Positions 1 to 64,000 of a stretch of 64,000 nucleotides of DNA are shown in pieces; the first letter of the stretch is position 1, and every line of letters starts with the position of its first letter. A program made the position numbers and the translations under genes. The DNA is from Gemmatimonadota bacterium (GTDB lineage: Bacteria; 4572-55; J002), in the NCBI GenBank assembly GCA_003697105.1, contig RFFQ01000146.1:28020-92019 (forward strand). Reading direction: 5' to 3'. Under the pieces are notes generated by a model, which searched no databases, was not told the DNA's origin, and saw only the letters and a program-made list of their open reading frames with translations.

Positions 1-14
1 GGAATGGGTCATTG

Positions 15-1043
15 ATGCACATCTCTGATTTTGATTATCATCTGCCGGAAGACCGGATTGCGCAAGAGCCTCTCCCCGAACGGGATGCTTGCCGGTTGTT
101 GGTCTGCGACCGCGCCCGCCAGCGGTTTGAAGACCGGATTTTTCGGGATGTGGGTGATTATCTGCATCCCGGGGATGTGCTCGTGCTGAATGAAACGCGG
201 GTAATTCCGGCGCGGCTCTTCGGCCGCCTCGCTACCGGCCGGGAGATAGAAGTATTTTTGGTACATGAAGTCGAACCGGATCAATGGCACGTGTTGCTGA
301 AACCCGCTTTGAAAGCGAAAATCGGTAAAACAATCACATTTGATAAGGTCCCTCTCACCGCCACGGTGACCGATTATGCCGGACGGGGGCAACGCATCTT
401 GAAATTTGAGTATGAGGGTGATTTTAAAACATTGATCGAGTCGATTGGAAATGTACCGTTGCCTCCCTACATTCATCGTCCGCCGGTTGCTCAGGATCGG
501 GAACAGTATCAAACGGTGTATGCCCGCCAAGATGGTGCTGTAGCGGCACCTACGGCGGGATTGCATTTTACCCCGCACTTGTTAGACCGGTTAAAACAAA
601 AAGGGGTCATCATCACCTCACTGGTGTTGCATGTGGGCATCGGTACGTTTCGTCCGGTAACCGTGACCGACCCGCGAGAACATCAGATGGATAAAGAGTG
701 GTACTCCATTGGAACCGACGCGGCGGAGACGATCAACACCGCCAGAGCGAATGGGGGACGGATTATCGCCGTAGGCACGACGGTAGTACGAACGTTGGAA
801 TCAGTGGCGGATGCAGGGGGCGTCGTTCAGGCACAAACGGGCTGGACGGATATCTTTATCTATCCTCCGTACCGCTTCAAATGTGTTGACGGCTTGATCA
901 CAAACTTCCATTTACCCAAATCAACATTGTTGATGCTCGTATCGGCGTTTGCCGGTCATGAATTCACGGTAAAAGCCTATCACCATGCCGTAAATCAGCA
1001 ATACCGGTTTTACAGCTATGGTGATGCCATGCTAATTTTCTAA
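15..1043 (+). CDS. queA: S-adenosylmethionine:tRNA ribosyltransferase-isomerase
   Basis: QueA transfers and isomerises the ribosyl moiety of SAM onto 7-aminomethyl-7-deazaguanine at the tRNA wobble position, giving epoxyqueuosine; it is a cytosolic enzyme. The N-terminus (SDFDYHLPEDRIAQEPLPER) and the internal blocks DGAVAAPTAGLHFT and HVGIGTFRPV are family hallmarks, and the length (342 aa) is the usual one. ATG at 15 is preferred over the in-frame TTG at 12 because it gives the expected start MHISDFDY. The true upstream context is cut off by the window edge. The next gene begins 13 bp after the stop, so queA probably heads or belongs to an operon with the response regulator and ileS. Identification is secure. 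Confidence 0.96.
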   Translation: MHISDFDYHLPEDRIAQEPLPERDACRLLVCDRARQRFEDRIFRDVGDYLHPGDVLVLNETRVIPARLFGRLATGREIEVFLVHEVEPDQWHVLLKPALKAKIGKTITFDKVPLTATVTDYAGRGQRILKFEYEGDFKTLIESIGNVPLPPYIHRPPVAQDREQYQTVYARQDGAVAAPTAGLHFTPHLLDRLKQKGVIITSLVLHVGIGTFRPVTVTDPREHQMDKEWYSIGTDAAETINTARANGGRIIAVGTTVVRTLESVADAGGVVQAQTGWTDIFIYPPYRFKCVDGLITNFHLPKSTLLMLVSAFAGHEFTVKAYHHAVNQQYRFYSYGDAMLIF

Positions 1044-1056
1044 CGTAGGTACAGCC

Positions 1057-2481
1057 ATGACGGATTACAGCGGTTCCAAAATTTTGATAGTTGATGATGA
1101 GCAGAGCATCTGCGAATTTATGTCGATTATGCTGCGTAAAGAGGGCTATGAGGTCGTTGATACCACGAGTTCGGTAAAGGCGATTGATTTGATTGAATCG
1201 GAGCCGTTTGATGTGGTGATAACGGATATCAAGATGCCTGAAAAATCCGGAATTGAGGTATTACGGGTAGCAAAACAGGTAAATCCGCAGATGCCGGTGA
1301 TCATTATGACTGCTTATGCCACATTGGATACGGCAATTGAAGCGGTTAATCAGGGCGCATTTTATTATTTGATCAAAAAAGCACGAAACGAAGAGATCAA
1401 GCAGATCGTGCGGAATGCGTTAGAGGTCAACCGGTTACGGGCAGAAAACCGGCGGCTAAAGCGGGAATTAAAATCCCGTTCTGAGTGGAGCGGGATTATC
1501 GGCGATAGCCCCGCGATTCAAGACGTTTTGGAATTGGTGCGCAAAGTAGCGGCTTCGGAAAGCACGGTGCTGATCCGGGGTGAAAGTGGCACCGGTAAAG
1601 AACTCATTGCACAAGCAATCCATTACAACAGTGCTCGCGCCGACGGTCCCTTTGTGACGATCAATTGTGCCGCACTGCCGGAAACCTTGCTCGAAAGTGA
1701 ACTGTTTGGGCATGTAAAAGGCTCGTTTACCGGTGCGATTCGGGACAAAGAAGGGTTGTTTAGTGTTGCCCGAAATGGCACTTTTTTTCTTGATGAAATT
1801 GGGGATACACCGCCGTCAATTCAGGTGAAGTTGTTGCGGGTTTTGCAAGAGCGGGAAATTGTGCCGGTGGGGGGCACCAAGCCCCTCAAAGTGGATGTTC
1901 GGGTCATTGCCGCGACAAATGTCGATCTGGAAGAAGAGGTGCGGCGGGGTAGCTTTCGGGCAGACCTCTTTTATCGCTTGAATGTCATTCCCATCCACAT
2001 TCCGCCCCTCCGGCATCGCCGCGGGGACATCAGAGCATTGGCAGAATATTTCCTGCGGAAATACTGCAATGACAATCAGTTAGAGCCTAAAAAGATTGCA
2101 AAAGACGCCATGACGGCATTGGAAAATTACAGGTGGCCCGGCAATGTGCGCGAATTACAGAACATCATTGAACGGGCGGTAATTTTGCAAAAAGGGAGTG
2201 TTATTCAGAAGTCCGATTTACCACCACAAATACGGGGTGACCTGACAGAAGATGAGGAAACCATGTTAACCATTGATGAACGTCCCACATTGGAGGATTT
2301 GGAGCGTGAATATATCCTGCGGGTACTGACTGAGACCGATTGGAAGCTCAAAGATACCGCGGAAATATTGAAAATTGACCCGTCCACGCTCCACCGGAAG
2401 ATTAAAAAGTACGATCTGAAAAAGCAATCATCGCTCATTGATCTGCTCTCCAGCCGGATCAAGCGGCAAAAGGGAAAATAA
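1057..2481 (+). CDS. NtrC-family sigma-54 response regulator (REC-AAA+-Fis HTH)
   Basis: A 474-aa transcriptional activator of sigma-54 promoters. Residues 1-125 are a receiver with the acidic pair D13/D14 and phospho-acceptor D57 (VVITDIKMP). Residues about 150-380 are an AAA+ domain with Walker A GESGTGKE near 175-182, and the C-terminus (about 430-470) is a Fis-type helix-turn-helix (LKDTAEILKIDPSTLHRKIK). Two departures from the textbook are visible. The sigma-54 contact loop reads GSFTGA (222-227) instead of GAFTGA. The receiver's usual Lys-Pro is replaced by Lys-Lys-Ala (YYLIKKARNEE). No partner kinase is adjacent; the neighbours are queA and ileS, so its regulon cannot be read from context. 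The family assignment is firm; the target genes are unknown. Confidence 0.95.
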   Translation: MTDYSGSKILIVDDEQSICEFMSIMLRKEGYEVVDTTSSVKAIDLIESEPFDVVITDIKMPEKSGIEVLRVAKQVNPQMPVIIMTAYATLDTAIEAVNQGAFYYLIKKARNEEIKQIVRNALEVNRLRAENRRLKRELKSRSEWSGIIGDSPAIQDVLELVRKVAASESTVLIRGESGTGKELIAQAIHYNSARADGPFVTINCAALPETLLESELFGHVKGSFTGAIRDKEGLFSVARNGTFFLDEIGDTPPSIQVKLLRVLQEREIVPVGGTKPLKVDVRVIAATNVDLEEEVRRGSFRADLFYRLNVIPIHIPPLRHRRGDIRALAEYFLRKYCNDNQLEPKKIAKDAMTALENYRWPGNVRELQNIIERAVILQKGSVIQKSDLPPQIRGDLTEDEETMLTIDERPTLEDLEREYILRVLTETDWKLKDTAEILKIDPSTLHRKIKKYDLKKQSSLIDLLSSRIKRQKGK

Positions 2482-2516
2482 TCTACTACTTAAACATTAT
2501 GAAGGAGAAGGTTTCA

Positions 2517-5270
2517 ATGGAGTATAAACAGACCATCAATCTACCCAAGACATCGTTCGGGATGAAAGCGAATTTACCCCAGCGCGAACCCGAACGGTTG
2601 AAAAAGTGGGATGAGATGAAAATTTACGAAGCTATTCTGGAAAATCGGAAAGGTGCCCCCAAATATATCTTGCATGATGGACCCCCCTATGCCAATGGCA
2701 ACATCCATTTGGGGCATGCGCTGAACAAAATCTTGAAAGATTTTGTCGTCAAATACAAGGCAATGTCTGGGTTTTATGCGCCCTATGTACCCGGTTGGGA
2801 TTGTCATGGTTTGCCTATCGAGCATGAGGTCAGTAAAAAGTTGGGCAAAGAAAAACTGGCACAGATGGAAAAAATTCACGTCCGGCAGGAATGCCGCCGG
2901 TACGCGAATAAGTTTATCGACAAACAACGAAAAAGCTTTATCCGGTTGGGAGTATTTGGGGATTGGTTCAACCCGTACGTGACCATGAGCAACATCTATG
3001 AAGCTCGGATTGTACAGGCATTTGCGGAATTTGTCCGTAAGGGTTTGGTTTACAAGGGGTTGCGTCCGGTACATTGGTGTCCGCACTGCCGTACCGCGTT
3101 GGCAGATGCCGAAGTTGAATATCAGAAACATACTTCACCTTCCGTGTTTGTCAAGTTTCCGGTGGTGAATCAGGATTATTCCATGTTGATCTGGACGACC
3201 ACTCCGTGGACCCTGCCGGCAAATGTAGCGGTCTGCCTTCATCCCGATTTCAACTATCGCTTTGTAAAGGTGGGGGATGAAAAATATCTTCTTTCGGAAG
3301 ACCGTATTGAGGGAGCAATGGAAGAGTTGGGCATCACGGATTACGAAATTGTCGGCGAACCGGTGCGCGGTGCCGAATTTGAACATTTAGTGTGTGAACA
3401 CCCCTTTAAATATCGTCATTCAAAAGTGATTTTGGGTACTCACGTAACCAATGAGGCGGGTACAGGTTGTGTTCATACCGCTCCTGGACACGGTGCGGAG
3501 GACTTCCACATTGGACAACACTACGGTTTACCGGTGGTCAATCCGGTGGATGATGCCGGCTGTTTTATGGTCGAAGTGGCAGAATTCCAGGGACAATATG
3601 TGCAAGATGCAAATCGCGGGATTGTGGATAAATTGGTCCGCGAGGGTGTGATTATTCACCATACCTCGTTTGAGCATTCTTACCCCCATTGCTGGCGCTG
3701 CCATACACCGGTTATTTTTCGGGCAACGGAGCAATGGTTTATCCGGGTGAGCGAAAAAGCATTTCTGAATACCGTCTTGGAAGAGATCAAAGCGACAGAG
3801 TGGGTGCCCAAATGGGGTGAAGAGCGCATCCGGTTGATGGTTCAAGACCGTCCCGATTGGTGTGTGTCGCGCCAACGGTCGTGGGGAGTTCCCATTCCGG
3901 TAGTGAATTGCCAGCAATGTGGCGAAGCCCATCTGGATGTGCGCGTGATCGATAAATTTGCCGAGCTCTCATTGGAAGAAGGGAATGATTGCTGGTTCTC
4001 CCATCCGGTGGAAGACTTTCTACCCGAAGGATTTGCCTGTGCCTGTGGTTCGACGGATTTCAGTGCCGGACAAGATATTCTGGATGTCTGGTTTGATAGT
4101 GGTGTCAGCCATTATGCCGTGCTGGAGACCCGCGAGGATCATCATTGGCCCGCCGATATGTATCTGGAAGGTCAAGACCAATACCGGGGATGGTTCCAAA
4201 CCTCCTTGTTAGCCGCGGTAGGTCTTCGCAATTCTGCCCCTTACAAAACGGTGTTAACTCATGGCTTTACAGTCGATGAGTTTGGACGTGCCATGTCAAA
4301 ATCAAAGGAGAACGGTGTCGATCCCCAAGACATTATCAAACAATACGGCGCCGATATTTTGCGCATGTGGGTTGCCTCCACCGATTATCGTACAGAGATG
4401 GTGTTCTCTGAGGGTATTCTCAAGCAAAATATTGATGTGTACCGGCGTATCCGCAATACCGCACGTTTCCTGTTAGGGAATTTGTCCGATTTTGACCCCC
4501 AACAGCACTGGGTGGATTATGCCGACCTGACTGAAATCGATCAATGGGCACTTGCCCGCTTGCAATGGCTGATTGCCCGTATCGATAAAGCGTACGAAAC
4601 CTATGAATTTCACCGCGTATATCACACCTTGCATAATTACTGTGCCAATGATTTGGGTGGATTTTATCTGGATGTGATGAAAGACCGGCTTTATTGTGAT
4701 GGCACGGATTGGCAGACGCGGCGGGGCACACAAACGGTGCTCTATGAAATTGTCACCGTGTTGGCACGCCTGATGGCGCCGATTTTGGTCTTTACCGCAG
4801 AGGAAATTTGGGAGAACATCCCCAATCGGGACGATTCGTCCGCAAGTGTGCATCTGACCCGTTTGCCGGAACCGAATGATGAAATGTATGATAACGCGCT
4901 ACTGGATCGCTGGTCTGAAGTGATGAAAATCCGTTCCGAAGTGCTCAAACCGCTGGAAAAACTACGGCAGGAAAAGACCATCGGCTCCAGCTTGGAGGCG
5001 AATGTCACGCTTTATGTAGGTAGTGAACGTCTGCGTAACCTGTTGGCTGATTTGGATTTGAATCAATTGTTGATCGTCTCTCATGCCGCGGTTGAACCGT
5101 TTGACGCCCAAGATGGTATCTGGCTGAGTGAGGAAATCAATGATTTTGGTGTCCAGATCACCAAAGCTACCGGTGAAAAGTGCGAACGTTGCTGGAATTA
5201 TCGTGATTCTGTCGGGCAGAGTGAAGCACACCCCACATTGTGTGACCGTTGTGAAAAAGCTGTGAGTTGA
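2517..5270 (+). CDS. ileS: Isoleucyl-tRNA synthetase
   Basis: Class I aminoacyl-tRNA synthetase that charges tRNA-Ile. The HIGH motif is HLGH at residues 64-67. The KMSKS loop reads AMSKS near residues 592-596. The CP1 editing region contains HTAPGHGAEDF. The C-terminus carries the two CxxC pairs of the bacterial IleRS zinc finger (CERCWNY...CDRCEK). At 917 aa it has the normal bacterial length. The ATG at 2517 is chosen over the one at 2499 because gaaggagaag (2501-2510) lies between them and is correctly spaced only for 2517. It follows the sigma-54 regulator by 35 bp. A strong hairpin lies just downstream. Identification is secure. Confidence 0.97.
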   Translation: MEYKQTINLPKTSFGMKANLPQREPERLKKWDEMKIYEAILENRKGAPKYILHDGPPYANGNIHLGHALNKILKDFVVKYKAMSGFYAPYVPGWDCHGLPIEHEVSKKLGKEKLAQMEKIHVRQECRRYANKFIDKQRKSFIRLGVFGDWFNPYVTMSNIYEARIVQAFAEFVRKGLVYKGLRPVHWCPHCRTALADAEVEYQKHTSPSVFVKFPVVNQDYSMLIWTTTPWTLPANVAVCLHPDFNYRFVKVGDEKYLLSEDRIEGAMEELGITDYEIVGEPVRGAEFEHLVCEHPFKYRHSKVILGTHVTNEAGTGCVHTAPGHGAEDFHIGQHYGLPVVNPVDDAGCFMVEVAEFQGQYVQDANRGIVDKLVREGVIIHHTSFEHSYPHCWRCHTPVIFRATEQWFIRVSEKAFLNTVLEEIKATEWVPKWGEERIRLMVQDRPDWCVSRQRSWGVPIPVVNCQQCGEAHLDVRVIDKFAELSLEEGNDCWFSHPVEDFLPEGFACACGSTDFSAGQDILDVWFDSGVSHYAVLETREDHHWPADMYLEGQDQYRGWFQTSLLAAVGLRNSAPYKTVLTHGFTVDEFGRAMSKSKENGVDPQDIIKQYGADILRMWVASTDYRTEMVFSEGILKQNIDVYRRIRNTARFLLGNLSDFDPQQHWVDYADLTEIDQWALARLQWLIARIDKAYETYEFHRVYHTLHNYCANDLGGFYLDVMKDRLYCDGTDWQTRRGTQTVLYEIVTVLARLMAPILVFTAEEIWENIPNRDDSSASVHLTRLPEPNDEMYDNALLDRWSEVMKIRSEVLKPLEKLRQEKTIGSSLEANVTLYVGSERLRNLLADLDLNQLLIVSHAAVEPFDAQDGIWLSEEINDFGVQITKATGEKCERCWNYRDSVGQSEAHPTLCDRCEKAVS

Positions 5271-5286
5271 TCGATCTTCCGTTCCG

Positions 5287-5312
5287 AAGGCGAGGATTCA
5301 AATCCTCGCCTT
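5287..5312. terminator. Perfect 12-bp hairpin after ileS
   Basis: aaggcgaggatt (5287-5298) and aatcctcgcctt (5301-5312) are exact reverse complements around a 2-nt centre, so a stable stem-loop forms 17 bp after the ileS stop. There is no long T-tract on either side. Its position, between ileS and a minus-strand barrel-like reading frame ending at 5337, suits a bidirectional terminator. A tRNA T-arm was considered and rejected. Confidence 0.55.
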
Positions 5313-5336
5313 CCATGTTCGTATTTTCGGCGATTT

Positions 5337-5600
5337 TCAGGGTAGCTCTGCGGGCAACGCGCTCTTTGAGACAAACTGGAGGTGTACGCCAAAAGCCGCA
5401 TCCCGGAAATTTGGATTGTGAAGCCCAAAGATAAAAGCACCCCGAAATTTATACTCACCGCTAGCATTATCAAGGTTACAATAACGCCGTTTAATCTCCA
5501 GCATTCCCAGATGTGAACCGAACCCTAAAAGCAAATCCTTGGTTAATTTTTCTGCTATTCCCCATCTGAAATGTGCATTTTCGACCCGGAGCGATGGTAA
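5337..5600 (-). pseudogene. Possible remnant of an outer-membrane beta-barrel gene (C-terminal part)
   Basis: The minus strand here encodes an open stretch of about 88 residues that looks protein-like rather than random. It has alternating hydrophobic/polar segments such as LTKDLLLGFGSHLGMLEIK and GEYKFRGAFIFGL, and an aromatic-terminated strand, FGVHLQF, shortly before the stop. This resembles the last strands of PorV/PorQ-type barrels. It converges on ileS with the hairpin at 5287-5312 between them. No start or signal peptide is visible, and its upstream part overlaps the 5' end of pgeF. If real, it is a truncated remnant. It could also be chance, since the open frame continues antisense to pgeF. 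Confidence 0.25.
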
Positions 5601-6288
5601 TTTATCTCCTTTAAGAGGTGCTGACCGTAGCACGGCGTTGCCACGGGCACGTTTATTTTTGCAACGCCACCAAATTGATCCCCACCGGACGGTCAAATGC
5701 CGTTTATCGCATGGGACAAGGATCACTCCGGTATCGCTATCTGATGGCGGTCGGGGGATCATTGAGGGTCGTGAACCGATTGATGCTACGGATGGGCTAA
5801 TTACGTCTCATCCGGGTCTGTTTTTGTATCTGATCACGGCGGATTGCCTACCGGTTTTGGTGGTGGACCCGGTTCAAAGGGTTGTCGGGATCGCCCATGC
5901 CGGCTGGCGAGGTACGGCGGCGGATATTGCCGGGAAGTTGATTCGCCAGATGCAGATGGCTTATCACGTTGACCCGGCGCATATCCACGTGCTTATCGGT
6001 CCCGCGATTTGCAGTCAATGTTACGAAGTCGGGCAAGATGTACGAGATGTGTTTCAACAGCAATTTGCGTTCGATCCGAAGTTGATTTTTAGCTCCAAAC
6101 TCAATGGTAAATTTGATTTGGATTTAATCCGGGCAAACCGGTTACAGTTGCAGGCGGCGGGGGTTCCGGCGGCTCAGATTTTTGAGACCGGCATCTGCAC
6201 TAAAGAATATTCTGACCGGTATTATAGTGTCCGAGCGGAAGGCTTGGAAACCGGGCGGTTTGCTAGTGTGATTGGCTTCACCGCTTGA
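5539..6288 (+). CDS. pgeF: PgeF/YfiH family (multicopper-oxidase-like, LACC1 family) protein
   Basis: Member of the DUF152/LACC1 family. Characterised members act as purine nucleoside phosphorylase/adenosine deaminase or as a peptidoglycan editing factor in the cytoplasm. The three conserved zinc/catalytic residues are present: H58 in LSHGT, C103 in TADCLPV and H120 in AHAGWRG. GPAICSQCYEVG follows as expected. The only start that keeps the family's N-terminal block (PHLKCAFSTRSDG) is TTG at 5539, and no clear ribosome site precedes it, so the exact start is uncertain. The 5' end overlaps the antisense barrel-like remnant. Family call firm; biochemical role inferred from the family only. Confidence 0.88.
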   Translation: MVNFSAIPHLKCAFSTRSDGNLSPLRGADRSTALPRARLFLQRHQIDPHRTVKCRLSHGTRITPVSLSDGGRGIIEGREPIDATDGLITSHPGLFLYLITADCLPVLVVDPVQRVVGIAHAGWRGTAADIAGKLIRQMQMAYHVDPAHIHVLIGPAICSQCYEVGQDVRDVFQQQFAFDPKLIFSSKLNGKFDLDLIRANRLQLQAAGVPAAQIFETGICTKEYSDRYYSVRAEGLETGRFASVIGFTA

Positions 6289-6296
6289 GTTTGGTA

Positions 6297-6325
6297 TTGA
6301 CTTCATTTGATAAATCATGTATATA
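6297..6325 (+). promoter_or_regulatory. Sigma-70-type promoter for the ferredoxin gene
   Basis: TTGACT (6297-6302), a 17-bp spacer and TATATA (6320-6325). It lies 60 bp upstream of the ferredoxin start and just after the pgeF stop. The same TTGAC-N17-TA architecture recurs elsewhere in this window. Confidence 0.7.
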
Positions 6326-6385
6326 CAGCCGGAATTTGTGCGGCAACATTCCCTTAATTTTCTTCAGCGTAGGAGGTGCTAACTC

Positions 6386-6679
6386 ATGGCATATATCATT
6401 ACAGAACCGTGTGTCGGTGTGAAAGATAAAGCGTGTGTAGCGGTCTGTCCGGTGGATTGTATTTATGAAATTGAGGATATGCTTTTTATCCATACTGATG
6501 AATGCGTGGATTGCTCTGCCTGTGAGCCGGAATGTCCGGTGGAAGCTATTTTTGAAGAAGATGAAGTCCCGGAAAAATGGGCGGCATATACAAAGTTAAA
6601 TTATGATTTATCAGCGATGCAAGATGAAGGAAATACGGATATGGCAACCGTAAAAGGTATGGATTTGCTGGGTAAATAA
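6386..6679 (+). CDS. Seven-iron-type ferredoxin (3Fe-4S/4Fe-4S), FdxA-like
   Basis: A 97-aa soluble electron carrier. The N-terminal cluster motif has C9, C17, C21-Pro and C25 (the Cx7Cx3CP pattern of Azotobacter-type 7Fe ferredoxins). The second motif is CVDCSACEPECP. This arrangement is known to hold one 3Fe-4S and one 4Fe-4S cluster. A strong Shine-Dalgarno (aggaggtg at 6371) fixes the ATG. The gene is monocistronic, with its own promoter at 6297 and a strong terminator at 6702. Redox partners are not evident from the neighbours. Confidence 0.94.
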   Translation: MAYIITEPCVGVKDKACVAVCPVDCIYEIEDMLFIHTDECVDCSACEPECPVEAIFEEDEVPEKWAAYTKLNYDLSAMQDEGNTDMATVKGMDLLGK

Positions 6680-6701
6680 TATCGGTTAGCATTTCATTAC
6701 A

Positions 6702-6743
6702 AAAAAACCGCACCGGTTACTCCCAAAGCCGGTGCGGTTTTTT
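6702..6743. terminator. Strong bidirectional terminator
   Basis: aaaaaaccgcaccgg (6702-6716) pairs perfectly with ccggtgcggtttttt (6729-6743), a 15-bp arm with A/T tracts on both flanks. It separates the ferredoxin gene from the convergent PKD gene and can serve both strands. Confidence 0.93.
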
Positions 6744-6765
6744 GTATGTGGCGGCATTTTTCGGG

Positions 6766-9700
6766 TTATTCACGTTTACGCAAATCGATAATCGGTTGGG
6801 CGTTTGCCGTTACTTGTAAGGTATCCATTTGTTTGTTGCAGAGGGTACCGGTGTCATCTTCTACGGTTAATGTAACGGTGTACACCCCCGGTTTTTCATA
6901 CTCATGGGTTACTTCCACGCCTTTGCCTGTATGGCCGTCCCCAAAATTCCAATAATAACTTAGATTGTCCCCATCAATATCGTAAGATTGGCTGCCATCA
7001 AAGGTCAGAGCACAGTTTGCGGTTTTCACACACGTGACCCGATCGTCACCGGCAATAGCAACCGGTGGGGTATTGGCTTTAATCGTTTTTGTGACGATGG
7101 TGGTGTTACATGCGCCGGTGGTGTTATCCGTCACACGCAAGGTCACAGTATAATGCCCTGCTTTGGCGAAAGTATGGGTCGCGGTTTTGCCTGAAACTTC
7201 CGGCGATCCATCCCCAAAATCCCAAAAGTAGCCGGTGATTTGCCCGTCGGAATCGGTGGAGGCGGCGGCATTCACTTCAAACGAGCTACCCGGACAGACG
7301 GAGGAAGGTGCGTCAATCTTCGCCAATGGCGGATTGTTGATGGAGACCTGCTTGACGTCTGTTGCCCGTCCAGAAGACAAGCCCGAATTATCGGTAACGG
7401 TCAAAATCACTTGATATACCCCCGGTTGCTTATAGGTATGCGTTGGTGCTACACCGGTTTGAGTCGGTGACCCGTCCCCAAAATTCCATTCGTATAAAAT
7501 GATTGTCCCGTCGGGATCCACCGACTGGGAGCCGTCAAATTGCACCGTCAAATCGCAGAGGCCATCAATATCCGGACCCGCATCCGCGACGGGTGGGGCA
7601 TTGACTGTCACGGTGAGTTGATCGATTGCCATGCTGCAATCCAGACCGGAATTATCTTCAACGGAAAGTGTTACCGTGTATCGCCCCGGTTCGCCATATT
7701 TATGGGTCGTACTTACCCCTTCGACCGGTTTGGAGCCATCCCCGAAATCCCAGCGGTACACCTTGATGTACCCGTCCCTATCAAAAGATTGCCCGCCGTT
7801 GACCGCAATTTCCTGATTCGGATTGACCAATTTATCATCTCCGGCAACAGCAACGGGTAAATCATTGACCAGAACAGTCTTAGAGATGTTACTCTTCGAG
7901 CAGGGCAACCCTCGTCCATCATCCACGGTGACAATGACTTTATAACGTCCCGGGGATTGGTAAATATGGGTCGTGGATAAGCCGGTACCCGTGTTTCCGT
8001 CGCCAAAATCCCATGTAGCTGTTAGGGGATCACCATCTGCATCAGTGGAGGCGGTGGCATCAAAGGAAGTGATTGCACCCACGCAAGTGTACTGCAACCG
8101 TTCGCCAATGTTCGGCGTGGGGGGTGCATTGATGGTTACTTGAGTTTTTGCAAAGGATTGGTTCATTTTTGTGTCGGAATTATCGGTAACGATCAGCGTT
8201 ACGTCATATGTGCCGGGTTGTTCATACAAATGGACGACTTTTGCACCTTTGCCGGTTTGCCCGTCGCCGAAATCCCACTGATAATCCATGATCATGCCGT
8301 CAGGGTCACTGGACCCGGAGGCGTTCAATTCTACCCGCCCGCTACAGACTACCTGTGACGGGTTCACCTTAGCCACCGGTGGATAGTTGATTACCACGAG
8401 CATTGTATCCCGGTCAAACCCTTCCGGTAGCCCGCTATCATCTCGCACGGTTAAAATTGCCTGATATTGCCCGGATTCTGCATACGGGTGGGTGACGATT
8501 TTCCCCGTTTCCACCGGTGAGCCATCCCCAAAATCCCACTCGTAACTCACGATGTTGCCATCTCGATCCGAGGAAGAGGAGCCATCAAACGTGATCTCTT
8601 GTCCGACGTGTCCGATTTGCATTCCTTCGGTCAGGGCTTCCGGGGGATAGTTGACGGTCACTGTGAGTTCGTCGGTGTCGTTACTGCACGGACCTAACGC
8701 CGTATTTTTTACGGAAAGTGTGACCTGATATTGCCCCGGTTTGCGATAGATGTGTGTTGCTGTCATGCCTTCCACCGGATCGGAAAGGTCGCCAAATGTC
8801 CATTTGTAGGTCAATGGGTATTGATTCGGGTCTTGAGACCGTTCACCGCTAAAATGAACTTCTTGTCCTACACTGACCAAGCGGTCTTCACCGGCATCGG
8901 CGGTGGGGGCGCTCTCTACGGTGATCGTTGCGGTATCGGTATCAATGGCGCAAGGTGTTTCGGAATTATCTTGAACCGTCAACACCACGTGGTAAACGCC
9001 GGGCGCAGCATAGGTGTAGGTGGGTGAAAGTTCTTCCACGGGCGCTGTTCCATCGCCGAAATCCCAAATATAGTTGAAGAGTTCCCCGTCTGGGTCAAAA
9101 GAGCCGCTGGCATCAAAAAAGATAGATTGACCAAGGCAGACCGTTCGATCCGGACCGGCTTCTGCCACGGGGGAGGAATTGATCCCGACGGTAATCTCCG
9201 CAAAATGGGTATTGCATTCGGACGGCGAATCATCCAACACCACCAGTTTGACCTTATAAACACCGGGTTGTTCATAGGTGTGTGTGGGTTGGGGTCCTTT
9301 ACCGACGGCACCATCGCCAAAATACCAGAGATACTCCATGATGACTCCGTCTGGATCGATTGATTGGCGCCCGTCAAATCGAACGGTTTTCTCACAAGAG
9401 ACGATATTTTCACCGGCGTTGGCTACCGGCGGTTCGTTGACAAACACGACCATGCCATCAGTATTGGTGTTACATTCGGTATCGGAATTATCGGTAACAA
9501 CTAGCCGTACATTATACGAGCCGGATTTTTCATAAGTATGTTCCACAATCGCACCTTCTGCCGAGTTTCCATCACCAAAATACCACATGTATTGGGTGAT
9601 AGTGCCATCGCGGTCATAGGACTTCGTGCCGTCAAAGCGGATCGTTTCGCCGACGCAGGAATAACGGGATGTACCGGCTTCGGCGACAGGTGGCTCATTG

Positions 9701-11292
9701 ATGATGATGGTCAAGGCGTCGGTGTCGGTATCATTTGCCGCACCGGAATTATCTTGCACGGAAACCGTCACGACATAGGAACCGGGTTCGCGGTAGGTGT
9801 GTACCACGCGCGCACCTTGGAGCTGTGTTCCATCGCCCATATCCCAGAAGAAACTAAGCAGATTGCCGTCGGGGTCCTGGGAGCGGGAGGCATCCAGTAC
9901 CACCGTATTGCAAAAGGGGAGCACATCCTCGCCGGGAACAAGCCCTTCATAAACTTGGCTACCATGAACTAACAACGTTTCATCCGGCAACACCGACCCC
10001 GCTTTGAGAGTCAAATCTTCTCGTAAGATGAGCGCTTCCTCCAATGTGACATCCCGATCCAAAACCGTCTGTGCTGGGATACGTTCTCCACCTCGCACCC
10101 GAATATCCTGTGGAATTTCGGTGCCCTTGGCGAGGGTTGTCCCTTTGGGTAAGACGGAACCCGCCCGAAGTTCCACATCAGACTGCACCACATGGCTTTG
10201 GTCGAATAAAATATCTTCGTCCAGCTCAAATAATTCGGGAGAAAAGGTCTCGTCTTGTAGCGTGAGGGGCTTGCCAGAACGAGGCTGGACGGTGGAATAC
10301 ATGGGAAGGGGTTGGTAGTTCTGGTCGGTGACATAGATCACCACATCATTATTACGGAAGGTTCCTTTTTGAATTTCAAACGTCCAGGGCGACTCGTAAT
10401 CTTCTTCTAAAATATTATACGTGGTAGAAAACCACCGTTTGACATCATCTTGGGGGGGAATCGGCGGATGTTCATCATCCACACCGAGATCATATTTGGT
10501 CACTGCCCAGACGTTATTTCCGGCGGTGTAGGCGGGTATTCCGGGTCGCGTTGGTGTGTTAAGATACATCACGCTATCATTATCAAAGTCCCAAATATGG
10601 TGAATGAGGTAAGTGACATCTCGCATAACCATAAACGGGAATGTATGCAATACCACCCCTTTTTCATTGGGCATCCGGAACGACCATTCATAGGCAAAGA
10701 CTTGAATCTCGGTTGGGGTGGTTGGTCGATCGGGGAAAATGGAGCAATCTACGCGGTATAGATTCCCGTCATCGCCCTGAATGCCTTCTACAATTAGTTT
10801 GAAGATAAAATCCCCGTCGGCATATTCCCCTTGCGCCGGATTCACGGTGGCAAGCACAATCCATTTTCCATCCGTTTCGAGCTGCTCGGCAAATGTTGTG
10901 TCCGCCAAAAGAGTCCCCGAGCGGTAATCTCCGGTAGGATTGACGCCGCGGGCATCAGCAACTGTATAGGCACCTTCTCCTCCGTAAAGCGAAAATCGTG
11001 TTTGGGTGTCCCACATCCCTTGTGGCTCATCAACTTGGCCGCCCGCTTCCGGATCATAAATACGGATATATAATGAATCCACAATTTCTTCCGGAATAGC
11101 GAAAAAGACGGTCTGTGAAAAATCGTCATCACCCCAATCTGGGGCACTTTGATTACCAAACGTACACAAATAGGGAATATTTAAACTGGGATGGGGGACT
11201 TCATCCGCTTCTTGGTAGGATGGTGTTCCGATGATAAAAAGGATTCCCAAAAACAGGGTTACGAGGACGTTACGGAACATCGGTGTAAACAT
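6766..11292 (-). CDS. Secreted multi-PKD-domain protein (12 PKD repeats)
   Basis: A 1508-aa exported protein. The ATG at 11292 follows an AAGGAGGAAGG-type ribosome site (about 11303-11313) and gives a signal peptide (FRNVLVTLFLGILFIIGT). Residues about 35-390 form an unrecognised beta-rich region. Next comes a short repeat segment (LRAGSVLPKGTTL / LKAGSVLPDETLL). Twelve PKD domains then run in tandem to the end, each about 85-90 aa and marked by W-x-FGDG (variants WDMGDG and KWTFGDL). PKD domains are beta-sandwiches common in surface and extracellular proteins, often in adhesion or carbohydrate contact. No sorting domain or anchor is visible at the C-terminus (LRKRE). The gene is divergent from the NTPase/coiled-coil operon, whose second product also carries PKD domains. 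Function unknown; a stalk or ligand-binding role is inferred. Confidence 0.9.
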   Translation of the reverse strand: MFTPMFRNVLVTLFLGILFIIGTPSYQEADEVPHPSLNIPYLCTFGNQSAPDWGDDDFSQTVFFAIPEEIVDSLYIRIYDPEAGGQVDEPQGMWDTQTRFSLYGGEGAYTVADARGVNPTGDYRSGTLLADTTFAEQLETDGKWIVLATVNPAQGEYADGDFIFKLIVEGIQGDDGNLYRVDCSIFPDRPTTPTEIQVFAYEWSFRMPNEKGVVLHTFPFMVMRDVTYLIHHIWDFDNDSVMYLNTPTRPGIPAYTAGNNVWAVTKYDLGVDDEHPPIPPQDDVKRWFSTTYNILEEDYESPWTFEIQKGTFRNNDVVIYVTDQNYQPLPMYSTVQPRSGKPLTLQDETFSPELFELDEDILFDQSHVVQSDVELRAGSVLPKGTTLAKGTEIPQDIRVRGGERIPAQTVLDRDVTLEEALILREDLTLKAGSVLPDETLLVHGSQVYEGLVPGEDVLPFCNTVVLDASRSQDPDGNLLSFFWDMGDGTQLQGARVVHTYREPGSYVVTVSVQDNSGAANDTDTDALTIIINEPPVAEAGTSRYSCVGETIRFDGTKSYDRDGTITQYMWYFGDGNSAEGAIVEHTYEKSGSYNVRLVVTDNSDTECNTNTDGMVVFVNEPPVANAGENIVSCEKTVRFDGRQSIDPDGVIMEYLWYFGDGAVGKGPQPTHTYEQPGVYKVKLVVLDDSPSECNTHFAEITVGINSSPVAEAGPDRTVCLGQSIFFDASGSFDPDGELFNYIWDFGDGTAPVEELSPTYTYAAPGVYHVVLTVQDNSETPCAIDTDTATITVESAPTADAGEDRLVSVGQEVHFSGERSQDPNQYPLTYKWTFGDLSDPVEGMTATHIYRKPGQYQVTLSVKNTALGPCSNDTDELTVTVNYPPEALTEGMQIGHVGQEITFDGSSSSDRDGNIVSYEWDFGDGSPVETGKIVTHPYAESGQYQAILTVRDDSGLPEGFDRDTMLVVINYPPVAKVNPSQVVCSGRVELNASGSSDPDGMIMDYQWDFGDGQTGKGAKVVHLYEQPGTYDVTLIVTDNSDTKMNQSFAKTQVTINAPPTPNIGERLQYTCVGAITSFDATASTDADGDPLTATWDFGDGNTGTGLSTTHIYQSPGRYKVIVTVDDGRGLPCSKSNISKTVLVNDLPVAVAGDDKLVNPNQEIAVNGGQSFDRDGYIKVYRWDFGDGSKPVEGVSTTHKYGEPGRYTVTLSVEDNSGLDCSMAIDQLTVTVNAPPVADAGPDIDGLCDLTVQFDGSQSVDPDGTIILYEWNFGDGSPTQTGVAPTHTYKQPGVYQVILTVTDNSGLSSGRATDVKQVSINNPPLAKIDAPSSVCPGSSFEVNAAASTDSDGQITGYFWDFGDGSPEVSGKTATHTFAKAGHYTVTLRVTDNTTGACNTTIVTKTIKANTPPVAIAGDDRVTCVKTANCALTFDGSQSYDIDGDNLSYYWNFGDGHTGKGVEVTHEYEKPGVYTVTLTVEDDTGTLCNKQMDTLQVTANAQPIIDLRKRE

Positions 11293-11388
11293 TGGGATTG
11301 ATCCTTCCTCCTTAAAATTTTGCTTGAAATATGCGCGGGCATGGTCTATAATTAGAAACAATTGCGGATTGTTGTACAGATTCCGTCC

Positions 11389-11417
11389 AGCTTAACATAA
11401 TCTCCCCCGATTGTCAA
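11389..11417 (-). promoter_or_regulatory. Candidate promoter for the 12xPKD gene
   Basis: On the minus strand TTGACA (11417-11412), a 17-bp spacer and TAAGCT (11394-11389). The -35 is perfect and the -10 weak. It lies in the 234-bp divergent region between the PKD gene and the NTPase/coiled-coil operon. Confidence 0.4.
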
Positions 11418-11526
11418 TAATTTTTCGGGATGATTTACTCCGGTTTATCATCCGGTGTAACTTGTTGATAATTAAATAGTTGTGGATGGCATTGATACCT
11501 TATTTAGCTCTAGAAAAGCGAAACGT

Positions 11527-14500
11527 ATGACCACCTATAACCCGTACCTTTCTGAGGCTGTTGACACGCCTTCTTTTTTTTATGGGCGCTCGGAAACAAT
11601 TCGTTTTATACTCAACCAACTGCAAGAACCTCAGGCTCACCCGATCATCTTGTTTGGACAGCGGAAAGCGGGTAAAACCGCCGTTTTTCGCCATCTACTG
11701 CACCTCAAACCGGAGGGGTTTGTGTGGGTCTATTTTGATTTGCAAGGGTATGTACATGCGCCGTTAGCGGAAACCCTGTTCCATTTGGCAGAAGCCATTG
11801 CGCACCAACTGGATATTGCCATTCCCACCAAAAAAACCTTTTTGAAAGATGACCATTTCTTTGAAACCAAATTTCTGAATCAAATTCGGAGTGCACTCAA
11901 AGACCGTCACCCGGATCAGCCTCCGGCAATGGTGTTGTTGCTGGATGAATTTCATCTACCGCGCGGAGCAGATGTTGCCCGCGACGACACTATTGTGACC
12001 TTTTTTCCCTTCCTCTACCAGTTATTACAAAAGGATGCACCGCTACGGCTGGTGCTCACTTTTGGACCGGAATTAGCCATTTCCTACCGGAACAATCCAC
12101 AGGCATATCAATTATTGACCCAAATTTTATCATCTCCACTGCTCCACGAGGGCGTGTCACATCATGTTACCTCTCTTTCCGTTGAAGACGCCCTAAAACT
12201 GATCAAAGAACCGGTTGGAAATCAATTGGTGTACAACCCGGAAGCCCTAGACCGCATTTTGAGCCTTGCTAGTACGTGTCCCTTTTTGATCCGCCAACTC
12301 TGCGGTCTTATCTATGAGAAAAAACAACCGGCTGACTCCGAACCGGTGGCGATCTATTCCACAGATGTGGAAGCGGTGAAAACCGAATTTATCCGCCGCT
12401 TGCACTCCCATTTTGATGCCCTCTGGGACGATCTGCCCCTCGTGCAAAAAGTGATTTTCTGGCTTATTGCCAAACACCGGGATTCTCAGGGTGCCGTTCC
12501 CCGGCAGAAATTGGTTTCTCTATTGGAACGCCAGCATATCAAATTGCCCAAAGGTTTATTCCAAAACCACGAGTTAGTAGCAGAAGAGAACCATGTTGTC
12601 CGGTTTCGCATCGGCGGTTTTGGGGATTGGCTGGTGGATCAGGATGTCGAAAATGATTTGATGATCGATTTTGGGCATGCCGAGAACTCCAACAAAGATG
12701 GGAGTAGTGCCCATTTTGCCGGTGAATTTGAACGGGCGCTGGAGTATTACCGGGAGGCGGTGGCTATCAATCCTTACCACCTAGATGCCCAGCTTGGTAT
12801 CGCCGAAGTCCTGAGCCAATTGGGACGCACCGAAGAAAGCATTGAGGAGTACGAAAAAGCGTACCAATTAGACCCGTTTTTTGTGGCAGATGATCTGGTC
12901 AATGCCCGCTTAAAGTATGCCGGAGAATTGGAACAAGCCGGCGATAAAAATGGCGCCATTCTGCAATACAGCCGTATCTTGGAAATCTCACCCAACCATA
13001 TGCGAGCCCAAGAGCTGTGGGCGGAGTTGGTACTGGAAAAAGGACAAAACTTGTGTGAACAGGAAAATTGGGACGACGCGATCTATTGGTACCAGCAACT
13101 CTTGAACGTGGCACCAGCCTTGACCGTGGCACGATGTGCCCTCGCCGAAGTATATCTGCGGAAGGGAGAGTACGAAGCGGCGGTGAATGAATATGAAAAA
13201 GCCCACAATATCGACCGCAGTGAATCTGTGGCACACGGTTTGGCAAAGGCACGCCTCAAATGGGGTGAAGAACTCAAAGAAGAGGGGATGACCCCAGAAG
13301 CAATTGCCAATTATAAGCGAGTTCTTCTCACCGAACCGGATGAGGAAACCCGGGAAACGACCATCGCCAATTTGGTTAAATTGATGCTCCGCCGGGCGGA
13401 TCAAAGTGCTCAAGCCGGTGACCTGTTAAAAGCTCGGGAGGAATATCGCCGCGTGATCGAGATGGACGGTAATTGCTTAGAAGCCATGATCAAAGAAGCC
13501 GGTGTTGTCTATGCCATGGGTGATTATGACGAAGCGATTCGCCTGTTTGAAGCCGCCTGTGAAATCAATGAGGACATCGCTAAACCCGCCATGATTGCCA
13601 CTCAACTCAATTATGCCGATCGATTAGCCACAAATGGCGCTTGGGACACCGCCATGGAGGTGTGCGACACCGTTCTTGCGCTCGACCCGGAAAATGTGTT
13701 GGCACAGGATAAACGCCGGCAATTTGAAGACCGCCGGAATCAGACTCCACCGGTGGCAGATGCCGGCACCACTGGTGAACCGGTTTCGACCGCTGATCCA
13801 GACCCCGTTACCGCGGATTCCGAGCAGGATACTGTTGACCTCGACCGGGAATACCAGCAGGCGATGGCATATCTGGAAAATAAACAGTGGGATGAGGCGT
13901 TGGAATCCCTCAATCATATTTTTGAACAGGACCCAGACTACCGGGATGCGGATCAAACCCCGATACCGGTCTGGATTAGCCGTGCCTTTTTGGCCCGTGT
14001 CGGGCTTGCCGAAGACCTCCTGCCCCAACGCATACAGCAGTTGGAAGCGGAACTTGCTGCCCTAAAAGACGCTCATGCGGTGGAATTAGAAACCTTGCGC
14101 ACGGCGGAAACTGAGGCAAGTTGGCAGTTAGAGTCGCTGGAAACCGAACGAGACCAGTTGCAGATAGAACTGAAAACCGTCCAGCGCCAATTAGCGGATG
14201 CCGAGGCAAAAGTCAAACAGATGGAGGCAGAAAACCTGATCCGGAATGCAGAAGTGGCTGCCCATTCACAAGACCTTTCGGTACACGTCACATCTGCCGA
14301 CCAAACTATCGATGAAATGAACGACTTGATCGCGCAACTGAATTTAGAAAAACAAGCCCTTAAACATGAAGTGGCGCAGTTGCGAGACCAATTACTGGAA
14401 CAAGCCGATCTGTTTGACCACTCGGAGGATACTCCCCAAGAGACCCTCTTGGCAGAGACGGAACAACTCCAGCACGAAAACGACCAACTCCGTAAAACGA

Positions 14501-17424
14501 ACGAGATGCTTGCCGCCCAACTCCAACGCTTACAAGAGGAAATAGAAGCCTCCGCCCCACCGGCTGAAACCGGAGCACCTGCGGCGGATCGCATTGCGGA
14601 ACTTGAAGCCCAGCTTGCCACGCTAAAAACAGAACGTAATGAGTTACAAACCGTACTGGATCAGGTACAGTCCGATGCGGCGGAGCTTAAACAGGAATTC
14701 ACAAGCCTACGCGAACAGCACCAGCATGACGCCGAGACCGTTAAAGCGCTGGAACAAGCAAATCGACAACTCCAAGAAGAAATCGTTGCCTTGGAACAGG
14801 ATGCGATTGACCCGCAGGAATTGAAACAAGCGGAAGAAACCATTGCCCAATTGACCCGTGAACGAGATCAATTGCAACTGGATTTGCAGGTCGCAAATGA
14901 AAAACTGAAAACCTTACAAAATTCGATCCAAAATACGCCGGATCGATCCGCTGAAATTAGGGCATTGGAAAACGAAATTGACATCCTCACAGAACGTTTA
15001 GAACACGCCACCGGTAAGGAAAACAAGCTGATCCAGAAAAACGTCAAGATGATGGACATCAACACCCGGTTGCTCAAACAGATTTCCGAATTGCAGACCG
15101 AAGTAGAGAATGCCCAATCCCGGCTAAATGAAACAACTCAGCGTTATGAAAAGACCGAAATTCCCGCCTACAGGCTCAAACTTGAAAATCTGAAACGGGA
15201 GTTGGAACAGCAGACGGCGGATTATGACCAATTACACGCTGAAGTGGAGCATCTTCGGGCAGAAAATCAGCAATTACACGATCAGATTGCGCAACTGGAA
15301 GACCGAACCTCTGAACTCGACCTCAACCTGAAAAGTTATGAAACAGACCAACTGCGACCGTTGGAACAGGAGGCGAATACACTCCGCCAACAATTGCACG
15401 AACGGGATCAGCAGATAAATGAACTCCAGAAAACCATTACCCGCTTGGAAACTCAATTGGACAACTTGAAGGCGGATTTGGCAGAGCAACAACGTCGCTA
15501 TGAGGAAGTTGAAATCCCAAAACGAGAAGATGCCATCCGGGCATTGGAAGCCCAACAGCAAGAACAGACGGCGGCTCAGACTGCACTGGAGGAACAACTC
15601 CAACGCACACAAGCCGAGCTAGATGACGCACGCCAACAATGGCGAGATATTGAGCACGATTATAAAACACTTCAAACGACGAACCAAGACCTCCAGCACC
15701 GAGTTGAAGACCTGCAACACCAATTGGAGACCATTCAACACGAACGAGACCAACTCCAACAAGAAATCACCGGTTTGCAGCAGAAATTAGAAGCAGAACA
15801 ATTCCGACATCAGGAAGAACGAAAGTCGTTAAAAAGCGAAATTGAAACGTTAGCCACGGAAGCCGAACAGTACGCCCTCCAGACGGATGAACTGCGACAA
15901 TTGCTCACCCAGCAACAAGCCACCGCCGAGAAACTGCGGGCAGAATATGACCACTTAGAAGAGCAATACGAACAGGTGCGCCTGCCAGAGCTAAACGAAA
16001 AAATTCAGACATTGCAAGAGAACGTCACTCATCTGGAAGCGCGACAGGTAGAACTGGAAAATCTGCTGGATAAAGCCGAACGCGATTTAGCCTACCGTCA
16101 GGAACGGCTGAACCAATTACAGCAACGATATGATACGGAAACGGCATCCTTGCGGCGACAAATTGAGAACCTCTCCCAAGCGCTCGAGGCAAAATCCGAC
16201 AATGAACAAAATCTATTGGAAAACAACACGGCGCTGACGCGTGCCAATACGGATTTGTTGCGACAGTTGTCGCAGTTAAAAGATGAACTGAATGAGGCTC
16301 AAAGACAACAAGCCCAATTTGAACAGATCGAACGCCTCCAGTTACAAAATGAAATCGATAAACTCAAGCGAACCTTAGCCACCGAGGAACACCAGCGAGA
16401 ACACTTGGAAAGCGAACTGGAAACGGCGACGCAGGCGCTGGAAGATGCGCATCAACGGGCAATAACTCTACAACAGGATTATGAAGAAAATGTGATTGCC
16501 CCCCTCCAACAAGAGGTGGATGACTTGCGCCGGACCGTGAATGAAGCTAAAACACATGAAGAGATTTTACAACGCCGGTTGCGTGAAATGGAGCAGGAAA
16601 ATCATCAATTGGTACGTGATCTGGAAGCATTGCGCGAAGAATATCAAACCGAACGCTTGCCCCAATTAGAGCGACAACTCAAAGACCAACAGGAAGAAAC
16701 GGCGGCTAAAGCCAACCGCATTCGTGAACTGGAGACCCAACTCCACATTAAGGACCAAGAGATGGCGGCGTTGCGGACAGAACTTCAGCAGATGCAAACA
16801 CACTATGAACAGGAACGCTTGGCTCCGTTAGAGCAGCGTCTGGCACAACTGGAAACGCAACTGTTTGAAGCCGAAGGTAACCTCAGTGATGCCCGGGCAC
16901 ATGCCACCTCCCTGCAAGACCAAATTGATGATTTACAGCAACAGTTGGAAGAACAACAAATTCGGTATGAAGTTCAGCAGATTAAGCCGCTGCAACACCA
17001 GATCGACCTTCTTCAACAAAAAGTAACCGCCGCGGAACGTACCGAAAATCAATTGAAGGCAAAAGCGGAAGATGCTGAATCCGCCCACCAGTATGCGTTG
17101 CAACAGATTGAAGTTTTGCAGGATGAAATCGATCTCCTGCGGGAAAAAGCCGATCACGTTCGCCAACAGTACGAACACGAGCGCATTCCCGCCTTGCAAC
17201 GAAAGATCGAGCGCCTCACCCAATCCAACCATGAAAAAAGTGAAAATATTGAACGGCTGAACCGGCTTCTTGCCGAAAAATTGGAAGAAGAAGAAGAATT
17301 GCTCCGCCACAATACGGAAATGAGTGATAGCAATACCCGTTTGTTAAAGAAAATCAATGAGTTGCAGCGAGAAATTGTCTCATTACGCCAACCGTTACCC
17401 AACGCTGATACGGAAGAGTCATGA
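11527..17424 (+). CDS. Giant P-loop NTPase-TPR-coiled-coil protein
   Basis: A 1965-aa protein with no signal peptide or membrane segment, so presumably cytoplasmic. Residues 1 to about 370 are a STAND/AAA-like ATPase: the entry motif NPYLSEAVDTPSFFYGR, Walker A FGQRKAGKTAVF with K50, and Walker B MVLLLDEFH with D140/E141. A winged-helix-like stretch follows. Residues about 390-730 hold TPR-like units (for example FERALEYYREAVAINP and AAVNEYEKAHNID), with one more pair near 775-800. From about 835 to the end is a very long Gln/Glu/Leu-rich coiled coil with a regular 54-residue motif spacing. ATG 11527 is preferred to GTG 11482 because it sits at the domain start; neither has a convincing ribosome site. 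It overlaps the next gene by 4 bp, implying translational coupling. It is not an SMC: there is no C-terminal ATPase half and no hinge. I do not recognise the full architecture; role unknown. Confidence 0.85.
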   Translation: MTTYNPYLSEAVDTPSFFYGRSETIRFILNQLQEPQAHPIILFGQRKAGKTAVFRHLLHLKPEGFVWVYFDLQGYVHAPLAETLFHLAEAIAHQLDIAIPTKKTFLKDDHFFETKFLNQIRSALKDRHPDQPPAMVLLLDEFHLPRGADVARDDTIVTFFPFLYQLLQKDAPLRLVLTFGPELAISYRNNPQAYQLLTQILSSPLLHEGVSHHVTSLSVEDALKLIKEPVGNQLVYNPEALDRILSLASTCPFLIRQLCGLIYEKKQPADSEPVAIYSTDVEAVKTEFIRRLHSHFDALWDDLPLVQKVIFWLIAKHRDSQGAVPRQKLVSLLERQHIKLPKGLFQNHELVAEENHVVRFRIGGFGDWLVDQDVENDLMIDFGHAENSNKDGSSAHFAGEFERALEYYREAVAINPYHLDAQLGIAEVLSQLGRTEESIEEYEKAYQLDPFFVADDLVNARLKYAGELEQAGDKNGAILQYSRILEISPNHMRAQELWAELVLEKGQNLCEQENWDDAIYWYQQLLNVAPALTVARCALAEVYLRKGEYEAAVNEYEKAHNIDRSESVAHGLAKARLKWGEELKEEGMTPEAIANYKRVLLTEPDEETRETTIANLVKLMLRRADQSAQAGDLLKAREEYRRVIEMDGNCLEAMIKEAGVVYAMGDYDEAIRLFEAACEINEDIAKPAMIATQLNYADRLATNGAWDTAMEVCDTVLALDPENVLAQDKRRQFEDRRNQTPPVADAGTTGEPVSTADPDPVTADSEQDTVDLDREYQQAMAYLENKQWDEALESLNHIFEQDPDYRDADQTPIPVWISRAFLARVGLAEDLLPQRIQQLEAELAALKDAHAVELETLRTAETEASWQLESLETERDQLQIELKTVQRQLADAEAKVKQMEAENLIRNAEVAAHSQDLSVHVTSADQTIDEMNDLIAQLNLEKQALKHEVAQLRDQLLEQADLFDHSEDTPQETLLAETEQLQHENDQLRKTNEMLAAQLQRLQEEIEASAPPAETGAPAADRIAELEAQLATLKTERNELQTVLDQVQSDAAELKQEFTSLREQHQHDAETVKALEQANRQLQEEIVALEQDAIDPQELKQAEETIAQLTRERDQLQLDLQVANEKLKTLQNSIQNTPDRSAEIRALENEIDILTERLEHATGKENKLIQKNVKMMDINTRLLKQISELQTEVENAQSRLNETTQRYEKTEIPAYRLKLENLKRELEQQTADYDQLHAEVEHLRAENQQLHDQIAQLEDRTSELDLNLKSYETDQLRPLEQEANTLRQQLHERDQQINELQKTITRLETQLDNLKADLAEQQRRYEEVEIPKREDAIRALEAQQQEQTAAQTALEEQLQRTQAELDDARQQWRDIEHDYKTLQTTNQDLQHRVEDLQHQLETIQHERDQLQQEITGLQQKLEAEQFRHQEERKSLKSEIETLATEAEQYALQTDELRQLLTQQQATAEKLRAEYDHLEEQYEQVRLPELNEKIQTLQENVTHLEARQVELENLLDKAERDLAYRQERLNQLQQRYDTETASLRRQIENLSQALEAKSDNEQNLLENNTALTRANTDLLRQLSQLKDELNEAQRQQAQFEQIERLQLQNEIDKLKRTLATEEHQREHLESELETATQALEDAHQRAITLQQDYEENVIAPLQQEVDDLRRTVNEAKTHEEILQRRLREMEQENHQLVRDLEALREEYQTERLPQLERQLKDQQEETAAKANRIRELETQLHIKDQEMAALRTELQQMQTHYEQERLAPLEQRLAQLETQLFEAEGNLSDARAHATSLQDQIDDLQQQLEEQQIRYEVQQIKPLQHQIDLLQQKVTAAERTENQLKAKAEDAESAHQYALQQIEVLQDEIDLLREKADHVRQQYEHERIPALQRKIERLTQSNHEKSENIERLNRLLAEKLEEEEELLRHNTEMSDSNTRLLKKINELQREIVSLRQPLPNADTEES
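15145..17205 (+). repeat. 54-residue periodic motif in the coiled-coil tail
   Basis: A motif close to Tyr-Glu-x-x-x-[Ile/Leu/Val]-[Pro/Ala/Lys/Arg]-x-Leu recurs. The Tyr (or Phe) codons are at 15145, 15337, 15499, 15661, 15967, 16129, 16318, 16480, 16642, 16804, 16966 and 17170. Seven intervals are exactly 162 bp (54 codons): 15337-15499-15661, 15967-16129, and 16318-16480-16642-16804-16966. Longer steps coincide with other inserted motifs. The repeats have diverged at DNA level, so this is a protein-level repeat. Confidence 0.75.
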
Positions 17425-20400
17425 TGGACAAAAACCGGTACGAACAGGAGATTGAGGATTTACGGCGCGAGATTGATAGCCTAAATCGTGTTTTGCGGGA
17501 AAAATCCGCCTACGAAGACCGTCTGCAAACCAAAAATAAACGGTTGATGGAACGCAACAACCAACTGTTTAAGCAGGTTGCCGAATTGCAAGGAGACGTC
17601 GCCCGTCTGCACCAGCAGGTGTTCGCGCTCAATAAATCACCGGAAAGCTACCAAACGGCGGTCTTGCAGGCTGAATTAGACCAGTTGCAATCGGTGGTGA
17701 ACGAGTTGCAATCTCGTGAAACATCGCTCCTCGCCGAGAATCAGCGCTTAAAAACGGATTTGAATCATTGGCGATCTGCCACGGCGCAGGATTCGCATGA
17801 GACGGTGCGTAAAACGGCTGAAATAGAGCAACTCAAACGGGCACGGCAAGAGGCCGAAGAACGCCTTTCCCGCAAAACCGCCGAATTTCTGGAACTGAGC
17901 GAACGCATTGGAGAACTGGATCGCATCTACGAAAAAACCATTGCGGAAGTCAAACGGTTACGCGAACAATTGACCGCGACGAAAGCGGAAAATCAGGACA
18001 AAACAGCCCGGCTGGCAAAGCTCCATGCTGAACAAGAAGACTTACAAGCACAATTGGTATCCCAGCAGTCCCGTGCGGCGGAGATGCAGGCGCAGTTGGC
18101 AGAGACTCGCTCTAAATTGAATCTGGCAGAGAAAAATATCCAACAGTTGACCGAAACTCTGCAAAAATATGAGCATCACCAAATACCGGTATTGCGCTCC
18201 CAACTGGATGATCTGAACCGCCAAATATCTGAAAAAGATAAAGAAATAAATATCTTACGCAAAAAAAATGAAGCCTTGGGGTCGGCAACCTCCGGTGCGG
18301 AGGCCTCCGCGGATGATGATGACACACGCCACCGGGAACTTCAACAGGAGGTGGAGCGTCTCAACAACGTGATCTCCCAAAAAGAGCGGGAACTGGAAAT
18401 TTTAGCGCAGGATAAGCAAAAACTGGTCGATCAACAACTTCATTTTCAGCAAAGTTTGCAAGCGGAACTTGCCGCGAAAATTGAACTGGAATTTCAACAG
18501 CGTGAACTCAACACCAAACTGGCCGCCGCCCAGCAAGAAATCGAGACGTTAAGAGCAGAACTTGCCGCTCGACCCGAACTGGCTACTGGCACGGATGGGC
18601 TTGAAACCGACCTCCAAAACTTGCAGGCACTGCTGGAGGAGCGGGATGCGACCATCGCCTCATTGAATGCCCAACTTTCTGAGATGGCAGACCCACTCGT
18701 CGCGGCTAAAGCTGAAAGTTTGCAACAGGAGTTGGATACCGCCCGGCGAAAAATTTCCGATTTGCGCACGGAAAATTCGTCTTTACAGCAGCAGTTGAAC
18801 GACTTGAAAACCGCATTGGAGCATCGTCACTCCATCGAAGCAGAGATTACCAGTCTATCTGCCACCATTGACCGGCTTAACCAATCGTTGGAAGCATCTG
18901 CGGCGGAAAAAGCCGATTTGAAGCGTGCCTATGATTCTCTGCGGCACGAGTGGGCAACACTTTACGAGCGTTTAAACCAACCCGAACCTGTGTCTTCCAA
19001 AAAGAAATATCCGGCGTTTTGGTTGTGGTCGGTCTTCTTTTTACTTCTGGCGGTGCTGTTGCTCTTTTTACCGGAAACCCTTGACCAAACCAAATCGGTG
19101 TTTCCCCTCTCCAACCCACCGGTTATAACCCGTTTGGGTGCTCCTGACTCGATGACCTCCAATGTCACCCCGGCACCTCCGGTTCCGAGTGCAGATTCAA
19201 CAACGGTAATCGCGGAAATGCCGCCGGAAAGCTCATCTCCGGCAGCTATAACCCCCGGCATCACTCCGGCTTCTGATTCAACAACGGTAATCGCGGAAAT
19301 GCCGCCGGAAAGCTCATCTCCGGCAGCTATAACCCCGCCTGCATCCGCACCGGAATCTGGAACGGTGGGTGCTGAACCGGCGCCGGAAACCGCTCCCCGC
19401 ATGACGGTAGAACCCGAAACGACACCGGTTGCCGGCACGCCCGCTTCCGCATCATCCCCGACGTTTACCTTACCGGCTACCGTTGATTTGAGTGTGGATG
19501 TCAGTGGTGGAGAAGCTCCCTTAAAAACCACGTTCCACGCCCCGTTGCCAGAACCCACACCGGATAATCTCAACTTTTTGTGGGATTTTGGGGATGGGGT
19601 AACCAGCCGTCAGGCATCCCCCACCCATACCTATGTCCAGCCGGGTATTTACACCACCCGTCTGAACTTGCAATACGGTCAGGATTCCAAAACGGTTGGA
19701 CAAGTCACGATTCAAGTGGATGCCCCCCCGCCCCCGCCAATTGCAGAAGCCTCGCTCGGCGAAGGGGATGCTAACCAAGGAAAACTCAAAACTGCTCCGC
19801 TGGCAACCCCAACCCCTAAACCCCGGTTGCAAGTCTCTACTACCGAAGGACGCGCCCCATTGGAAGTCCGTTTTTCATTAAGCGGGCTTGAAGGGATGCC
19901 GCATCTCTCCTATTTGTGGGATTTTGGGGATGGCAGTACCAGCAGTACCCAAGCGAATCCAACCCATATCTACCAAATGGCAGGAAATTATCGGGCTGTG
20001 GGTGTTGTCAAGCAGGGGAATCAAATTGTGGCGGAAGTCTCGCAGACGATTCGCGTGGTGCCGGATCAGCGCAATGTACGGATTCAACAGTTGCATGCCA
20101 TAGAAGAGATGGTTTTGATTCCGGCTGGAAATTTCCACATGGGTGATTTTCGAGGTGAACCGGATGCACAACCGCAAATTATTGTCTTCTTAGATACCTA
20201 TTATATTGATAAATACGAAGTTACCAATGCCCAATATGCGGAGTTTCTGAATCGTATCAATTATACACCAACAGATGATAAATTCATTGAAATTTCGCAC
20301 CCGGATTGTAAAATTTACTACGACTCGGATCAGGGATTTAAAGTTGAACCGGGTTATGAGTATTATCCCGTGGTTTGTGTCAGTTGGTACGGGGCAGATG

Positions 20401-20822
20401 CGTATGCCAAGGCACTGAATAAGCGATTACCCACCGAAGCGGAGTGGGAAAAAGCGGCACGGGGCGAACAAGATGTGCGCAGTTACCCTTGGGGAAATCA
20501 GTGGATCCCCAATATTGCCAACACCCGGGAACTCTCTTTGGGCAGTGGACCAACCAAAGTGGGGCGATTTCCTGCCGGTGAAAGCCCTTACGGGGTGGTT
20601 GATCTCATCGGGAATGTCTCTGAATGGTGTGCCGATTGGTATCAAGAAGATTTTTATCAGCGGCATTCTGGTAAGAATCCGGCGGGTCCCGTTTCGGGTA
20701 CGATGCGCGTTTATCGCGGCGGGTCTTACAGCGATCTGGGTGCGCATGCCCGCGTGTTTGATCGCGCCGCGGCAAGCCCAGATGCCAAGCATCCAACCCG
20801 AGGGTTTCGCTGTGCCCGGTAG
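17421..20822 (+). CDS. Membrane-anchored coiled-coil, 2xPKD, FGE-like protein
   Basis: An 1133-aa partner of the preceding NTPase, starting at ATG 17421 (a second ATG is at 17424) within its stop codon. Residues 1 to about 525 are coiled coil. A single hydrophobic helix (FWLWSVFFLLLAVLLLFLP, about 534-552) preceded by KKK predicts a cytoplasmic N-terminus and a periplasmic or outer C-terminus. A Pro/Thr/Ser-rich linker with an exact internal duplication follows, then two PKD domains (WDFGDG twice, about 690-770 and 800-880). The C-terminus (889-1133) is a formylglycine-generating-enzyme/SUMF1 fold domain (MVLIPAGNFHMGD, RLPTEAEWEKAARG, GNVSEWCADWY, RGFRCAR). The paired active-site cysteines of true FGE are absent from the RGGSYSDLGAHARVF segment, so a binding rather than catalytic role is likely. 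Confidence 0.85.
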   Translation: MMDKNRYEQEIEDLRREIDSLNRVLREKSAYEDRLQTKNKRLMERNNQLFKQVAELQGDVARLHQQVFALNKSPESYQTAVLQAELDQLQSVVNELQSRETSLLAENQRLKTDLNHWRSATAQDSHETVRKTAEIEQLKRARQEAEERLSRKTAEFLELSERIGELDRIYEKTIAEVKRLREQLTATKAENQDKTARLAKLHAEQEDLQAQLVSQQSRAAEMQAQLAETRSKLNLAEKNIQQLTETLQKYEHHQIPVLRSQLDDLNRQISEKDKEINILRKKNEALGSATSGAEASADDDDTRHRELQQEVERLNNVISQKERELEILAQDKQKLVDQQLHFQQSLQAELAAKIELEFQQRELNTKLAAAQQEIETLRAELAARPELATGTDGLETDLQNLQALLEERDATIASLNAQLSEMADPLVAAKAESLQQELDTARRKISDLRTENSSLQQQLNDLKTALEHRHSIEAEITSLSATIDRLNQSLEASAAEKADLKRAYDSLRHEWATLYERLNQPEPVSSKKKYPAFWLWSVFFLLLAVLLLFLPETLDQTKSVFPLSNPPVITRLGAPDSMTSNVTPAPPVPSADSTTVIAEMPPESSSPAAITPGITPASDSTTVIAEMPPESSSPAAITPPASAPESGTVGAEPAPETAPRMTVEPETTPVAGTPASASSPTFTLPATVDLSVDVSGGEAPLKTTFHAPLPEPTPDNLNFLWDFGDGVTSRQASPTHTYVQPGIYTTRLNLQYGQDSKTVGQVTIQVDAPPPPPIAEASLGEGDANQGKLKTAPLATPTPKPRLQVSTTEGRAPLEVRFSLSGLEGMPHLSYLWDFGDGSTSSTQANPTHIYQMAGNYRAVGVVKQGNQIVAEVSQTIRVVPDQRNVRIQQLHAIEEMVLIPAGNFHMGDFRGEPDAQPQIIVFLDTYYIDKYEVTNAQYAEFLNRINYTPTDDKFIEISHPDCKIYYDSDQGFKVEPGYEYYPVVCVSWYGADAYAKALNKRLPTEAEWEKAARGEQDVRSYPWGNQWIPNIANTRELSLGSGPTKVGRFPAGESPYGVVDLIGNVSEWCADWYQEDFYQRHSGKNPAGPVSGTMRVYRGGSYSDLGAHARVFDRAAASPDAKHPTRGFRCAR
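19194..19336 (+). repeat. 62-bp perfect direct repeat in the linker
   Basis: The 62 bases at 19194-19255 recur exactly at 19275-19336, an 81-bp (27-codon) offset that keeps frame. They encode a duplicated DSTTVIAEMPPESSSPAAIT peptide in the extracytoplasmic linker. The exact identity implies a recent tandem duplication and a likely site of length variation. Confidence 0.97.
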
Positions 20823-20911
20823 CCTTTCGTGATTTAGGGCGAACGGGGTTAGCTGGGTGCATCCATTCTTCCTTTTTTGTCTTCACTTCACCCGCTCGTT
20901 AAAGAGGTAGC

Positions 20912-22987
20912 ATGACGGCAGTAACCACACCTAAATATACGGATTTGCACGATCCGAGTCTCTATTTCAATCGCGAACTCAGTTGGATTCAGTTTAACGA
21001 GCGCGTACTCCGGGAAGCTCTAGACCCCGATAATTGGCCCCTATTGGAGCGACTCAAATTTCTCTCCATTTTTAGCACCAATTTGGATGAATTTTTTATG
21101 ATTCGGGTTGCCGGTCTTAAACAGCAGATCGGTGCGGAGATTCACAAAAAATCTCCGGATGGCCTCACGCCAGAAGAGCAACTCAAATTAATTTCAGAGC
21201 AAGTTCACCGGCAAGTTGACGCCCAGATAACGTGCTTCATGGAGGATATCTTGCCCAAACTGGAAACTGCCGGTATTTATTTTCATCACTACCGTGACTT
21301 AAATCCGGCGCATCGGAAATTCTTAGATAAACTCTTTAAAAAAGATATTTTTCCGGTATTGACTCCGTTGGGCTTTGACCCCGGACGACCGTTTCCCCAT
21401 TTGCTGAATATCAGTATTTACATTGCTTTTTTTGTTAGAGATGCGAATCAGCACGAGGAAGAACCCAAATTTGCCATTGTACAAATGCCCTCTACATTGC
21501 CTCGCTTAATTCCCCTCCCGTACAAGCGAGGCACACATTTTGCCCTGTTGGAAGATGTTATCAGTGCAAATGCGCATCGCCTTTTTTTGGGATATGATGT
21601 CCTCGAATGCTATCCTTTTCAGGTCACCCGAGATGCGGACTTGGAAATTGCCGAAGATGAAGCGGATGACCTGCTGGAAACGGTAGAACGCGAGGTCAAT
21701 AAGCGGCGGTGGGGTAAAGCTGTTCGTCTGGCGATTGATCACTGTATGCCGGATAAGATTCGGGGTATCCTCGCGGACTCCCTCAATTTGCACCCGCAGG
21801 ATGTGTACGAAGTGAAGGGTCCCTTGAATCTCTCTGATTTTATGCAACTGTATAAACTGGATCGACCGGATTTGAAAGATAAGCCGTTCACGCCCCGTTC
21901 CGTCCCCGATGTGCAAGGTTATAATACCATTTTTGATGCGATTCAGGAGAAAGATATTCTCCTTCACCACCCGTATGAATCTTTTAATAGTGTCATTGAT
22001 TTTGTGCGAACCGCCGCAGAAGACCCCAACGTACTTGCCATTAAAATGACGCTTTACCGCACGGGAGTGGACTCGCCGATTCTGCGGGCACTCTCTACCG
22101 CCGTGGAAAATGGAAAACAAGTAGCGGTTCTGGTGGAGTTGAAAGCGCGGTTTGATGAAGAAAATAACATCGTTTGGGCACGGTTACTGGCAAAATCCGG
22201 GGTTCATGTGGTGTATGGCTTGTTAGGCTTAAAGACCCACTGTAAAGTTGCTTTAGTTGTCCGGCGTGAGGGTAATCTCATCCGGCGGTATGTTCACTTG
22301 GCTACCGGCAATTACAATCCCACAACGGCTAAAATCTACACCGACTTGGGCTTGATGACGTGTCACCCAGATTTTGGCGAAGATGTATCCCACCTGTTTA
22401 ATTATCTGACGGGTTATTCTCGCCGCCAAAAATGGCGAAAATTACTGGTTTCACCCCTCAATTTACGGCAAGAATTGATTCGCTTGGTGCGGGATGAGAT
22501 CATTATCCATGAAAAAAGCGGCAACGGCTGGATTATCCTCAAAATGAATTCCTTGCTCGATGCCGAAATGATCCGCTATTTGTACCAAGCGTCACAAGCC
22601 GGTGTCCGGGTTGATCTGCTGATCCGGGGGATTTGCTCGTTGCGTCCCGGCGTGCCGGGGATTAGCGATAACATTCGGGTCAAGAGTATTGTGGGGCGGT
22701 TTTTGGAACACAGCCGGATTTTTTACTTTCGGAATGGTGGTGATGAACGTGTCTATTTAGGCAGTGCGGATTGGATGCCCCGCAACCTCGACCGGCGCGT
22801 AGAAACCGTTTTCCCTGTGGAAGACCCGCGCTTGAAGCGTCGCATCACGGATGAGATTTTGATAACCACCTTGAAAGACAATGTGAAATCATACGAACTA
22901 AAAAGTGATGGTACGTATGAAAAGATTCCGCACTCCCCTGAAAATGCAGTGAATTGCCAAGAAATATTTCTCAATGAATACGACTAA
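20912..22987 (+). CDS. ppk1: Polyphosphate kinase 1
   Basis: Reversibly transfers the gamma-phosphate of ATP to polyphosphate. At 691 aa it is full length. Family blocks present: NRELSWIQFNERVL at the N-terminus, IKMTLYRTG, ELKARFDEENNI, the autophosphorylated histidine in LKTHCK (H443, equivalent to E. coli H435) and RYVHLATGNYN. The start has an aaagaggtag ribosome site. The stop overlaps the following REC-PAS-kinase start by 14 bp, so the two are probably co-translated. This hints that the kinase regulates, or is regulated with, polyphosphate metabolism (inference). Identification is secure. Confidence 0.97.
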   Translation: MTAVTTPKYTDLHDPSLYFNRELSWIQFNERVLREALDPDNWPLLERLKFLSIFSTNLDEFFMIRVAGLKQQIGAEIHKKSPDGLTPEEQLKLISEQVHRQVDAQITCFMEDILPKLETAGIYFHHYRDLNPAHRKFLDKLFKKDIFPVLTPLGFDPGRPFPHLLNISIYIAFFVRDANQHEEEPKFAIVQMPSTLPRLIPLPYKRGTHFALLEDVISANAHRLFLGYDVLECYPFQVTRDADLEIAEDEADDLLETVEREVNKRRWGKAVRLAIDHCMPDKIRGILADSLNLHPQDVYEVKGPLNLSDFMQLYKLDRPDLKDKPFTPRSVPDVQGYNTIFDAIQEKDILLHHPYESFNSVIDFVRTAAEDPNVLAIKMTLYRTGVDSPILRALSTAVENGKQVAVLVELKARFDEENNIVWARLLAKSGVHVVYGLLGLKTHCKVALVVRREGNLIRRYVHLATGNYNPTTAKIYTDLGLMTCHPDFGEDVSHLFNYLTGYSRRQKWRKLLVSPLNLRQELIRLVRDEIIIHEKSGNGWIILKMNSLLDAEMIRYLYQASQAGVRVDLLIRGICSLRPGVPGISDNIRVKSIVGRFLEHSRIFYFRNGGDERVYLGSADWMPRNLDRRVETVFPVEDPRLKRRITDEILITTLKDNVKSYELKSDGTYEKIPHSPENAVNCQEIFLNEYD

Positions 22988-24932
22988 AACGATTCTTCTA
23001 ATTGATGATGACCCCCATATTCGTCACCTGATTGGGTTGTTTTTACGGCGGACGGATTACCACCTGATTAGTGCCGGTGATGGGGAATCCGGTTTACGCT
23101 TGATCCGAGAAAAAAAACCGGCGGCGATTCTGCTAGACCGGATGTTACCGGGACTCTCCGGTGACGAGGTTCTGCGCCGGTTGCGGCATGACCCAGCCTA
23201 CCGGGAAGTCGCCCAGACACCGGTGATTGTGCTAACCGCACTTTCCGGGCGGGAAGTTCGTCAAAAAACACTCGAATTAGGCGCCAACGCTTATCTCACC
23301 AAGCCCGTCACCTTTGATATGTTGACCAACCAATTGGAAAGTGTCCTTTACCACTATTCTCTAGCTCTTCCAGCGGAGCCGTCCCTTACCAGTGATATTT
23401 ACGAATTGTTGGTGGAAAATATCCATGATCTGGTTTTTGTTCTCTCGGCTTCGGGACAGGTGATGTATATCAATCCCCGCGTGCAGGATATGCTCGGCTA
23501 CCCCCAAACGGAGATGTCCCAACGGTATTTCTCTGATTTTGTTTATCCCGATGATGTGGCCGTGGTTCAAGGCGTACTTAGCCACATTGTGGAAACCGGC
23601 GAACTGCATCAATTGGAAATCCGAATGCTCCACAAGGATAACAGCTTGCGGTATATGGAATTGACCGGAAAGCGGGTTGCTCGGAAAGATCAATACTTGA
23701 TCATGGGTTCGGCGCGGGATGTGACGGTTGAGAATGACCTGCGGCAATCCGTGCGGCATTATGCCGAAAATTTGCAAGAGATGGTCGAACGCCGGACGTA
23801 CGAATTAGAGTTGGCAAAAAGTGAGATTACCTATCTGTTTCAGACCATCTCTCAGGTAATTGCACAATCGTCGATTGCGCGTAAAATCGAGGTGATTTGT
23901 GAGGCACTCGTCCGGGATCGATTTTACCAACAAGTGGTGATTGAAATTTACAACACCGATAATGTGCTTACGCACCGCACAGAACGGGGTCACATTGATG
24001 CGAATATCAGCCCGCAGCGCTATCGCTACCCGTTTTACCGGCAGGATGAAACTGTTTTGGGGTATCTGGAGGTGTACAACCCGCTGATTGAACTCTCGGA
24101 CGAAGTGCAACGCATGATCAATTTATTTGTCAATGTCATTGCTCTTTCCATTGAGCGAGCCGAATTAGAGAGCGAAAATGAGGCAATCCATAAAGAATTG
24201 GTGGTGAAGAAGCTGGAGGCGGATGAACTGAGTATCCTCAAGTCGGAATTTATGAATAATGTCGGGCATGAATTTCGAACCCCGCTGGCAATTATTATCG
24301 GCTATCTGGATGTATTAACTCGGGGTATTGGGGGCAAGTTAAACGCGCGACAAGCCCAAATGGTGCAAGTCATGCGGGAAAATGCGGATAAACTCCATCG
24401 ATTAATTCAAGATATTCTGGATTTTTCACAGATTCAACTGAATGGGTTATCGGTTGCTTACGAACCCTGTGCCGTTCCCCAACTGATCCTTTCTGCCACC
24501 GCCCGGGTGACCAATATGGCTAAGCAAAAAAATATTGCGCTCACCTATGTGTATCCGCATGATTTACCGGAAATTTTGCTTGACCCAAGCAAAACGGCAC
24601 GTATTCTCCATGTGTTATTGGATAATGCCGTGAAATTTACGGACCCCGGTGGGACGGTGACGCTGGAAGCTGTGCATAACCAACATGAGATTCGGTTTCG
24701 GGTCAAAGATAGCGGTCATGGCATTGCCGAAGCAGACCGGGAGAAGATTTTTGAACCGTTCCGCCAAGGGGATGGCTCAACGATTCGGGAACATGGCGGC
24801 ACCGGGTTAGGGTTGAGTTTTGCCAAACATCTAACCGAATTATTGGAGGGGGAATTATCTTTCACCAGTGTGGTGGGGCAGGGTACAACGTTTGAAGTGG
24901 CGTTTCCCTTACGCTATGCGGAATGTTCGTAG
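22974..24932 (+). CDS. Soluble histidine kinase, REC-PAS-GAF-like-HisKA-HATPase
   Basis: A 652-aa kinase without membrane segments. Residues 1-125 are a receiver with D55 (AILLDRMLPG) and YLTKP. About 140-260 is a PAS domain (LVFVLSASGQVMYINP). About 290-400 looks like a degenerate GAF region. The HisKA box is VGHEFRTPLAIIIGYLD. The ATPase has DNAVKFTDPGG, DSGHGIAEAD and GGTGLGLSFAK. An N-terminal receiver means its activity can be tuned by phosphate from another kinase. It overlaps ppk1 by 14 bp. Its output partner is not adjacent. Confidence 0.93.
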   Translation: MNTTKTILLIDDDPHIRHLIGLFLRRTDYHLISAGDGESGLRLIREKKPAAILLDRMLPGLSGDEVLRRLRHDPAYREVAQTPVIVLTALSGREVRQKTLELGANAYLTKPVTFDMLTNQLESVLYHYSLALPAEPSLTSDIYELLVENIHDLVFVLSASGQVMYINPRVQDMLGYPQTEMSQRYFSDFVYPDDVAVVQGVLSHIVETGELHQLEIRMLHKDNSLRYMELTGKRVARKDQYLIMGSARDVTVENDLRQSVRHYAENLQEMVERRTYELELAKSEITYLFQTISQVIAQSSIARKIEVICEALVRDRFYQQVVIEIYNTDNVLTHRTERGHIDANISPQRYRYPFYRQDETVLGYLEVYNPLIELSDEVQRMINLFVNVIALSIERAELESENEAIHKELVVKKLEADELSILKSEFMNNVGHEFRTPLAIIIGYLDVLTRGIGGKLNARQAQMVQVMRENADKLHRLIQDILDFSQIQLNGLSVAYEPCAVPQLILSATARVTNMAKQKNIALTYVYPHDLPEILLDPSKTARILHVLLDNAVKFTDPGGTVTLEAVHNQHEIRFRVKDSGHGIAEADREKIFEPFRQGDGSTIREHGGTGLGLSFAKHLTELLEGELSFTSVVGQGTTFEVAFPLRYAECS

Positions 24933-24964
24933 GGGATTCCCCAAAAGTGCCTTTCGATCACGCC

Positions 24965-25687
24965 TCACGTTAACCGGCGCAATGCCATATACGTCAAACC
25001 CACCACAATTAGGACGATACTCGTGAGGAATACCCCCCAGTGATAATCAACCATACCATATAGGACAAAAGACCCGATAAGAATCCCACCGAGAAGCATT
25101 CGGGCTTGCCGCGTCGTTTTGGCGAGTGCCGAAATCGAGATTGCCCCTAAGCCGAACAGGGTGGGTATGACCCAGATTACAAGCCCCCAGACCAACACAT
25201 CCCCCCACGAAACCCCTCCCAGAAAAAAGACCACCGCAAAAAACGGAAGTGCCAATAGTGCCAACATCATAACACTCACCAGAGAGCCGTACAATTTGCC
25301 AAAAAGTAACTCCCGGGGGTTAAGGGGAGTTAACGCTAAGGCATCGAAGGTCTGTTTTTCCCGTTCACCGGCAATCTCCATCAGATTCACCCCAATGCTG
25401 TTGATACTCAAAAAAAACGTGAGCAATCCAGCCAAACTTTGAAAAAAATGACGCCCGACTTGGGATAAATTCGATTGGGCAACACCGGCACTCAACCATA
25501 CTCCCAGAAAAAAAAGTGTCATGACCAGCATGGTGAGTAAAAATACAAATTGATTCCGAAATACTCGCTTTGCCCGGATGTAACGGCGCCAGTTGCTCCG
25601 GGTGAGGGGGTTGATTTCGTATTGCCCGTCACTCATGGGTGTTGTGAGGCTGACAAACGTGAATATATAGGCAACGATCGGGGGCAT
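24965..25687 (-). CDS. ABC-2 type transporter permease (orphan)
   Basis: A 240-aa membrane protein with about five to six hydrophobic helices. The coupling segment typical of ABC-2 exporters, GEREKQTFDALALTPLNPRE, lies between helices 2 and 3. The ATG at 25687 has an AGAGGG ribosome site five bases upstream. No ATPase gene is adjacent; it sits between a convergent kinase gene and a terminator. The nearest free ATPase is at 32101 on the other strand. The substrate cannot be inferred. Confidence 0.82.
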   Translation of the reverse strand: MPPIVAYIFTFVSLTTPMSDGQYEINPLTRSNWRRYIRAKRVFRNQFVFLLTMLVMTLFFLGVWLSAGVAQSNLSQVGRHFFQSLAGLLTFFLSINSIGVNLMEIAGEREKQTFDALALTPLNPRELLFGKLYGSLVSVMMLALLALPFFAVVFFLGGVSWGDVLVWGLVIWVIPTLFGLGAISISALAKTTRQARMLLGGILIGSFVLYGMVDYHWGVFLTSIVLIVVGLTYMALRRLT

Positions 25688-25720
25688 GAATCCCTCTAAC
25701 TGGGGTACAGGTGAATTGTC

Positions 25721-25755
25721 AAAAAAACCTCGTTCAAGCGATGCCTGAACGAGGT
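25721..25755 (-). terminator. Terminator of the subtilase gene
   Basis: acctcgttca (25727-25736) pairs with tgaacgaggt (25746-25755). On the minus strand the stem is followed by a run of seven T (the A-run at 25721-25727). It ends the protease transcript before the permease gene. Confidence 0.88.
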
Positions 25756-25814
25756 GTATTTGGTGCGGTGAACGCCAAAAGTCAAGTTTTTATTTTGGGT
25801 TGGGAAAATTTTCC

Positions 25815-28568
25815 TTATTTGAGGAGCACCATACTTCGGGTGTGTTCATAATCGCCAGCGACCAACCGGTAGTAATAAATTCCACTAAAGGCACGCTCCC
25901 CGTTTTCGAGCCGGCCGTCCCACTCAATGGCATATGATCCGGCAGGTTGTTCTTGAGCTACTAAGGTGCGAACTAATTGCCCCTGATTGGTGTAGATTGC
26001 CAGCGAAACCGTGCTTGCTACGGGTAATTCATAGCGGATTGTGGTTTTTGGATTGAATGGGTTGGGGTAATTTGGATTCAACCGGTAGTGTGCTGGTGTG
26101 TGTATTGACGTATTCACCCGATCATCTTCAACCGAAATATAAAAATCCGTTGCCCCATAGATGGCAAAATTATCAAAGAACCAACCGGGGTCTGAATTGT
26201 TGGTGGAGCCAAACCGGAATCGGAATTTTACCCGTTGGTTAAGATAATCCAATAGAGGAAATTCCACGCGTTGCCAGCCCTCACTTTCGCCGGTAAAGCC
26301 GGGTTGTCCGCCGAGACCGACGATGGAATTATCGGGATAGCCTCCCTCTGGGGGCAATATGAGCCACGTTTCGCCATTATCCGTAGAAATCTGCACCAGG
26401 CCGCCATCCCACCCCTCGTCCATGTCATACCACGTATAAAAGACCAATCGTGGGTCTTCGGTAATACCGATATTGAACGAGCGGGTTTCAAGGGAGTACC
26501 GGCGGTTGGGTTCGTACATGCCGTCTAAATCAGTGCCCCACACATGGTCTCCACTGTAGGCAAAGGCGGGTCCATAACCGGCTTGAGGTGTTCCCCATTC
26601 CCACTCATTAAACCCGCTTGCCGGTATAAAATCTCCATTGTTCTCTTCAAAACTTTGAACAAAGGTCAAGGTGAGGTTCATTTCGGTTTCCTCACCGGCA
26701 GGGATGTCTAAACTCACTTCTTGCGGGTCGTGATGGGGGGCATCTACCCAGAAGGTATATGTATAATCTCCCGCCAAATCGATTGAAAATTGGCCGTCTT
26801 CACCGGTATAAAATGGGTCGACCGGCACACCGAGCGGTGTAATTTCGGCGTTTGCCAGCCCGTAACCGTGCGAACTGGCAATCATCCCGCTCAAGTGACC
26901 CTGAGGCCGGGCTTCTAACTCAATATCCACGACGAGCGTTTCTTGCGAGGCGATGGTATATTCTGCTTCGGAAACAAAATCATAATATCCGAAACGGGTT
27001 GCCTGAAGGGTGTATGTTCCCGGTTGGGCAGAAAGATGATAAAATCCATTTTCATCGGAAAGCGTTTCAAAGCGGGTATTGGCGATGAACACGCGGGTTT
27101 CACGCAAGACTTCCCCACTTCCGGCATCGGTTACAGTTCCCTGAAAAGCGGACATGCGGGCGTAAACTTCCATTACGGCGGCGTAGGCATCGATGAACCC
27201 ATGCCCGTAATCATTATCTTCGCCGGCGGGTCCCAGATCAATGGCGGTAAGCATCAGAATTTCTTTAATTTCATTGACCTCAATATTGGGGTCTGCTTGC
27301 CGCATCAGCGCCACCACGCCGGCGACGTGCGGCGCCGACATTGACGTGCCGCTGAGTTCTGAGTAACTACTGCCGTATGCGGAGCGGACATCCACCCCTG
27401 GGGCGCTCACTTCCGGCTTGATTTCCAGTCCCGGCTCGGCTTCGCAATCGGTGGGACCGCCCAAACTGAAGCTGGCAATGGTGAAGGGCGGTGTTGTGGT
27501 TGTGGCGCCAACACAAAAGCCGGTGAAGGGTGTTTCCGCCCGGTCTTTGGGTTGGGGGACAATGGTAATTCCACTGCGGGCATTGCCGGATGACCAAACG
27601 AGTACGACACCGGCGGCTTCGCAAATATCCATCGCCTCATAATAGGGGAATCCGGCGGGGCAGTTCCCGGCGTACAAGCTCCATGAATTATTGGAGACAT
27701 CCGGAACATCATCAATGGTCTCGGGGTTACCATCTGGATCGGCGATCCATTCGAGGGCAGGAATCGCCGAGCTACTTTCCGCTGCAATCCACAGGGCGGC
27801 GGGGGCAACCCCGATGGTGTCCGCCGTTGCCGGATCAAGACCGCAGATCGTTCCCATGGTATGGGTACCGTGCCCATTATTATCAGAGGGGGTGCTGCCG
27901 GCACCATACCAGCATTCATTTGCTGGATGTCCAAAATTGCCACGCCAGCGGGCATTTAGTGCCGGATGGTTCAAATTCACACCGGTATCCACATTGCTTA
28001 CCAGCCGTCCTTCGCCCCGCAGACCGAGTTCATTCCAGACCCGGGGCGCATTGATGCCCCGTAATCCGGGTTCGGTGCCGCCAGGAGTCCGCAGATGGGA
28101 GGCTGGGCGGATACTGACCGGTTCATCGGGCACAATTTCCGGCTGATTCCATAATATCCCCACGCCGGGTTGTGCGGCTAAATCTGCGATGGATTGCTTC
28201 TGAATTTCGACGTAAATCGCGTTGGTAATCCAATAACTTTCATAGGTTGCTACGACGCCTTGCGCCTGCAAATCTGCCAGATAAGCACGTAGGGGGGGTT
28301 GAGTTCGTTCTGCCAATTCCTGAGCGGCTGTGATGACCACGCGATGGCGTTCCGCTCGCGTTGCGCGTTGGGCAGTTAATTCATCACTAAGATATTGCAC
28401 ATCCAAACGCTCTTGCATACTGACCAACACCGGCACAAAATCATCATCTGCAAAACCGGGTAAAATCTCTTGTAAACCGGTGGAAATTTCCCCAGCGAAA
28501 AGTATGCGGCACGGAATAAGCACGATCCATAAACTTAAACTTATTCCAAGTTGTTGACGTATAGTCAT
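25815..28568 (-). CDS. Secreted subtilisin-like (S8) protease with C-terminal sorting domain
   Basis: A 917-aa exported serine protease. The ATG at 28568 (AAGGAG site upstream) starts a signal peptide. Residues about 40-150 look like an inhibitor-I9-type propeptide. The S8 catalytic triad is D194 (SNVDTGVNLNHP), H233 (NGHGTHTMGTI) and S409 (LSGTSMSAPHVAG). Two carboxypeptidase-regulatory-like beta domains follow (about 480-640), then a jelly-roll-like region (EWEWGTPQ, STDNGETW, PGWFFDNFAIYG). The last 80-90 residues form a type-A sorting domain of the T9SS/FlgD-Ig kind (NYPNPFNPKTTIRYELP ... GIYYYRLVAGDY). The protein is therefore probably exported across the outer membrane and cell-attached or released. 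It has its own promoter and terminator. Confidence 0.93.
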   Translation of the reverse strand: MTIRQQLGISLSLWIVLIPCRILFAGEISTGLQEILPGFADDDFVPVLVSMQERLDVQYLSDELTAQRATRAERHRVVITAAQELAERTQPPLRAYLADLQAQGVVATYESYWITNAIYVEIQKQSIADLAAQPGVGILWNQPEIVPDEPVSIRPASHLRTPGGTEPGLRGINAPRVWNELGLRGEGRLVSNVDTGVNLNHPALNARWRGNFGHPANECWYGAGSTPSDNNGHGTHTMGTICGLDPATADTIGVAPAALWIAAESSSAIPALEWIADPDGNPETIDDVPDVSNNSWSLYAGNCPAGFPYYEAMDICEAAGVVLVWSSGNARSGITIVPQPKDRAETPFTGFCVGATTTTPPFTIASFSLGGPTDCEAEPGLEIKPEVSAPGVDVRSAYGSSYSELSGTSMSAPHVAGVVALMRQADPNIEVNEIKEILMLTAIDLGPAGEDNDYGHGFIDAYAAVMEVYARMSAFQGTVTDAGSGEVLRETRVFIANTRFETLSDENGFYHLSAQPGTYTLQATRFGYYDFVSEAEYTIASQETLVVDIELEARPQGHLSGMIASSHGYGLANAEITPLGVPVDPFYTGEDGQFSIDLAGDYTYTFWVDAPHHDPQEVSLDIPAGEETEMNLTLTFVQSFEENNGDFIPASGFNEWEWGTPQAGYGPAFAYSGDHVWGTDLDGMYEPNRRYSLETRSFNIGITEDPRLVFYTWYDMDEGWDGGLVQISTDNGETWLILPPEGGYPDNSIVGLGGQPGFTGESEGWQRVEFPLLDYLNQRVKFRFRFGSTNNSDPGWFFDNFAIYGATDFYISVEDDRVNTSIHTPAHYRLNPNYPNPFNPKTTIRYELPVASTVSLAIYTNQGQLVRTLVAQEQPAGSYAIEWDGRLENGERAFSGIYYYRLVAGDYEHTRSMVLLK

Positions 28569-28680
28569 TGAAAAATGCTCCTTATTTGAGAGATACATAT
28601 TTGGGAGATATACATTAAGGGAATTGAAATGTAGCCGGAAATTGGGGAAAACGGGGTGGGGTTTCCTTTACGTTTGTTGG

Positions 28681-28709
28681 AAATTAAAGCTCTACGGATG
28701 TTTGGTCAA
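28681..28709 (-). promoter_or_regulatory. Promoter for the subtilase gene
   Basis: On the minus strand TTGACC (28709-28704), 17-bp spacer, TAATTT (28686-28681). It gives a 5' leader of about 105 nt before the ATG at 28568. Confidence 0.55.
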
Positions 28710-28730
28710 TATTTTTGTCTCATTCCAGGG

Positions 28731-28759
28731 TTGACTTTTTAGGGGTTTTCATCTAAATA
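28731..28759 (+). promoter_or_regulatory. Promoter giving a probably leaderless kinase mRNA
   Basis: TTGACT (28731-28736), 17-bp spacer, TAAATA (28754-28759). The ATG of the downstream kinase is at 28767, about where transcription should begin, and no Shine-Dalgarno is present. Confidence 0.6.
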
Positions 28760-28766
28760 GCGACTT

Positions 28767-30197
28767 ATGCTCCGATTGAAAGAGGATACCGCCGTAAAAT
28801 CACCAGAGTTTTCGCCCTTATTGGATCATCGTGCGTTGCTGGTCTATTTGGGGTTGGGTGCCATGATTTTGGCATTACTCTTCATGCTGTTGACCAACCT
28901 TTTGGTGCGCGAGCTCGACACCGAAAACCGCAAAATCTCAGAAGCCTTAACGCGCTTTTTGCTCCATTTGCCAACGACACTCGATGAAAATACCACGCGT
29001 CTTGTCAGCCAGATCGTCATGGACGATATTGTGAAACATCTGACGTTCCCCTATATTCTGACCGATGCCGAAGGCAATCCCCAAATTTGGGTGCGCTTGA
29101 CTCCCCAACAGACGGTTGAAGTATGGGTGCGTGTCAGGCAAAAAGAGGCGTTTCAGGAATTAGAAGGGTATGCTGCCCTCACGGATTCCATCTTTTGGGT
29201 GCGAAATAATGCGGTTATTTTAGACCACACGGAGGAGATTCAGCACGAATTGGAACGGGCGATTCGGAAGATGGATAGCCATTATCCGCCTTTACCCATC
29301 TATCTCAATTTTGAGTTAGAGGATATTCAGTTTCGCCAACGGAAAACGGAAGATGAAATTTTACTAGGGTATTTGCATTATGGGGAAACCCCCGTTATGC
29401 AAAAGCTCCGCTGGATGCCTATTGTTCAAACCCTTATTTTTCTGCTGTTTATGTTGTCTGGCTTGATTGGCTACCGTATGCTAAAGGCATCGGAGCAACG
29501 CTCTATTTGGGCAGGTATGGCAAAAGAGACGGCTCACCAGTTGGGTACACCGATCACCAGCTTGATGGGTTGGTTGGAACTACTCACCGACCCTGATTTT
29601 GTCGATACGCCCGAATTAAACCGGCAGATGATCGTCGAATCCATGCGGAAAGATATTGAACGCCTCGATAAAGTGGCTTCCCGGTTTGGTAAAATTGGTT
29701 CTATGCCGGATTTAGCCCCGTTAGACCTCAATGAGGTGGTGCAGGGTATTGTCGATTACTACCGCCAACGGTTGCCACAAGTGGGGCGTAAATGTGTCAT
29801 CCGGGTGCAAACTCAGCCGGTGCCGGTGGTTTACGCCAATCGGGAATTATTGGAATGGGTCATCGAAAATTTAATTAAAAATGCCCTCGATGCGCTCGAA
29901 AAAGGGAATAGTTTTATCGACGTACAAACCCGTCTGGATGCCGCACATGGGATGGTAGAAATTATCGTAGGGGATAATGGCAAAGGTATCCCATTGAACC
30001 TTCAGTCATCTATTTTTTTGCCGGGGTTTACTACCAAAAAGCGGGGTTGGGGGTTGGGGTTAACCCTCGCCCGCCGGATTATGGAAGATTACCACCGCGG
30101 CAAAATCCGCTTAATTCGCAGTTCACCGGGGGAAGGAAGTTGGTTTAGTGTGATGTTACCCGTGGCTCGTGTAAATGATTCGCATCTAACGAATTAG
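28767..30197 (+). CDS. Membrane sensor histidine kinase
   Basis: A 476-aa kinase. One helix near residues 25-47 (LGLGAMILALLFMLLTNLLV) and another near 212-230 (IVQTLIFLLFMLSGLIGYR) bracket an extracytoplasmic sensor of about 165 aa with no recognised fold. The HisKA box is ETAHQLGTPITSLMGW, a subtype common in Bacteroidota-like bacteria. The ATPase has ENLIKNALDAL, DNGKGIP and GWGLGLTLARRI. No response regulator gene is adjacent in the same transcript; the next gene (30309) begins with a receiver and has its own promoter, so pairing is possible but unproven. Transcript appears leaderless. Confidence 0.92.
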   Translation: MLRLKEDTAVKSPEFSPLLDHRALLVYLGLGAMILALLFMLLTNLLVRELDTENRKISEALTRFLLHLPTTLDENTTRLVSQIVMDDIVKHLTFPYILTDAEGNPQIWVRLTPQQTVEVWVRVRQKEAFQELEGYAALTDSIFWVRNNAVILDHTEEIQHELERAIRKMDSHYPPLPIYLNFELEDIQFRQRKTEDEILLGYLHYGETPVMQKLRWMPIVQTLIFLLFMLSGLIGYRMLKASEQRSIWAGMAKETAHQLGTPITSLMGWLELLTDPDFVDTPELNRQMIVESMRKDIERLDKVASRFGKIGSMPDLAPLDLNEVVQGIVDYYRQRLPQVGRKCVIRVQTQPVPVVYANRELLEWVIENLIKNALDALEKGNSFIDVQTRLDAAHGMVEIIVGDNGKGIPLNLQSSIFLPGFTTKKRGWGLGLTLARRIMEDYHRGKIRLIRSSPGEGSWFSVMLPVARVNDSHLTN

Positions 30198-30221
30198 ATT
30201 AGAATTCCAATTAAAAATAGC

Positions 30222-30250
30222 TTGACTTTTGTCATCAGGTGTGATACCGT
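30222..30250 (+). promoter_or_regulatory. Candidate promoter for the receiver-cyclase gene
   Basis: TTGACT (30222-30227), 17-bp spacer, TACCGT (30245-30250). The -10 is weak, but -35 and spacing match the other promoters in the window. Confidence 0.45.
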
Positions 30251-30308
30251 TGAAGATGATTTGAACCGATTTACCTGATTTTCAAGGCGTTTAAGGAGCC
30301 TTTGGTTT

Positions 30309-32096
30309 ATGTCCGAAACCGCTAAAAAACGAACTGTTTTGCTTGTTGATGATGATGCTTTTATCCGCGATTTTCTCAAGATGCTCTTGGAGTATCTGGA
30401 GTTTGAAGTGGAAATGGCGGAAAACGGTCAAGAAGGGGTGGATAAAGCCCAAAAAACGCCGTTTGATCTGATCGTCTCGGATATTGATATGCCCGTGATG
30501 AATGGCTTGGAACTGATCTCTGCGATCCGGCGTTTCAATGAAGATGTGCCCATTGTGATCCTCACCGGCAATGATGATGTCTCCACGGCAATTGAGGCGA
30601 TGCGGAAAGGTGCTTTTGATTACATATTTAAAGATGATAACATTCAGGAAGCGTTGCCGATTGCCGTCGATAAAGCACTGGAAAAGCGACGGTTAGAGGA
30701 AGAAAATAAACGATTACTCATCGACCTGCAGCAGAAAAACGCCGATCTAGAAGAGACCAATCGGATGAACGTCCAGTTGTTAGAACGGATTCAGGCATTT
30801 AATGAAGAGTTGCAAGAGAAAATTGCGGCGGCAACTTCGGAATTACGAGTGACAAACCAACTGCTAAACTTGAAAGTAGAAGAGCTTAATGCGTTACATG
30901 CCGTGGGGCAAGCGATCAGTTCCATCGTGCCGATGGATAAACTGCTCAATTTGATTATGGAGCGCAGTAAATTTTTGATGAAAGCAGAAGCAAGTTCACT
31001 GGCGATTATCAACCCTGACACCAATGAGTTGGAATTCCAAGTGGCGCAGGGCGATGCGGGTGACATCATGCGGAAAATTCGAGTGCCGGTTGATGAGAAT
31101 AGCATTGCCGGCTGGGTGGCAAAACATCAAAAACCTTTAGTGATAGAAGACGCTTACACTGACAAACGGTTTAACCCAGAATACGATAAAAAAACCGGTT
31201 TTCGCACCAAATCAATCATGTGCGTACCCCTGTTAGCCAAAAATAAAGTGATCGGCATTGTGCAGGTTATCAATAAGTTGAATGATTCCACGTTCAATGA
31301 GGTGGATTTAGAAGTATTTGATACCTTCTCGCACCAAGCATCCATCGCCATTGAAAATGCCCGTCTCTATGAAGCCTTGGAAAAAAAGGCGAATGAATTA
31401 CGGGAAACACTTGAGCGCGAGCGCCGGATCGCCATCGAAAAAGAGAAAATGGGGAAATTTATTCCGAAAACGGTACTGGATGAAATCCGTAAGAGCCGGG
31501 AGGAACATCTTGCGCTTGGTGGACGGCCGGTCACGGCTACCGTACTATTTTCCGACATCGCCGGCTTTACCCGTATCTCGGAAACACAGAAACCGGAAGT
31601 GATTGTCTCCTATCTGAATCATTACATGACCGCCATGACCCATATTATTGAATCCCATCAAGGAATTGTCGATAAATTCATGGGTGATGGTATCATGGCG
31701 GTATTCTCTCCAACAGATGGGGATGACCATCATGCCGATCATGCCGTGCAAGCCAGTATTGAAATGCAACAGGCCTCCCGCCAACTTTCCAAAGAATGGG
31801 TGAAATCCGGGTTGGGAGCGCTATCGATGCGAATTGGGTTGAATACGGGCAACATGGTTGCCGGGAATATCGGCTCAGAAACCCGTATGGATTATACTGT
31901 GATCGGGGATAATGTCAATTTGGCATCCCGGCTGGAAACCGCTTGCCCTCCGGGAGGCGTGCTGATGAGTGAAACCACATTTGCGCATCTAACCCAGACG
32001 TTCCCGACGAAAAAAATCGATCCCATTCATGTTAAAAATCGAGTGCAACCGGTGCAACCGTATTTGATCCCAAGCGAAACGATTGAGAGTTTGTAG
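30309..32096 (+). CDS. REC-GAF-class III adenylate cyclase response regulator
   Basis: A 595-aa soluble response regulator whose output is cyclic-nucleotide synthesis. Residues 1-125 are a receiver with D58 (LIVSDIDMP); the usual Lys-Pro reads FKDDN. A coiled segment follows, then a GAF domain (about 195-345; LLNLIMERSKFLMKAEASSL, IMCVPLLAKNKVIGIVQVIN). The C-terminal class III cyclase has both metal-binding Asp residues (FSDIAGFTRISE and KFMGDGIMAVF) and the DYTVIGDNVNLASRLE block. Thr before VIGD fits the class IIIb adenylate cyclase pattern, so cAMP is the likely product. An aaggag site (30293) precedes the ATG. Probable partner: the kinase at 28767. Confidence 0.92.
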   Translation: MSETAKKRTVLLVDDDAFIRDFLKMLLEYLEFEVEMAENGQEGVDKAQKTPFDLIVSDIDMPVMNGLELISAIRRFNEDVPIVILTGNDDVSTAIEAMRKGAFDYIFKDDNIQEALPIAVDKALEKRRLEEENKRLLIDLQQKNADLEETNRMNVQLLERIQAFNEELQEKIAAATSELRVTNQLLNLKVEELNALHAVGQAISSIVPMDKLLNLIMERSKFLMKAEASSLAIINPDTNELEFQVAQGDAGDIMRKIRVPVDENSIAGWVAKHQKPLVIEDAYTDKRFNPEYDKKTGFRTKSIMCVPLLAKNKVIGIVQVINKLNDSTFNEVDLEVFDTFSHQASIAIENARLYEALEKKANELRETLERERRIAIEKEKMGKFIPKTVLDEIRKSREEHLALGGRPVTATVLFSDIAGFTRISETQKPEVIVSYLNHYMTAMTHIIESHQGIVDKFMGDGIMAVFSPTDGDDHHADHAVQASIEMQQASRQLSKEWVKSGLGALSMRIGLNTGNMVAGNIGSETRMDYTVIGDNVNLASRLETACPPGGVLMSETTFAHLTQTFPTKKIDPIHVKNRVQPVQPYLIPSETIESL

Positions 32097-32100
32097 TGAT

Positions 32101-33102
32101 ATGCCCTCGCCTGCTGCCGGAATCCGTCTTGATGCCAAAAATATCAGTTGGAAAGCGGGATCAACCCTCATTTTATCCCATATTTCGCTCTCCTTTTTCC
32201 CCGCGGAATGTGTCGGGTTGCTCGGTCCCAGTGGGGCGGGCAAATCGACCTTGCTCAAGACCCTCTGCGGGATTCTCACGCCGTCCGAAGGTCAAGTACG
32301 GGTTAATGGTGATGACTTCCGCCATCATCGAGACCGGTTGCGGTATTTTTTGGGGTATGTGCCACAAGATGATATTGTTCACCGCACCTTAACAGTTTAC
32401 AACGCGTTGCATTATGCCGCCCTACTCCGTTTCCCCCCCGGTACACCTTCTGCTACGATAACCTCCAAAGTTGATACGTTGATCCGCCAATTGGGGCTAG
32501 CTGAACGCCGCCGCACTCGAATTTCCCGGCTTAGCGGCGGACAACGAAAGCGGGTGAGTGTGGGTGTGGAACTGCTAACAGAGCCGTGGCTCCTCTTTTT
32601 GGATGAACCCACCTCTGGACTCGACCCCGGAACGGAAGAAAAAATGATGAAACTATTCCGGGGCTTGGCAGATGAAGGACGTACCGTGATTTTAACCACA
32701 CATGTGATGGAATCCCTCCATCTCCTGGATTTGGTGGTGATTTTGGTGAAAGGGGTGCTGGCATTTTGTGGCCCCCCAGCCGCCGCGTTGCCCTATTTTC
32801 GGGTTGATGATTTTGCCGATATTTATAAGGCTCTTGATAAACAATCTCCGCGCGCCTGGGCAGACCGGTTTCGCCGTTCGGATTTGTATCAGGAGTACGT
32901 TGCCGACCGGCTACAACAGCCATGCTCACTCCCCTTACCGGAAATCCCGCAAGTCCCGGCAGTGACAACTTCCGCCAGGAAACCGCCGCGAACCGTGCAA
33001 GAACCAGCAACCCCGTCGTCTTCTCCACAACCACCCTCAACCGGAATCTCGTCGGTTGAGAGCGAGTTGGAACGGCTCAAACGCGAATTAGGTCAGAAGT
33101 AA
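32101..33102 (+). CDS. ABC transporter ATPase, ABCG-like, with Pro-rich tail
   Basis: A 333-aa nucleotide-binding subunit with Walker A GPSGAGKST, Q-loop YVPQDD, signature LSGGQRKR, Walker B LLFLDEPTSGLD and H-loop TTHV. The tail after the ATPase (DIYKALDKQSPRAWADRF) resembles the ABCG/FHA-ABC subgroup, which normally has a fused or adjacent permease; none is here. The last 70 residues are Pro/Ser-rich and end in a short charged helix. ATG 32101 is used; an upstream TTG (32083) overlaps the cyclase stop. The cyclase and TonB-like neighbours suggest one transcript. Substrate unknown. Confidence 0.87.
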   Translation: MPSPAAGIRLDAKNISWKAGSTLILSHISLSFFPAECVGLLGPSGAGKSTLLKTLCGILTPSEGQVRVNGDDFRHHRDRLRYFLGYVPQDDIVHRTLTVYNALHYAALLRFPPGTPSATITSKVDTLIRQLGLAERRRTRISRLSGGQRKRVSVGVELLTEPWLLFLDEPTSGLDPGTEEKMMKLFRGLADEGRTVILTTHVMESLHLLDLVVILVKGVLAFCGPPAAALPYFRVDDFADIYKALDKQSPRAWADRFRRSDLYQEYVADRLQQPCSLPLPEIPQVPAVTTSARKPPRTVQEPATPSSSPQPPSTGISSVESELERLKRELGQK

Positions 33103-33116
33103 AATGAGGTGTATTC

Positions 33117-34079
33117 ATGACAACTGAACGTGGAAAAGCGATTTTAGGTGCTACCGGTATTCATCTCGTCCTATTGGTGATTATTTTCTTCCAGACGATT
33201 TCGATAGAACAACCCCCCCCCAAGCTGATCGAAGTTGATCTGGCAATGGCAGGTGTGTTGGAGGGTACGAGTCCCAAACCGGACGAACCGGTAGCTTCTC
33301 CGTTGGAATCGATGCCGCCAGAAGCGTCACCGGAAACCCCAGCGGAAACTCCACCCACCGACCCCACACCGGAACCGGTTGTTCCGCCGTCACCGGAACG
33401 GGTGTCTCCGCCGCCCTCCAAAACCGAGCCCCCGGCGCCTTCCGTGGAATCTATACCCGATGATCCGGTCACATCCGAGGTAGAAACCCCTGTGCCGGAT
33501 TCCCCCGCACCCGTTTTACCCCAACGGCGCGGGGTTATCGACCCCAACCGTCCGAAAGTGCCGCAACGAAATTCGGCTTCCAAATTACCGGTATTTGATC
33601 TGCCCACTTCAGATGTACCGGAGGTTATCAATCCCAGTGATAACTACGTGCCGCCACCTCCGCCACCCTCGCCACCAACTTATACTGATACGATTGGTAT
33701 CCCCGAACGAACGGTGAGCGAGAAGGTTACTGGGGCAAATACACCGCCAAAAGGCCGCCCGGAGGGTGAGACCACAGAAACCACCCGTGAAGAAGGCGTA
33801 ACCTTCTCGCTGGAAGGGGTAATTCTCAGGCGAAACGTACTCAAACACGTTATCCCCGATTATCCATCGGGCGCCGCCGGAAGTCCCGACATCAAATTGA
33901 AATTTGAAGTCACCCCGGATGGAGCCGTGACAAATATTATTCCGCTGAGTAAAGGCGGGGATAGCCGGTTTGAGCGGGTGGCGATTACCGCGCTTCGCCA
34001 ATGGCGGTTTGGGGCGCTTCAGCACGATTCCGGCGAAAATCAGACCGGGATGATTACCTTTAAATTTCGTACCCGTTAG
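33117..34079 (+). CDS. TonB-like energy-transducing protein
   Basis: A 320-aa protein with one N-terminal membrane helix (GATGIHLVLLVIIFFQ), a long Pro/Glu/Thr-rich periplasmic spacer (about 35-230) and a C-terminal TonB-type domain (LKFEVTPDGAVTNIIPLSKG ... AITALRQWRFGAL). This is the layout of TonB-family proteins that couple the inner-membrane ExbBD motor to outer-membrane transporters. No exbB, exbD or TonB-dependent receptor gene lies nearby. An aggtg ribosome site precedes the ATG. It is followed by tolC-like and lepB genes in the same orientation. Confidence 0.85.
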   Translation: MTTERGKAILGATGIHLVLLVIIFFQTISIEQPPPKLIEVDLAMAGVLEGTSPKPDEPVASPLESMPPEASPETPAETPPTDPTPEPVVPPSPERVSPPPSKTEPPAPSVESIPDDPVTSEVETPVPDSPAPVLPQRRGVIDPNRPKVPQRNSASKLPVFDLPTSDVPEVINPSDNYVPPPPPPSPPTYTDTIGIPERTVSEKVTGANTPPKGRPEGETTETTREEGVTFSLEGVILRRNVLKHVIPDYPSGAAGSPDIKLKFEVTPDGAVTNIIPLSKGGDSRFERVAITALRQWRFGALQHDSGENQTGMITFKFRTR

Positions 34080-34098
34080 CGCTATTGAAACTTGGATT

Positions 34099-34174
34099 AC
34101 CACTACCTGCGCCCAACATGCGGGGACCGCAATAGTCATTATCTTAGGGAGTAACGATGTGGTAAGGTAGTGGT
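34099..34174 (+). other. Long-loop inverted repeat upstream of the TolC-like gene
   Basis: accactacct (34099-34108) and aggtagtggt (34165-34174) are exact reverse complements 56 bp apart, inside the 126-bp gap before the TolC-like gene. It could fold in a 5' leader or be an operator pair. No promoter consensus was recognised here. Confidence 0.35.
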
Positions 34175-34205
34175 CGTAAATCCCTTTTAATTTTGAGGTC
34201 TTTCG

Positions 34206-35564
34206 ATGAAACAACTATGGCTTCTTTTGCTGTGTATGGGCTTCCCAACTGTGGGGCAAAGTGAGACCCTGAGTTTAGCCCAATGTGTAGAGTTCGCGTT
34301 GCACCAAAATACCACCATCCAAACGGCTCAGGATAATGTGACAACCGGGCAGTTACAGGTACGAGAAAATCGGGCAACTATTTATTTTCCAACCCTTTCC
34401 TTTTCAAGCAGTGCTCGTTACAGTCAAAATCAGGATGAGACGACCTCTGAATTTGAGCAGGAAATACCGGTTGGGGATACAACCCGTATTCAAACATTCA
34501 AAGAGACCCGCCAAACCGATGGGAACCGGTTTGGTGCAGATGCCAGTTTGACGTTGTCCTACCCGTTGTATAATGGAGGTGCAAATCGTGCCCTTTTTTC
34601 TCAGGCAAAAGCAGACCGTCGTTTGGCGGAAGTTCGCTATACCTTAGCAGAACAAAACTTGATATATACTGTTAAGCAACGTTATTTTGACCTGCTTCGG
34701 GCACAGCGTTTAGCGCAAGTGCGTGCAGAACAAGTTGACCAAAATGAACGGTATTTGGACCGGGCACAAACCCAATTTGAGCTAGGTTCCGTGACCCAAG
34801 GCGATGTTTTCAAGGCAAAAGTGGGTCTGGCAAATGCTCAAATGGATTTTATTAGTGCCCAAAATGCCGTTCGTATTGCAAAAGCAAACTTAGCACATAC
34901 CATCGGTTTACCGCTCTCTCACGATTTTGAGGTCATTGACATCGTCGAATCCCAACCGTTGGAGGTCGATTTGGAACAGGTGACTCAAATCGCCCTCGCA
35001 CAGCGTCCGGAACTCTCGGAAAATGAGGCGTTGATTGAACGATCTGAAACGGGGGTGGCGTTGGCGCGCAGTAACCACTGGAGCCGTCCTCGAATCAACC
35101 TCAATAGCAGTTATTTTTACAACCAGAGTGAAAGTTTTGTGCTGGGAACAAATCAGGAATCTACTTCATGGGGTTGGAGTATTGGGGCATCGGCTAATCT
35201 CACCTTGTTTGATGGCGGCGCCACGCGGGCGGCAGTTCAACAGGCGAAAATCAATCACCGCATTGCTGAACGAGATTATGAACAAAAAAAACGAGATATT
35301 GCGTTGGAAGTGCAAGAAGCGTATCTTAACTTGATAGAAGCTCGGGAACGGATTCGAGTGAGCACCGAAGCCGTCCGTTCCGCTGAGGAAGACCTGCGGC
35401 TGGCAGAAGAAAAATATGATTTGGGTGCCGGAACATTTATTGAAGTGACCGATGCACAAGTTGCTGTTACCGATGCCAAACGCTCACAGGTCAATGCGAT
35501 TTATGACTATGAACTGGCTAAAGCCGCCCTCGAAAAAGCGATGGGCACGATTGATTCACCATAA
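34206..35564 (+). CDS. TolC-family outer-membrane efflux protein
   Basis: A 452-aa exported protein. It has a signal peptide (MKQLWLLLLCMGFPTVGQS) and then two outer-membrane-efflux-protein halves, beginning LSLAQCVEFALHQNTTIQTA and around residue 255. Both halves have the long helical Ala/Gln/Glu-rich segments and Tyr-rich strands typical of TolC channels. It would form the outer-membrane duct of a type I secretion or efflux system. No membrane-fusion protein gene is adjacent. The ABC ATPase and TonB-like genes upstream are the only transport-related neighbours. Confidence 0.93.
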   Translation: MKQLWLLLLCMGFPTVGQSETLSLAQCVEFALHQNTTIQTAQDNVTTGQLQVRENRATIYFPTLSFSSSARYSQNQDETTSEFEQEIPVGDTTRIQTFKETRQTDGNRFGADASLTLSYPLYNGGANRALFSQAKADRRLAEVRYTLAEQNLIYTVKQRYFDLLRAQRLAQVRAEQVDQNERYLDRAQTQFELGSVTQGDVFKAKVGLANAQMDFISAQNAVRIAKANLAHTIGLPLSHDFEVIDIVESQPLEVDLEQVTQIALAQRPELSENEALIERSETGVALARSNHWSRPRINLNSSYFYNQSESFVLGTNQESTSWGWSIGASANLTLFDGGATRAAVQQAKINHRIAERDYEQKKRDIALEVQEAYLNLIEARERIRVSTEAVRSAEEDLRLAEEKYDLGAGTFIEVTDAQVAVTDAKRSQVNAIYDYELAKAALEKAMGTIDSP

Positions 35565-35578
35565 GGAGAAGTACACCG

Positions 35579-36262
35579 ATGAACGAAGAATTCCAACACA
35601 CAACGGATGCCATCCACCTAGAAACGGCGAAAAAACAACGTAAACCCAAAAGTAAATTTCGGGAGTATGTGGAGGCGATTCTCATTGCCGTAATTGTTGC
35701 CACGTTGATCCGCACGAGCGTCGTTGAAGCTTACCGGATCCCTTCTGGGTCCATGGAAGATACCTTGCTGGTGGGCGATTTTCTGTTTGTCAATAAATTT
35801 ATTTACGGCGCGCGGCTACCCTTTATCGATAAACCCATTTTACCAGCAATCCGCGACCCCCAACCGGGGGATATTCTGGTGTTTAAATATCCAGAAGACC
35901 TCAAACGGAATTTCATTAAACGGTGTATTGCCGTGGAAGGGCAGACGGTAGAAATTCGCAATAAAGTGGTTTATGTGGATGGCCAACCCCTTGAAGAACC
36001 CTATACCAAATTTCTTTATCCTCACCAAACTCACGGCGTACCGCGTGATAATTTTGGTCCCGTTACGATCCCTAAAGGGCAGTTGTTCATGATGGGTGAT
36101 AATCGGGATAATAGTCAGGATAGCCGGTATTGGGGGTTGCTAGACCGCGATCTGGTCAAAGGTGAAGCGTTTATGGTCTATTGGTCATTCAATTATGATG
36201 TGCCTTTGTGGGACATCGGGCACAAGATTCGGTGGGACCGGATCGGGCATCTCATCCAATAA
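35579..36262 (+). CDS. lepB: Signal peptidase I
   Basis: Cleaves Sec and Tat signal peptides on the outer face of the inner membrane. The N-terminal helix (EAILIAVIVATLIRTSVV) anchors it. The catalytic Ser is S58 (RIPSGSMEDTL) and the general-base Lys is K114 (NFIKRCIAVEG). GDNRDNSQDSRYWG is the conserved box E. At 227 aa it is a normal-length enzyme. An aaggag site lies 10 bases upstream. A hairpin terminator ends the transcript. Confidence 0.96.
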   Translation: MNEEFQHTTDAIHLETAKKQRKPKSKFREYVEAILIAVIVATLIRTSVVEAYRIPSGSMEDTLLVGDFLFVNKFIYGARLPFIDKPILPAIRDPQPGDILVFKYPEDLKRNFIKRCIAVEGQTVEIRNKVVYVDGQPLEEPYTKFLYPHQTHGVPRDNFGPVTIPKGQLFMMGDNRDNSQDSRYWGLLDRDLVKGEAFMVYWSFNYDVPLWDIGHKIRWDRIGHLIQ

Positions 36263-36322
36263 CGGCTTTTCACCGTGGGGTGTTTGAGTGCCCCGCGTGA
36301 CTGAACAATGCCACGTGTTCTT

Positions 36323-36355
36323 AACCCTTAGGGATTCCAAGACCCTAAGGGTTTT
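36323..36355. terminator. Terminator between lepB and the convergent AlbA_2 gene
   Basis: aacccttaggg (36323-36333) pairs exactly with ccctaagggtt (36343-36353), followed by T residues on the plus strand. It lies between two convergent genes. Confidence 0.85.
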
Positions 36356-36359
36356 ATGT

Positions 36360-37595
36360 TTAGCGAAACCGTTTTTTGATGTATTCCAACGCCTCTTTGG
36401 TATTTAATTTTTGTGTGTTGTTACCGGTTCGGACGAAAAAGGCTTGATTGAGACTATCCACAAACACCGGTTTATCCCCCCGTTGAATGTGAATCGCGCA
36501 GACATCCTGATCTTCTACCGAAATAAATGAAATGTCCACGTACCGGAACGAATCTTTGCCTAAATAATGTGAAATAAGGGATGTTAGGTGAAGTTCGTAG
36601 CCATCTAGGTTTTGTTTACGCACCGTTTTGTAATCCTGCTGGATTCCTACCACATTTTGGTGATCATCGACCCCGATAAAAAGAATTCCACCTTCGGCAT
36701 TCATAAAACCGGCGATAGTTTTGATGACCGCCATTTCTAAATCTTTGTTGATTCGCTTATTCTCTCGATCCCACCGGGCGGAGGATTTAAATTCTACGTG
36801 TTGGCTTTCGGCACGTGACATTAGGCTTTTGGTCAATGTCAGTTTTGCTTTCATCTTCAGTATATCTTCTTCATGGAGGAATGTCCGAATGGTAGAGCGG
36901 ATGTTTGCCGCCCGGTACAAACAGGCAACTCCCCCAAATAAAAGATATTGCGCCAAATACCACGCCGATAAAAATTGCCAGTGAAATTTCCGGTTCTTAA
37001 CATGTTGAATATGCTGATCGAACCATTCCAACCCCATGATATCCTTAAAAATATGTTGTAGATAGTGGTAGCCCTCAGGACTCTTGATAAAGAAGGGCCA
37101 TAATCCGGTAAAAAGCAGCCCGCAATACGCCCCTAAGATCAGCGAGACATACGGTGGAAACGGCATGAACACCATACCGAAAAAGACAAGAATAATGTAC
37201 ACCACCCCATACCGGTTAAAATCGATGCAAAAATTAATCACATCTTTTGAAACTCCCCAGGTGGCTATGGCAAAAATCGTAATCAAGAGGAGGTAATAAT
37301 CGTATTGGGTTGTTTTAGACCCCCACCGAAACAGAGCCACGCCCCCGATAAAGACCAACAACACCAGCACACTTTTAATCAAATTCAACATATCAATGTT
37401 AGAAAAGGGGCTGATCACTACGATAAACAAGCTGATTAAGCTTGTTAGCGTGAGGAGTAAGAGCAAGGCAGGGGTAGCTTGATTGCGGAGGGCATTATGG
37501 AGTTTGGGATCAAGCTTTTGGAGATTGGGAAATAGGAAGGCTTTGATTTCTGTTGCAGTCCATTGTGCGGGAAAACGACCCGACTGATTTCGCAT
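36360..37595 (-). CDS. Multi-spanning membrane protein with C-terminal Schlafen AlbA_2 domain
   Basis: A 411-aa protein. Residues about 40-235 contain five to six hydrophobic helices (for example LLLLLTLTSLISLFIVVI and YYLLLITIFAIATWGV). Residues about 260-411 form an AlbA_2/Schlafen-type domain (AESQHVEFKSSARWD, IAGFMNAEGGILFIGVDD, PVFVDSLNQAFFVRTGNN). AlbA_2 domains are usually soluble DNA- or RNA-binding or nuclease modules, so a membrane-tethered form is notable. The ATG has an agaggtga site nine bases upstream. It follows the DtxR-like gene by 29 bp and is probably co-transcribed with it. Function unknown. Confidence 0.82.
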   Translation of the reverse strand: MRNQSGRFPAQWTATEIKAFLFPNLQKLDPKLHNALRNQATPALLLLLTLTSLISLFIVVISPFSNIDMLNLIKSVLVLLVFIGGVALFRWGSKTTQYDYYLLLITIFAIATWGVSKDVINFCIDFNRYGVVYIILVFFGMVFMPFPPYVSLILGAYCGLLFTGLWPFFIKSPEGYHYLQHIFKDIMGLEWFDQHIQHVKNRKFHWQFLSAWYLAQYLLFGGVACLYRAANIRSTIRTFLHEEDILKMKAKLTLTKSLMSRAESQHVEFKSSARWDRENKRINKDLEMAVIKTIAGFMNAEGGILFIGVDDHQNVVGIQQDYKTVRKQNLDGYELHLTSLISHYLGKDSFRYVDISFISVEDQDVCAIHIQRGDKPVFVDSLNQAFFVRTGNNTQKLNTKEALEYIKKRFR

Positions 37596-37624
37596 AAGAA
37601 TTCATCACCTCTAGCAATTAGGAC

Positions 37625-38284
37625 TCACCTCGGGTGAATATTTACAAAAATGTGATTCATCACCGTGTTACCGAGCGAGTGTTCCACGCCGTCAACTTCC
37701 ACCACCATGGGGCCTTCAAAGGGTGCCCGAGATTTGATCTGGATTTCTGTATGGGGGACAAGACCTATGGATTCTAAATACCGTAGCAATTCTGGGTTGG
37801 TGTCGCTGACACGCACGATCCGTGCCGATTGTCCGGGCTGGGCATGTGCTAGCAACCGTCCATGTTGGTCTTCAATGGTACCATCCGCCGTTGGAATTGG
37901 GTCACCATGCGGGTCTATTCGGGGATAGCCCAGCAATTTATCAAGCCGTTGCACCAATTCTGTGGAGGGCAAATGCTCCAAATCTTCGGCTTCTTCGTGG
38001 ACCTGATGCAACGGAAAATCCAAGTATTCAACCAAAAACACTTCCCACAGCCGGTGTTTACGGAGGACATTCAGCGCCAATCCCCGCCCTTCTGGGGTGA
38101 GTTCCACACCGCGATACGGGGTATAGTGCAGGTAGCCACGCTCGGAAAGTTTTTTGATCATATCGGTGACGGACGCGGCAGAAACGTCCATCCGCTGGGC
38201 AATGGCGGAAGTGGTCACCTGATCCGTATGTTCCTGCAATTGGTAGATATGTTTCAGATAATCTTCGATTGTTTTGGTGGACAT
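37625..38284 (-). CDS. DtxR/MntR-family metal-dependent transcriptional regulator
   Basis: A 219-aa cytosolic repressor-type protein. It has an N-terminal winged helix (TIEDYLKHIYQLQEHT; VTTSAIAQRMDVSAASVTDM), the metal-binding and dimerisation helices (RKHRLWEVFLVEYLDFPLHQ, EEAEDLEHLPS) and a C-terminal FeoA/SH3-like domain (PGQSARIVRVSD). The family senses Fe(II) or Mn(II). ATG 38284 fits the family start; the in-frame ATG at 38293 adds three residues. No metal transporter is adjacent. The co-oriented downstream gene is the membrane AlbA_2 protein, so regulator and target may not be linked. Confidence 0.92.
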   Translation of the reverse strand: MSTKTIEDYLKHIYQLQEHTDQVTTSAIAQRMDVSAASVTDMIKKLSERGYLHYTPYRGVELTPEGRGLALNVLRKHRLWEVFLVEYLDFPLHQVHEEAEDLEHLPSTELVQRLDKLLGYPRIDPHGDPIPTADGTIEDQHGRLLAHAQPGQSARIVRVSDTNPELLRYLESIGLVPHTEIQIKSRAPFEGPMVVEVDGVEHSLGNTVMNHIFVNIHPR

Positions 38285-38331
38285 GCGACACATATATTTA
38301 GTGTGGTAGGACTCAAGGTTTAGATGGGGCT

Positions 38332-38360
38332 AAAATATACTCGTGGGCAGAGCGAGTCAA
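38332..38360 (-). promoter_or_regulatory. Promoter of the DtxR-like gene
   Basis: On the minus strand TTGACT (38360-38355), 17-bp spacer, TATTTT (38337-38332), with a leader of about 40 nt. No obvious DtxR palindrome was found in it. Confidence 0.65.
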
Positions 38361-38374
38361 GCGAAATAGATGTG

Positions 38375-40009
38375 TTATAACTCTTCACGCTTGACCTGAA
38401 AATTAAGTTGCTCGATTTCCTGTGCATAACGGCGCAGTTGTTGTAGCATCTCTTCTACAGAATCGCTGGTTTGCAACACGCTTTCATACACGTGGGTCAA
38501 CTCCACATTGTTACGCAGGGTATCCTGAAACTGCCCAAAATCCAACTGGACGGTGTCAAAAATATCATGTGCTTGTTCCACCACGGATCGTAAATCCTGT
38601 TCCGCACGTTTAATTTTTTGCAGAATATCTGCTGTGGAATTACTGATTTTCACAATCGAATTGATCATGGAATCCAGCGCAATGCGAGCACTCCGGGAAA
38701 TCTCACGAGCTACGGCGACCTTTTGCGCATTAAAATTCATGGCTTCAGAGAAGTCGCTAATTCGATCCCGGATTTCCCGAATCGCTTTTTCAACTTCATC
38801 TGCCGCGTTTCCGCTGGCGGTGGCTAATTTTTTCACTTCTTCCGCCACAACGGCAAAGCCACGTCCTTCTACACCGGCACGGGAGGCTTCAATAGAGGCA
38901 TTTAAGGAGAGTAAAGCCGTTTTACGGGCTATTTTTTTTATAATATTGACAAACTCATCAACATCACCCATCGAATCGATCAGCTCGGAAGACATATCCA
39001 GCGAAATCTCGACCGCTCCGGAAATATCCAGCAAATATTCGCTTGCTTTCGCCACTTCAGCCCTGTTTTGGTTGGCAATTTGGCTGGCAGTGCCGCCATC
39101 CTGAGCAATCGACTCTGAAATGGAGAGGATATGTTTCATGGATTCCACGGTCATATTGAGGGAGTGACTAATTTCCTGAATGTGGTTCGACTTTTCTTCG
39201 TTGGTCATGGTGAGCGCTACCATCCGCTGAGTAATCCGGGCGGTGTTTTCAGAGACTTCTTCGCTCATATACCGGATTTTTTGGAGTTCGGTAATCACTT
39301 GATCCACCTGATCAATCGTCGTATCGGCTAATTTGGCAATTTTTTTCGTCAATATCTGTTTTTCGCGTTCTTGTGCCTTCTGGTCTGCTGCACGGCGATT
39401 GAGATAAATCAGCAACTGGTGTACTGCAGTTGAAGCCAATGCCACCACAATCAAACTACTAGCAACTACTGCCCCAGCAGAATGGGTCAAATATCCCGCA
39501 TAGCCCGCTATGGAGACTGACACGCTCAACGTGATAAAAAAACTACCCACTAAAATTGATTCCGTAGGTACCAAAGAAAGAAAATCGGTTGTCTCTCGAT
39601 TTTGAATCCACCAAATCCGAATCCCACCCAACAACAGGATCAGGGGCAACCCAAAAAATATCACCGATGCCCACGGGTATGAGTGAATTTTCAGCCAATG
39701 TCCTAACCCGATCAGTGCCACTAACATCACCACGTTGATGCTAAAACACGCATATTGATATTTCCAAAACCGGTCGGTTGTTATGCCTTTTGTGCTCAAA
39801 AATCGTCGTGTGAAGTGATAGTCAATAAGCCCATTTAAAACCAGCGCCACACTTCCCAACAGTGCCGAAGCAAACGTTATGGGAAATCGATCTTGAATCC
39901 AGATGGCGGAAACTATCGCACAGACGAGTGCTACCAGCGTTGTACTCCAAATGGACAGATACGGTGCGACATAACGCCTCAAAAATAGTTGGGTATCGAT
40001 AGATTTCAT
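38375..40009 (-). CDS. Methyl-accepting-chemotaxis-like signalling protein with 6-TM N-terminus
   Basis: A 544-aa protein. Six hydrophobic helices fill about residues 15-215 and leave no sizeable periplasmic ligand domain. A long helical region then contains the canonical MCP hairpin tip (KTALLSLNASIEASRAG, GRGFAVVAEEVKKLA). No HAMP was recognised. ATG 40009 sits 4 bp after the stop of the upstream gene, so the pair is probably translationally coupled. No che or flagellar genes are present in the window. It may signal to something other than flagellar motility, perhaps with its ATPase-SPOR partner (inference). Confidence 0.88.
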   Translation of the reverse strand: MKSIDTQLFLRRYVAPYLSIWSTTLVALVCAIVSAIWIQDRFPITFASALLGSVALVLNGLIDYHFTRRFLSTKGITTDRFWKYQYACFSINVVMLVALIGLGHWLKIHSYPWASVIFFGLPLILLLGGIRIWWIQNRETTDFLSLVPTESILVGSFFITLSVSVSIAGYAGYLTHSAGAVVASSLIVVALASTAVHQLLIYLNRRAADQKAQEREKQILTKKIAKLADTTIDQVDQVITELQKIRYMSEEVSENTARITQRMVALTMTNEEKSNHIQEISHSLNMTVESMKHILSISESIAQDGGTASQIANQNRAEVAKASEYLLDISGAVEISLDMSSELIDSMGDVDEFVNIIKKIARKTALLSLNASIEASRAGVEGRGFAVVAEEVKKLATASGNAADEVEKAIREIRDRISDFSEAMNFNAQKVAVAREISRSARIALDSMINSIVKISNSTADILQKIKRAEQDLRSVVEQAHDIFDTVQLDFGQFQDTLRNNVELTHVYESVLQTSDSVEEMLQQLRRYAQEIEQLNFQVKREEL

Positions 40010-40013
40010 CGGG

Positions 40014-41603
40014 TTATCGCTCCACAATCGTGTTGGTGATGCCCTCCCGGGTCAGGCGTTGGCTTAATGCCGCGCAGTCCAACGTATCTTCGAATGCGCC
40101 GACAAATACTCCGTATGTCGCTGTTCCCTGCTTGGGCTGGGTTTTCAGGACATACGGGGCATAATTTTCTGGAATCGACTGGCGAAACCGCTCCGCATCT
40201 GCTTTCGAGGTAAATCCTCCGAGCCAGAGAGCGTATGGCAACCGAACATAAGAGGCATAATTATCAGGAGTTTGCCGCTTTAATTGTTCCGCTACGACTT
40301 TGGCAGAATCTTCCGTTGGGAAGCCACTTACCACCACGCGATACCAGATCGTATCCGAAACCTTCGCCGGGATGAAAAAGGCTTCGTAGCCGTTTTGGCG
40401 GAGTTGCTTGACATAATTGAGGGCAAGCTCACGTTGTTGAAAAGACTCCGTGTGTACGGAATACGGATGGGTCGAGACAAAAGGGGATTCCACTGCCGGA
40501 AATTCCATTATCGTCGCATCTGAAGCGGTCTCTGGTTCAGAAGATATGCTTTCGGGAGTTTCTGGCGGCTCCGTTTCCGCCGGTTCCACACGAGGCGGTG
40601 GTGGCGGCGTTACCGCTGGGGCTTCTGTTGAGGGTTGGGTCCAATTCGTGTATTGGTGTGCCACAAATTGAATCAATGGTTGGCGGAACCAACTCCCGAC
40701 GGCGATCAGGAAAAACAACGTGAGTAGCGTGAATATTAAAGCCGCCGGAATATGCGGGAACCGCCATGAAGGCGAAGACGCCCGTCCGGTGAACGGCGTT
40801 TTTTTGAGGTCATCCAAATGGATAAAACGAGTGAATGATGTTATCGAGGTATTCTCCAGCATGTCTTCATTCACTCCATTTGCAATAACGCCAATCATAA
40901 TAGGTTTGTCAATTTGGGTATATGTTTTAACCAATTGGGAAAACTCTTTTAACGAGGTCACATTCGGGTTGTAAACACAGAGCACTAAATCCACATTATC
41001 AATCAGTTTCAGAATGTCTTCAGCGAAATTTTCGCTGGCACACATATCAAAAATGATCATGTTGGCGCGTGATTCCAGCGTTTTTAGTACCCGTCCGGCA
41101 TTAGACCGGCGAAACAGACTCGGTGGGTGAATGCAATTTGCACCGGCGGGGATTAAAAAAATTTTGTCAATGGGTGTTTTTTGCACAACGGTTTTGGGAT
41201 CCGCATTATACATAATGACGTCCACGAATCCTTCTGTGTTGGGTATATCAAAAAACAATTGAAGCTCGGGCTTGCGAACATCCCCATCAATGAGTAACAC
41301 CCGTTGTCCTTGTTTCGCAAAGGCGAGGGAAAGTGCCGTACATAGGGTTGATTTGCCTTCGTTTGCATGAACGCTAGTGACCAATATTTTTTTAATTTTT
41401 TTATCTTTTAATCGAATTTGTTGGGCAATTTTGGTGGTGTCTTCGCGTAGGGCATGCTCAATCTGGGAAACGTTCGGCGGTGTGCCGTTGGTATGCAACT
41501 GCGTCTTATCCGTCAGCACCCCAAATACAGGAACGTCTTTGGGTACACGTTGCTCAATTTCATGCACAATACGATGGGTGATGGATTCCGCAGGCTTGGG
41601 CAT
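40014..41603 (-). CDS. BY-kinase/ParA-like ATPase fused to TM helix and SPOR repeats
   Basis: A 529-aa protein. Residues about 60-260 are a CpsD/Wzc/MinD-type P-loop ATPase with Walker A SVHANEGKSTL (K84), Walker A' VLLIDGDVRKP and a Walker-B-like strand MIIFDMCAS. A single helix (IPAALIFTLLTLFFLIAV, about 290-310) is followed by a Pro-rich spacer and about 150 residues that look like two to three SPOR-type units (YSVHTESFQQRELALNYV; WLGGFTSKADAERFRQ; YGVFVGAFEDTLDCAAL). SPOR domains bind denuded septal peptidoglycan. The C-terminal Tyr cluster of true BY-kinases is not present. ATG 41603 chosen; a TTG at 41612 is possible. It is translationally linked to the MCP-like gene. Confidence 0.82.
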   Translation of the reverse strand: MPKPAESITHRIVHEIEQRVPKDVPVFGVLTDKTQLHTNGTPPNVSQIEHALREDTTKIAQQIRLKDKKIKKILVTSVHANEGKSTLCTALSLAFAKQGQRVLLIDGDVRKPELQLFFDIPNTEGFVDVIMYNADPKTVVQKTPIDKIFLIPAGANCIHPPSLFRRSNAGRVLKTLESRANMIIFDMCASENFAEDILKLIDNVDLVLCVYNPNVTSLKEFSQLVKTYTQIDKPIMIGVIANGVNEDMLENTSITSFTRFIHLDDLKKTPFTGRASSPSWRFPHIPAALIFTLLTLFFLIAVGSWFRQPLIQFVAHQYTNWTQPSTEAPAVTPPPPPRVEPAETEPPETPESISSEPETASDATIMEFPAVESPFVSTHPYSVHTESFQQRELALNYVKQLRQNGYEAFFIPAKVSDTIWYRVVVSGFPTEDSAKVVAEQLKRQTPDNYASYVRLPYALWLGGFTSKADAERFRQSIPENYAPYVLKTQPKQGTATYGVFVGAFEDTLDCAALSQRLTREGITNTIVER

Positions 41604-41619
41604 AGGCTTCAAACTTAGC

Positions 41620-41648
41620 TTGACTTTTCAGGGAGGCTATGATATTAT
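41620..41648 (+). promoter_or_regulatory. Promoter for the GAF histidine kinase gene
   Basis: TTGACT (41620-41625), 17-bp spacer, TATTAT (41643-41648). The region is divergent, and a weaker minus-strand pair (TTCAGG/TAATAT) overlaps it, so the two operons may share control. Confidence 0.65.
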
Positions 41649-41780
41649 CCTAAGCGTTTACTATCCTGAATCAGATGATGCAAAGACGGTTTAGACGCTT
41701 TATTTACAGGCGTTTCAAAAATGATACTAACATAAATTAAAAACCAACGCAAGTAAAAACTCTCTGACGGGAGACCAGCG

Positions 41781-43307
41781 ATGGCATCGAAAGATGATAA
41801 CCTAGTTGGCAAATTTTTGGGCAAACTCAATAAGCCCTTATTTGATAAAAAAGAGGAAAAAGTGCCGCCGGAAGCCCCTCCGGCCAAGGATGAAACCCCC
41901 GAGCCATCCTCTGCGGCAACACCCCCCCCCAACGCCGAACCTGCCCCTGTAGATTCAAATCCCGCCAATGAACACGAAACCGCTGTTACCGGCGCGGCAG
42001 AATTGTTGCTGGAATTTACCAATATGATCAACTCCTATCTTAATTATGATGACCTCTTACAAGAAGCCCTTCGCCTTATGATCAAGTTGACCGGCGCCCG
42101 GCGCGGATTGATCATGACCTACGATTATAATGTCGGACGTCCTAACTTTGAAGTCGCACAAGATAAACAGGGTAATTCCATTGCGGAGAAAGATTTTCGA
42201 TTCAGCACTAGTGTTGTGGAGCGGGTGATTGAGTCCTATGAACCGGTAGTTATTACCGATATGGAAAAGGACGAAGAACTGGGGGGTGCGCATAGTGTCC
42301 GAATGCTTCAAATTCAGAGCGTGATGTGTGTACCGCTCAAAGCGGTCGTGGCAGATTCCGACAAACCGGAATTGCTGGGATTGGTCTATGTGGACAACAA
42401 TTCGGTCACGAAAATTTTTGAGCAAAAAGATATGGAATTTTTGATGGCATTGGCAAACCAAGCCGGTATTGCCCTCCACAACGCGCGGGTGTACAGCCAA
42501 TTGAAAAAAGCACACCAAGAATTGTTGGAACTCGACCGGATGAAAAACGATTTTGTCACCATCACCACACACGAACTCCATACCCCCTTGACGGCGATTG
42601 TCGGATACTTGGATTTGATCGAAATGATCGATCTTTCCGCAGCACCCAAAATTTTGCAGGAAGGGATTGAAATCATCAAAGAAAGTGTCAACACGCTTTC
42701 GGAAAAAATCCGGGAGATTACCCAGATTACCCAAATTGACTCCAACCGGTTGGAACTCAAACTTCAACCCGTGCCTCTGAAAGATTTTATGCGCACCGTG
42801 TGCCGCCAACTTGCACCATTTGCCAAGCGCCGCCAGCAAAATTTTGTCCTCCAACTGCCAAAATCTTTACCCATTGTCCGCCTAGATCAGGATAAAATCA
42901 CGATTGTTATCACCAACTTGGTGATGAATGCCATCCGGTTTACCCCGGACGAGGGGCAAATTACCGTCCGTGCCATGACCAATTCTCAAGATAGTGATGA
43001 AGTGGTGATCAGCATTTCGGATACCGGAATCGGCATTGCCGAGAAAGATTTTGACCGCATTTTTCAACCGTTTGTGGAATTGGGCGATGTCCTCAGCCAT
43101 CGTTCCGGAACCATTGAATTTTTATCCAGTGGGCAAGGGTTAGGGTTGGCAATTGCCAAAGGAATTGTTGAGTCTCATCAGGGGCGAATCTGGGTGGAAA
43201 GCGAAGTTAAAAAAGGCAGTACCTTCTACTTCACACTCCCCATCAACCCCGTAACCACCATGATTGATGCGAAATCAGTCCTTTATGGCTTAAGTCGTTC
43301 CGCCTAA
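41781..43307 (+). CDS. Soluble GAF histidine kinase
   Basis: A 508-aa kinase without membrane helices. It has a Pro/Glu-rich N-terminal tail (about 1-65), a GAF domain (about 75-250; LLQEALRLMIKLTGARRG, IQSVMCVPLKAV), HisKA with the unusual box TTHELHTPLTAIVGY (HELHTP, not HELRTP), and an ATPase (NLVMNAIRFTPDEG, DTGIGIAEKD, GQGLGLAIAKG). An insert (DVLSHRSGTIEFLSSG) lies in the ATP lid. It is divergent from the ATPase-SPOR/MCP pair and followed by the NYN gene. Partner regulator not adjacent. Confidence 0.92.
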   Translation: MASKDDNLVGKFLGKLNKPLFDKKEEKVPPEAPPAKDETPEPSSAATPPPNAEPAPVDSNPANEHETAVTGAAELLLEFTNMINSYLNYDDLLQEALRLMIKLTGARRGLIMTYDYNVGRPNFEVAQDKQGNSIAEKDFRFSTSVVERVIESYEPVVITDMEKDEELGGAHSVRMLQIQSVMCVPLKAVVADSDKPELLGLVYVDNNSVTKIFEQKDMEFLMALANQAGIALHNARVYSQLKKAHQELLELDRMKNDFVTITTHELHTPLTAIVGYLDLIEMIDLSAAPKILQEGIEIIKESVNTLSEKIREITQITQIDSNRLELKLQPVPLKDFMRTVCRQLAPFAKRRQQNFVLQLPKSLPIVRLDQDKITIVITNLVMNAIRFTPDEGQITVRAMTNSQDSDEVVISISDTGIGIAEKDFDRIFQPFVELGDVLSHRSGTIEFLSSGQGLGLAIAKGIVESHQGRIWVESEVKKGSTFYFTLPINPVTTMIDAKSVLYGLSRSA

Positions 43308-43352
43308 CCTCCCTTTTTCTCCCTCATGGGAATGAAAATTGCTTTATTCCTT

Positions 43353-43386
43353 AGGTTTCGGGTAAAGACCCCCTTTACTGAAACCT
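43353..43386 (+). other. Imperfect hairpin in the gap before the NYN gene
   Basis: aggtttc (43353-43359) pairs with gaaacct (43380-43386), enclosing a second gtaaag/ctttac pairing. No T-tract follows, so it is either a weak terminator of the kinase gene or a 5' leader structure of the NYN gene. Confidence 0.4.
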
Positions 43387-43435
43387 GTGATCTTTGAATA
43401 TATTCGACAGTCACCCTTAACTTTAGGAGGTGTAC

Positions 43436-45076
43436 ATGGATTTTAATTATGAGAGATTGACTGAAACGCTCACGCCTTCAACGTTTGCACTTATACTTAA
43501 AAATTCATTTACAAAATCGGAAATTATAAATTATGCGCGAAAATGCGGGGTGAATTATCAAGGTCGGCGGATTAAATCGGTACCACTTCCGCAACTTATT
43601 GAAGACTTAAATGAAAATTTTCAAAATGATCCCAAATTTGCAAAATCATTTATTCGATCTTTATCTAAAAAAAATGCAAATTATATCGACCGTTTCAAAG
43701 AGATGTCTCCTGCCGATATTCACGCCTATTTGGAGACCGAAAAAGCCAATTATGTTGCGCAAGATGCGGTTGGGAATATTCTATGTGCGTTATGGCTGGA
43801 TACCCGTGATGATGTTCACCATCTTTACGACCAACTCCGGGATGAATTGGTGGACTTGCTCAAACCAACCGCCCCAATCTCCCCCAAAAAGAATGGCGCC
43901 ACCGTGACTCCCACAACTGAAACACCACCCGATAAATCGCCGGGATCGATAACTGAAGCCGAAATTCATCACCCGCCCACAGACGAACTTCAGTTACTCA
44001 AAGAAGCGAATCAAAAGCTACAAAATGATCTTCGGACTGCCCAACGTGAGATTCAACGACTTTCTGCGGCTTTAAAAGACCAGCAAGACGCCACAGAAGG
44101 TTTGCGAACGCGGCTCAAAACGCGGCGCACCGATGCCAAACAGTATCAGGCAGAGCGGGATCAGTTGGAAAAAAAACTGAAAGCGGCACTGGAAGAAATC
44201 GAACATCTTAAAGCACAGTTAGCGCAACTCCAACCGCATACCGACGTGATAGACGACCTCTACAGCCAAATCCGGCGTTTGGAACGGGAAAATCGTAAGT
44301 TGGAATACGATCTAAATAAAGCCAATCAAGATCGTCTGGAATGGCAATCCAAGCCAAACCCATTTTTTGAAGCGCTGGAAAAAGAGATGCGCTCTCAAAA
44401 AGAAGAATTGCGCCAATTACACTTGCTGGGTCAAGACCGGGATGAGAAGGTGTTGAGATTATTGAACTCAGTGATCCAGCAACAAGGACATACCCGCCGT
44501 GAGGTGGACCGGCTCCGTGAAATTTTGGAATCACAAGGTAAACGCCCACGAGGTAAAAGTGATTTGGAGCGCGTGGCGGTCTTTGTGGATGTCCAGAACA
44601 TGTTTTATGGCGCGAAAAAGCAGTTCAATGCTCGCTTAGATTACGCCAAACTCCTAGATGCGGCGGTAGGCAAACGGCGGTTGATTCAAGCGACTGCTTA
44701 CGTCGTGCAAACCCCGGAAATCGATCAGAGTGCGTTTGTATCTATGCTCCAGCATCGAAATTACACCGTTAAAACTAAGGACTTACGGCTGCGGGCAGAT
44801 GGATCCGCCAAAGGCGATTGGGACATGGGAATGGCGCTAGATATGCTCCGTATGGCGGAACGTGGCGTTGATGTGATCTCTTTGGTGAGTGGGGACGGCG
44901 ATTTTGTCGATCTTGTCAACTTGATCAAAACCAAAGGGCCAAAAGTGGAAGTGTTTGCGTTTACGCAAAATATTGCGGTGGATTTGCGTGAAGCCGCCGA
45001 CCACTTTTATGCGATTGGAACAGACCTGTTACTGGGGTTTGATACCGTGAGTGAGGAAAAAGAAGCTGTTAGTTAA
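43436..45076 (+). CDS. Coiled-coil protein with C-terminal NYN (LabA/DUF88-like) nuclease domain
   Basis: A 546-aa protein. The first 145 residues form a helical domain I do not recognise (ALILKNSFTKSEIINYARKC; SPADIHAYLETEKANYV). A coiled coil covers about 185-375. Residues about 378-530 are a NYN/PIN-like domain with acidic catalytic candidates D385 (AVFVDVQN), the KGDWDMGMALD helix and D487/D489 (SGDGDFVDLV). NYN domains are RNA-cleaving in characterised members. The aggagg at 43425-43430 fixes ATG 43436 rather than GTG 43430. The upstream sequence is A/T-rich compared with the neighbours. It is followed 18 bp later by the MshEN-TonB fusion gene. Confidence 0.88.
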   Translation: MDFNYERLTETLTPSTFALILKNSFTKSEIINYARKCGVNYQGRRIKSVPLPQLIEDLNENFQNDPKFAKSFIRSLSKKNANYIDRFKEMSPADIHAYLETEKANYVAQDAVGNILCALWLDTRDDVHHLYDQLRDELVDLLKPTAPISPKKNGATVTPTTETPPDKSPGSITEAEIHHPPTDELQLLKEANQKLQNDLRTAQREIQRLSAALKDQQDATEGLRTRLKTRRTDAKQYQAERDQLEKKLKAALEEIEHLKAQLAQLQPHTDVIDDLYSQIRRLERENRKLEYDLNKANQDRLEWQSKPNPFFEALEKEMRSQKEELRQLHLLGQDRDEKVLRLLNSVIQQQGHTRREVDRLREILESQGKRPRGKSDLERVAVFVDVQNMFYGAKKQFNARLDYAKLLDAAVGKRRLIQATAYVVQTPEIDQSAFVSMLQHRNYTVKTKDLRLRADGSAKGDWDMGMALDMLRMAERGVDVISLVSGDGDFVDLVNLIKTKGPKVEVFAFTQNIAVDLREAADHFYAIGTDLLLGFDTVSEEKEAVS

Positions 45077-45094
45077 ATACGATGGGGATTAACG

Positions 45095-46633
45095 ATGGCA
45101 ACGCGGGAACGCCTCGGAAAACAACTCATCAAAGCCGGAAAACTCACTGGAAAACAGTTAGACTATGCTTTAGCGCAACAAGCAAAAACCGCGCAGCGAC
45201 TCGGCTCGATTTTGATTGAGCACCAACTGGCAACTCCGGCGGATGTCGGAACCGTGCTGGCAAACCAATTTCAACACCCGGCGATTGATCTGGCAACGGT
45301 GACACCCAGCAAAGAAGCCCTTGCCCGCATACCCCGAGTATTTGCGAAAGCACATCATGTGTTACCCTTGTGGTGTGACCACCACCAACTGGTGATCGCC
45401 GTTTGTGACCCTACCCACGCCAAACTCATTTCACGTTTGGCAGATTTGACCGGAATGGTGATTGATACCCGGGTATGCCCTCAAATTTGTATTGATCGGG
45501 CGATTGAAATTTACTACACTCCGGCGGTATCCGGTCGTCGTCCGGCAACTGCCGCTGAAGGCTCTCCGAAGCGACCCGCCGTGGTTTGGAAAAATTCGCT
45601 TTTAATGGAGAAAATCCGGCAGGTAAAAGCACGTTCACCGCTCCCGCGCCGGATAAAACCGCCGATTTACACCGGATATTCATGGATATTACTTGTCTCA
45701 ATATTGGCGCATTTTAGTTTTGGGTGGTGGATGTTTTCGATGCCAATCGCACCCCATCGAATTGACATCCCGCCGAAACCGGAAGCGATTCGCATTGCTG
45801 GCTTTTTCCCCGAAAAACAGGAGTGGTTACCGGCTAAATTGGCACCAGAACCGGCACCGGCAGTGAAAATCCCCCTGGCGGAACACGATGTTTCCGCACC
45901 GGATAATGCCCCTGCGCCGGAAATGGACCATCTACCGCGTGACCCCGAACCCACACCGGCACCGGTAGGTAAACCGGATGGCGAACCGTCGGGGACCTCC
46001 GCTCAGGAGGCTGTGGGCGGTGGAGATGGCAATCCTGCTCACGGTGTGGATGTCGGCTCACAAGGTGTTTTGAAATTTCTGACGGGGAAAGATGAATCCG
46101 GGAAGGCGTCTTCCCGTCGTGACGTGCAACAGGATGTGGATCGTGCCCTGCAACAGCGCGGTAAACTTACACGGGGGGGTCACGCTACCGGCTCGGAAAC
46201 AGGTCGGGGTACTGGGCTAGAAGGGGAAGGTTATGCCCACACCGGTAGCCAGACAAGTGCTACCCAGTCCGTAAGATTGGGTAAAAACGGGACGGTTCAC
46301 CCCAATGCGATTACGGCACTTCACGGTAGTGGTACCGGCGGTGCTAGCCGTAGCCGGACAGAAATTCAACAGCGGGTTGCCGCCTATCTGGTGGCAATCC
46401 GGAATTTGTATAATCAGGAGTTAAAAACATCACCCACGTTAGCTGGCCGGTTGGTCATTGAGTTTACCATTTTGGCAAATGGCACGTTGAGCGAGGTTCA
46501 CATCCGCGAATCCACCTTGAACCATGACCGGTTTGAGCAGGATGTTCTAAGCCGCGTTAAACGGTGGCGGTTTAATCCCATTCCGGCGGGGGTTGTCACG
46601 GTGGTTTATCCATTTGATTTTTATAGTTCCTAA
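45095..46633 (+). CDS. MshEN-TM-TonB fusion protein
   Basis: A 512-aa protein with an unusual domain order. Residues 1-150 match the N-terminal domain of type II secretion/type IV pilus ATPases (MshEN/GspE-N: LGKQLIKAGKLTGKQLDYAL, LGSILIEHQLATPADVGTVL, VLPLWCDHHQLVIAVCDP), a fold known to bind c-di-GMP in some members. One membrane helix (ILLVSILAHFSFGWWMF, about 195-212) leads to a Pro- and Gly-rich periplasmic spacer. A C-terminal TonB/AglT-like domain follows (RLVIEFTILANGTLSEVHI, SRVKRWRFNPIPAGVV). The ATPase core of GspE/PilB is absent. It may link a cytoplasmic second-messenger signal to an envelope complex (inference). It is co-directional with the DUF4388 gene 21 bp downstream. Confidence 0.82.
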   Translation: MATRERLGKQLIKAGKLTGKQLDYALAQQAKTAQRLGSILIEHQLATPADVGTVLANQFQHPAIDLATVTPSKEALARIPRVFAKAHHVLPLWCDHHQLVIAVCDPTHAKLISRLADLTGMVIDTRVCPQICIDRAIEIYYTPAVSGRRPATAAEGSPKRPAVVWKNSLLMEKIRQVKARSPLPRRIKPPIYTGYSWILLVSILAHFSFGWWMFSMPIAPHRIDIPPKPEAIRIAGFFPEKQEWLPAKLAPEPAPAVKIPLAEHDVSAPDNAPAPEMDHLPRDPEPTPAPVGKPDGEPSGTSAQEAVGGGDGNPAHGVDVGSQGVLKFLTGKDESGKASSRRDVQQDVDRALQQRGKLTRGGHATGSETGRGTGLEGEGYAHTGSQTSATQSVRLGKNGTVHPNAITALHGSGTGGASRSRTEIQQRVAAYLVAIRNLYNQELKTSPTLAGRLVIEFTILANGTLSEVHIRESTLNHDRFEQDVLSRVKRWRFNPIPAGVVTVVYPFDFYSS

Positions 46634-46654
46634 ATTTGGGGGAGAGTAGCGACG

Positions 46655-47782
46655 ATGGCACTGGAAGGGAATCTAAACGATTTTGCACTTTCTGAAATTT
46701 TACAACTGATCTCCGTGCAACAAAAGAGCGGCTACTTGGAGTTGCGTTCCGGCAATGATCGCGCCGAAATTTGGTTTGAAAAAGGGCGAATTGTGTTTGC
46801 GGATCAGCAGTTAAAACCGTTGACCAGTTTGATCAAAGAACATCTTATCAACACTAAGGTTCTGACTCCAGATATTATTTCCCGCGTGGAAAATGCGGCT
46901 CAACAGTCCCGGATTAGTTTTGAAAAAGTGCTGGTTTCTGGAGGCTATTTGGGGGCAGATGAGTTGGCGGCAGTCTCCGAATTTATTATCAGTGAGATGA
47001 TTCACGGGCTGTTCAAATGGCAGGAGGGCACCTATAAATTTGATGCCGATGTGACCCGCCCGAGCAGTCCCGCCGATGTATCGCTTAAAACCGAAGGGTT
47101 GCTGATGGAGGGGATGCGCCGGATCGATGAGTGGCCCGGCATTTTAGAGCAATTACCCTCACCCAAAATGTGGGTACACCCGGGCACAGCTAACCCCGAC
47201 GATTACTCCCTGACGGAAGAAGAACAAAAGATTATCGAACTGGCTCAAAATGGCATTCGGTTAGCCGACTTGGTGAATCAAGCCGGAATTGGGCAATACC
47301 GTACTTACGAAACGGTCTGTAACTTAAAAGAAGTGGATTTGCTGACGGTCTCCGAACCCACAATTGATACAGAAGAAACCAAAAAACAGATAAAACGCCG
47401 CATCCATGTCGGCCGGTTTTTACGACCCTTGCTGGCATTTGTCGTGGTGGTGCTACTGATTGCTGTTGCTCTTACTGCCATTTTGGGTGCGCGGTGGGGT
47501 TTGAAACAGATCGGTTTTTCCAAAATCTCCAATGCTGCAGCGAAACGGGCCAATATGCAACAAGAGATGGAATCAATTCGATTGGCATTGGATGTCTATT
47601 TGATTCAATATCATTACTATCCGGCTGAATTAGAGGATTTGGTTGCCGTCAATCTGCTCTCTCCGGATCAAATTCGGGATGATTTTCGGGAACAAATCTA
47701 TGGTTATCGCTTAACCAATGGTAATCGCTCCTATGAAATTGATTCCCGCTATTTGGACCCTCAATTTTACTACCCACAATGA
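46655..47782 (+). CDS. DUF4388 (PATAN-like) protein with TM helix and pseudopilin-like C-terminus
   Basis: A 375-aa protein. Residues 1 to about 160 show the DUF4388/PATAN pattern (LEGNLNDFALSEILQLISVQ, SGYLELRSGNDRAEIWFEKG, FKWQEGTYKFD), common in response regulators and gliding or twitching control proteins. A winged-helix-like stretch follows (EQKIIELAQNGIRLADL). After a helix (LLAFVVVVLLIAVALTAIL, about 263-282) the last 80 residues resemble a pseudopilin periplasmic segment (MESIRLALDVYLIQYHYYP, DDFREQIYGYRLTNG). It overlaps the next gene by 4 bp (ATGA), so it is translationally coupled to the ABC ATPase. Role unknown. Confidence 0.78.
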   Translation: MALEGNLNDFALSEILQLISVQQKSGYLELRSGNDRAEIWFEKGRIVFADQQLKPLTSLIKEHLINTKVLTPDIISRVENAAQQSRISFEKVLVSGGYLGADELAAVSEFIISEMIHGLFKWQEGTYKFDADVTRPSSPADVSLKTEGLLMEGMRRIDEWPGILEQLPSPKMWVHPGTANPDDYSLTEEEQKIIELAQNGIRLADLVNQAGIGQYRTYETVCNLKEVDLLTVSEPTIDTEETKKQIKRRIHVGRFLRPLLAFVVVVLLIAVALTAILGARWGLKQIGFSKISNAAAKRANMQQEMESIRLALDVYLIQYHYYPAELEDLVAVNLLSPDQIRDDFREQIYGYRLTNGNRSYEIDSRYLDPQFYYPQ

Positions 47783-48531
47783 TTGAACTGCAGCACGTTA
47801 CGAAACGGTTTGGTGACCTGACCGCCGTTGATAATCTGAATTTAAGCATTCCCAAAGGTGAATTTTTCGGCTTTTTGGGCCAAAATGGCGCGGGTAAGAC
47901 CACGACCATCAAAATGATGACCGGTTTATTACGCCCGACAGAAGGTACGATTTTGATCGATGGAATTAATATTCAGCAAGAGCCGGAAAAAGCCAAATTC
48001 CGCATTGGTTATGTCCCGGATAGTCCTTATGTGTATGAAAAGCTCACCGGACGGGAGTTTCTTTACTTTACCGGTAATTTGTACCGGTTGGACCAAGAAA
48101 CGATCCGCCGCCGGACAGATTACTTCCTCGATCTGTTTGAACTCCAAGACGCCGCCGACAAACGCACGGAAGAATATTCACACGGGATGCGGCAGAAGAT
48201 CGTCATGTCTTCTGCGTTTATTCATTTGCCCCGCGTGATGATTGTGGATGAACCGATGGTCGGGCTTGACCCCCAAAGCGCTAAGATGATTAAGAGTATT
48301 CTCCGCAAACTCTGTGATGATCAGGGTAGTACGGTCTTTATGTCCAGCCATAGTTTGCCGGTGGTGGAGGAACTTTGTGATCGGATTGGGATTATTGTAA
48401 AAGGGCGACTCATTGCTTTGGGCACCTTGGATGAGCTAAAAGCACAAGCTCGCCTCGAAAGAGGCATGACCCTAGAACATCTGTTTTTAGAACTCACCGG
48501 CGGTGTTAAAGAGGCGAATTTAATTGATTAA
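47779..48531 (+). CDS. ABC exporter ATP-binding protein
   Basis: A 250-aa nucleotide-binding subunit of the ABC-2/Nat-type export family. Walker A GQNGAGKTT, Q-loop YVPDSP, signature-like YSHGMRQK (Ser-His-Gly in place of Ser-Gly-Gly), Walker B VMIVDEPMVGLD and H-loop SSH are all present. It starts inside the stop codon of the DUF4388 gene. It is followed by an alkaline-phosphatase-superfamily gene and then the likely permease (49436), so the three probably form one transport unit. The substrate is not evident. Confidence 0.9.
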   Translation: MIELQHVTKRFGDLTAVDNLNLSIPKGEFFGFLGQNGAGKTTTIKMMTGLLRPTEGTILIDGINIQQEPEKAKFRIGYVPDSPYVYEKLTGREFLYFTGNLYRLDQETIRRRTDYFLDLFELQDAADKRTEEYSHGMRQKIVMSSAFIHLPRVMIVDEPMVGLDPQSAKMIKSILRKLCDDQGSTVFMSSHSLPVVEELCDRIGIIVKGRLIALGTLDELKAQARLERGMTLEHLFLELTGGVKEANLID

Positions 48532-48555
48532 TAAACGGGTACAGCAAACCTAACG

Positions 48556-49443
48556 ATGTCCATATTATTCCTATTTTTTGATGGCGTCGGCATTGGGGTG
48601 AACGACCCGCGGGTCAATCCTCTTGCCCGGACGCCATCTCGTTTTTTAAGCCATTTTTTAGATGATACCCTGAGGTCACCGTACGGGGGACGGGTTGTCC
48701 CGACAAATGCGACCCTGGGGGTAGCAGGTGTTCCGCAGAGTGCGACCGGCCAGACGACCCTGTTCACCGGTGTGAATGCCTCACAGGTGGTTGGCAAGCA
48801 TATTAGCGGTTTTCCGACACAACCCTTACGCGAACTTTTGAACGAGTATAACCTGCTGAAAGCATTGCATAACCGTGCCCAACGGGTCTGTTTTGCCAAC
48901 TGCTACACGGAGGACTACTTTAAGCGCCGAAAAATCTGGTATTCCGCGACAACTTGGTGTATTTTATCGTCGGGGGCGCGGCATTTTATGCTTGATGACC
49001 TAAAACAGGATCGGGGTGTTTCCCATGATTTTACCAATGCCTTTCTGAATGAATTCGGGTATGATGTGCCGCTCCGGACACCGGAAAAAGCTGGGCAGAT
49101 TTTAGGCAATTTACTGGCAGACCATGATTTGGTTTTATTTGAGCATATTCTTACCGATAAAATCAGCCATCGTAAAAGTTTTGAGATGGCACAGGACCTC
49201 ATCCAAACGATTGACCGGTTTTTCGATGGGGTATTTGAGACCGTCGATTTGAATCAGCATACCATTTTGTTCAGCAGTGACCACGGTGGCTTTGAAGATT
49301 TGAGTCATGGGAAACACACCACCAATCCGGTACTCACCCTTATTTGGGGGAAAGATCAAGACCGGCTGGCACGCCGGATCCATAGCATTCAAGATATAAC
49401 GCCTGCCATTATCGACTTGTTTGAAGACTGTTACCATGAATGA
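48556..49443 (+). CDS. Alkaline-phosphatase-superfamily metalloenzyme
   Basis: A 295-aa protein of the phosphopentomutase/phosphoglycerate-mutase-like metalloenzyme group. The N-terminal metal site LFFDGVGIGVND, the nucleophile-region block SATGQTTLFTGVNAS and the C-terminal metal site SSDHGGFEDLSHGKHTTNP are clear. There is no signal peptide, so it is predicted cytoplasmic. It is shorter than true phosphoglycerate mutase (about 500 aa) and lacks its insert. The gene lies between the ABC ATPase and permease genes and overlaps the permease start by 8 bp, suggesting it acts on the transported compound or a precursor (inference). Confidence 0.82.
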   Translation: MSILFLFFDGVGIGVNDPRVNPLARTPSRFLSHFLDDTLRSPYGGRVVPTNATLGVAGVPQSATGQTTLFTGVNASQVVGKHISGFPTQPLRELLNEYNLLKALHNRAQRVCFANCYTEDYFKRRKIWYSATTWCILSSGARHFMLDDLKQDRGVSHDFTNAFLNEFGYDVPLRTPEKAGQILGNLLADHDLVLFEHILTDKISHRKSFEMAQDLIQTIDRFFDGVFETVDLNQHTILFSSDHGGFEDLSHGKHTTNPVLTLIWGKDQDRLARRIHSIQDITPAIIDLFEDCYHE

Positions 49444-51127
49444 GTTACGCCTCATTACCGGGATCAAAGCACGTAATTTTATCAATAGCATCACTGAACG
49501 GTCGGTAGATCGGATTGCTCGAAACGTGGCATATATCGTTATCGCGACATTATTTGTGGTGGGGATGTTTGCCATCTTTCTAGCAATGTTCAGCTATTTG
49601 CAAACCGATGCCGATGTATTGGGACCCATTCTCACTGCCCGGATTTTGCGGATTGCATTCTTAAGCTTTTTTTCCTTACTGGTCATCAGCAATATCATCA
49701 CGTCGTTATCCACGTTGTACCGCTCCTCGGAAGTTGTTTATCTGTTTTCCACCCCGATGACCCATCTAAATGTGTTTATCACCAAATTTATCGAAAATGT
49801 CTTTTTCAGTTCATGGGCGATCCTCATGTTGGGGATTCCCATTGTTGCCGCTTATGGCCTCATTGTAAACGCACCGTTTTATTTTTACCCCTGGATTTTG
49901 CTTATTTTTATCCCGTTTGTTCTCATTTCTGCCAGTTGGGGGGTTTCTTTTACGATTATTCTGACCCGCTTATTTTCGCACCAACGGGCGCGCAAATGGT
50001 TGACCGGCGGTTTGTTCCTCAGTGGCATCTCGGTTGCCATTTATGCCTATTTAACCCGCCCGCGGCGATTGGTGATCGGGGATACCGATAGTTTGTTGGA
50101 AGTGGATCGCTTTTTAGCTCGCGCGCAGGTTGTCTCGTTGCCGGTTATGCCGCATTCATGGATGGTGGAAACCTTTTTATCGATTGTGGATGGCGTTCTA
50201 AATGATGCGTATTTTTACACGGCATTGCTGATCAGCACGGCGATTGTCTCTTTACAAATGGTGCTTTGGATTGCTTACAAATGGTATTACCCCAGTTGGA
50301 CGCGCTCATTAGAATCTGGTGGTACAGAACGTCGCCGTTCGGGAACATACCGGGATGTAACCTTCAATCCACTTTTCAAACTTTTTCCGCAAGATGTGCG
50401 GAGCCTGATCGTCAAGGACATACGTTTGTTCCTCCGCGATCCGAATCAGTGGGGGCAATTGCTGATCATTGCCACGTTGCTGGTGGTCTATATTTTTAAT
50501 TTGGCAAATCTGCCGCCGTACTTTGACAACGATTTTTGGAAGGTGATTATCTCTTTCCTGAATTTTGCGTTCACGGGTTATGTGTTCGCGACGATTTCCG
50601 TACGGTTTGTGTTTCCGTCGGTCAGTCTGGAAGGTCATAGTTTTTGGTCGGTGGGGACGGCACCAATTAAAATTGAAACGCTTTTTTGGGAGAAATATAT
50701 GTTAGCGTTTTTGCTATCGCTTGCCGGAGCAGAAACGTTGGTGACAGTCTCCAACTTGATGCTCAAAGCTGATCGGGTGAGCCTGATCGTGGCATGGGTG
50801 GGTACTTTTTTTGTAATCGCAGCGCTGACAGCGATCAATGTGGGCTTAGGGGCGGTTTATCCTTATTTTCATGAAAAAAACCCGTCCCGCATCGCCTCGA
50901 CCGCCGGGGCGATGGTTTCCGTAATCATTTGTGTGGTTTATGTGCTAACGGTTTCGGCATTAGTCGGGTTTTTAACGTGGGCATATTACGGTACCCGCTG
51001 GACCGCTTTTCATGCGACACCGGAAATGGTAAGGGATGCGGTGTTAGCATTCGTATTAATTCACTTGATAGCAATCGGGTTACCGGTTCGCTACGGTATT
51101 CGTTCCCTAAAATATCGGGATTTATAA
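49436..51127 (+). CDS. Large ABC-2-type exporter membrane subunit (putative)
   Basis: A 563-aa membrane protein with about twelve hydrophobic helices in two halves separated by a cytoplasmic stretch (SLESGGTERRRSGTYRD). YRSSEVVYLFSTPM near residue 95 matches the coupling region of the exporter-type permeases annotated as putative ABC exporter. KDIRLFLRDPNQWGQ begins the second half. ATG 49436 is chosen over 49421 because it gives MNELRLITGIKARN and couples to the upstream stop. Paired with the ATPase at 47779. Substrate unknown. Confidence 0.83.
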   Translation: MNELRLITGIKARNFINSITERSVDRIARNVAYIVIATLFVVGMFAIFLAMFSYLQTDADVLGPILTARILRIAFLSFFSLLVISNIITSLSTLYRSSEVVYLFSTPMTHLNVFITKFIENVFFSSWAILMLGIPIVAAYGLIVNAPFYFYPWILLIFIPFVLISASWGVSFTIILTRLFSHQRARKWLTGGLFLSGISVAIYAYLTRPRRLVIGDTDSLLEVDRFLARAQVVSLPVMPHSWMVETFLSIVDGVLNDAYFYTALLISTAIVSLQMVLWIAYKWYYPSWTRSLESGGTERRRSGTYRDVTFNPLFKLFPQDVRSLIVKDIRLFLRDPNQWGQLLIIATLLVVYIFNLANLPPYFDNDFWKVIISFLNFAFTGYVFATISVRFVFPSVSLEGHSFWSVGTAPIKIETLFWEKYMLAFLLSLAGAETLVTVSNLMLKADRVSLIVAWVGTFFVIAALTAINVGLGAVYPYFHEKNPSRIASTAGAMVSVIICVVYVLTVSALVGFLTWAYYGTRWTAFHATPEMVRDAVLAFVLIHLIAIGLPVRYGIRSLKYRDL

Positions 51128-51141
51128 TGGAGGTTTCATCA

Positions 51142-51726
51142 ATGAAAAAGCTTATATGTACGCTGTTTCTCTGTGTGATTCTGGCGGCGCCGGGGCTTGC
51201 GCGTGAACGATCTATTTTTGGCGCTAGCCGGACGGTTATCGGGGGTTTTGGGGGTCCTGTTCTTAAAATTACGGATATTAATGGTGACATCGGCGCGCTC
51301 GTGGGTGGGCGCGGTGGCTGGATTTTGAACCACTCCCTGACACTGGGTGCGGGAGGGTATCTATTAGCCAGTGATCTGGACTTGACCCCGAAAGTGGCAC
51401 CACTAGATGAAGTGCCTATCCCGGAACAATTGAAATTCGGTTACGGCGGTTTTGAGATGGGCTATGTTATCCGCCCAAAAGAACTGGTACATTTTTCATT
51501 TAATACGCTCTTGGGCGCCGGGAACGTCCGTTTAGAGAATTTTGAAGATAACTTTTTTGTGGTTGAACCGGCATTGAATATGGAGATCAATGTTACTCCC
51601 AATATGCGGCTGGGCATGGGTCTCAGTTACCGGTTGGTGAATGGTGTCGATGATAATGTGTGGGTGAATGATGCGGATCTTACCAACACGGTGGGGGTTA
51701 TCACCCTTAAATTTGGTAAATTTTAA
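51142..51726 (+). CDS. Small outer-membrane beta-barrel protein
   Basis: A 194-aa exported protein. The ATG at 51142 follows ggagg (51129-51134) and opens a signal peptide (MKKLICTLFLCVILAAPGLA). The mature part is Gly- and aromatic-rich with amphipathic strands (GGRGGWILNHSLTLGAGGYL, FGYGGFEMGYVIRP, MRLGMGLSYRLVNG) and ends TLKFGKF, the terminal-Phe pattern of barrel proteins. It follows the exporter permease by 14 bp, then a terminator, so it is the last gene of that operon. Function not recognised. Confidence 0.82.
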   Translation: MKKLICTLFLCVILAAPGLARERSIFGASRTVIGGFGGPVLKITDINGDIGALVGGRGGWILNHSLTLGAGGYLLASDLDLTPKVAPLDEVPIPEQLKFGYGGFEMGYVIRPKELVHFSFNTLLGAGNVRLENFEDNFFVVEPALNMEINVTPNMRLGMGLSYRLVNGVDDNVWVNDADLTNTVGVITLKFGKF

Positions 51727-51760
51727 ACCCTTGTAAACGAGACGAAATCCTGCTATATTT

Positions 51761-51792
51761 AGGCGTGTCGGTTTTATAGGCACGCCTTTTTT
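51761..51792 (+). terminator. Rho-independent terminator of the exporter operon
   Basis: aggcgtg (51761-51767) pairs with cacgcct (51781-51787), followed by a run of T to 51792. It lies 35 bp after the small barrel gene. Confidence 0.85.
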
Positions 51793-51842
51793 ATCCTGAA
51801 GTCTTCAGCCTATTGCCATAACCTGCCTTGCACCCGCTGCTG

Positions 51843-51913
51843 CCTGAGCTTGTCGAAGGTTGCCCTGTCGAAAGCAGTGGCCGGGGGCTTCGACTACCGG
51901 GTCTCGATGCTCA
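51843..51913. repeat. REP-like palindromic intergenic element
   Basis: Contains cctgagcttgtcgaagg (51843-51859) and, 30-50 bp on, complementary blocks: TGAGC (51845-51849) with GCTCA (51909-51913), and GTCGAAG (51852-51858) with CTTCGAC (51888-51894). The core is widely seen as a dispersed extragenic repeat in environmental bacterial genomes (from memory). It is locally more G+C-rich than its flanks. Any reading frame through it is incidental. Confidence 0.6.
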
Positions 51914-51981
51914 ACCGGTGTGCTATTTTTGATAATGATAATAGGTTACGCAAAACAGACATTTGTTTAAGGATAGGAAAA

Positions 51982-54465
51982 ATGAGATTCAGACTGTGTT
52001 TCTGGTTGATCCTGATCCTCCCTTTGACGGGGCAAAGTCAAGTTGTAATCAACGAAATCATGTACCACACAGAGCACTCCTCGCAGGAATGGGTTGAGCT
52101 TTATAATGCCGCTGAAGATACAATCAACCTGCAAAATTGGTCTATTGCGGATGCCAATTTTTCCCCCAAACGGATTATTTCCACGGCATTTTTTGTTCCG
52201 CCGGGTAGCTACCTTACGCTCGTGCGAGACCAAGCTGCTTTTGAAACGCAATTTCCCCAATCCGATAGTTTGTGGGTCTTGGAGCCCGAAGATGCCTTAC
52301 CGGCGCTCAATAATAGCGGTGATGTGATTGTGCTGTATGACGCAGAATTGACCCCGGTCGATTCGGTTGAATTTAGTGCCAGTTGGGGCGGTGACCGGGG
52401 TATCTCTCTGGAACGAATCGCGCCTCAAAATCCTTCGATTGACCCCCAAAATTGGGGCAGTTGCCTTGACCCGAATGGTGGAACTCCCACCCGAAAAAAT
52501 AGCATTTCCATACAATCCATTGATCTCGCTGTTTTTGACGAGAATATCCGGTTTGAGCCGGCGATTCCCCGCGAGTCAACCTCCTATGTCACCATTTACG
52601 CCCTCGTGTATAATGTCGGTTTGATGGATGCCTCTGGTTTTCGGGTGATTGTTCGGGATTCGACCCAACAAACTCTCCTCCACGAATTTGTGCAAGAAAC
52701 GCCGTTAGCCCCCGGTGACTTTATCGAAGTGATGACCGTTTATGCCGATTTTCGTCGTGGGGATCAAGTGATTGAGGTCATCATCGATTTTGACACCGAT
52801 CAGAATCCGCAAAACAATCGTGCTCAGCAACTATTGCACGTCAGCCCAGATGCCGGCGCGGTGGTCATCAATGAAATTATGTACGCCCCCCATCCGGATG
52901 AACCCGAATGGGTTGAATTGTTTAACCGGACACTCCAACCGGTAAACCTGCGTTACTGGTATATAGCGGATGCACAACGTGAGGTGGTACTCACGGATGT
53001 TTCGCGGGTTATTCCTGCACAAGGCTATGTTGTCCTCGTGGATGATTTACCTACTTTTTCTGCCGTTTATCCTCAACTGGATACTGCCTTTGTCTGGCAA
53101 CCTCCGGAAGGGTTGCCCACACTCAACAACAGCGGTGATCGCCTCGTTCTTTCAGACCGGCGTGTTGTACGTATGGATTCGGTGCAATTTACTGCGAATT
53201 GGGGCGGGCAGGATGGTATTTCATTGGAGCGCATCAATCCCGACGCCGCCGCGACGGATAGTACCAATTGGGGCGATTGCCTGTATCCCGAGGGCGCAAC
53301 TCCGTTGGCACCCAACAGTATCCTTGCGAAACCGGTTGATTTAGCAGTGCTCACCTTGACCATTGACCCCGATGAACCGCAAGCCGGTGATGACTTGACA
53401 CTCACCGCCACCTTGCAAAATCTGGGACGAACGGAAGTCCTGAATTTTGGCGTTCGCTTTGAAGAACTTACTACGGGGGAGGTCATTGCCGACATTACGG
53501 TAACGACACCTGTGCCCCCCAACGGGGCTATTCAGGACATCTCAACGACATATCCAAACGCACCTGCCGGAGATTACCAGTTTCAAGCTCGTATCGATTT
53601 GGGTAGTGATGAAAATCCGGCAAATGATGCTGCCACCGCAACGGTTCGTGTCGGTAATCCGCCAATCGACCTAAAGTTGAATGAAATTTACTATGAGGAT
53701 GACCCCGAGTGGATCGAACTTTACAATGCCGGGGAGGCGGCAATTAACCTCAGTCACTGGATGTTGGCAGATGCGGATAGCACCTTGTATGCCATTCCGG
53801 AAGATGTGCCATTGGTTGAGGCAATGGGATTTTTGATTGTCACCGAAAACCGGGATCAGTTCCTCACCCGTTTCCCAGCGGCGAGTTGCCCCATTATCCA
53901 GATGGAGCGCTTTCCAACACTGAACAAAACGGAAGATGAAGTCCGCCTCCTTGACCCGTATTTAATGGAAGTCGATCGGGCGGTATATCGGGTGGACGAC
54001 CCGGCTCACTCCGGCAACTCCCTTGAGCGACGCAGTCCAACCGCCGATCCCTCCAATCCGGCGAATTGGGTCACGTCTGTTGCTCTCGATGGTGCAACGC
54101 CGTGCGCGGAAAACAGCGTTTTTACAGAAGTCATTCCCGAAAAAGCCGTGCTCTCTGTTTCACCCAATCCGTTTTCACCGGATGGGGACGGACAAGATGA
54201 TGTGACATTTCTCACTCTTTCACTGCCGGTTAACCTCGTGGATTTAACCATTGACATCTATGATGTGCAGGGGCGGTTAGTCCGGCAGTTGGTTAATGAG
54301 AAACGGGTTCAAGCCAATAAATATCCCCAACAATGGGATGGGCGGGATGACCAAGGCGACCCGCTGAGTATTGGCATTTACATTATCTTTTTTGAAGCAA
54401 TCAATTGGCAGGAAGGGATTCATCTGAAAGGGAAAGCAACCGTTGTTTTAGCCAAAAATTTATGA
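51982..54465 (+). CDS. Secreted lamin-tail-domain (LTD) protein with FlgD-Ig-like C-terminus
   Basis: An 827-aa exported protein. ATG 51982 opens a signal peptide (MRFRLCFWLILILPLTGQSQ). Three LTD domains each begin with a version of VVINEIMY and contain EWVELYN-like and LNNSGD-like blocks (about 20-180, 290-450, 560-710). CARDB-like Ig domains (YVTIYALVYNVGLMDASGF; LTLTATLQNLGRTEV) sit between them. The C-terminus (about 725-827) is a FlgD/gliding-motility-type Ig segment (VSPNPFSPDGDGQDDV, IDIYDVQGRLVRQL, YIIFFEAI), likely a sorting or anchoring module. The longer open frame starting at 51850 runs through a REP-like repeat and was rejected. Probably a surface or released protein. Confidence 0.88.
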   Translation: MRFRLCFWLILILPLTGQSQVVINEIMYHTEHSSQEWVELYNAAEDTINLQNWSIADANFSPKRIISTAFFVPPGSYLTLVRDQAAFETQFPQSDSLWVLEPEDALPALNNSGDVIVLYDAELTPVDSVEFSASWGGDRGISLERIAPQNPSIDPQNWGSCLDPNGGTPTRKNSISIQSIDLAVFDENIRFEPAIPRESTSYVTIYALVYNVGLMDASGFRVIVRDSTQQTLLHEFVQETPLAPGDFIEVMTVYADFRRGDQVIEVIIDFDTDQNPQNNRAQQLLHVSPDAGAVVINEIMYAPHPDEPEWVELFNRTLQPVNLRYWYIADAQREVVLTDVSRVIPAQGYVVLVDDLPTFSAVYPQLDTAFVWQPPEGLPTLNNSGDRLVLSDRRVVRMDSVQFTANWGGQDGISLERINPDAAATDSTNWGDCLYPEGATPLAPNSILAKPVDLAVLTLTIDPDEPQAGDDLTLTATLQNLGRTEVLNFGVRFEELTTGEVIADITVTTPVPPNGAIQDISTTYPNAPAGDYQFQARIDLGSDENPANDAATATVRVGNPPIDLKLNEIYYEDDPEWIELYNAGEAAINLSHWMLADADSTLYAIPEDVPLVEAMGFLIVTENRDQFLTRFPAASCPIIQMERFPTLNKTEDEVRLLDPYLMEVDRAVYRVDDPAHSGNSLERRSPTADPSNPANWVTSVALDGATPCAENSVFTEVIPEKAVLSVSPNPFSPDGDGQDDVTFLTLSLPVNLVDLTIDIYDVQGRLVRQLVNEKRVQANKYPQQWDGRDDQGDPLSIGIYIIFFEAINWQEGIHLKGKATVVLAKNL

Positions 54466-54479
54466 CGGAAAGGGAGACC

Positions 54480-55322
54480 ATGAAACGATATTGGCTAGAT
54501 TCACGGGGGACATGGTGGCGACTCTTTATATTGCTTGTGTTGAACGTCAACCCGGGTTGGCCGGCGTTCTCCGACGCTCCGCTTTCCACGGCGCCGTTGG
54601 GGATGGGTTATGCCACCACAGCCGTTACGGAAAATATTCATGCCATCTATACCAATCCGGCGGCACTGGCACAAATGTACGGGATGGCGGCATCTATGGA
54701 TTACACCCAGCGCTACGGATTGTCTGAATTGGCACATACCCAAATTATGGGTGCGGTTTCAACCAATCTAGGTGCTATCGGTCTGAGTTATAACCAACTT
54801 GGTGAGGATTTGTATCAGGAACGACTGGTCGTGGGTACTTATGCTTACGAAGTCCGGCATGACTTGAGTTTAGGACTCAGTTTGCGCGGCTATCAATTGG
54901 ATGTGGCGCAATATGGCGAAAGTACGACGTTTGGGGTTGATGCTGGCATTCTGCTTCGTCCTCGTCCCGAGGTACGCCTTGGGTTCAAGGCGCACAACCT
55001 GAATCGACCGGAAATCGGGGTAACCCATGACCCGTTACCGCATTCATTGACCTTAGGGGTCGCGTATGTTCCCCGCTCAAACGTCGTGGTGGGAATCGAT
55101 GCATTTAAAGACCTCGATTTCCCCATCTCTTATCGTGCTGGAGTGGAATATAAGCCTGTGCCAGCATTGGCGTTACGGGCGGGTGTGCAGACGGAACCGG
55201 GTCAATTTAGCGTTGGGGCGGGCTTTTACCACCGTTTTTTACAGATTGATTATGCTCGTGTCTCCCATCCCAAGTTGGGAGAAACCAACTACTGGGGTCT
55301 GATGATTCATTGGGCGGAGTAA
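54480..55322 (+). CDS. PorV/UPF0164-like outer-membrane protein
   Basis: A 280-aa exported barrel protein. The ATG at 54480 has an aaagggaga site and opens a hydrophobic signal (LFILLVLNVNPGWPAFSDA). Family-like features are GMGYATTAVTENIHAIYTNPAAL near the N-terminus (written here in parts: GMGYATTAVTEN, then NPAAL) and many amphipathic strands with a charged turn (RLGFKAHNLNRPEIG, AGVEYKPVPALALRAGV, FSVGAGFYHRFLQIDYA). PorV-type proteins shuttle cargo in T9SS-like export, and the neighbouring gene encodes a protein with a sorting-type C-terminus. The link is inferred from position only. Confidence 0.82.
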   Translation: MKRYWLDSRGTWWRLFILLVLNVNPGWPAFSDAPLSTAPLGMGYATTAVTENIHAIYTNPAALAQMYGMAASMDYTQRYGLSELAHTQIMGAVSTNLGAIGLSYNQLGEDLYQERLVVGTYAYEVRHDLSLGLSLRGYQLDVAQYGESTTFGVDAGILLRPRPEVRLGFKAHNLNRPEIGVTHDPLPHSLTLGVAYVPRSNVVVGIDAFKDLDFPISYRAGVEYKPVPALALRAGVQTEPGQFSVGAGFYHRFLQIDYARVSHPKLGETNYWGLMIHWAE

Positions 55323-55326
55323 ACGA

Positions 55327-55701
55327 ATGGCATCCAATCGCCGTCGATTTGGCGCGCAAAACGAAGAGCGTGCCGCCGTATTTTTACAGCAAAAAGGGTA
55401 CACCATCTTGGAACGGAATTTCCGTACACCCTATGCTGAAATCGATCTCATTGCCAAAGATGGGGATACGCTTGTCTTTGTGGAAGTTAAAGCCCGGCGG
55501 TCTATGCGATTTGGGCATCCGGCAGCGGCAGTCACTCCACATAAACAACAACGAATCATTCATGCCGCGGCAATCTATCTGCAACAGCAGGACATCAGCG
55601 ATTGTGCCTGCCGTTTTGATGTCATTGCAATTCATGTTCGGCCGGATGAGGTGCGGATCGAGCATTTCCCCCACGCTTTTATCGACGAGCAGGCATATTG
55701 A
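55327..55701 (+). CDS. yraN: YraN/UPF0102 family endonuclease-like protein
   Basis: A 124-aa cytosolic protein with the family signature FGAQNEERAAVFLQQKGY, the acidic pair YAEIDLIAKDGDTLVFVEVK (PD-(D/E)XK-type core: E...D...E-V-K) and KARRSMRFGHP. Family members are predicted nucleases associated with DNA processing; no activity can be read here. It starts 4 bp after the barrel gene. Confidence 0.92.
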   Translation: MASNRRRFGAQNEERAAVFLQQKGYTILERNFRTPYAEIDLIAKDGDTLVFVEVKARRSMRFGHPAAAVTPHKQQRIIHAAAIYLQQQDISDCACRFDVIAIHVRPDEVRIEHFPHAFIDEQAY

Positions 55702-55725
55702 TGACCCCAAATGAGTAAAAAAAGC

Positions 55726-55754
55726 TTGATCTACAACTTATTTAATGATATAAC
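55726..55754 (+). promoter_or_regulatory. Promoter of the glutathione-peroxidase gene
   Basis: TTGATC (55726-55731), 17-bp spacer, TATAAC (55749-55754). It lies inside the longer open frame beginning at 55711 and therefore supports the downstream start at 55786. Confidence 0.65.
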
Positions 55755-55785
55755 TATAAACCCTTACCTCAAGAGAGTACCTTTC

Positions 55786-56397
55786 ATGATATTTTCCCGA
55801 TATTTATGGTTCGGGCTGGTGCTGATCCTCATTCTGGGCAGTGCTTGCTCACATGCTGAGGAAAATTCTTCCCCCCCTCCACCGGAGAAGGACATGCCAT
55901 CTATTTATGATTTTACGGTGCAACGTATCACAGGTGAAGACGTTAAACTAGCTACTTACAAAGGTAACGTCATGTTGATCGTTAATGTTGCCAGCAAATG
56001 TGGTTTTACCCCCCAATACAAGGGACTGCAAAAATTACACGAAACCTATGCGGATCAGGGTTTAGTTGTGATGGGTTTCCCGGCGAATGATTTTGGGAAT
56101 CAGGAACCGGGGAGCAATGAGCAAATTCTCTCCTTTTGTACCACGACCTATCACGTGGAATTCCCCATGTTTGCCAAAATTTCGGTGACGGGCAAGGATA
56201 AACACCCGCTGTACCGGTTTTTAACTGAAAAAGAGACTAACCCCGAATTTGCCGGAGAAATTTCATGGAATTTCAATAAATTCCTAATTGATCGTACCGG
56301 CAAGATAGTTGCTCGTTTTGACTCCCGTGATAAACCAGAAGATGACACCGTTATTCAAGCCATTGAAACGGCTTTAAAACAGACACCATCCCATTAA
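55786..56397 (+). CDS. Lipoprotein glutathione peroxidase (thiol peroxidase type)
   Basis: A 203-aa envelope peroxidase. Residues 1-21 form a lipoprotein signal ending LILGSAC (lipidated C21). The catalytic motif VNVASKCGFTPQY has Cys at position 72, where animal enzymes have selenocysteine. GFPANDFGNQEPGSNEQI and WNFNKFLIDRTGK complete the glutathione-peroxidase fold. Bacterial Cys-type members usually use thioredoxin. The start at ATG 55786 is chosen from the lipobox, an aagagag site and the promoter at 55726. It would act in the periplasm on peroxides. The terminator at 56421 follows. Confidence 0.94.
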   Translation: MIFSRYLWFGLVLILILGSACSHAEENSSPPPPEKDMPSIYDFTVQRITGEDVKLATYKGNVMLIVNVASKCGFTPQYKGLQKLHETYADQGLVVMGFPANDFGNQEPGSNEQILSFCTTTYHVEFPMFAKISVTGKDKHPLYRFLTEKETNPEFAGEISWNFNKFLIDRTGKIVARFDSRDKPEDDTVIQAIETALKQTPSH

Positions 56398-56420
56398 CGT
56401 ATGATCGATAACCATCATGA

Positions 56421-56465
56421 AAAAAGAGATTGAGAAGACGTTCCAAAGGTCCTCAATCTCTTTTT
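56421..56465. terminator. Bidirectional terminator after the peroxidase gene
   Basis: aaaaagagattgag (56421-56434) pairs exactly with ctcaatctcttttt (56452-56465), with A/T tracts on both sides. Confidence 0.92.
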
Positions 56466-56512
56466 ATATGTTCCGCGGCGCGTTTCTGATGGGGGGAAGG
56501 AGAACTTGAACC

Positions 56513-56953
56513 ATGAGACTTTTGCTGGTGGAAGATGAACCCCGTATCCAACGGTTGTTGGAAACCATTTTTCGGTCCCAACAGCATGATGTTACCGTCT
56601 GCGGTGATGCTGAATCTGCACTCATCGCGTATCAACAGACGTTTTACCCCCTGATTGTTACGGATGTGGGTCTGCCCCACATGGATGGTCTGGAATTTTG
56701 CCGCCGTATTCGCCAAGAAGATCGGGGTGCCGAATCCTATGTATTGGTGATCACCGGCAACCGTACGCCGCAGGATTTTGAGAAAGTACTTGCCGTGGAT
56801 GCCGATGATTACATGACCAAACCGGTCAACCTGATCCAATTGAAAGTTCGCTTGAAATTAGCCGAACGGATCATCCATCGTCGGCAAGCGCAGTTTCAGG
56901 AACTTCAGACATTACGAGAGCGAATTCGAGAATTGGAAGCCTCTGAACCCTAA
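56513..56953 (+). CDS. Stand-alone receiver-domain response regulator
   Basis: A 146-aa single-domain response regulator: acidic pair in LLVEDEP, phospho-acceptor D51 (LIVTDVGLPHMDG) and Lys in DYMTKPVN. A 25-residue charged helix ends the protein and there is no output domain. It opens the phosphorelay cluster and closely resembles the first receiver of the next gene product (LPxMDGLEFCRRIR), suggesting duplication. aaggag lies 12 bases upstream of the ATG. Confidence 0.93.
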   Translation: MRLLLVEDEPRIQRLLETIFRSQQHDVTVCGDAESALIAYQQTFYPLIVTDVGLPHMDGLEFCRRIRQEDRGAESYVLVITGNRTPQDFEKVLAVDADDYMTKPVNLIQLKVRLKLAERIIHRRQAQFQELQTLRERIRELEASEP

Positions 56954-57214
56954 ATAAATGAGATCATGAGCGAGCTTCTTATTACCTCACTTGCCGTTTT
57001 GTAGCATGGGTCACATACTCAAAAGGTGGATCGATGCCCTACTCGCGGTGAATCGGGAGGCTCGTTTCTAGGTTGCCACGGTAAGGGATTGAATCTTACC
57101 TTCCTTAAAAACACACAAACAAGGTATTCGTATTGCCGTATATGGTACTGGTGGCGGACACAACGCCCATCGCTTTGATTCTTTAATTCTATTTTATGCC
57201 TGCTAGAAGACCTG
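56954..57214. other. Intergenic region with no recognised gene
   Basis: 261 bp between the receiver gene and the hybrid kinase. I see no convincing open frame. There is one small hairpin (ggtaag 57080-57085 with cttacc 57095-57100). No promoter consensus of the TTGAC-N17 type is found, so the promoter of the hybrid kinase is unidentified. Confidence 0.5.
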
Positions 57215-60148
57215 ATGAATGTTTTAATTTTAGAAGATGATCATAGCTCACAATATTTCCTGCAGGAAATATTTGAACATCGCGGGGATAAAACCTGCGT
57301 GTTTGAAAAAGCAGAAAGGGCGCTGGAACATTATCAACAGGAGTTTTACGAACTATTGATGGTTGATGTTCAATTACCCGGTATGGACGGGTTGGAATTT
57401 TGTCGCCGGATCCGGGCCCTTCCCCAAGGGGAACAGAGCGTTATTTTAGTCCTGACAGCGGTCATCCCTCCCCAAAATCTAAAATTAGTCCTCGATGCCG
57501 GTGCCGATGATTATCTTACCAAGCCCATCGATTTTGATCTACTCAATGTACGCATTGATATTGCGGAGCGATTAATTCAGCAACGTTTAACTAAAGCTCA
57601 GATGGATACTGCCCTGCGCCATGAAAAAGAGCGTTATCAAGCTGTCATTAATCAAAGTGCCGATTGCATCTTTTTGGTGGAAGTTGAAACCGGCAAGATT
57701 CTGGAAGCGAATCAGGCTTTCCGGCGGCTGTTGGGATATACCGTTGAGGATATTGCCGGTCTGACACTTTATGATTTTGTGGCTCATCCACCTGCCGATA
57801 TTCAGCAGAAAATCGATTACCTCTTACAACATGGTTCACTCTTTTTGGGCGAACGGCAATATCGTAAAAAAGATGAAACCTTGATTTCCTTGGAGGTGAA
57901 CGCTAGCCGGATTACCTATATGGGAAAACAGGTATTAAGTGTCATTTCTCGGGATATTACGGCGCGCAAGCAATCCGAAGAGCAACTACGGAAACTCTCC
58001 AGTGCTTTGCAACACGCGGCGGATTTAATTATGATTACAGATAGAGAGGGGCGCATTGAATATGTCAATCCCGCCTTCTCTGCCCATACGGGTTATACGT
58101 TGGAAGACGTACAAGGTCAGACCGGTGATTTCTTAAAGTCCAACCTTCATGATGAGGCGTTTTTCCAACGCTTGTGGGAGACCATTCTGCAGGGTAAACC
58201 CTTTTTTGATACGTTTATTAATCGCAAAAAAAATGGCGAACTCTACTATGAGGAGCGGTCTATCAACCCGATCTTCAATGAAGAGGGCGTGATCACACAC
58301 TTTGTCGCCACCGGTCGAGATGTGACAAAACAACGAGAAGCTGAGGAAGAACTGCGACGCTCAGAGGCTCGATTTCGGGCAATTTTGGATAACAACCTGC
58401 AATCGATTGTGCTAGTGGATATTGATCGCCGGATTCAGGCTTTCAATAAAATGGCAAATGATCGCTCCATCTTGTTGTTTGGTAAGCGGTTGGAAAAAGG
58501 GGTATCTATTTACGACTATATTCCGCCGAAAAGCCACAAAGCGTTTACCATCTATTTTAAGCGGGCTTTGCGGGGTGAGACCGTTATCGTGGAGGGTACC
58601 GTTGATTCGCCCCACGGCAAATCACCGCTTTGGTTCGAGTTCAATTATGTGCCCGCCCTGACGGACGAAGAGAAACTAACGGGTGTCTGTTTTTTCGCGT
58701 TGGAGATCACAGAACGAAAACAGATGGAAATAGAACTCCAACATGCTAAAGAACAAGCCGAAATGGCGAATCTGGCGAAGAGTGAATTTTTGGCAAATAT
58801 GAGCCACGAACTACGCACCCCTCTCAATGCTATTTTGGGCTATACCCAGATTTTGAATCGGGATCGCTCCTTGGGGGGCAAACAGCAGAATTCGATTCAG
58901 GTGATACATCGCAGTGCGGAGCACCTGTTGATGATCATTGAGGATATGCTTGACTTGTCCAAAATTGAGTCCCGTAAAATGGAATTGAATCCATCAGACT
59001 TTAATCTACCCCATTTCTTAAAAAACATTGTTGAAATTGAACGGGTGCGAGCAACCCATCGGGATATTCAGTTGATCTACCGGGTGACCTCACCGTTACC
59101 CCAAATGGTTTATGCCGACGAAAAACGACTCCGGCAAATTTTATTGAATTTATTGACGAATGCGATTAAATTCACGATTGAAGGCAAAGTGGTGTTTACG
59201 GTGGGTTATGTGTCGCCGCAACGTATCCGGTTTGAAGTGGAAGATACCGGAATTGGGATTCCCATGGAGCATCTGAATGATATTTTCTTACCCTTCCATC
59301 AATTGCGCCAAAATCAAATCCGGTCTGATGGTACCGGTCTGGGTTTAGCGATCTGCCAGCGATTGGTGCGGCTTATGGGCGGCAAGTTGTATGTTAGCAG
59401 TCGGGTCAATCAGGGGAGTAAATTTTGGTTTGAGATCCATTTGCCGGAAAGTGCCCACTCAAACGTGCTAACCACCCCGAAAGACCCGCAAATTATCGGT
59501 TACCGTGGCAAACCGTGTCCGGTACTCATCGTGGATGATCAGGAAGAAAGCCGTGCCTTGCTTCGGGATATGCTTCTACCGTTGAAATTTGAAATCACGG
59601 AGGCAAAACACGGGCAAGATGCCTTAGATTTGCTCAAAACTTATCATCCCCAACTCATTTTACTGGATTTGATGATGCCGGTATTGGATGGGTTCAAAAC
59701 GGCACAAGCCATCCGGCAACAGGATGAATTTAAGGATGTCACGATTATTGCCGTTTCTGCCGGTGCTTTTCCGCATATCCGGGAACGCAGTCTTGCCGCC
59801 GGCTGTGATGCCTTCCTTAGTATGCCGGTCCAAATGGACCAACTGTTAGACCAACTCCGGCGACATCTCCAGTTGGACTGGATTTACGAGTCGGATGTGG
59901 CGATGGCACTTCCACCAGAACCAGAAACCCCCATGCATATGCCACCGGCTGAGATATTGCGCCGGCTATACGAACAGGTACTCATTGGTGATGTCGATAG
60001 TATAGAGAGGCATCTGATGACCCTTTCCACGGAAGACCCGGCATTACAACCCTTTGTGGATAAAATGATTCAATGGTTGGAAGATTTTTGCCTCGATGAA
60101 ATTCAAGATTTTTTAGAAACTTTGTTGGAGACCCATCGTGACACGTGA
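57215..60148 (+). CDS. Hybrid histidine kinase REC-PAS-PAS-PAS-HisKA-HATPase-REC
   Basis: A 977-aa soluble hybrid kinase. The N-terminal receiver has D51 (LLMVDVQLPGMDG). Three PAS-type sensor domains follow (about 140-260, 265-385, 390-505), then HisKA (ANMSHELRTPLNAILGY) and ATPase (NLLTNAIKFTIEGK, DTGIGIP, GTGLGLAICQR). A second receiver (VLIVDDQEES, LILLDLMMPVLDG) follows, and a helical tail of about 90 aa may be a degenerate phosphotransfer-like segment. With no membrane helix it must sense an internal signal or be recruited. It overlaps the next gene by 11 bp. The separate Hpt at 62482 is the natural acceptor from its C-terminal receiver (inference from family logic). Confidence 0.94.
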   Translation: MNVLILEDDHSSQYFLQEIFEHRGDKTCVFEKAERALEHYQQEFYELLMVDVQLPGMDGLEFCRRIRALPQGEQSVILVLTAVIPPQNLKLVLDAGADDYLTKPIDFDLLNVRIDIAERLIQQRLTKAQMDTALRHEKERYQAVINQSADCIFLVEVETGKILEANQAFRRLLGYTVEDIAGLTLYDFVAHPPADIQQKIDYLLQHGSLFLGERQYRKKDETLISLEVNASRITYMGKQVLSVISRDITARKQSEEQLRKLSSALQHAADLIMITDREGRIEYVNPAFSAHTGYTLEDVQGQTGDFLKSNLHDEAFFQRLWETILQGKPFFDTFINRKKNGELYYEERSINPIFNEEGVITHFVATGRDVTKQREAEEELRRSEARFRAILDNNLQSIVLVDIDRRIQAFNKMANDRSILLFGKRLEKGVSIYDYIPPKSHKAFTIYFKRALRGETVIVEGTVDSPHGKSPLWFEFNYVPALTDEEKLTGVCFFALEITERKQMEIELQHAKEQAEMANLAKSEFLANMSHELRTPLNAILGYTQILNRDRSLGGKQQNSIQVIHRSAEHLLMIIEDMLDLSKIESRKMELNPSDFNLPHFLKNIVEIERVRATHRDIQLIYRVTSPLPQMVYADEKRLRQILLNLLTNAIKFTIEGKVVFTVGYVSPQRIRFEVEDTGIGIPMEHLNDIFLPFHQLRQNQIRSDGTGLGLAICQRLVRLMGGKLYVSSRVNQGSKFWFEIHLPESAHSNVLTTPKDPQIIGYRGKPCPVLIVDDQEESRALLRDMLLPLKFEITEAKHGQDALDLLKTYHPQLILLDLMMPVLDGFKTAQAIRQQDEFKDVTIIAVSAGAFPHIRERSLAAGCDAFLSMPVQMDQLLDQLRRHLQLDWIYESDVAMALPPEPETPMHMPPAEILRRLYEQVLIGDVDSIERHLMTLSTEDPALQPFVDKMIQWLEDFCLDEIQDFLETLLETHRDT

Positions 60149-61271
60149 TGAACATGAAAAGCAGACCATCTTAGTGGTCGATGATAATCCGATGAACCTG
60201 CGAGTACTCTTTGATTACTTGAAAGCGTCCGGGTTTAAAACATTGATTGCAACTAGCGGAGAGCGCGCTATTCAGCAGGTGGAACGGCTCCAACCCGACT
60301 TGATTTTGTTGGATATTATGATGCCCGGTATTGATGGTTTTGAAACCTGCCGGCGCTTGAAATCAAACCTAACCACACAGGATATACCGGTGATCTTTAT
60401 GACCGCTCTCTCCGATACGGAAGATAAGCTTCGAGGCTTCCGGGTGGGTGCTGTAGATTACATCACCAAGCCCTTCCATCAGGAAGAAGTACTTGCCCGA
60501 ATCAATACCCATCTTACCTTGCGGAATCAAAAGACAGAATTATCAGAATTAAATGCGACCAAGGATAAATTCTTTTCCATTATTGCCCATGACTTGAAAA
60601 GTGCGTTTACCTCATTGCTCGGATTTTCCCAACTGATCACAGAATCCATCGATCAATTTGAAAAAGACCAGATCAAAAATTATATTAGCATGATGCACAG
60701 CACTACGGAAAACACCTTTAAGTTGCTTGAAAATCTCTTGGCGTGGTCGCGCATTCAAAATGGGATGATGGAGTATGACCCAGAATACATCGATTTATAC
60801 CAGTTGTCCTCTGATAATATTAACATTCTGAAAAAGATGGCAGAGCAAAAATCGATTCAACTGGAACATCACATTACGCAGGGGCAGTTTCAAGTGTTTG
60901 TGGACCCGAACATGATCAAAACCGTCTTTCGCAATTTGATTTCCAATGCCTTAAAATTCACGGAACCCGGTGGACGAGTTGAAATTGGGGCACAACGCAT
61001 GGAATCGCAGGTGAAAGTCCATATTTTGGATACTGGGGTGGGGATTCGTGCAGATGCAATACCCAAATTGTTCAACATCGCCGAAAGCCATCGCACCAAT
61101 GGTACTGCCGGAGAAAAAGGTACTGGCTTGGGGTTGATTTTGTGTAAGGAACTCGTTGAAACCAATCACGGAACTATTTGGGTGGAAAGTGAAGCCGGTC
61201 AGGGAAGCACATTCTACTTCACTTTACCATTGACCCACCACATCACATCGGGGGAAATAGAGGATGAATGA
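60138..61271 (+). CDS. REC-histidine kinase (soluble)
   Basis: A 377-aa protein. The receiver has D59 (LILLDIMMPGIDGFETCRRL) and DYITKPF. A short linker leads to HisKA with FFSIIAHDLKSAFTSLLGF, in which the Pro of the usual H-box is missing, and an ATPase (NLISNALKFTEPGG, DTGVGIRADA, EKGTGLGLILCKEL). The GTG start at 60138 has ggag 7 bases upstream; no ATG lies in frame nearby. Overlapping starts and stops with both neighbours make this part of one translationally coupled unit. The receiver is likely a phosphate input or sink. Confidence 0.92.
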   Translation: MTRDEHEKQTILVVDDNPMNLRVLFDYLKASGFKTLIATSGERAIQQVERLQPDLILLDIMMPGIDGFETCRRLKSNLTTQDIPVIFMTALSDTEDKLRGFRVGAVDYITKPFHQEEVLARINTHLTLRNQKTELSELNATKDKFFSIIAHDLKSAFTSLLGFSQLITESIDQFEKDQIKNYISMMHSTTENTFKLLENLLAWSRIQNGMMEYDPEYIDLYQLSSDNINILKKMAEQKSIQLEHHITQGQFQVFVDPNMIKTVFRNLISNALKFTEPGGRVEIGAQRMESQVKVHILDTGVGIRADAIPKLFNIAESHRTNGTAGEKGTGLGLILCKELVETNHGTIWVESEAGQGSTFYFTLPLTHHITSGEIEDE

Positions 61272-62442
61272 ACAACAGACTGAAGGTGTCATTTTAATTG
61301 TGGATGATAGTCCGATTACACTGGGGGGACTCATCTATTTCTTAAATCGAAAACATTTTGAAACCGTGGTTGAGGTCAACGGATATGAAGCGCTGGAACG
61401 CATCCATGAGATTCAACCGGATATTATTTTGTTAGATGTGATGATGCCGGATATGGATGGATTTGAAGCCTGTCGGCGGCTCAAAGCGCGAGAAGATACC
61501 AAAGATATTCCGATTATCTTTATCACTGCTATGTCGGATGTGAAAAGTAAAATCAAAGGATTCAAACAGGGTGGGGTAGATTACATCACCAAGCCATTTA
61601 ATTTGGAAGAAGTATATGCCCGGGTGACCACTCATTTGACCCTCAAACGACTACGGCGACAACTTCTGGAGCAAAATCGCCTGCTTCAGGATAAAAATCA
61701 GCAAATGGAACGGCTCAATCAGGTATTGGAAGCGAAAAATAAAGAACTTCAGGAGCTTAACGCCAGTAAAGATAAATTTTTTTCCATTATTGCCCATGAC
61801 CTGCGCGGTCCCTTTTCGGCGTTTTTTACGGCGTTAGGCGCAATCAACAGTAGTGACGAATTTAAAACCGTCCACCATATTACTACATATTTGGAAGACT
61901 CTGCGGAAAACCTTTACAAGTTTATGGAAAATCTGCTCCAGTGGGCACGAGTGCATATGAACTCGGTTGAGTTCCATCCAGAAAAAGTGCAATGTGACGC
62001 CATCATTCAGGAGTGTATTGACCCACTTCATACGCTGTTTGAGCAAAAAGAGATCACCATCACCTACACCCCGAACCCCGATCTGTGGGTTTATGTGGAT
62101 GTCGGCATGATAAGTACCGTTCTCCGAAATCTACTGATGAATGCCCTGAAATTTACCCCGCGAGGGGGAGCGGTACAGGTTTATACCCAAGACAACGGTG
62201 ATATGGTGCAACTCGCCGTGCAGGATAATGGTATTGGTATTGCTGAAAATGCGTTAGCAAAATTATTCAAAATTGATGAAAAATATCGCTCGGAAGGAAC
62301 GGAAGAGGAACTGGGATCGGGTCTGGGATTGATTCTCTCCAAAGAATTTATCGAAAAACATGGGGGTCGCATTTGGGCTACCAGTGAAGTTAATCAAGGT
62401 AGTACCTTCTATACTACCTTACCAAAATATATGGAATCCTAG
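61264..62442 (+). CDS. REC-histidine kinase (soluble), paralogue of the preceding gene
   Basis: A 392-aa protein with the same architecture as its upstream neighbour: receiver with D58 (IILLDVMMPDMDGFEACRRL), coiled linker (longer here), HisKA (FFSIIAHDLRGPFSAFF), ATPase (NLLMNALKFTPRGG, DNGIGIAENA, LGSGLGLILSKEF). The similarity indicates a tandem duplication followed by divergence. It overlaps the upstream gene by 8 bp. Confidence 0.92.
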   Translation: MNEQQTEGVILIVDDSPITLGGLIYFLNRKHFETVVEVNGYEALERIHEIQPDIILLDVMMPDMDGFEACRRLKAREDTKDIPIIFITAMSDVKSKIKGFKQGGVDYITKPFNLEEVYARVTTHLTLKRLRRQLLEQNRLLQDKNQQMERLNQVLEAKNKELQELNASKDKFFSIIAHDLRGPFSAFFTALGAINSSDEFKTVHHITTYLEDSAENLYKFMENLLQWARVHMNSVEFHPEKVQCDAIIQECIDPLHTLFEQKEITITYTPNPDLWVYVDVGMISTVLRNLLMNALKFTPRGGAVQVYTQDNGDMVQLAVQDNGIGIAENALAKLFKIDEKYRSEGTEEELGSGLGLILSKEFIEKHGGRIWATSEVNQGSTFYTTLPKYMES

Positions 62443-62481
62443 TACCCACCGGAACATTTACAGAAAAGGGATGTAACCAAC

Positions 62482-62832
62482 ATGTCAGTACTGCTGGATA
62501 TGGATGTTATCAATGATTTAATCGAATTGGGTGACGGCGATACAGAGTTTATCACCGATTTAATTCAAACCTTTCTAACCGATGCGGAAGAGACCATTCC
62601 CCAATTAAAAGCGGCAATTGAAGCAGGTGATGCCGAAAAAATCCGGCGGATTGCACATAGTCTGAAAGGAGCAAGTGCGAATATCGGGGGAATTGGTATA
62701 GCGGAAGTTGGAGAGCAAATCGAACAAAAGGGACGGGATGGCGATCTGGCCGGTGTGGCAACCTTATTTGAAGAATTTATGCACCGCTATGAACAAACTC
62801 AAGCCGAACTCCGGCAACTGAACTTGATTTAG
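62482..62832 (+). CDS. Hpt phosphotransfer protein
   Basis: A 116-aa four-helix histidine phosphotransfer protein. The phospho-acceptor is H59 in RIAHSLKGASANIGG, and the helices around it fit the Hpt fold. It ends the five-gene cluster, 39 bp after the second REC-kinase. It probably shuttles phosphate between the hybrid kinase's receiver and the stand-alone receivers. No final DNA-binding output is encoded here. Confidence 0.95.
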   Translation: MSVLLDMDVINDLIELGDGDTEFITDLIQTFLTDAEETIPQLKAAIEAGDAEKIRRIAHSLKGASANIGGIGIAEVGEQIEQKGRDGDLAGVATLFEEFMHRYEQTQAELRQLNLI

Positions 62833-62886
62833 ACCCCCAACAGCGACCATTTCGCCATCCTGAAAATGCCGGTGCAAAACCGGTAG

Positions 62887-63513
62887 CTAATTGACATGGT
62901 AATCCACTAAGCGCCAGGTGGATGAATTGGTAACCCCAGAACTGGAATAAATAAAATTAAATTGGTTGATCAACCCCACGTGTGGCGTCCAAAATGCGCT
63001 GGTCATGCTATCGTCATTGTAAAATTCGTACTTGAGACATTCAAATGAACCGGCGGGGACGCCAATATCCTTGTGGGTAGCCCGGAGTTTTGCCGATTCT
63101 GCCTCCCAGGAGTCAAACCAACTATTGATGCGTGCCGGATACGAAATCAGCAAATGAGGTGCTTCTAATTGATGGAACGTGCCGGAGGCATCGACGTAAG
63201 CATAAAGATAAAGCCCCGTAGCAGTGTTGCGCAAATAGCGCCGTTCTGCCAGCAATTGACCATTTTCGGTGTACCGCAGTTCAAACCAGACTTGACCCTC
63301 CGTTTCCATTGTCTCCGCAATTTCCCAGCGAACCGTCCGGGTGATGCCAGTCTGCGGATTTTCTACCTCATAAACCCAAAAATTACCCACTTTCAGCGGT
63401 AAAATTCCATTCGATGAGGCTGGCGGGATGACCGGTACCGTACTCGGTGAATCTCCACTGCAACCCACCATCCCCAAACTGAGGACCATCAGAACGCATA
63501 AGATCTTTATCAT
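62887..63513 (-). CDS. Hypothetical lipoprotein
   Basis: A 208-aa protein with a lipoprotein signal (KILCVLMVLSLGMVGCSGDS; Cys 18). The mature part contains a beta-rich repeat-like pattern (PLKVGNFWVYEVENPQTG, WFELRYTENGQLLAERRY, VGLINQFNFIYSSSG). This resembles lipoproteins of unknown function seen in FCB-type genomes, but I do not recognise a named family. A gagg site precedes the ATG. It lies 23 bp downstream of the glycosyltransferase gene on the same strand, so the two are probably co-transcribed. Confidence 0.82.
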   Translation of the reverse strand: MIKILCVLMVLSLGMVGCSGDSPSTVPVIPPASSNGILPLKVGNFWVYEVENPQTGITRTVRWEIAETMETEGQVWFELRYTENGQLLAERRYLRNTATGLYLYAYVDASGTFHQLEAPHLLISYPARINSWFDSWEAESAKLRATHKDIGVPAGSFECLKYEFYNDDSMTSAFWTPHVGLINQFNFIYSSSGVTNSSTWRLVDYHVN

Positions 63514-63536
63514 GTAAACCTCTTTTTTTATAGAAG

Positions 63537-64000
63537 TTAATTGAGAGTTTGGACATAAGACCGGCGTTTGATCACTCCATATTTAATCAATACCACAATT
63601 GCCCGCACGGCGTCTTTCCAACCGATCTTTTTGCCTTCCTGATAGGTACGCCCATCATAACTAATCGGGACTTCATAAAAGCAAATACCTTTGATCAACG
63701 CCAATTTGACCGTCATTTCCGGTTCAATACCGAACCGGCGTTCTTCTAAATCAATCCGCTGGATAATATCACGTCGGAAGGCTTTGTAACCAGTTTCCAT
63801 GTCGGTCAAATTGAGATCGGTAATTATATTGCTGAAAAGCGTCAGAACAAAATTGGCAACTGAATGCCAAAAATAGAGTACCCGGTGCACGCCGCCCAAA
63901 AACCGTGAACCATAAACGACATGTGCCCCCCGGTGGAGAATTGGCTCAATTAAAATGGGGTAATCCATCGGATCGTACTCCAAATCTGCATCTTGAATGA
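63537..64000 (-). CDS. Family 2 glycosyltransferase (partial; 5' end beyond window)
   Basis: The C-terminal part (about 154 codons) of a dolichyl-phosphate-mannose-synthase-like GT2 enzyme. Reading on past 63983 to the window edge gives IQDADLEYDP, containing the DxD metal-nucleotide-sugar motif. VVYGSRFLGG, LNLTDMETGYKAFRR and YEVPISYDGRTYQEGKKIGW are typical of this subgroup (polyprenyl-phosphate sugar transfer). The internal TTG at 63983 is not the start; the gene begins outside the window. Confident family call. Confidence 0.92.
   Translation of the reverse strand, partial: IQDADLEYDPMDYPILIEPILHRGAHVVYGSRFLGGVHRVLYFWHSVANFVLTLFSNIITDLNLTDMETGYKAFRRDIIQRIDLEERRFGIEPEMTVKLALIKGICFYEVPISYDGRTYQEGKKIGWKDAVRAIVVLIKYGVIKRRSYVQTLN

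Follow-up and report, generated by a model that had tools for sequence, protein, structure and literature searches.

A candidate STAND receptor divided between two adjoining coiled-coil genes of a Gemmatimonadota bacterium

The window considered here is the whole stretch of DNA that was analysed, 64,000 nucleotides in length. Three large genes, designated P1, P2 and P3, and a candidate promoter lie close together within it:

6766 to 11292, minus strand: P3, an exported protein with an N-domain and 12 PKD domains, judged to lie outside the P1/P2 system
11324 to 11352, plus strand: candidate sigma-70-like promoter for P1/P2 (TTGAAA-17-TATAAT, 11/12), with promoter matches overall at shuffle expectation
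11527 to 17424, plus strand: P1, predicted STAND ATPase, TPR array and long coiled coil, from its probable ATG start (homologues, Pfam, model)
17421 to 20822, plus strand: P2, coiled coil, transmembrane (TM) helix, two PKD domains and FGE-like domain, 1133 aa (Pfam, TM and coil prediction)

An ORF check confirmed all three reading frames where the first-pass annotation had placed them, and its description of three large genes was borne out by the ORF list, Pfam and the coil and TM predictions, with the starts of P1 and P3 corrected. The P1 ORF (1980 aa, 11482-17424, plus strand) is open from a GTG at 11482. However, the start is most likely the ATG at 11527, because homologues begin at the NPYxxG motif. 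For P3 (ORF of 1531 aa, 6766-11361, minus strand) the most likely start is the ATG at 11292, with AAGGAGG upstream. The 4-bp overlap reported for P1 and P2 is indeed present as ATGA, with a Shine-Dalgarno-like GGAAGAG upstream of the P2 start, and suggests translational coupling of the two genes. P1 and P2 are read in different frames, so that a single fused gene might have been broken by a frameshift near 17406-17424. It is nevertheless highly improbable that the division arose as an artefact of assembly or sequencing: the end of P1 (QPLPNADTEES) is a non-coil tail, P2 begins at a start of its own with GGAAGAG, and the own-frame stop that sits 4 codons ahead of this start argues against a frameshifted fusion.

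The divergent gene P3 carries 12 PKD stretches according to Pfam, just as had been claimed. Its N-domain occurs in two further copies in its own genome (C180, C96), and relatives are found in the sister genome (C81, with 48% identity, and C72). No coiled-coil pair stands beside any of these four paralogues. The first-pass annotation had counted the PKD gene as part of one apparatus and had taken its conservation beside the coiled-coil genes as the measure; by that measure the three-gene unit is unsupported. P3 was rejected as a third component, being a member of a multi-copy family that the sister genome also keeps, with no pair beside it. The exported family (L026:168-5330 and L187:3966-8717 in the own genome; L186:6291-10493 and L188:6467-11572 in the sister genome) combines a common N-domain (FGNxxxxxWGDDDF), for which no Pfam match was recognised, with roughly 10-16 PKD domains; no anchor was seen in it.

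The product of the first coiled-coil gene is built from three regions:

11527 to 12681, plus strand: P1 ATPase domain of predicted STAND type, NBD-helical-winged helix (alignments, AF2 model, VIA)
12694 to 13956, plus strand: P1 TPR array, residues ~405-825 (Pfam, model)
14059 to 17421, plus strand: P1 coiled coil, ~1120 residues, ~165 nm if a single continuous helix (coil prediction, periodicity, self-repeat)

In the Pfam search of P1 an AAA_22/ATPase_2-type domain and the TPR array were recognised, without an nSTAND match. The Walker A (GQRKAGKT) and Walker B (LLLDE) motifs are intact and occupy conserved alignment columns. An AlphaFold2 model of residues 16-860, based on an alignment of 45 sequences, reached a mean pLDDT of 86.6. 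Its first ~380 residues match PABY2304 (2qen; VIA Z 22.1, 315 aligned, 4.5 Å), and the modelled ATPase also resembles SSO1545 (2fna; Z 19.2), the NLR resistosomes 9h2l and 9cc9 (Z 18.6 and 18.4) and CED-4 (2a5y; Z 16.9). In the model, the domain is arranged as in STAND proteins, with the NBD-helical-winged helix order of NLR/CED-4, while the TPRs (Pfam and model) supply the superstructure-forming repeats expected beside a STAND NTPase. The earlier description of a STAND-like ATPase with a TPR array and a tail of >1100 residues thus holds on the fold matches, the TPRs and the length of the coil; no TM was predicted in P1. In the tree the P1 ATPase forms a long branch (2.24) outside the FGE-bearing relatives, with no secure sister. 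A P1 paralogue in the own genome (C67, L022:9491-13933) is a 1480-aa ATPase-TPR-coil protein that also contains a long acidic linker and has a helical domain at its C-terminus; it has no adjoining coil-TM-FGE gene as counterpart of P2. Elsewhere in the own genome (C40, L023:996-6332), a TPR-TM-TPR-ATPase protein adjoins a second protein in which nSTAND2 and a Ser/Thr kinase domain are fused.

The second gene encodes the following parts:

17421 to 18980, plus strand: P2 coiled coil, putatively cytoplasmic, residues 1-520, ~77 nm (coil prediction, periodicity)
19005 to 19067, plus strand: P2 single TM helix, about residues 529-549 (TM prediction; KKK on its N-side)
19482 to 20072, plus strand: P2 two PKD domains, approximately residues 688-884 (Pfam; low-to-middling model confidence)
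20082 to 20819, plus strand: P2 FGE/C-type-lectin-fold domain, lacking both catalytic Cys of FGE (Pfam, model)

The Pfam domains and the one predicted TM agree with the proposed layout of coil, single TM and PKD-PKD-FGE-like domains. Because KKK precedes the TM, the positive-inside rule points to an N-in orientation, in which the coil would be cytoplasmic and the PKD-FGE part would lie outside the inner membrane. The C-terminal domain was identified as FGE-sulfatase (PF03781, E 6e-56), and its model, which rests on an alignment of FGE-fold homologues, matches 2q17 with a VIA Z of 27.6. The catalytic cysteine pair of FGE is missing (YSDLGAHARV in P2 versus YLCHDSYCNRYRV), as it is in the aligned receptor relatives. 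FGE enzyme activity was rejected on this ground. Since the pair is missing, binding is likelier than catalysis, and the domain is probably a lectin-like ligand-binding head.

Both coils show a hydrophobic periodicity of 3.52-3.59, with a power far above that of shuffles. Over ~660 residues of the P1 coil a weak self-repeat of ~54 residues was found, often marked by YExxxIPxL. Matches of P1 and P2 to SMC, Rad50, LmuB and Jet fall only on the coils and were dismissed. It is conceivable, though unlikely, that the two proteins are mainly structural, forming a coiled-coil scaffold or an intermediate-filament-like rod that is tied to the envelope by P2 and whose assembly is regulated by the ATPase. 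The sum of ~1640 coil residues (~165 + 77 nm if extended) and the self-repeat in P1 speak for such a rod, and coiled-coil-rich proteins are described as making bacterial filaments (PMC7002697, PMC2776988). The relatives of the ATPase, however, bear short coils and sensor-type ectodomains. The filament-formers known to us, moreover, are dominated by their coils and carry neither a STAND ATPase nor a lectin-like ectodomain.

A module of 63 residues is common to both coils:

14935 to 15123, plus strand: copy P1a, core a-layers I-L-E-N-N
16120 to 16308, plus strand: copy P1b, core a-layers I-L-E-N-N
17206 to 17394, plus strand: copy P1c, core a-layers I-L-E-N-N, ending 9 residues before the P1 C-terminus
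17430 to 17618, plus strand: copy at the P2 N-terminus, core a-layers I-L-E-N-N

The N-terminal 63 residues of P2 match P1 ungapped at residues 1152, 1547 and 1909. At the three P1 sites this 63-mer scores 97, 86 and 86, and other P2 63-mers score at most 78; the best ungapped P1-P2 match reaches 113, compared with at most 86 for heptad-preserving shuffles. The 'a'-layer core I-L-E-N-N is invariant in all four copies. In six genomes (the own genome, the sister genome and four of the KSB3 phylum) no further copy was found, the four known ones matching by construction. In coiled coils, buried asparagines are known to determine the register and the orientation of the helices. The P1 and P2 coils may accordingly be pictured as joining at the module, where the C-end of P1 would meet the N-end of P2. 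The linkage through coiled coils that had been proposed is therefore strengthened, both by this specific module and by single-chain relatives that keep the same domain order. That the coils are adjacent yet separate in function, their likeness being general coil likeness or the trace of an old duplication, is improbable. Their compositional resemblance and the presence of the pair in no second genome would fit separate functions; the core-specific module at both junction termini, in no other protein of the six genomes, the ATGA overlap and the single-chain relatives would not.

These relatives were collected by a scan of genome contigs, which gave 79 loci related to the P1 ATPase, mostly from Chloroflexota, Cyanobacteria, Thiotrichales and KSB3; the scan used one Walker-A pattern and is biased towards that motif. 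A TM was predicted after the ATPase in 46 of the 91 ATPase-bearing proteins (11 of the 91 are truncated). The usual order is ATPase, TPR, often a short coil, TM and then a variable C-terminal domain. Among 36 post-TM regions, Peripla_BP_6/ANF was found in eight, FGE in four and BNR in two, with individual cases of SBP_bac_3 (L069) and WD40. Such domains typically bind ligands, which supports their placement outside. At 8 of the 79 loci (L051, L067, L068, L082, L088, L089, L097, L098) ATPase and FGE occur in one chain. A TM separates them in five of these eight; in the other three (L068, L097, L098) none is predicted, so that the FGE domain is not always outside. In L067 and L048 a coil stands directly ahead of the TM. 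Taken together, P1 and P2 match the ATPase-TPR-TM-ectodomain order, in two genes instead of a single polypeptide. Since the relatives hold the same parts in one chain, the pair can be read as a STAND receptor architecture split over two genes, its coils hugely lengthened. A second ATPase gene (~430 aa) adjoins many, not all, of the relatives and is missing beside P1/P2. No description of the ATPase-TPR-TM-ectodomain family was found in a literature search. One further Chloroflexota protein (L042:9908-14185, 1425 aa) unites a STAND ATPase-TPR-FHA part with a full ABC transporter (ATPase and membrane domain).

A second split pair was found neither among 60 relatives searched with the P2 coil, nor among 386 searched with the ATPase, nor in four KSB3-phylum genomes. 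The class to which one Anaerolineales genome belongs was covered with 396 genomes; 46 of them carried the ATPase at E <= 1e-20, and a split with giant coils was seen in none of the 14 regions that were inspected. Neither the P2 coil nor the ppk query gave a match in the sister genome. A gene run in KSB3 DOLJORAL78 (L095:14402-20213; TPR-coil, TPR-coil, coil-TM) resembles partners of the soluble-coil/membrane-coil kind; a search for the shared module in the DOLJORAL78 genome found no copy.

Downstream of P1/P2, and in the same direction, lie genes for a polyphosphate kinase (ppk) and a hybrid PAS histidine kinase. The neighbours are housekeeping and signalling genes, and those annotated include no evident mobile element and no gene for an effector or for defence. 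Neither P1 nor P2 nor the genes that follow them showed an effector or output domain. Elsewhere in the window, on the plus strand, lie a response regulator-GAF-adenylate/guanylate cyclase protein (30309-32096), an NYN nuclease-type domain with a coiled coil of ~120 residues (43430-45076) and a MshEN domain of the c-di-GMP-binding type joined via a TM to TonB_C (45095-46633). Defence, one of the options first left open, is supported by neither neighbours nor domains: PADLOC matches to P1/P2 are confined to the coils, and the marks of Avs and PADLOC defence systems, a fused or adjacent effector and a defence-family match off the coils, were not seen. Nothing at the locus points specifically to defence, and it is not favoured.

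A role in sensing antigens has been proposed for FGE-fold domains that are attached to STAND proteins (PMC10907252), and in multicellular bacteria STAND proteins with FGE/CLec domains are proposed to act as sensors in conflict (PMC7159879, PMC10907252). A conflict system against phage or for cell death, in which the FGE domain would sense the antigen, would agree with these proposals and with the occurrence of relatives in Chloroflexota, Cyanobacteria, Thiotrichales and KSB3. We regard it as a poor prospect for P1/P2, given the absence of an effector domain from P1, P2, ppk and the hybrid histidine kinase, the coil-only PADLOC matches and the nature of the neighbours. Nor did a search of the own genome, an assembly in 199 contigs, find a near-identical copy of the FGE 3' end that could serve as the template of a diversity-generating retroelement (DGR); the matches found were distant paralogues (73-84% over 38-119 bases).

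The reading best supported, because of the architecture of the relatives and the shared module, is that P1 and P2 form one transmembrane STAND receptor from two chains, and we consider this probable. P2 would be anchored by its single TM, with the N-terminal coil in the cytoplasm, PKD-PKD-FGE outside the inner membrane and the FGE-fold head binding a ligand in a lectin-like manner. P1 would be cytoplasmic, with its STAND ATPase and TPR superhelix carried on the long coiled-coil arm. The two arms would be joined by the 63-residue module, whose repeated polar core layers, Glu-Asn-Asn at consecutive 'a' positions, would determine the partner and the register of pairing. An outside ligand would then alter or cluster the P2 coils and bring the P1 ATPase domains together, and the gathered ATPases would undergo nucleotide exchange and oligomerisation. 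STAND proteins switch in just this way, by nucleotide exchange and oligomerisation. The pairing, the ligand binding, the switching by oligomerisation and any output are what we infer. Several findings count against a receptor: the pair was seen in no second genome searched, the length of the coils far exceeds what a receptor requires, the P1 ATPase stands apart in the tree, the second ATPase gene is missing, there is no output domain, and the paralogue L022 lacks a P2. Of the ATP-driven switch joined via coils to an external sensor, as first proposed, the switch and its coupling are supported by the STAND fold, the order in the relatives and the module; a part for the third gene is not supported.

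The role for which STAND NTPases are best known is that of immune sensors in the cytosol. The relatives point to a broad family of STAND receptors in filamentous and multicellular bacteria that span the membrane and can exchange one ligand-binding head for another. P1/P2 appears to be an unusual two-part version of this design, made elsewhere as one protein. The locus would offer a STAND receptor design split over two chains, together with a candidate pairing code. More tentatively, and with considerable doubt, a bipartite coiled-coil tether of up to about 240 nm when extended may connect a lectin-like head outside the cell with the cytoplasmic STAND ATPase via a dedicated polar-core coupling module. 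If so, it would be a long-range STAND receptor, possibly mechanical or scaffold-forming; we know of no STAND receptor of this type. If the pairing of P1 with P2 is confirmed, the locus would provide a compact system for testing how a signal from outside could reach a STAND switch through a coil.

Among known systems, the archaeal ATPases SSO1545 and PABY2304 (2fna, 2qen) are the closest fold match to the P1 ATPase domain. They are ATPases that stand on their own, with no TPR, coil or TM attached. GldK/PorK and TvpA place an FGE fold outside the cytoplasm, as proposed for P2 (VIA Z 26.0 and 26.1). However, these T9SS ring proteins and this DGR variable protein are not part of an ATPase receptor. 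The S-helix, with polar residues inside the core of a signalling coil (PMC1592074), is comparable to the shared module in the principle of polar core layers. DGR-targeted STAND-CLec/FGE proteins of multicellular bacteria (PMC10907252) resemble P1/P2 in combining a STAND NTPase with a C-terminal FGE-type CLec as putative sensor. They are of the nSTAND1/NACHT type, whereas P1 is of the ATPase_2 type and the chains are split. The KSB3 DOLJORAL78 protein L098 (= G237, 932 aa) likewise combines ATPase, TPR and FGE-like domain, all within a single chain, but has, unlike P1/P2, neither predicted TM nor long coil nor PKD. The single-chain STAND proteins of Chloroflexota, Cyanobacteria and Thiotrichales (L051, L067, L088, L089; Peripla_BP forms L059 and L080) show the same order as P1+P2, with ATPases only ~25-28% identical to that of P1. 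P1/P2 differs from them in its two genes, a several-fold longer coil, a spacer of two PKD domains and the shared module.
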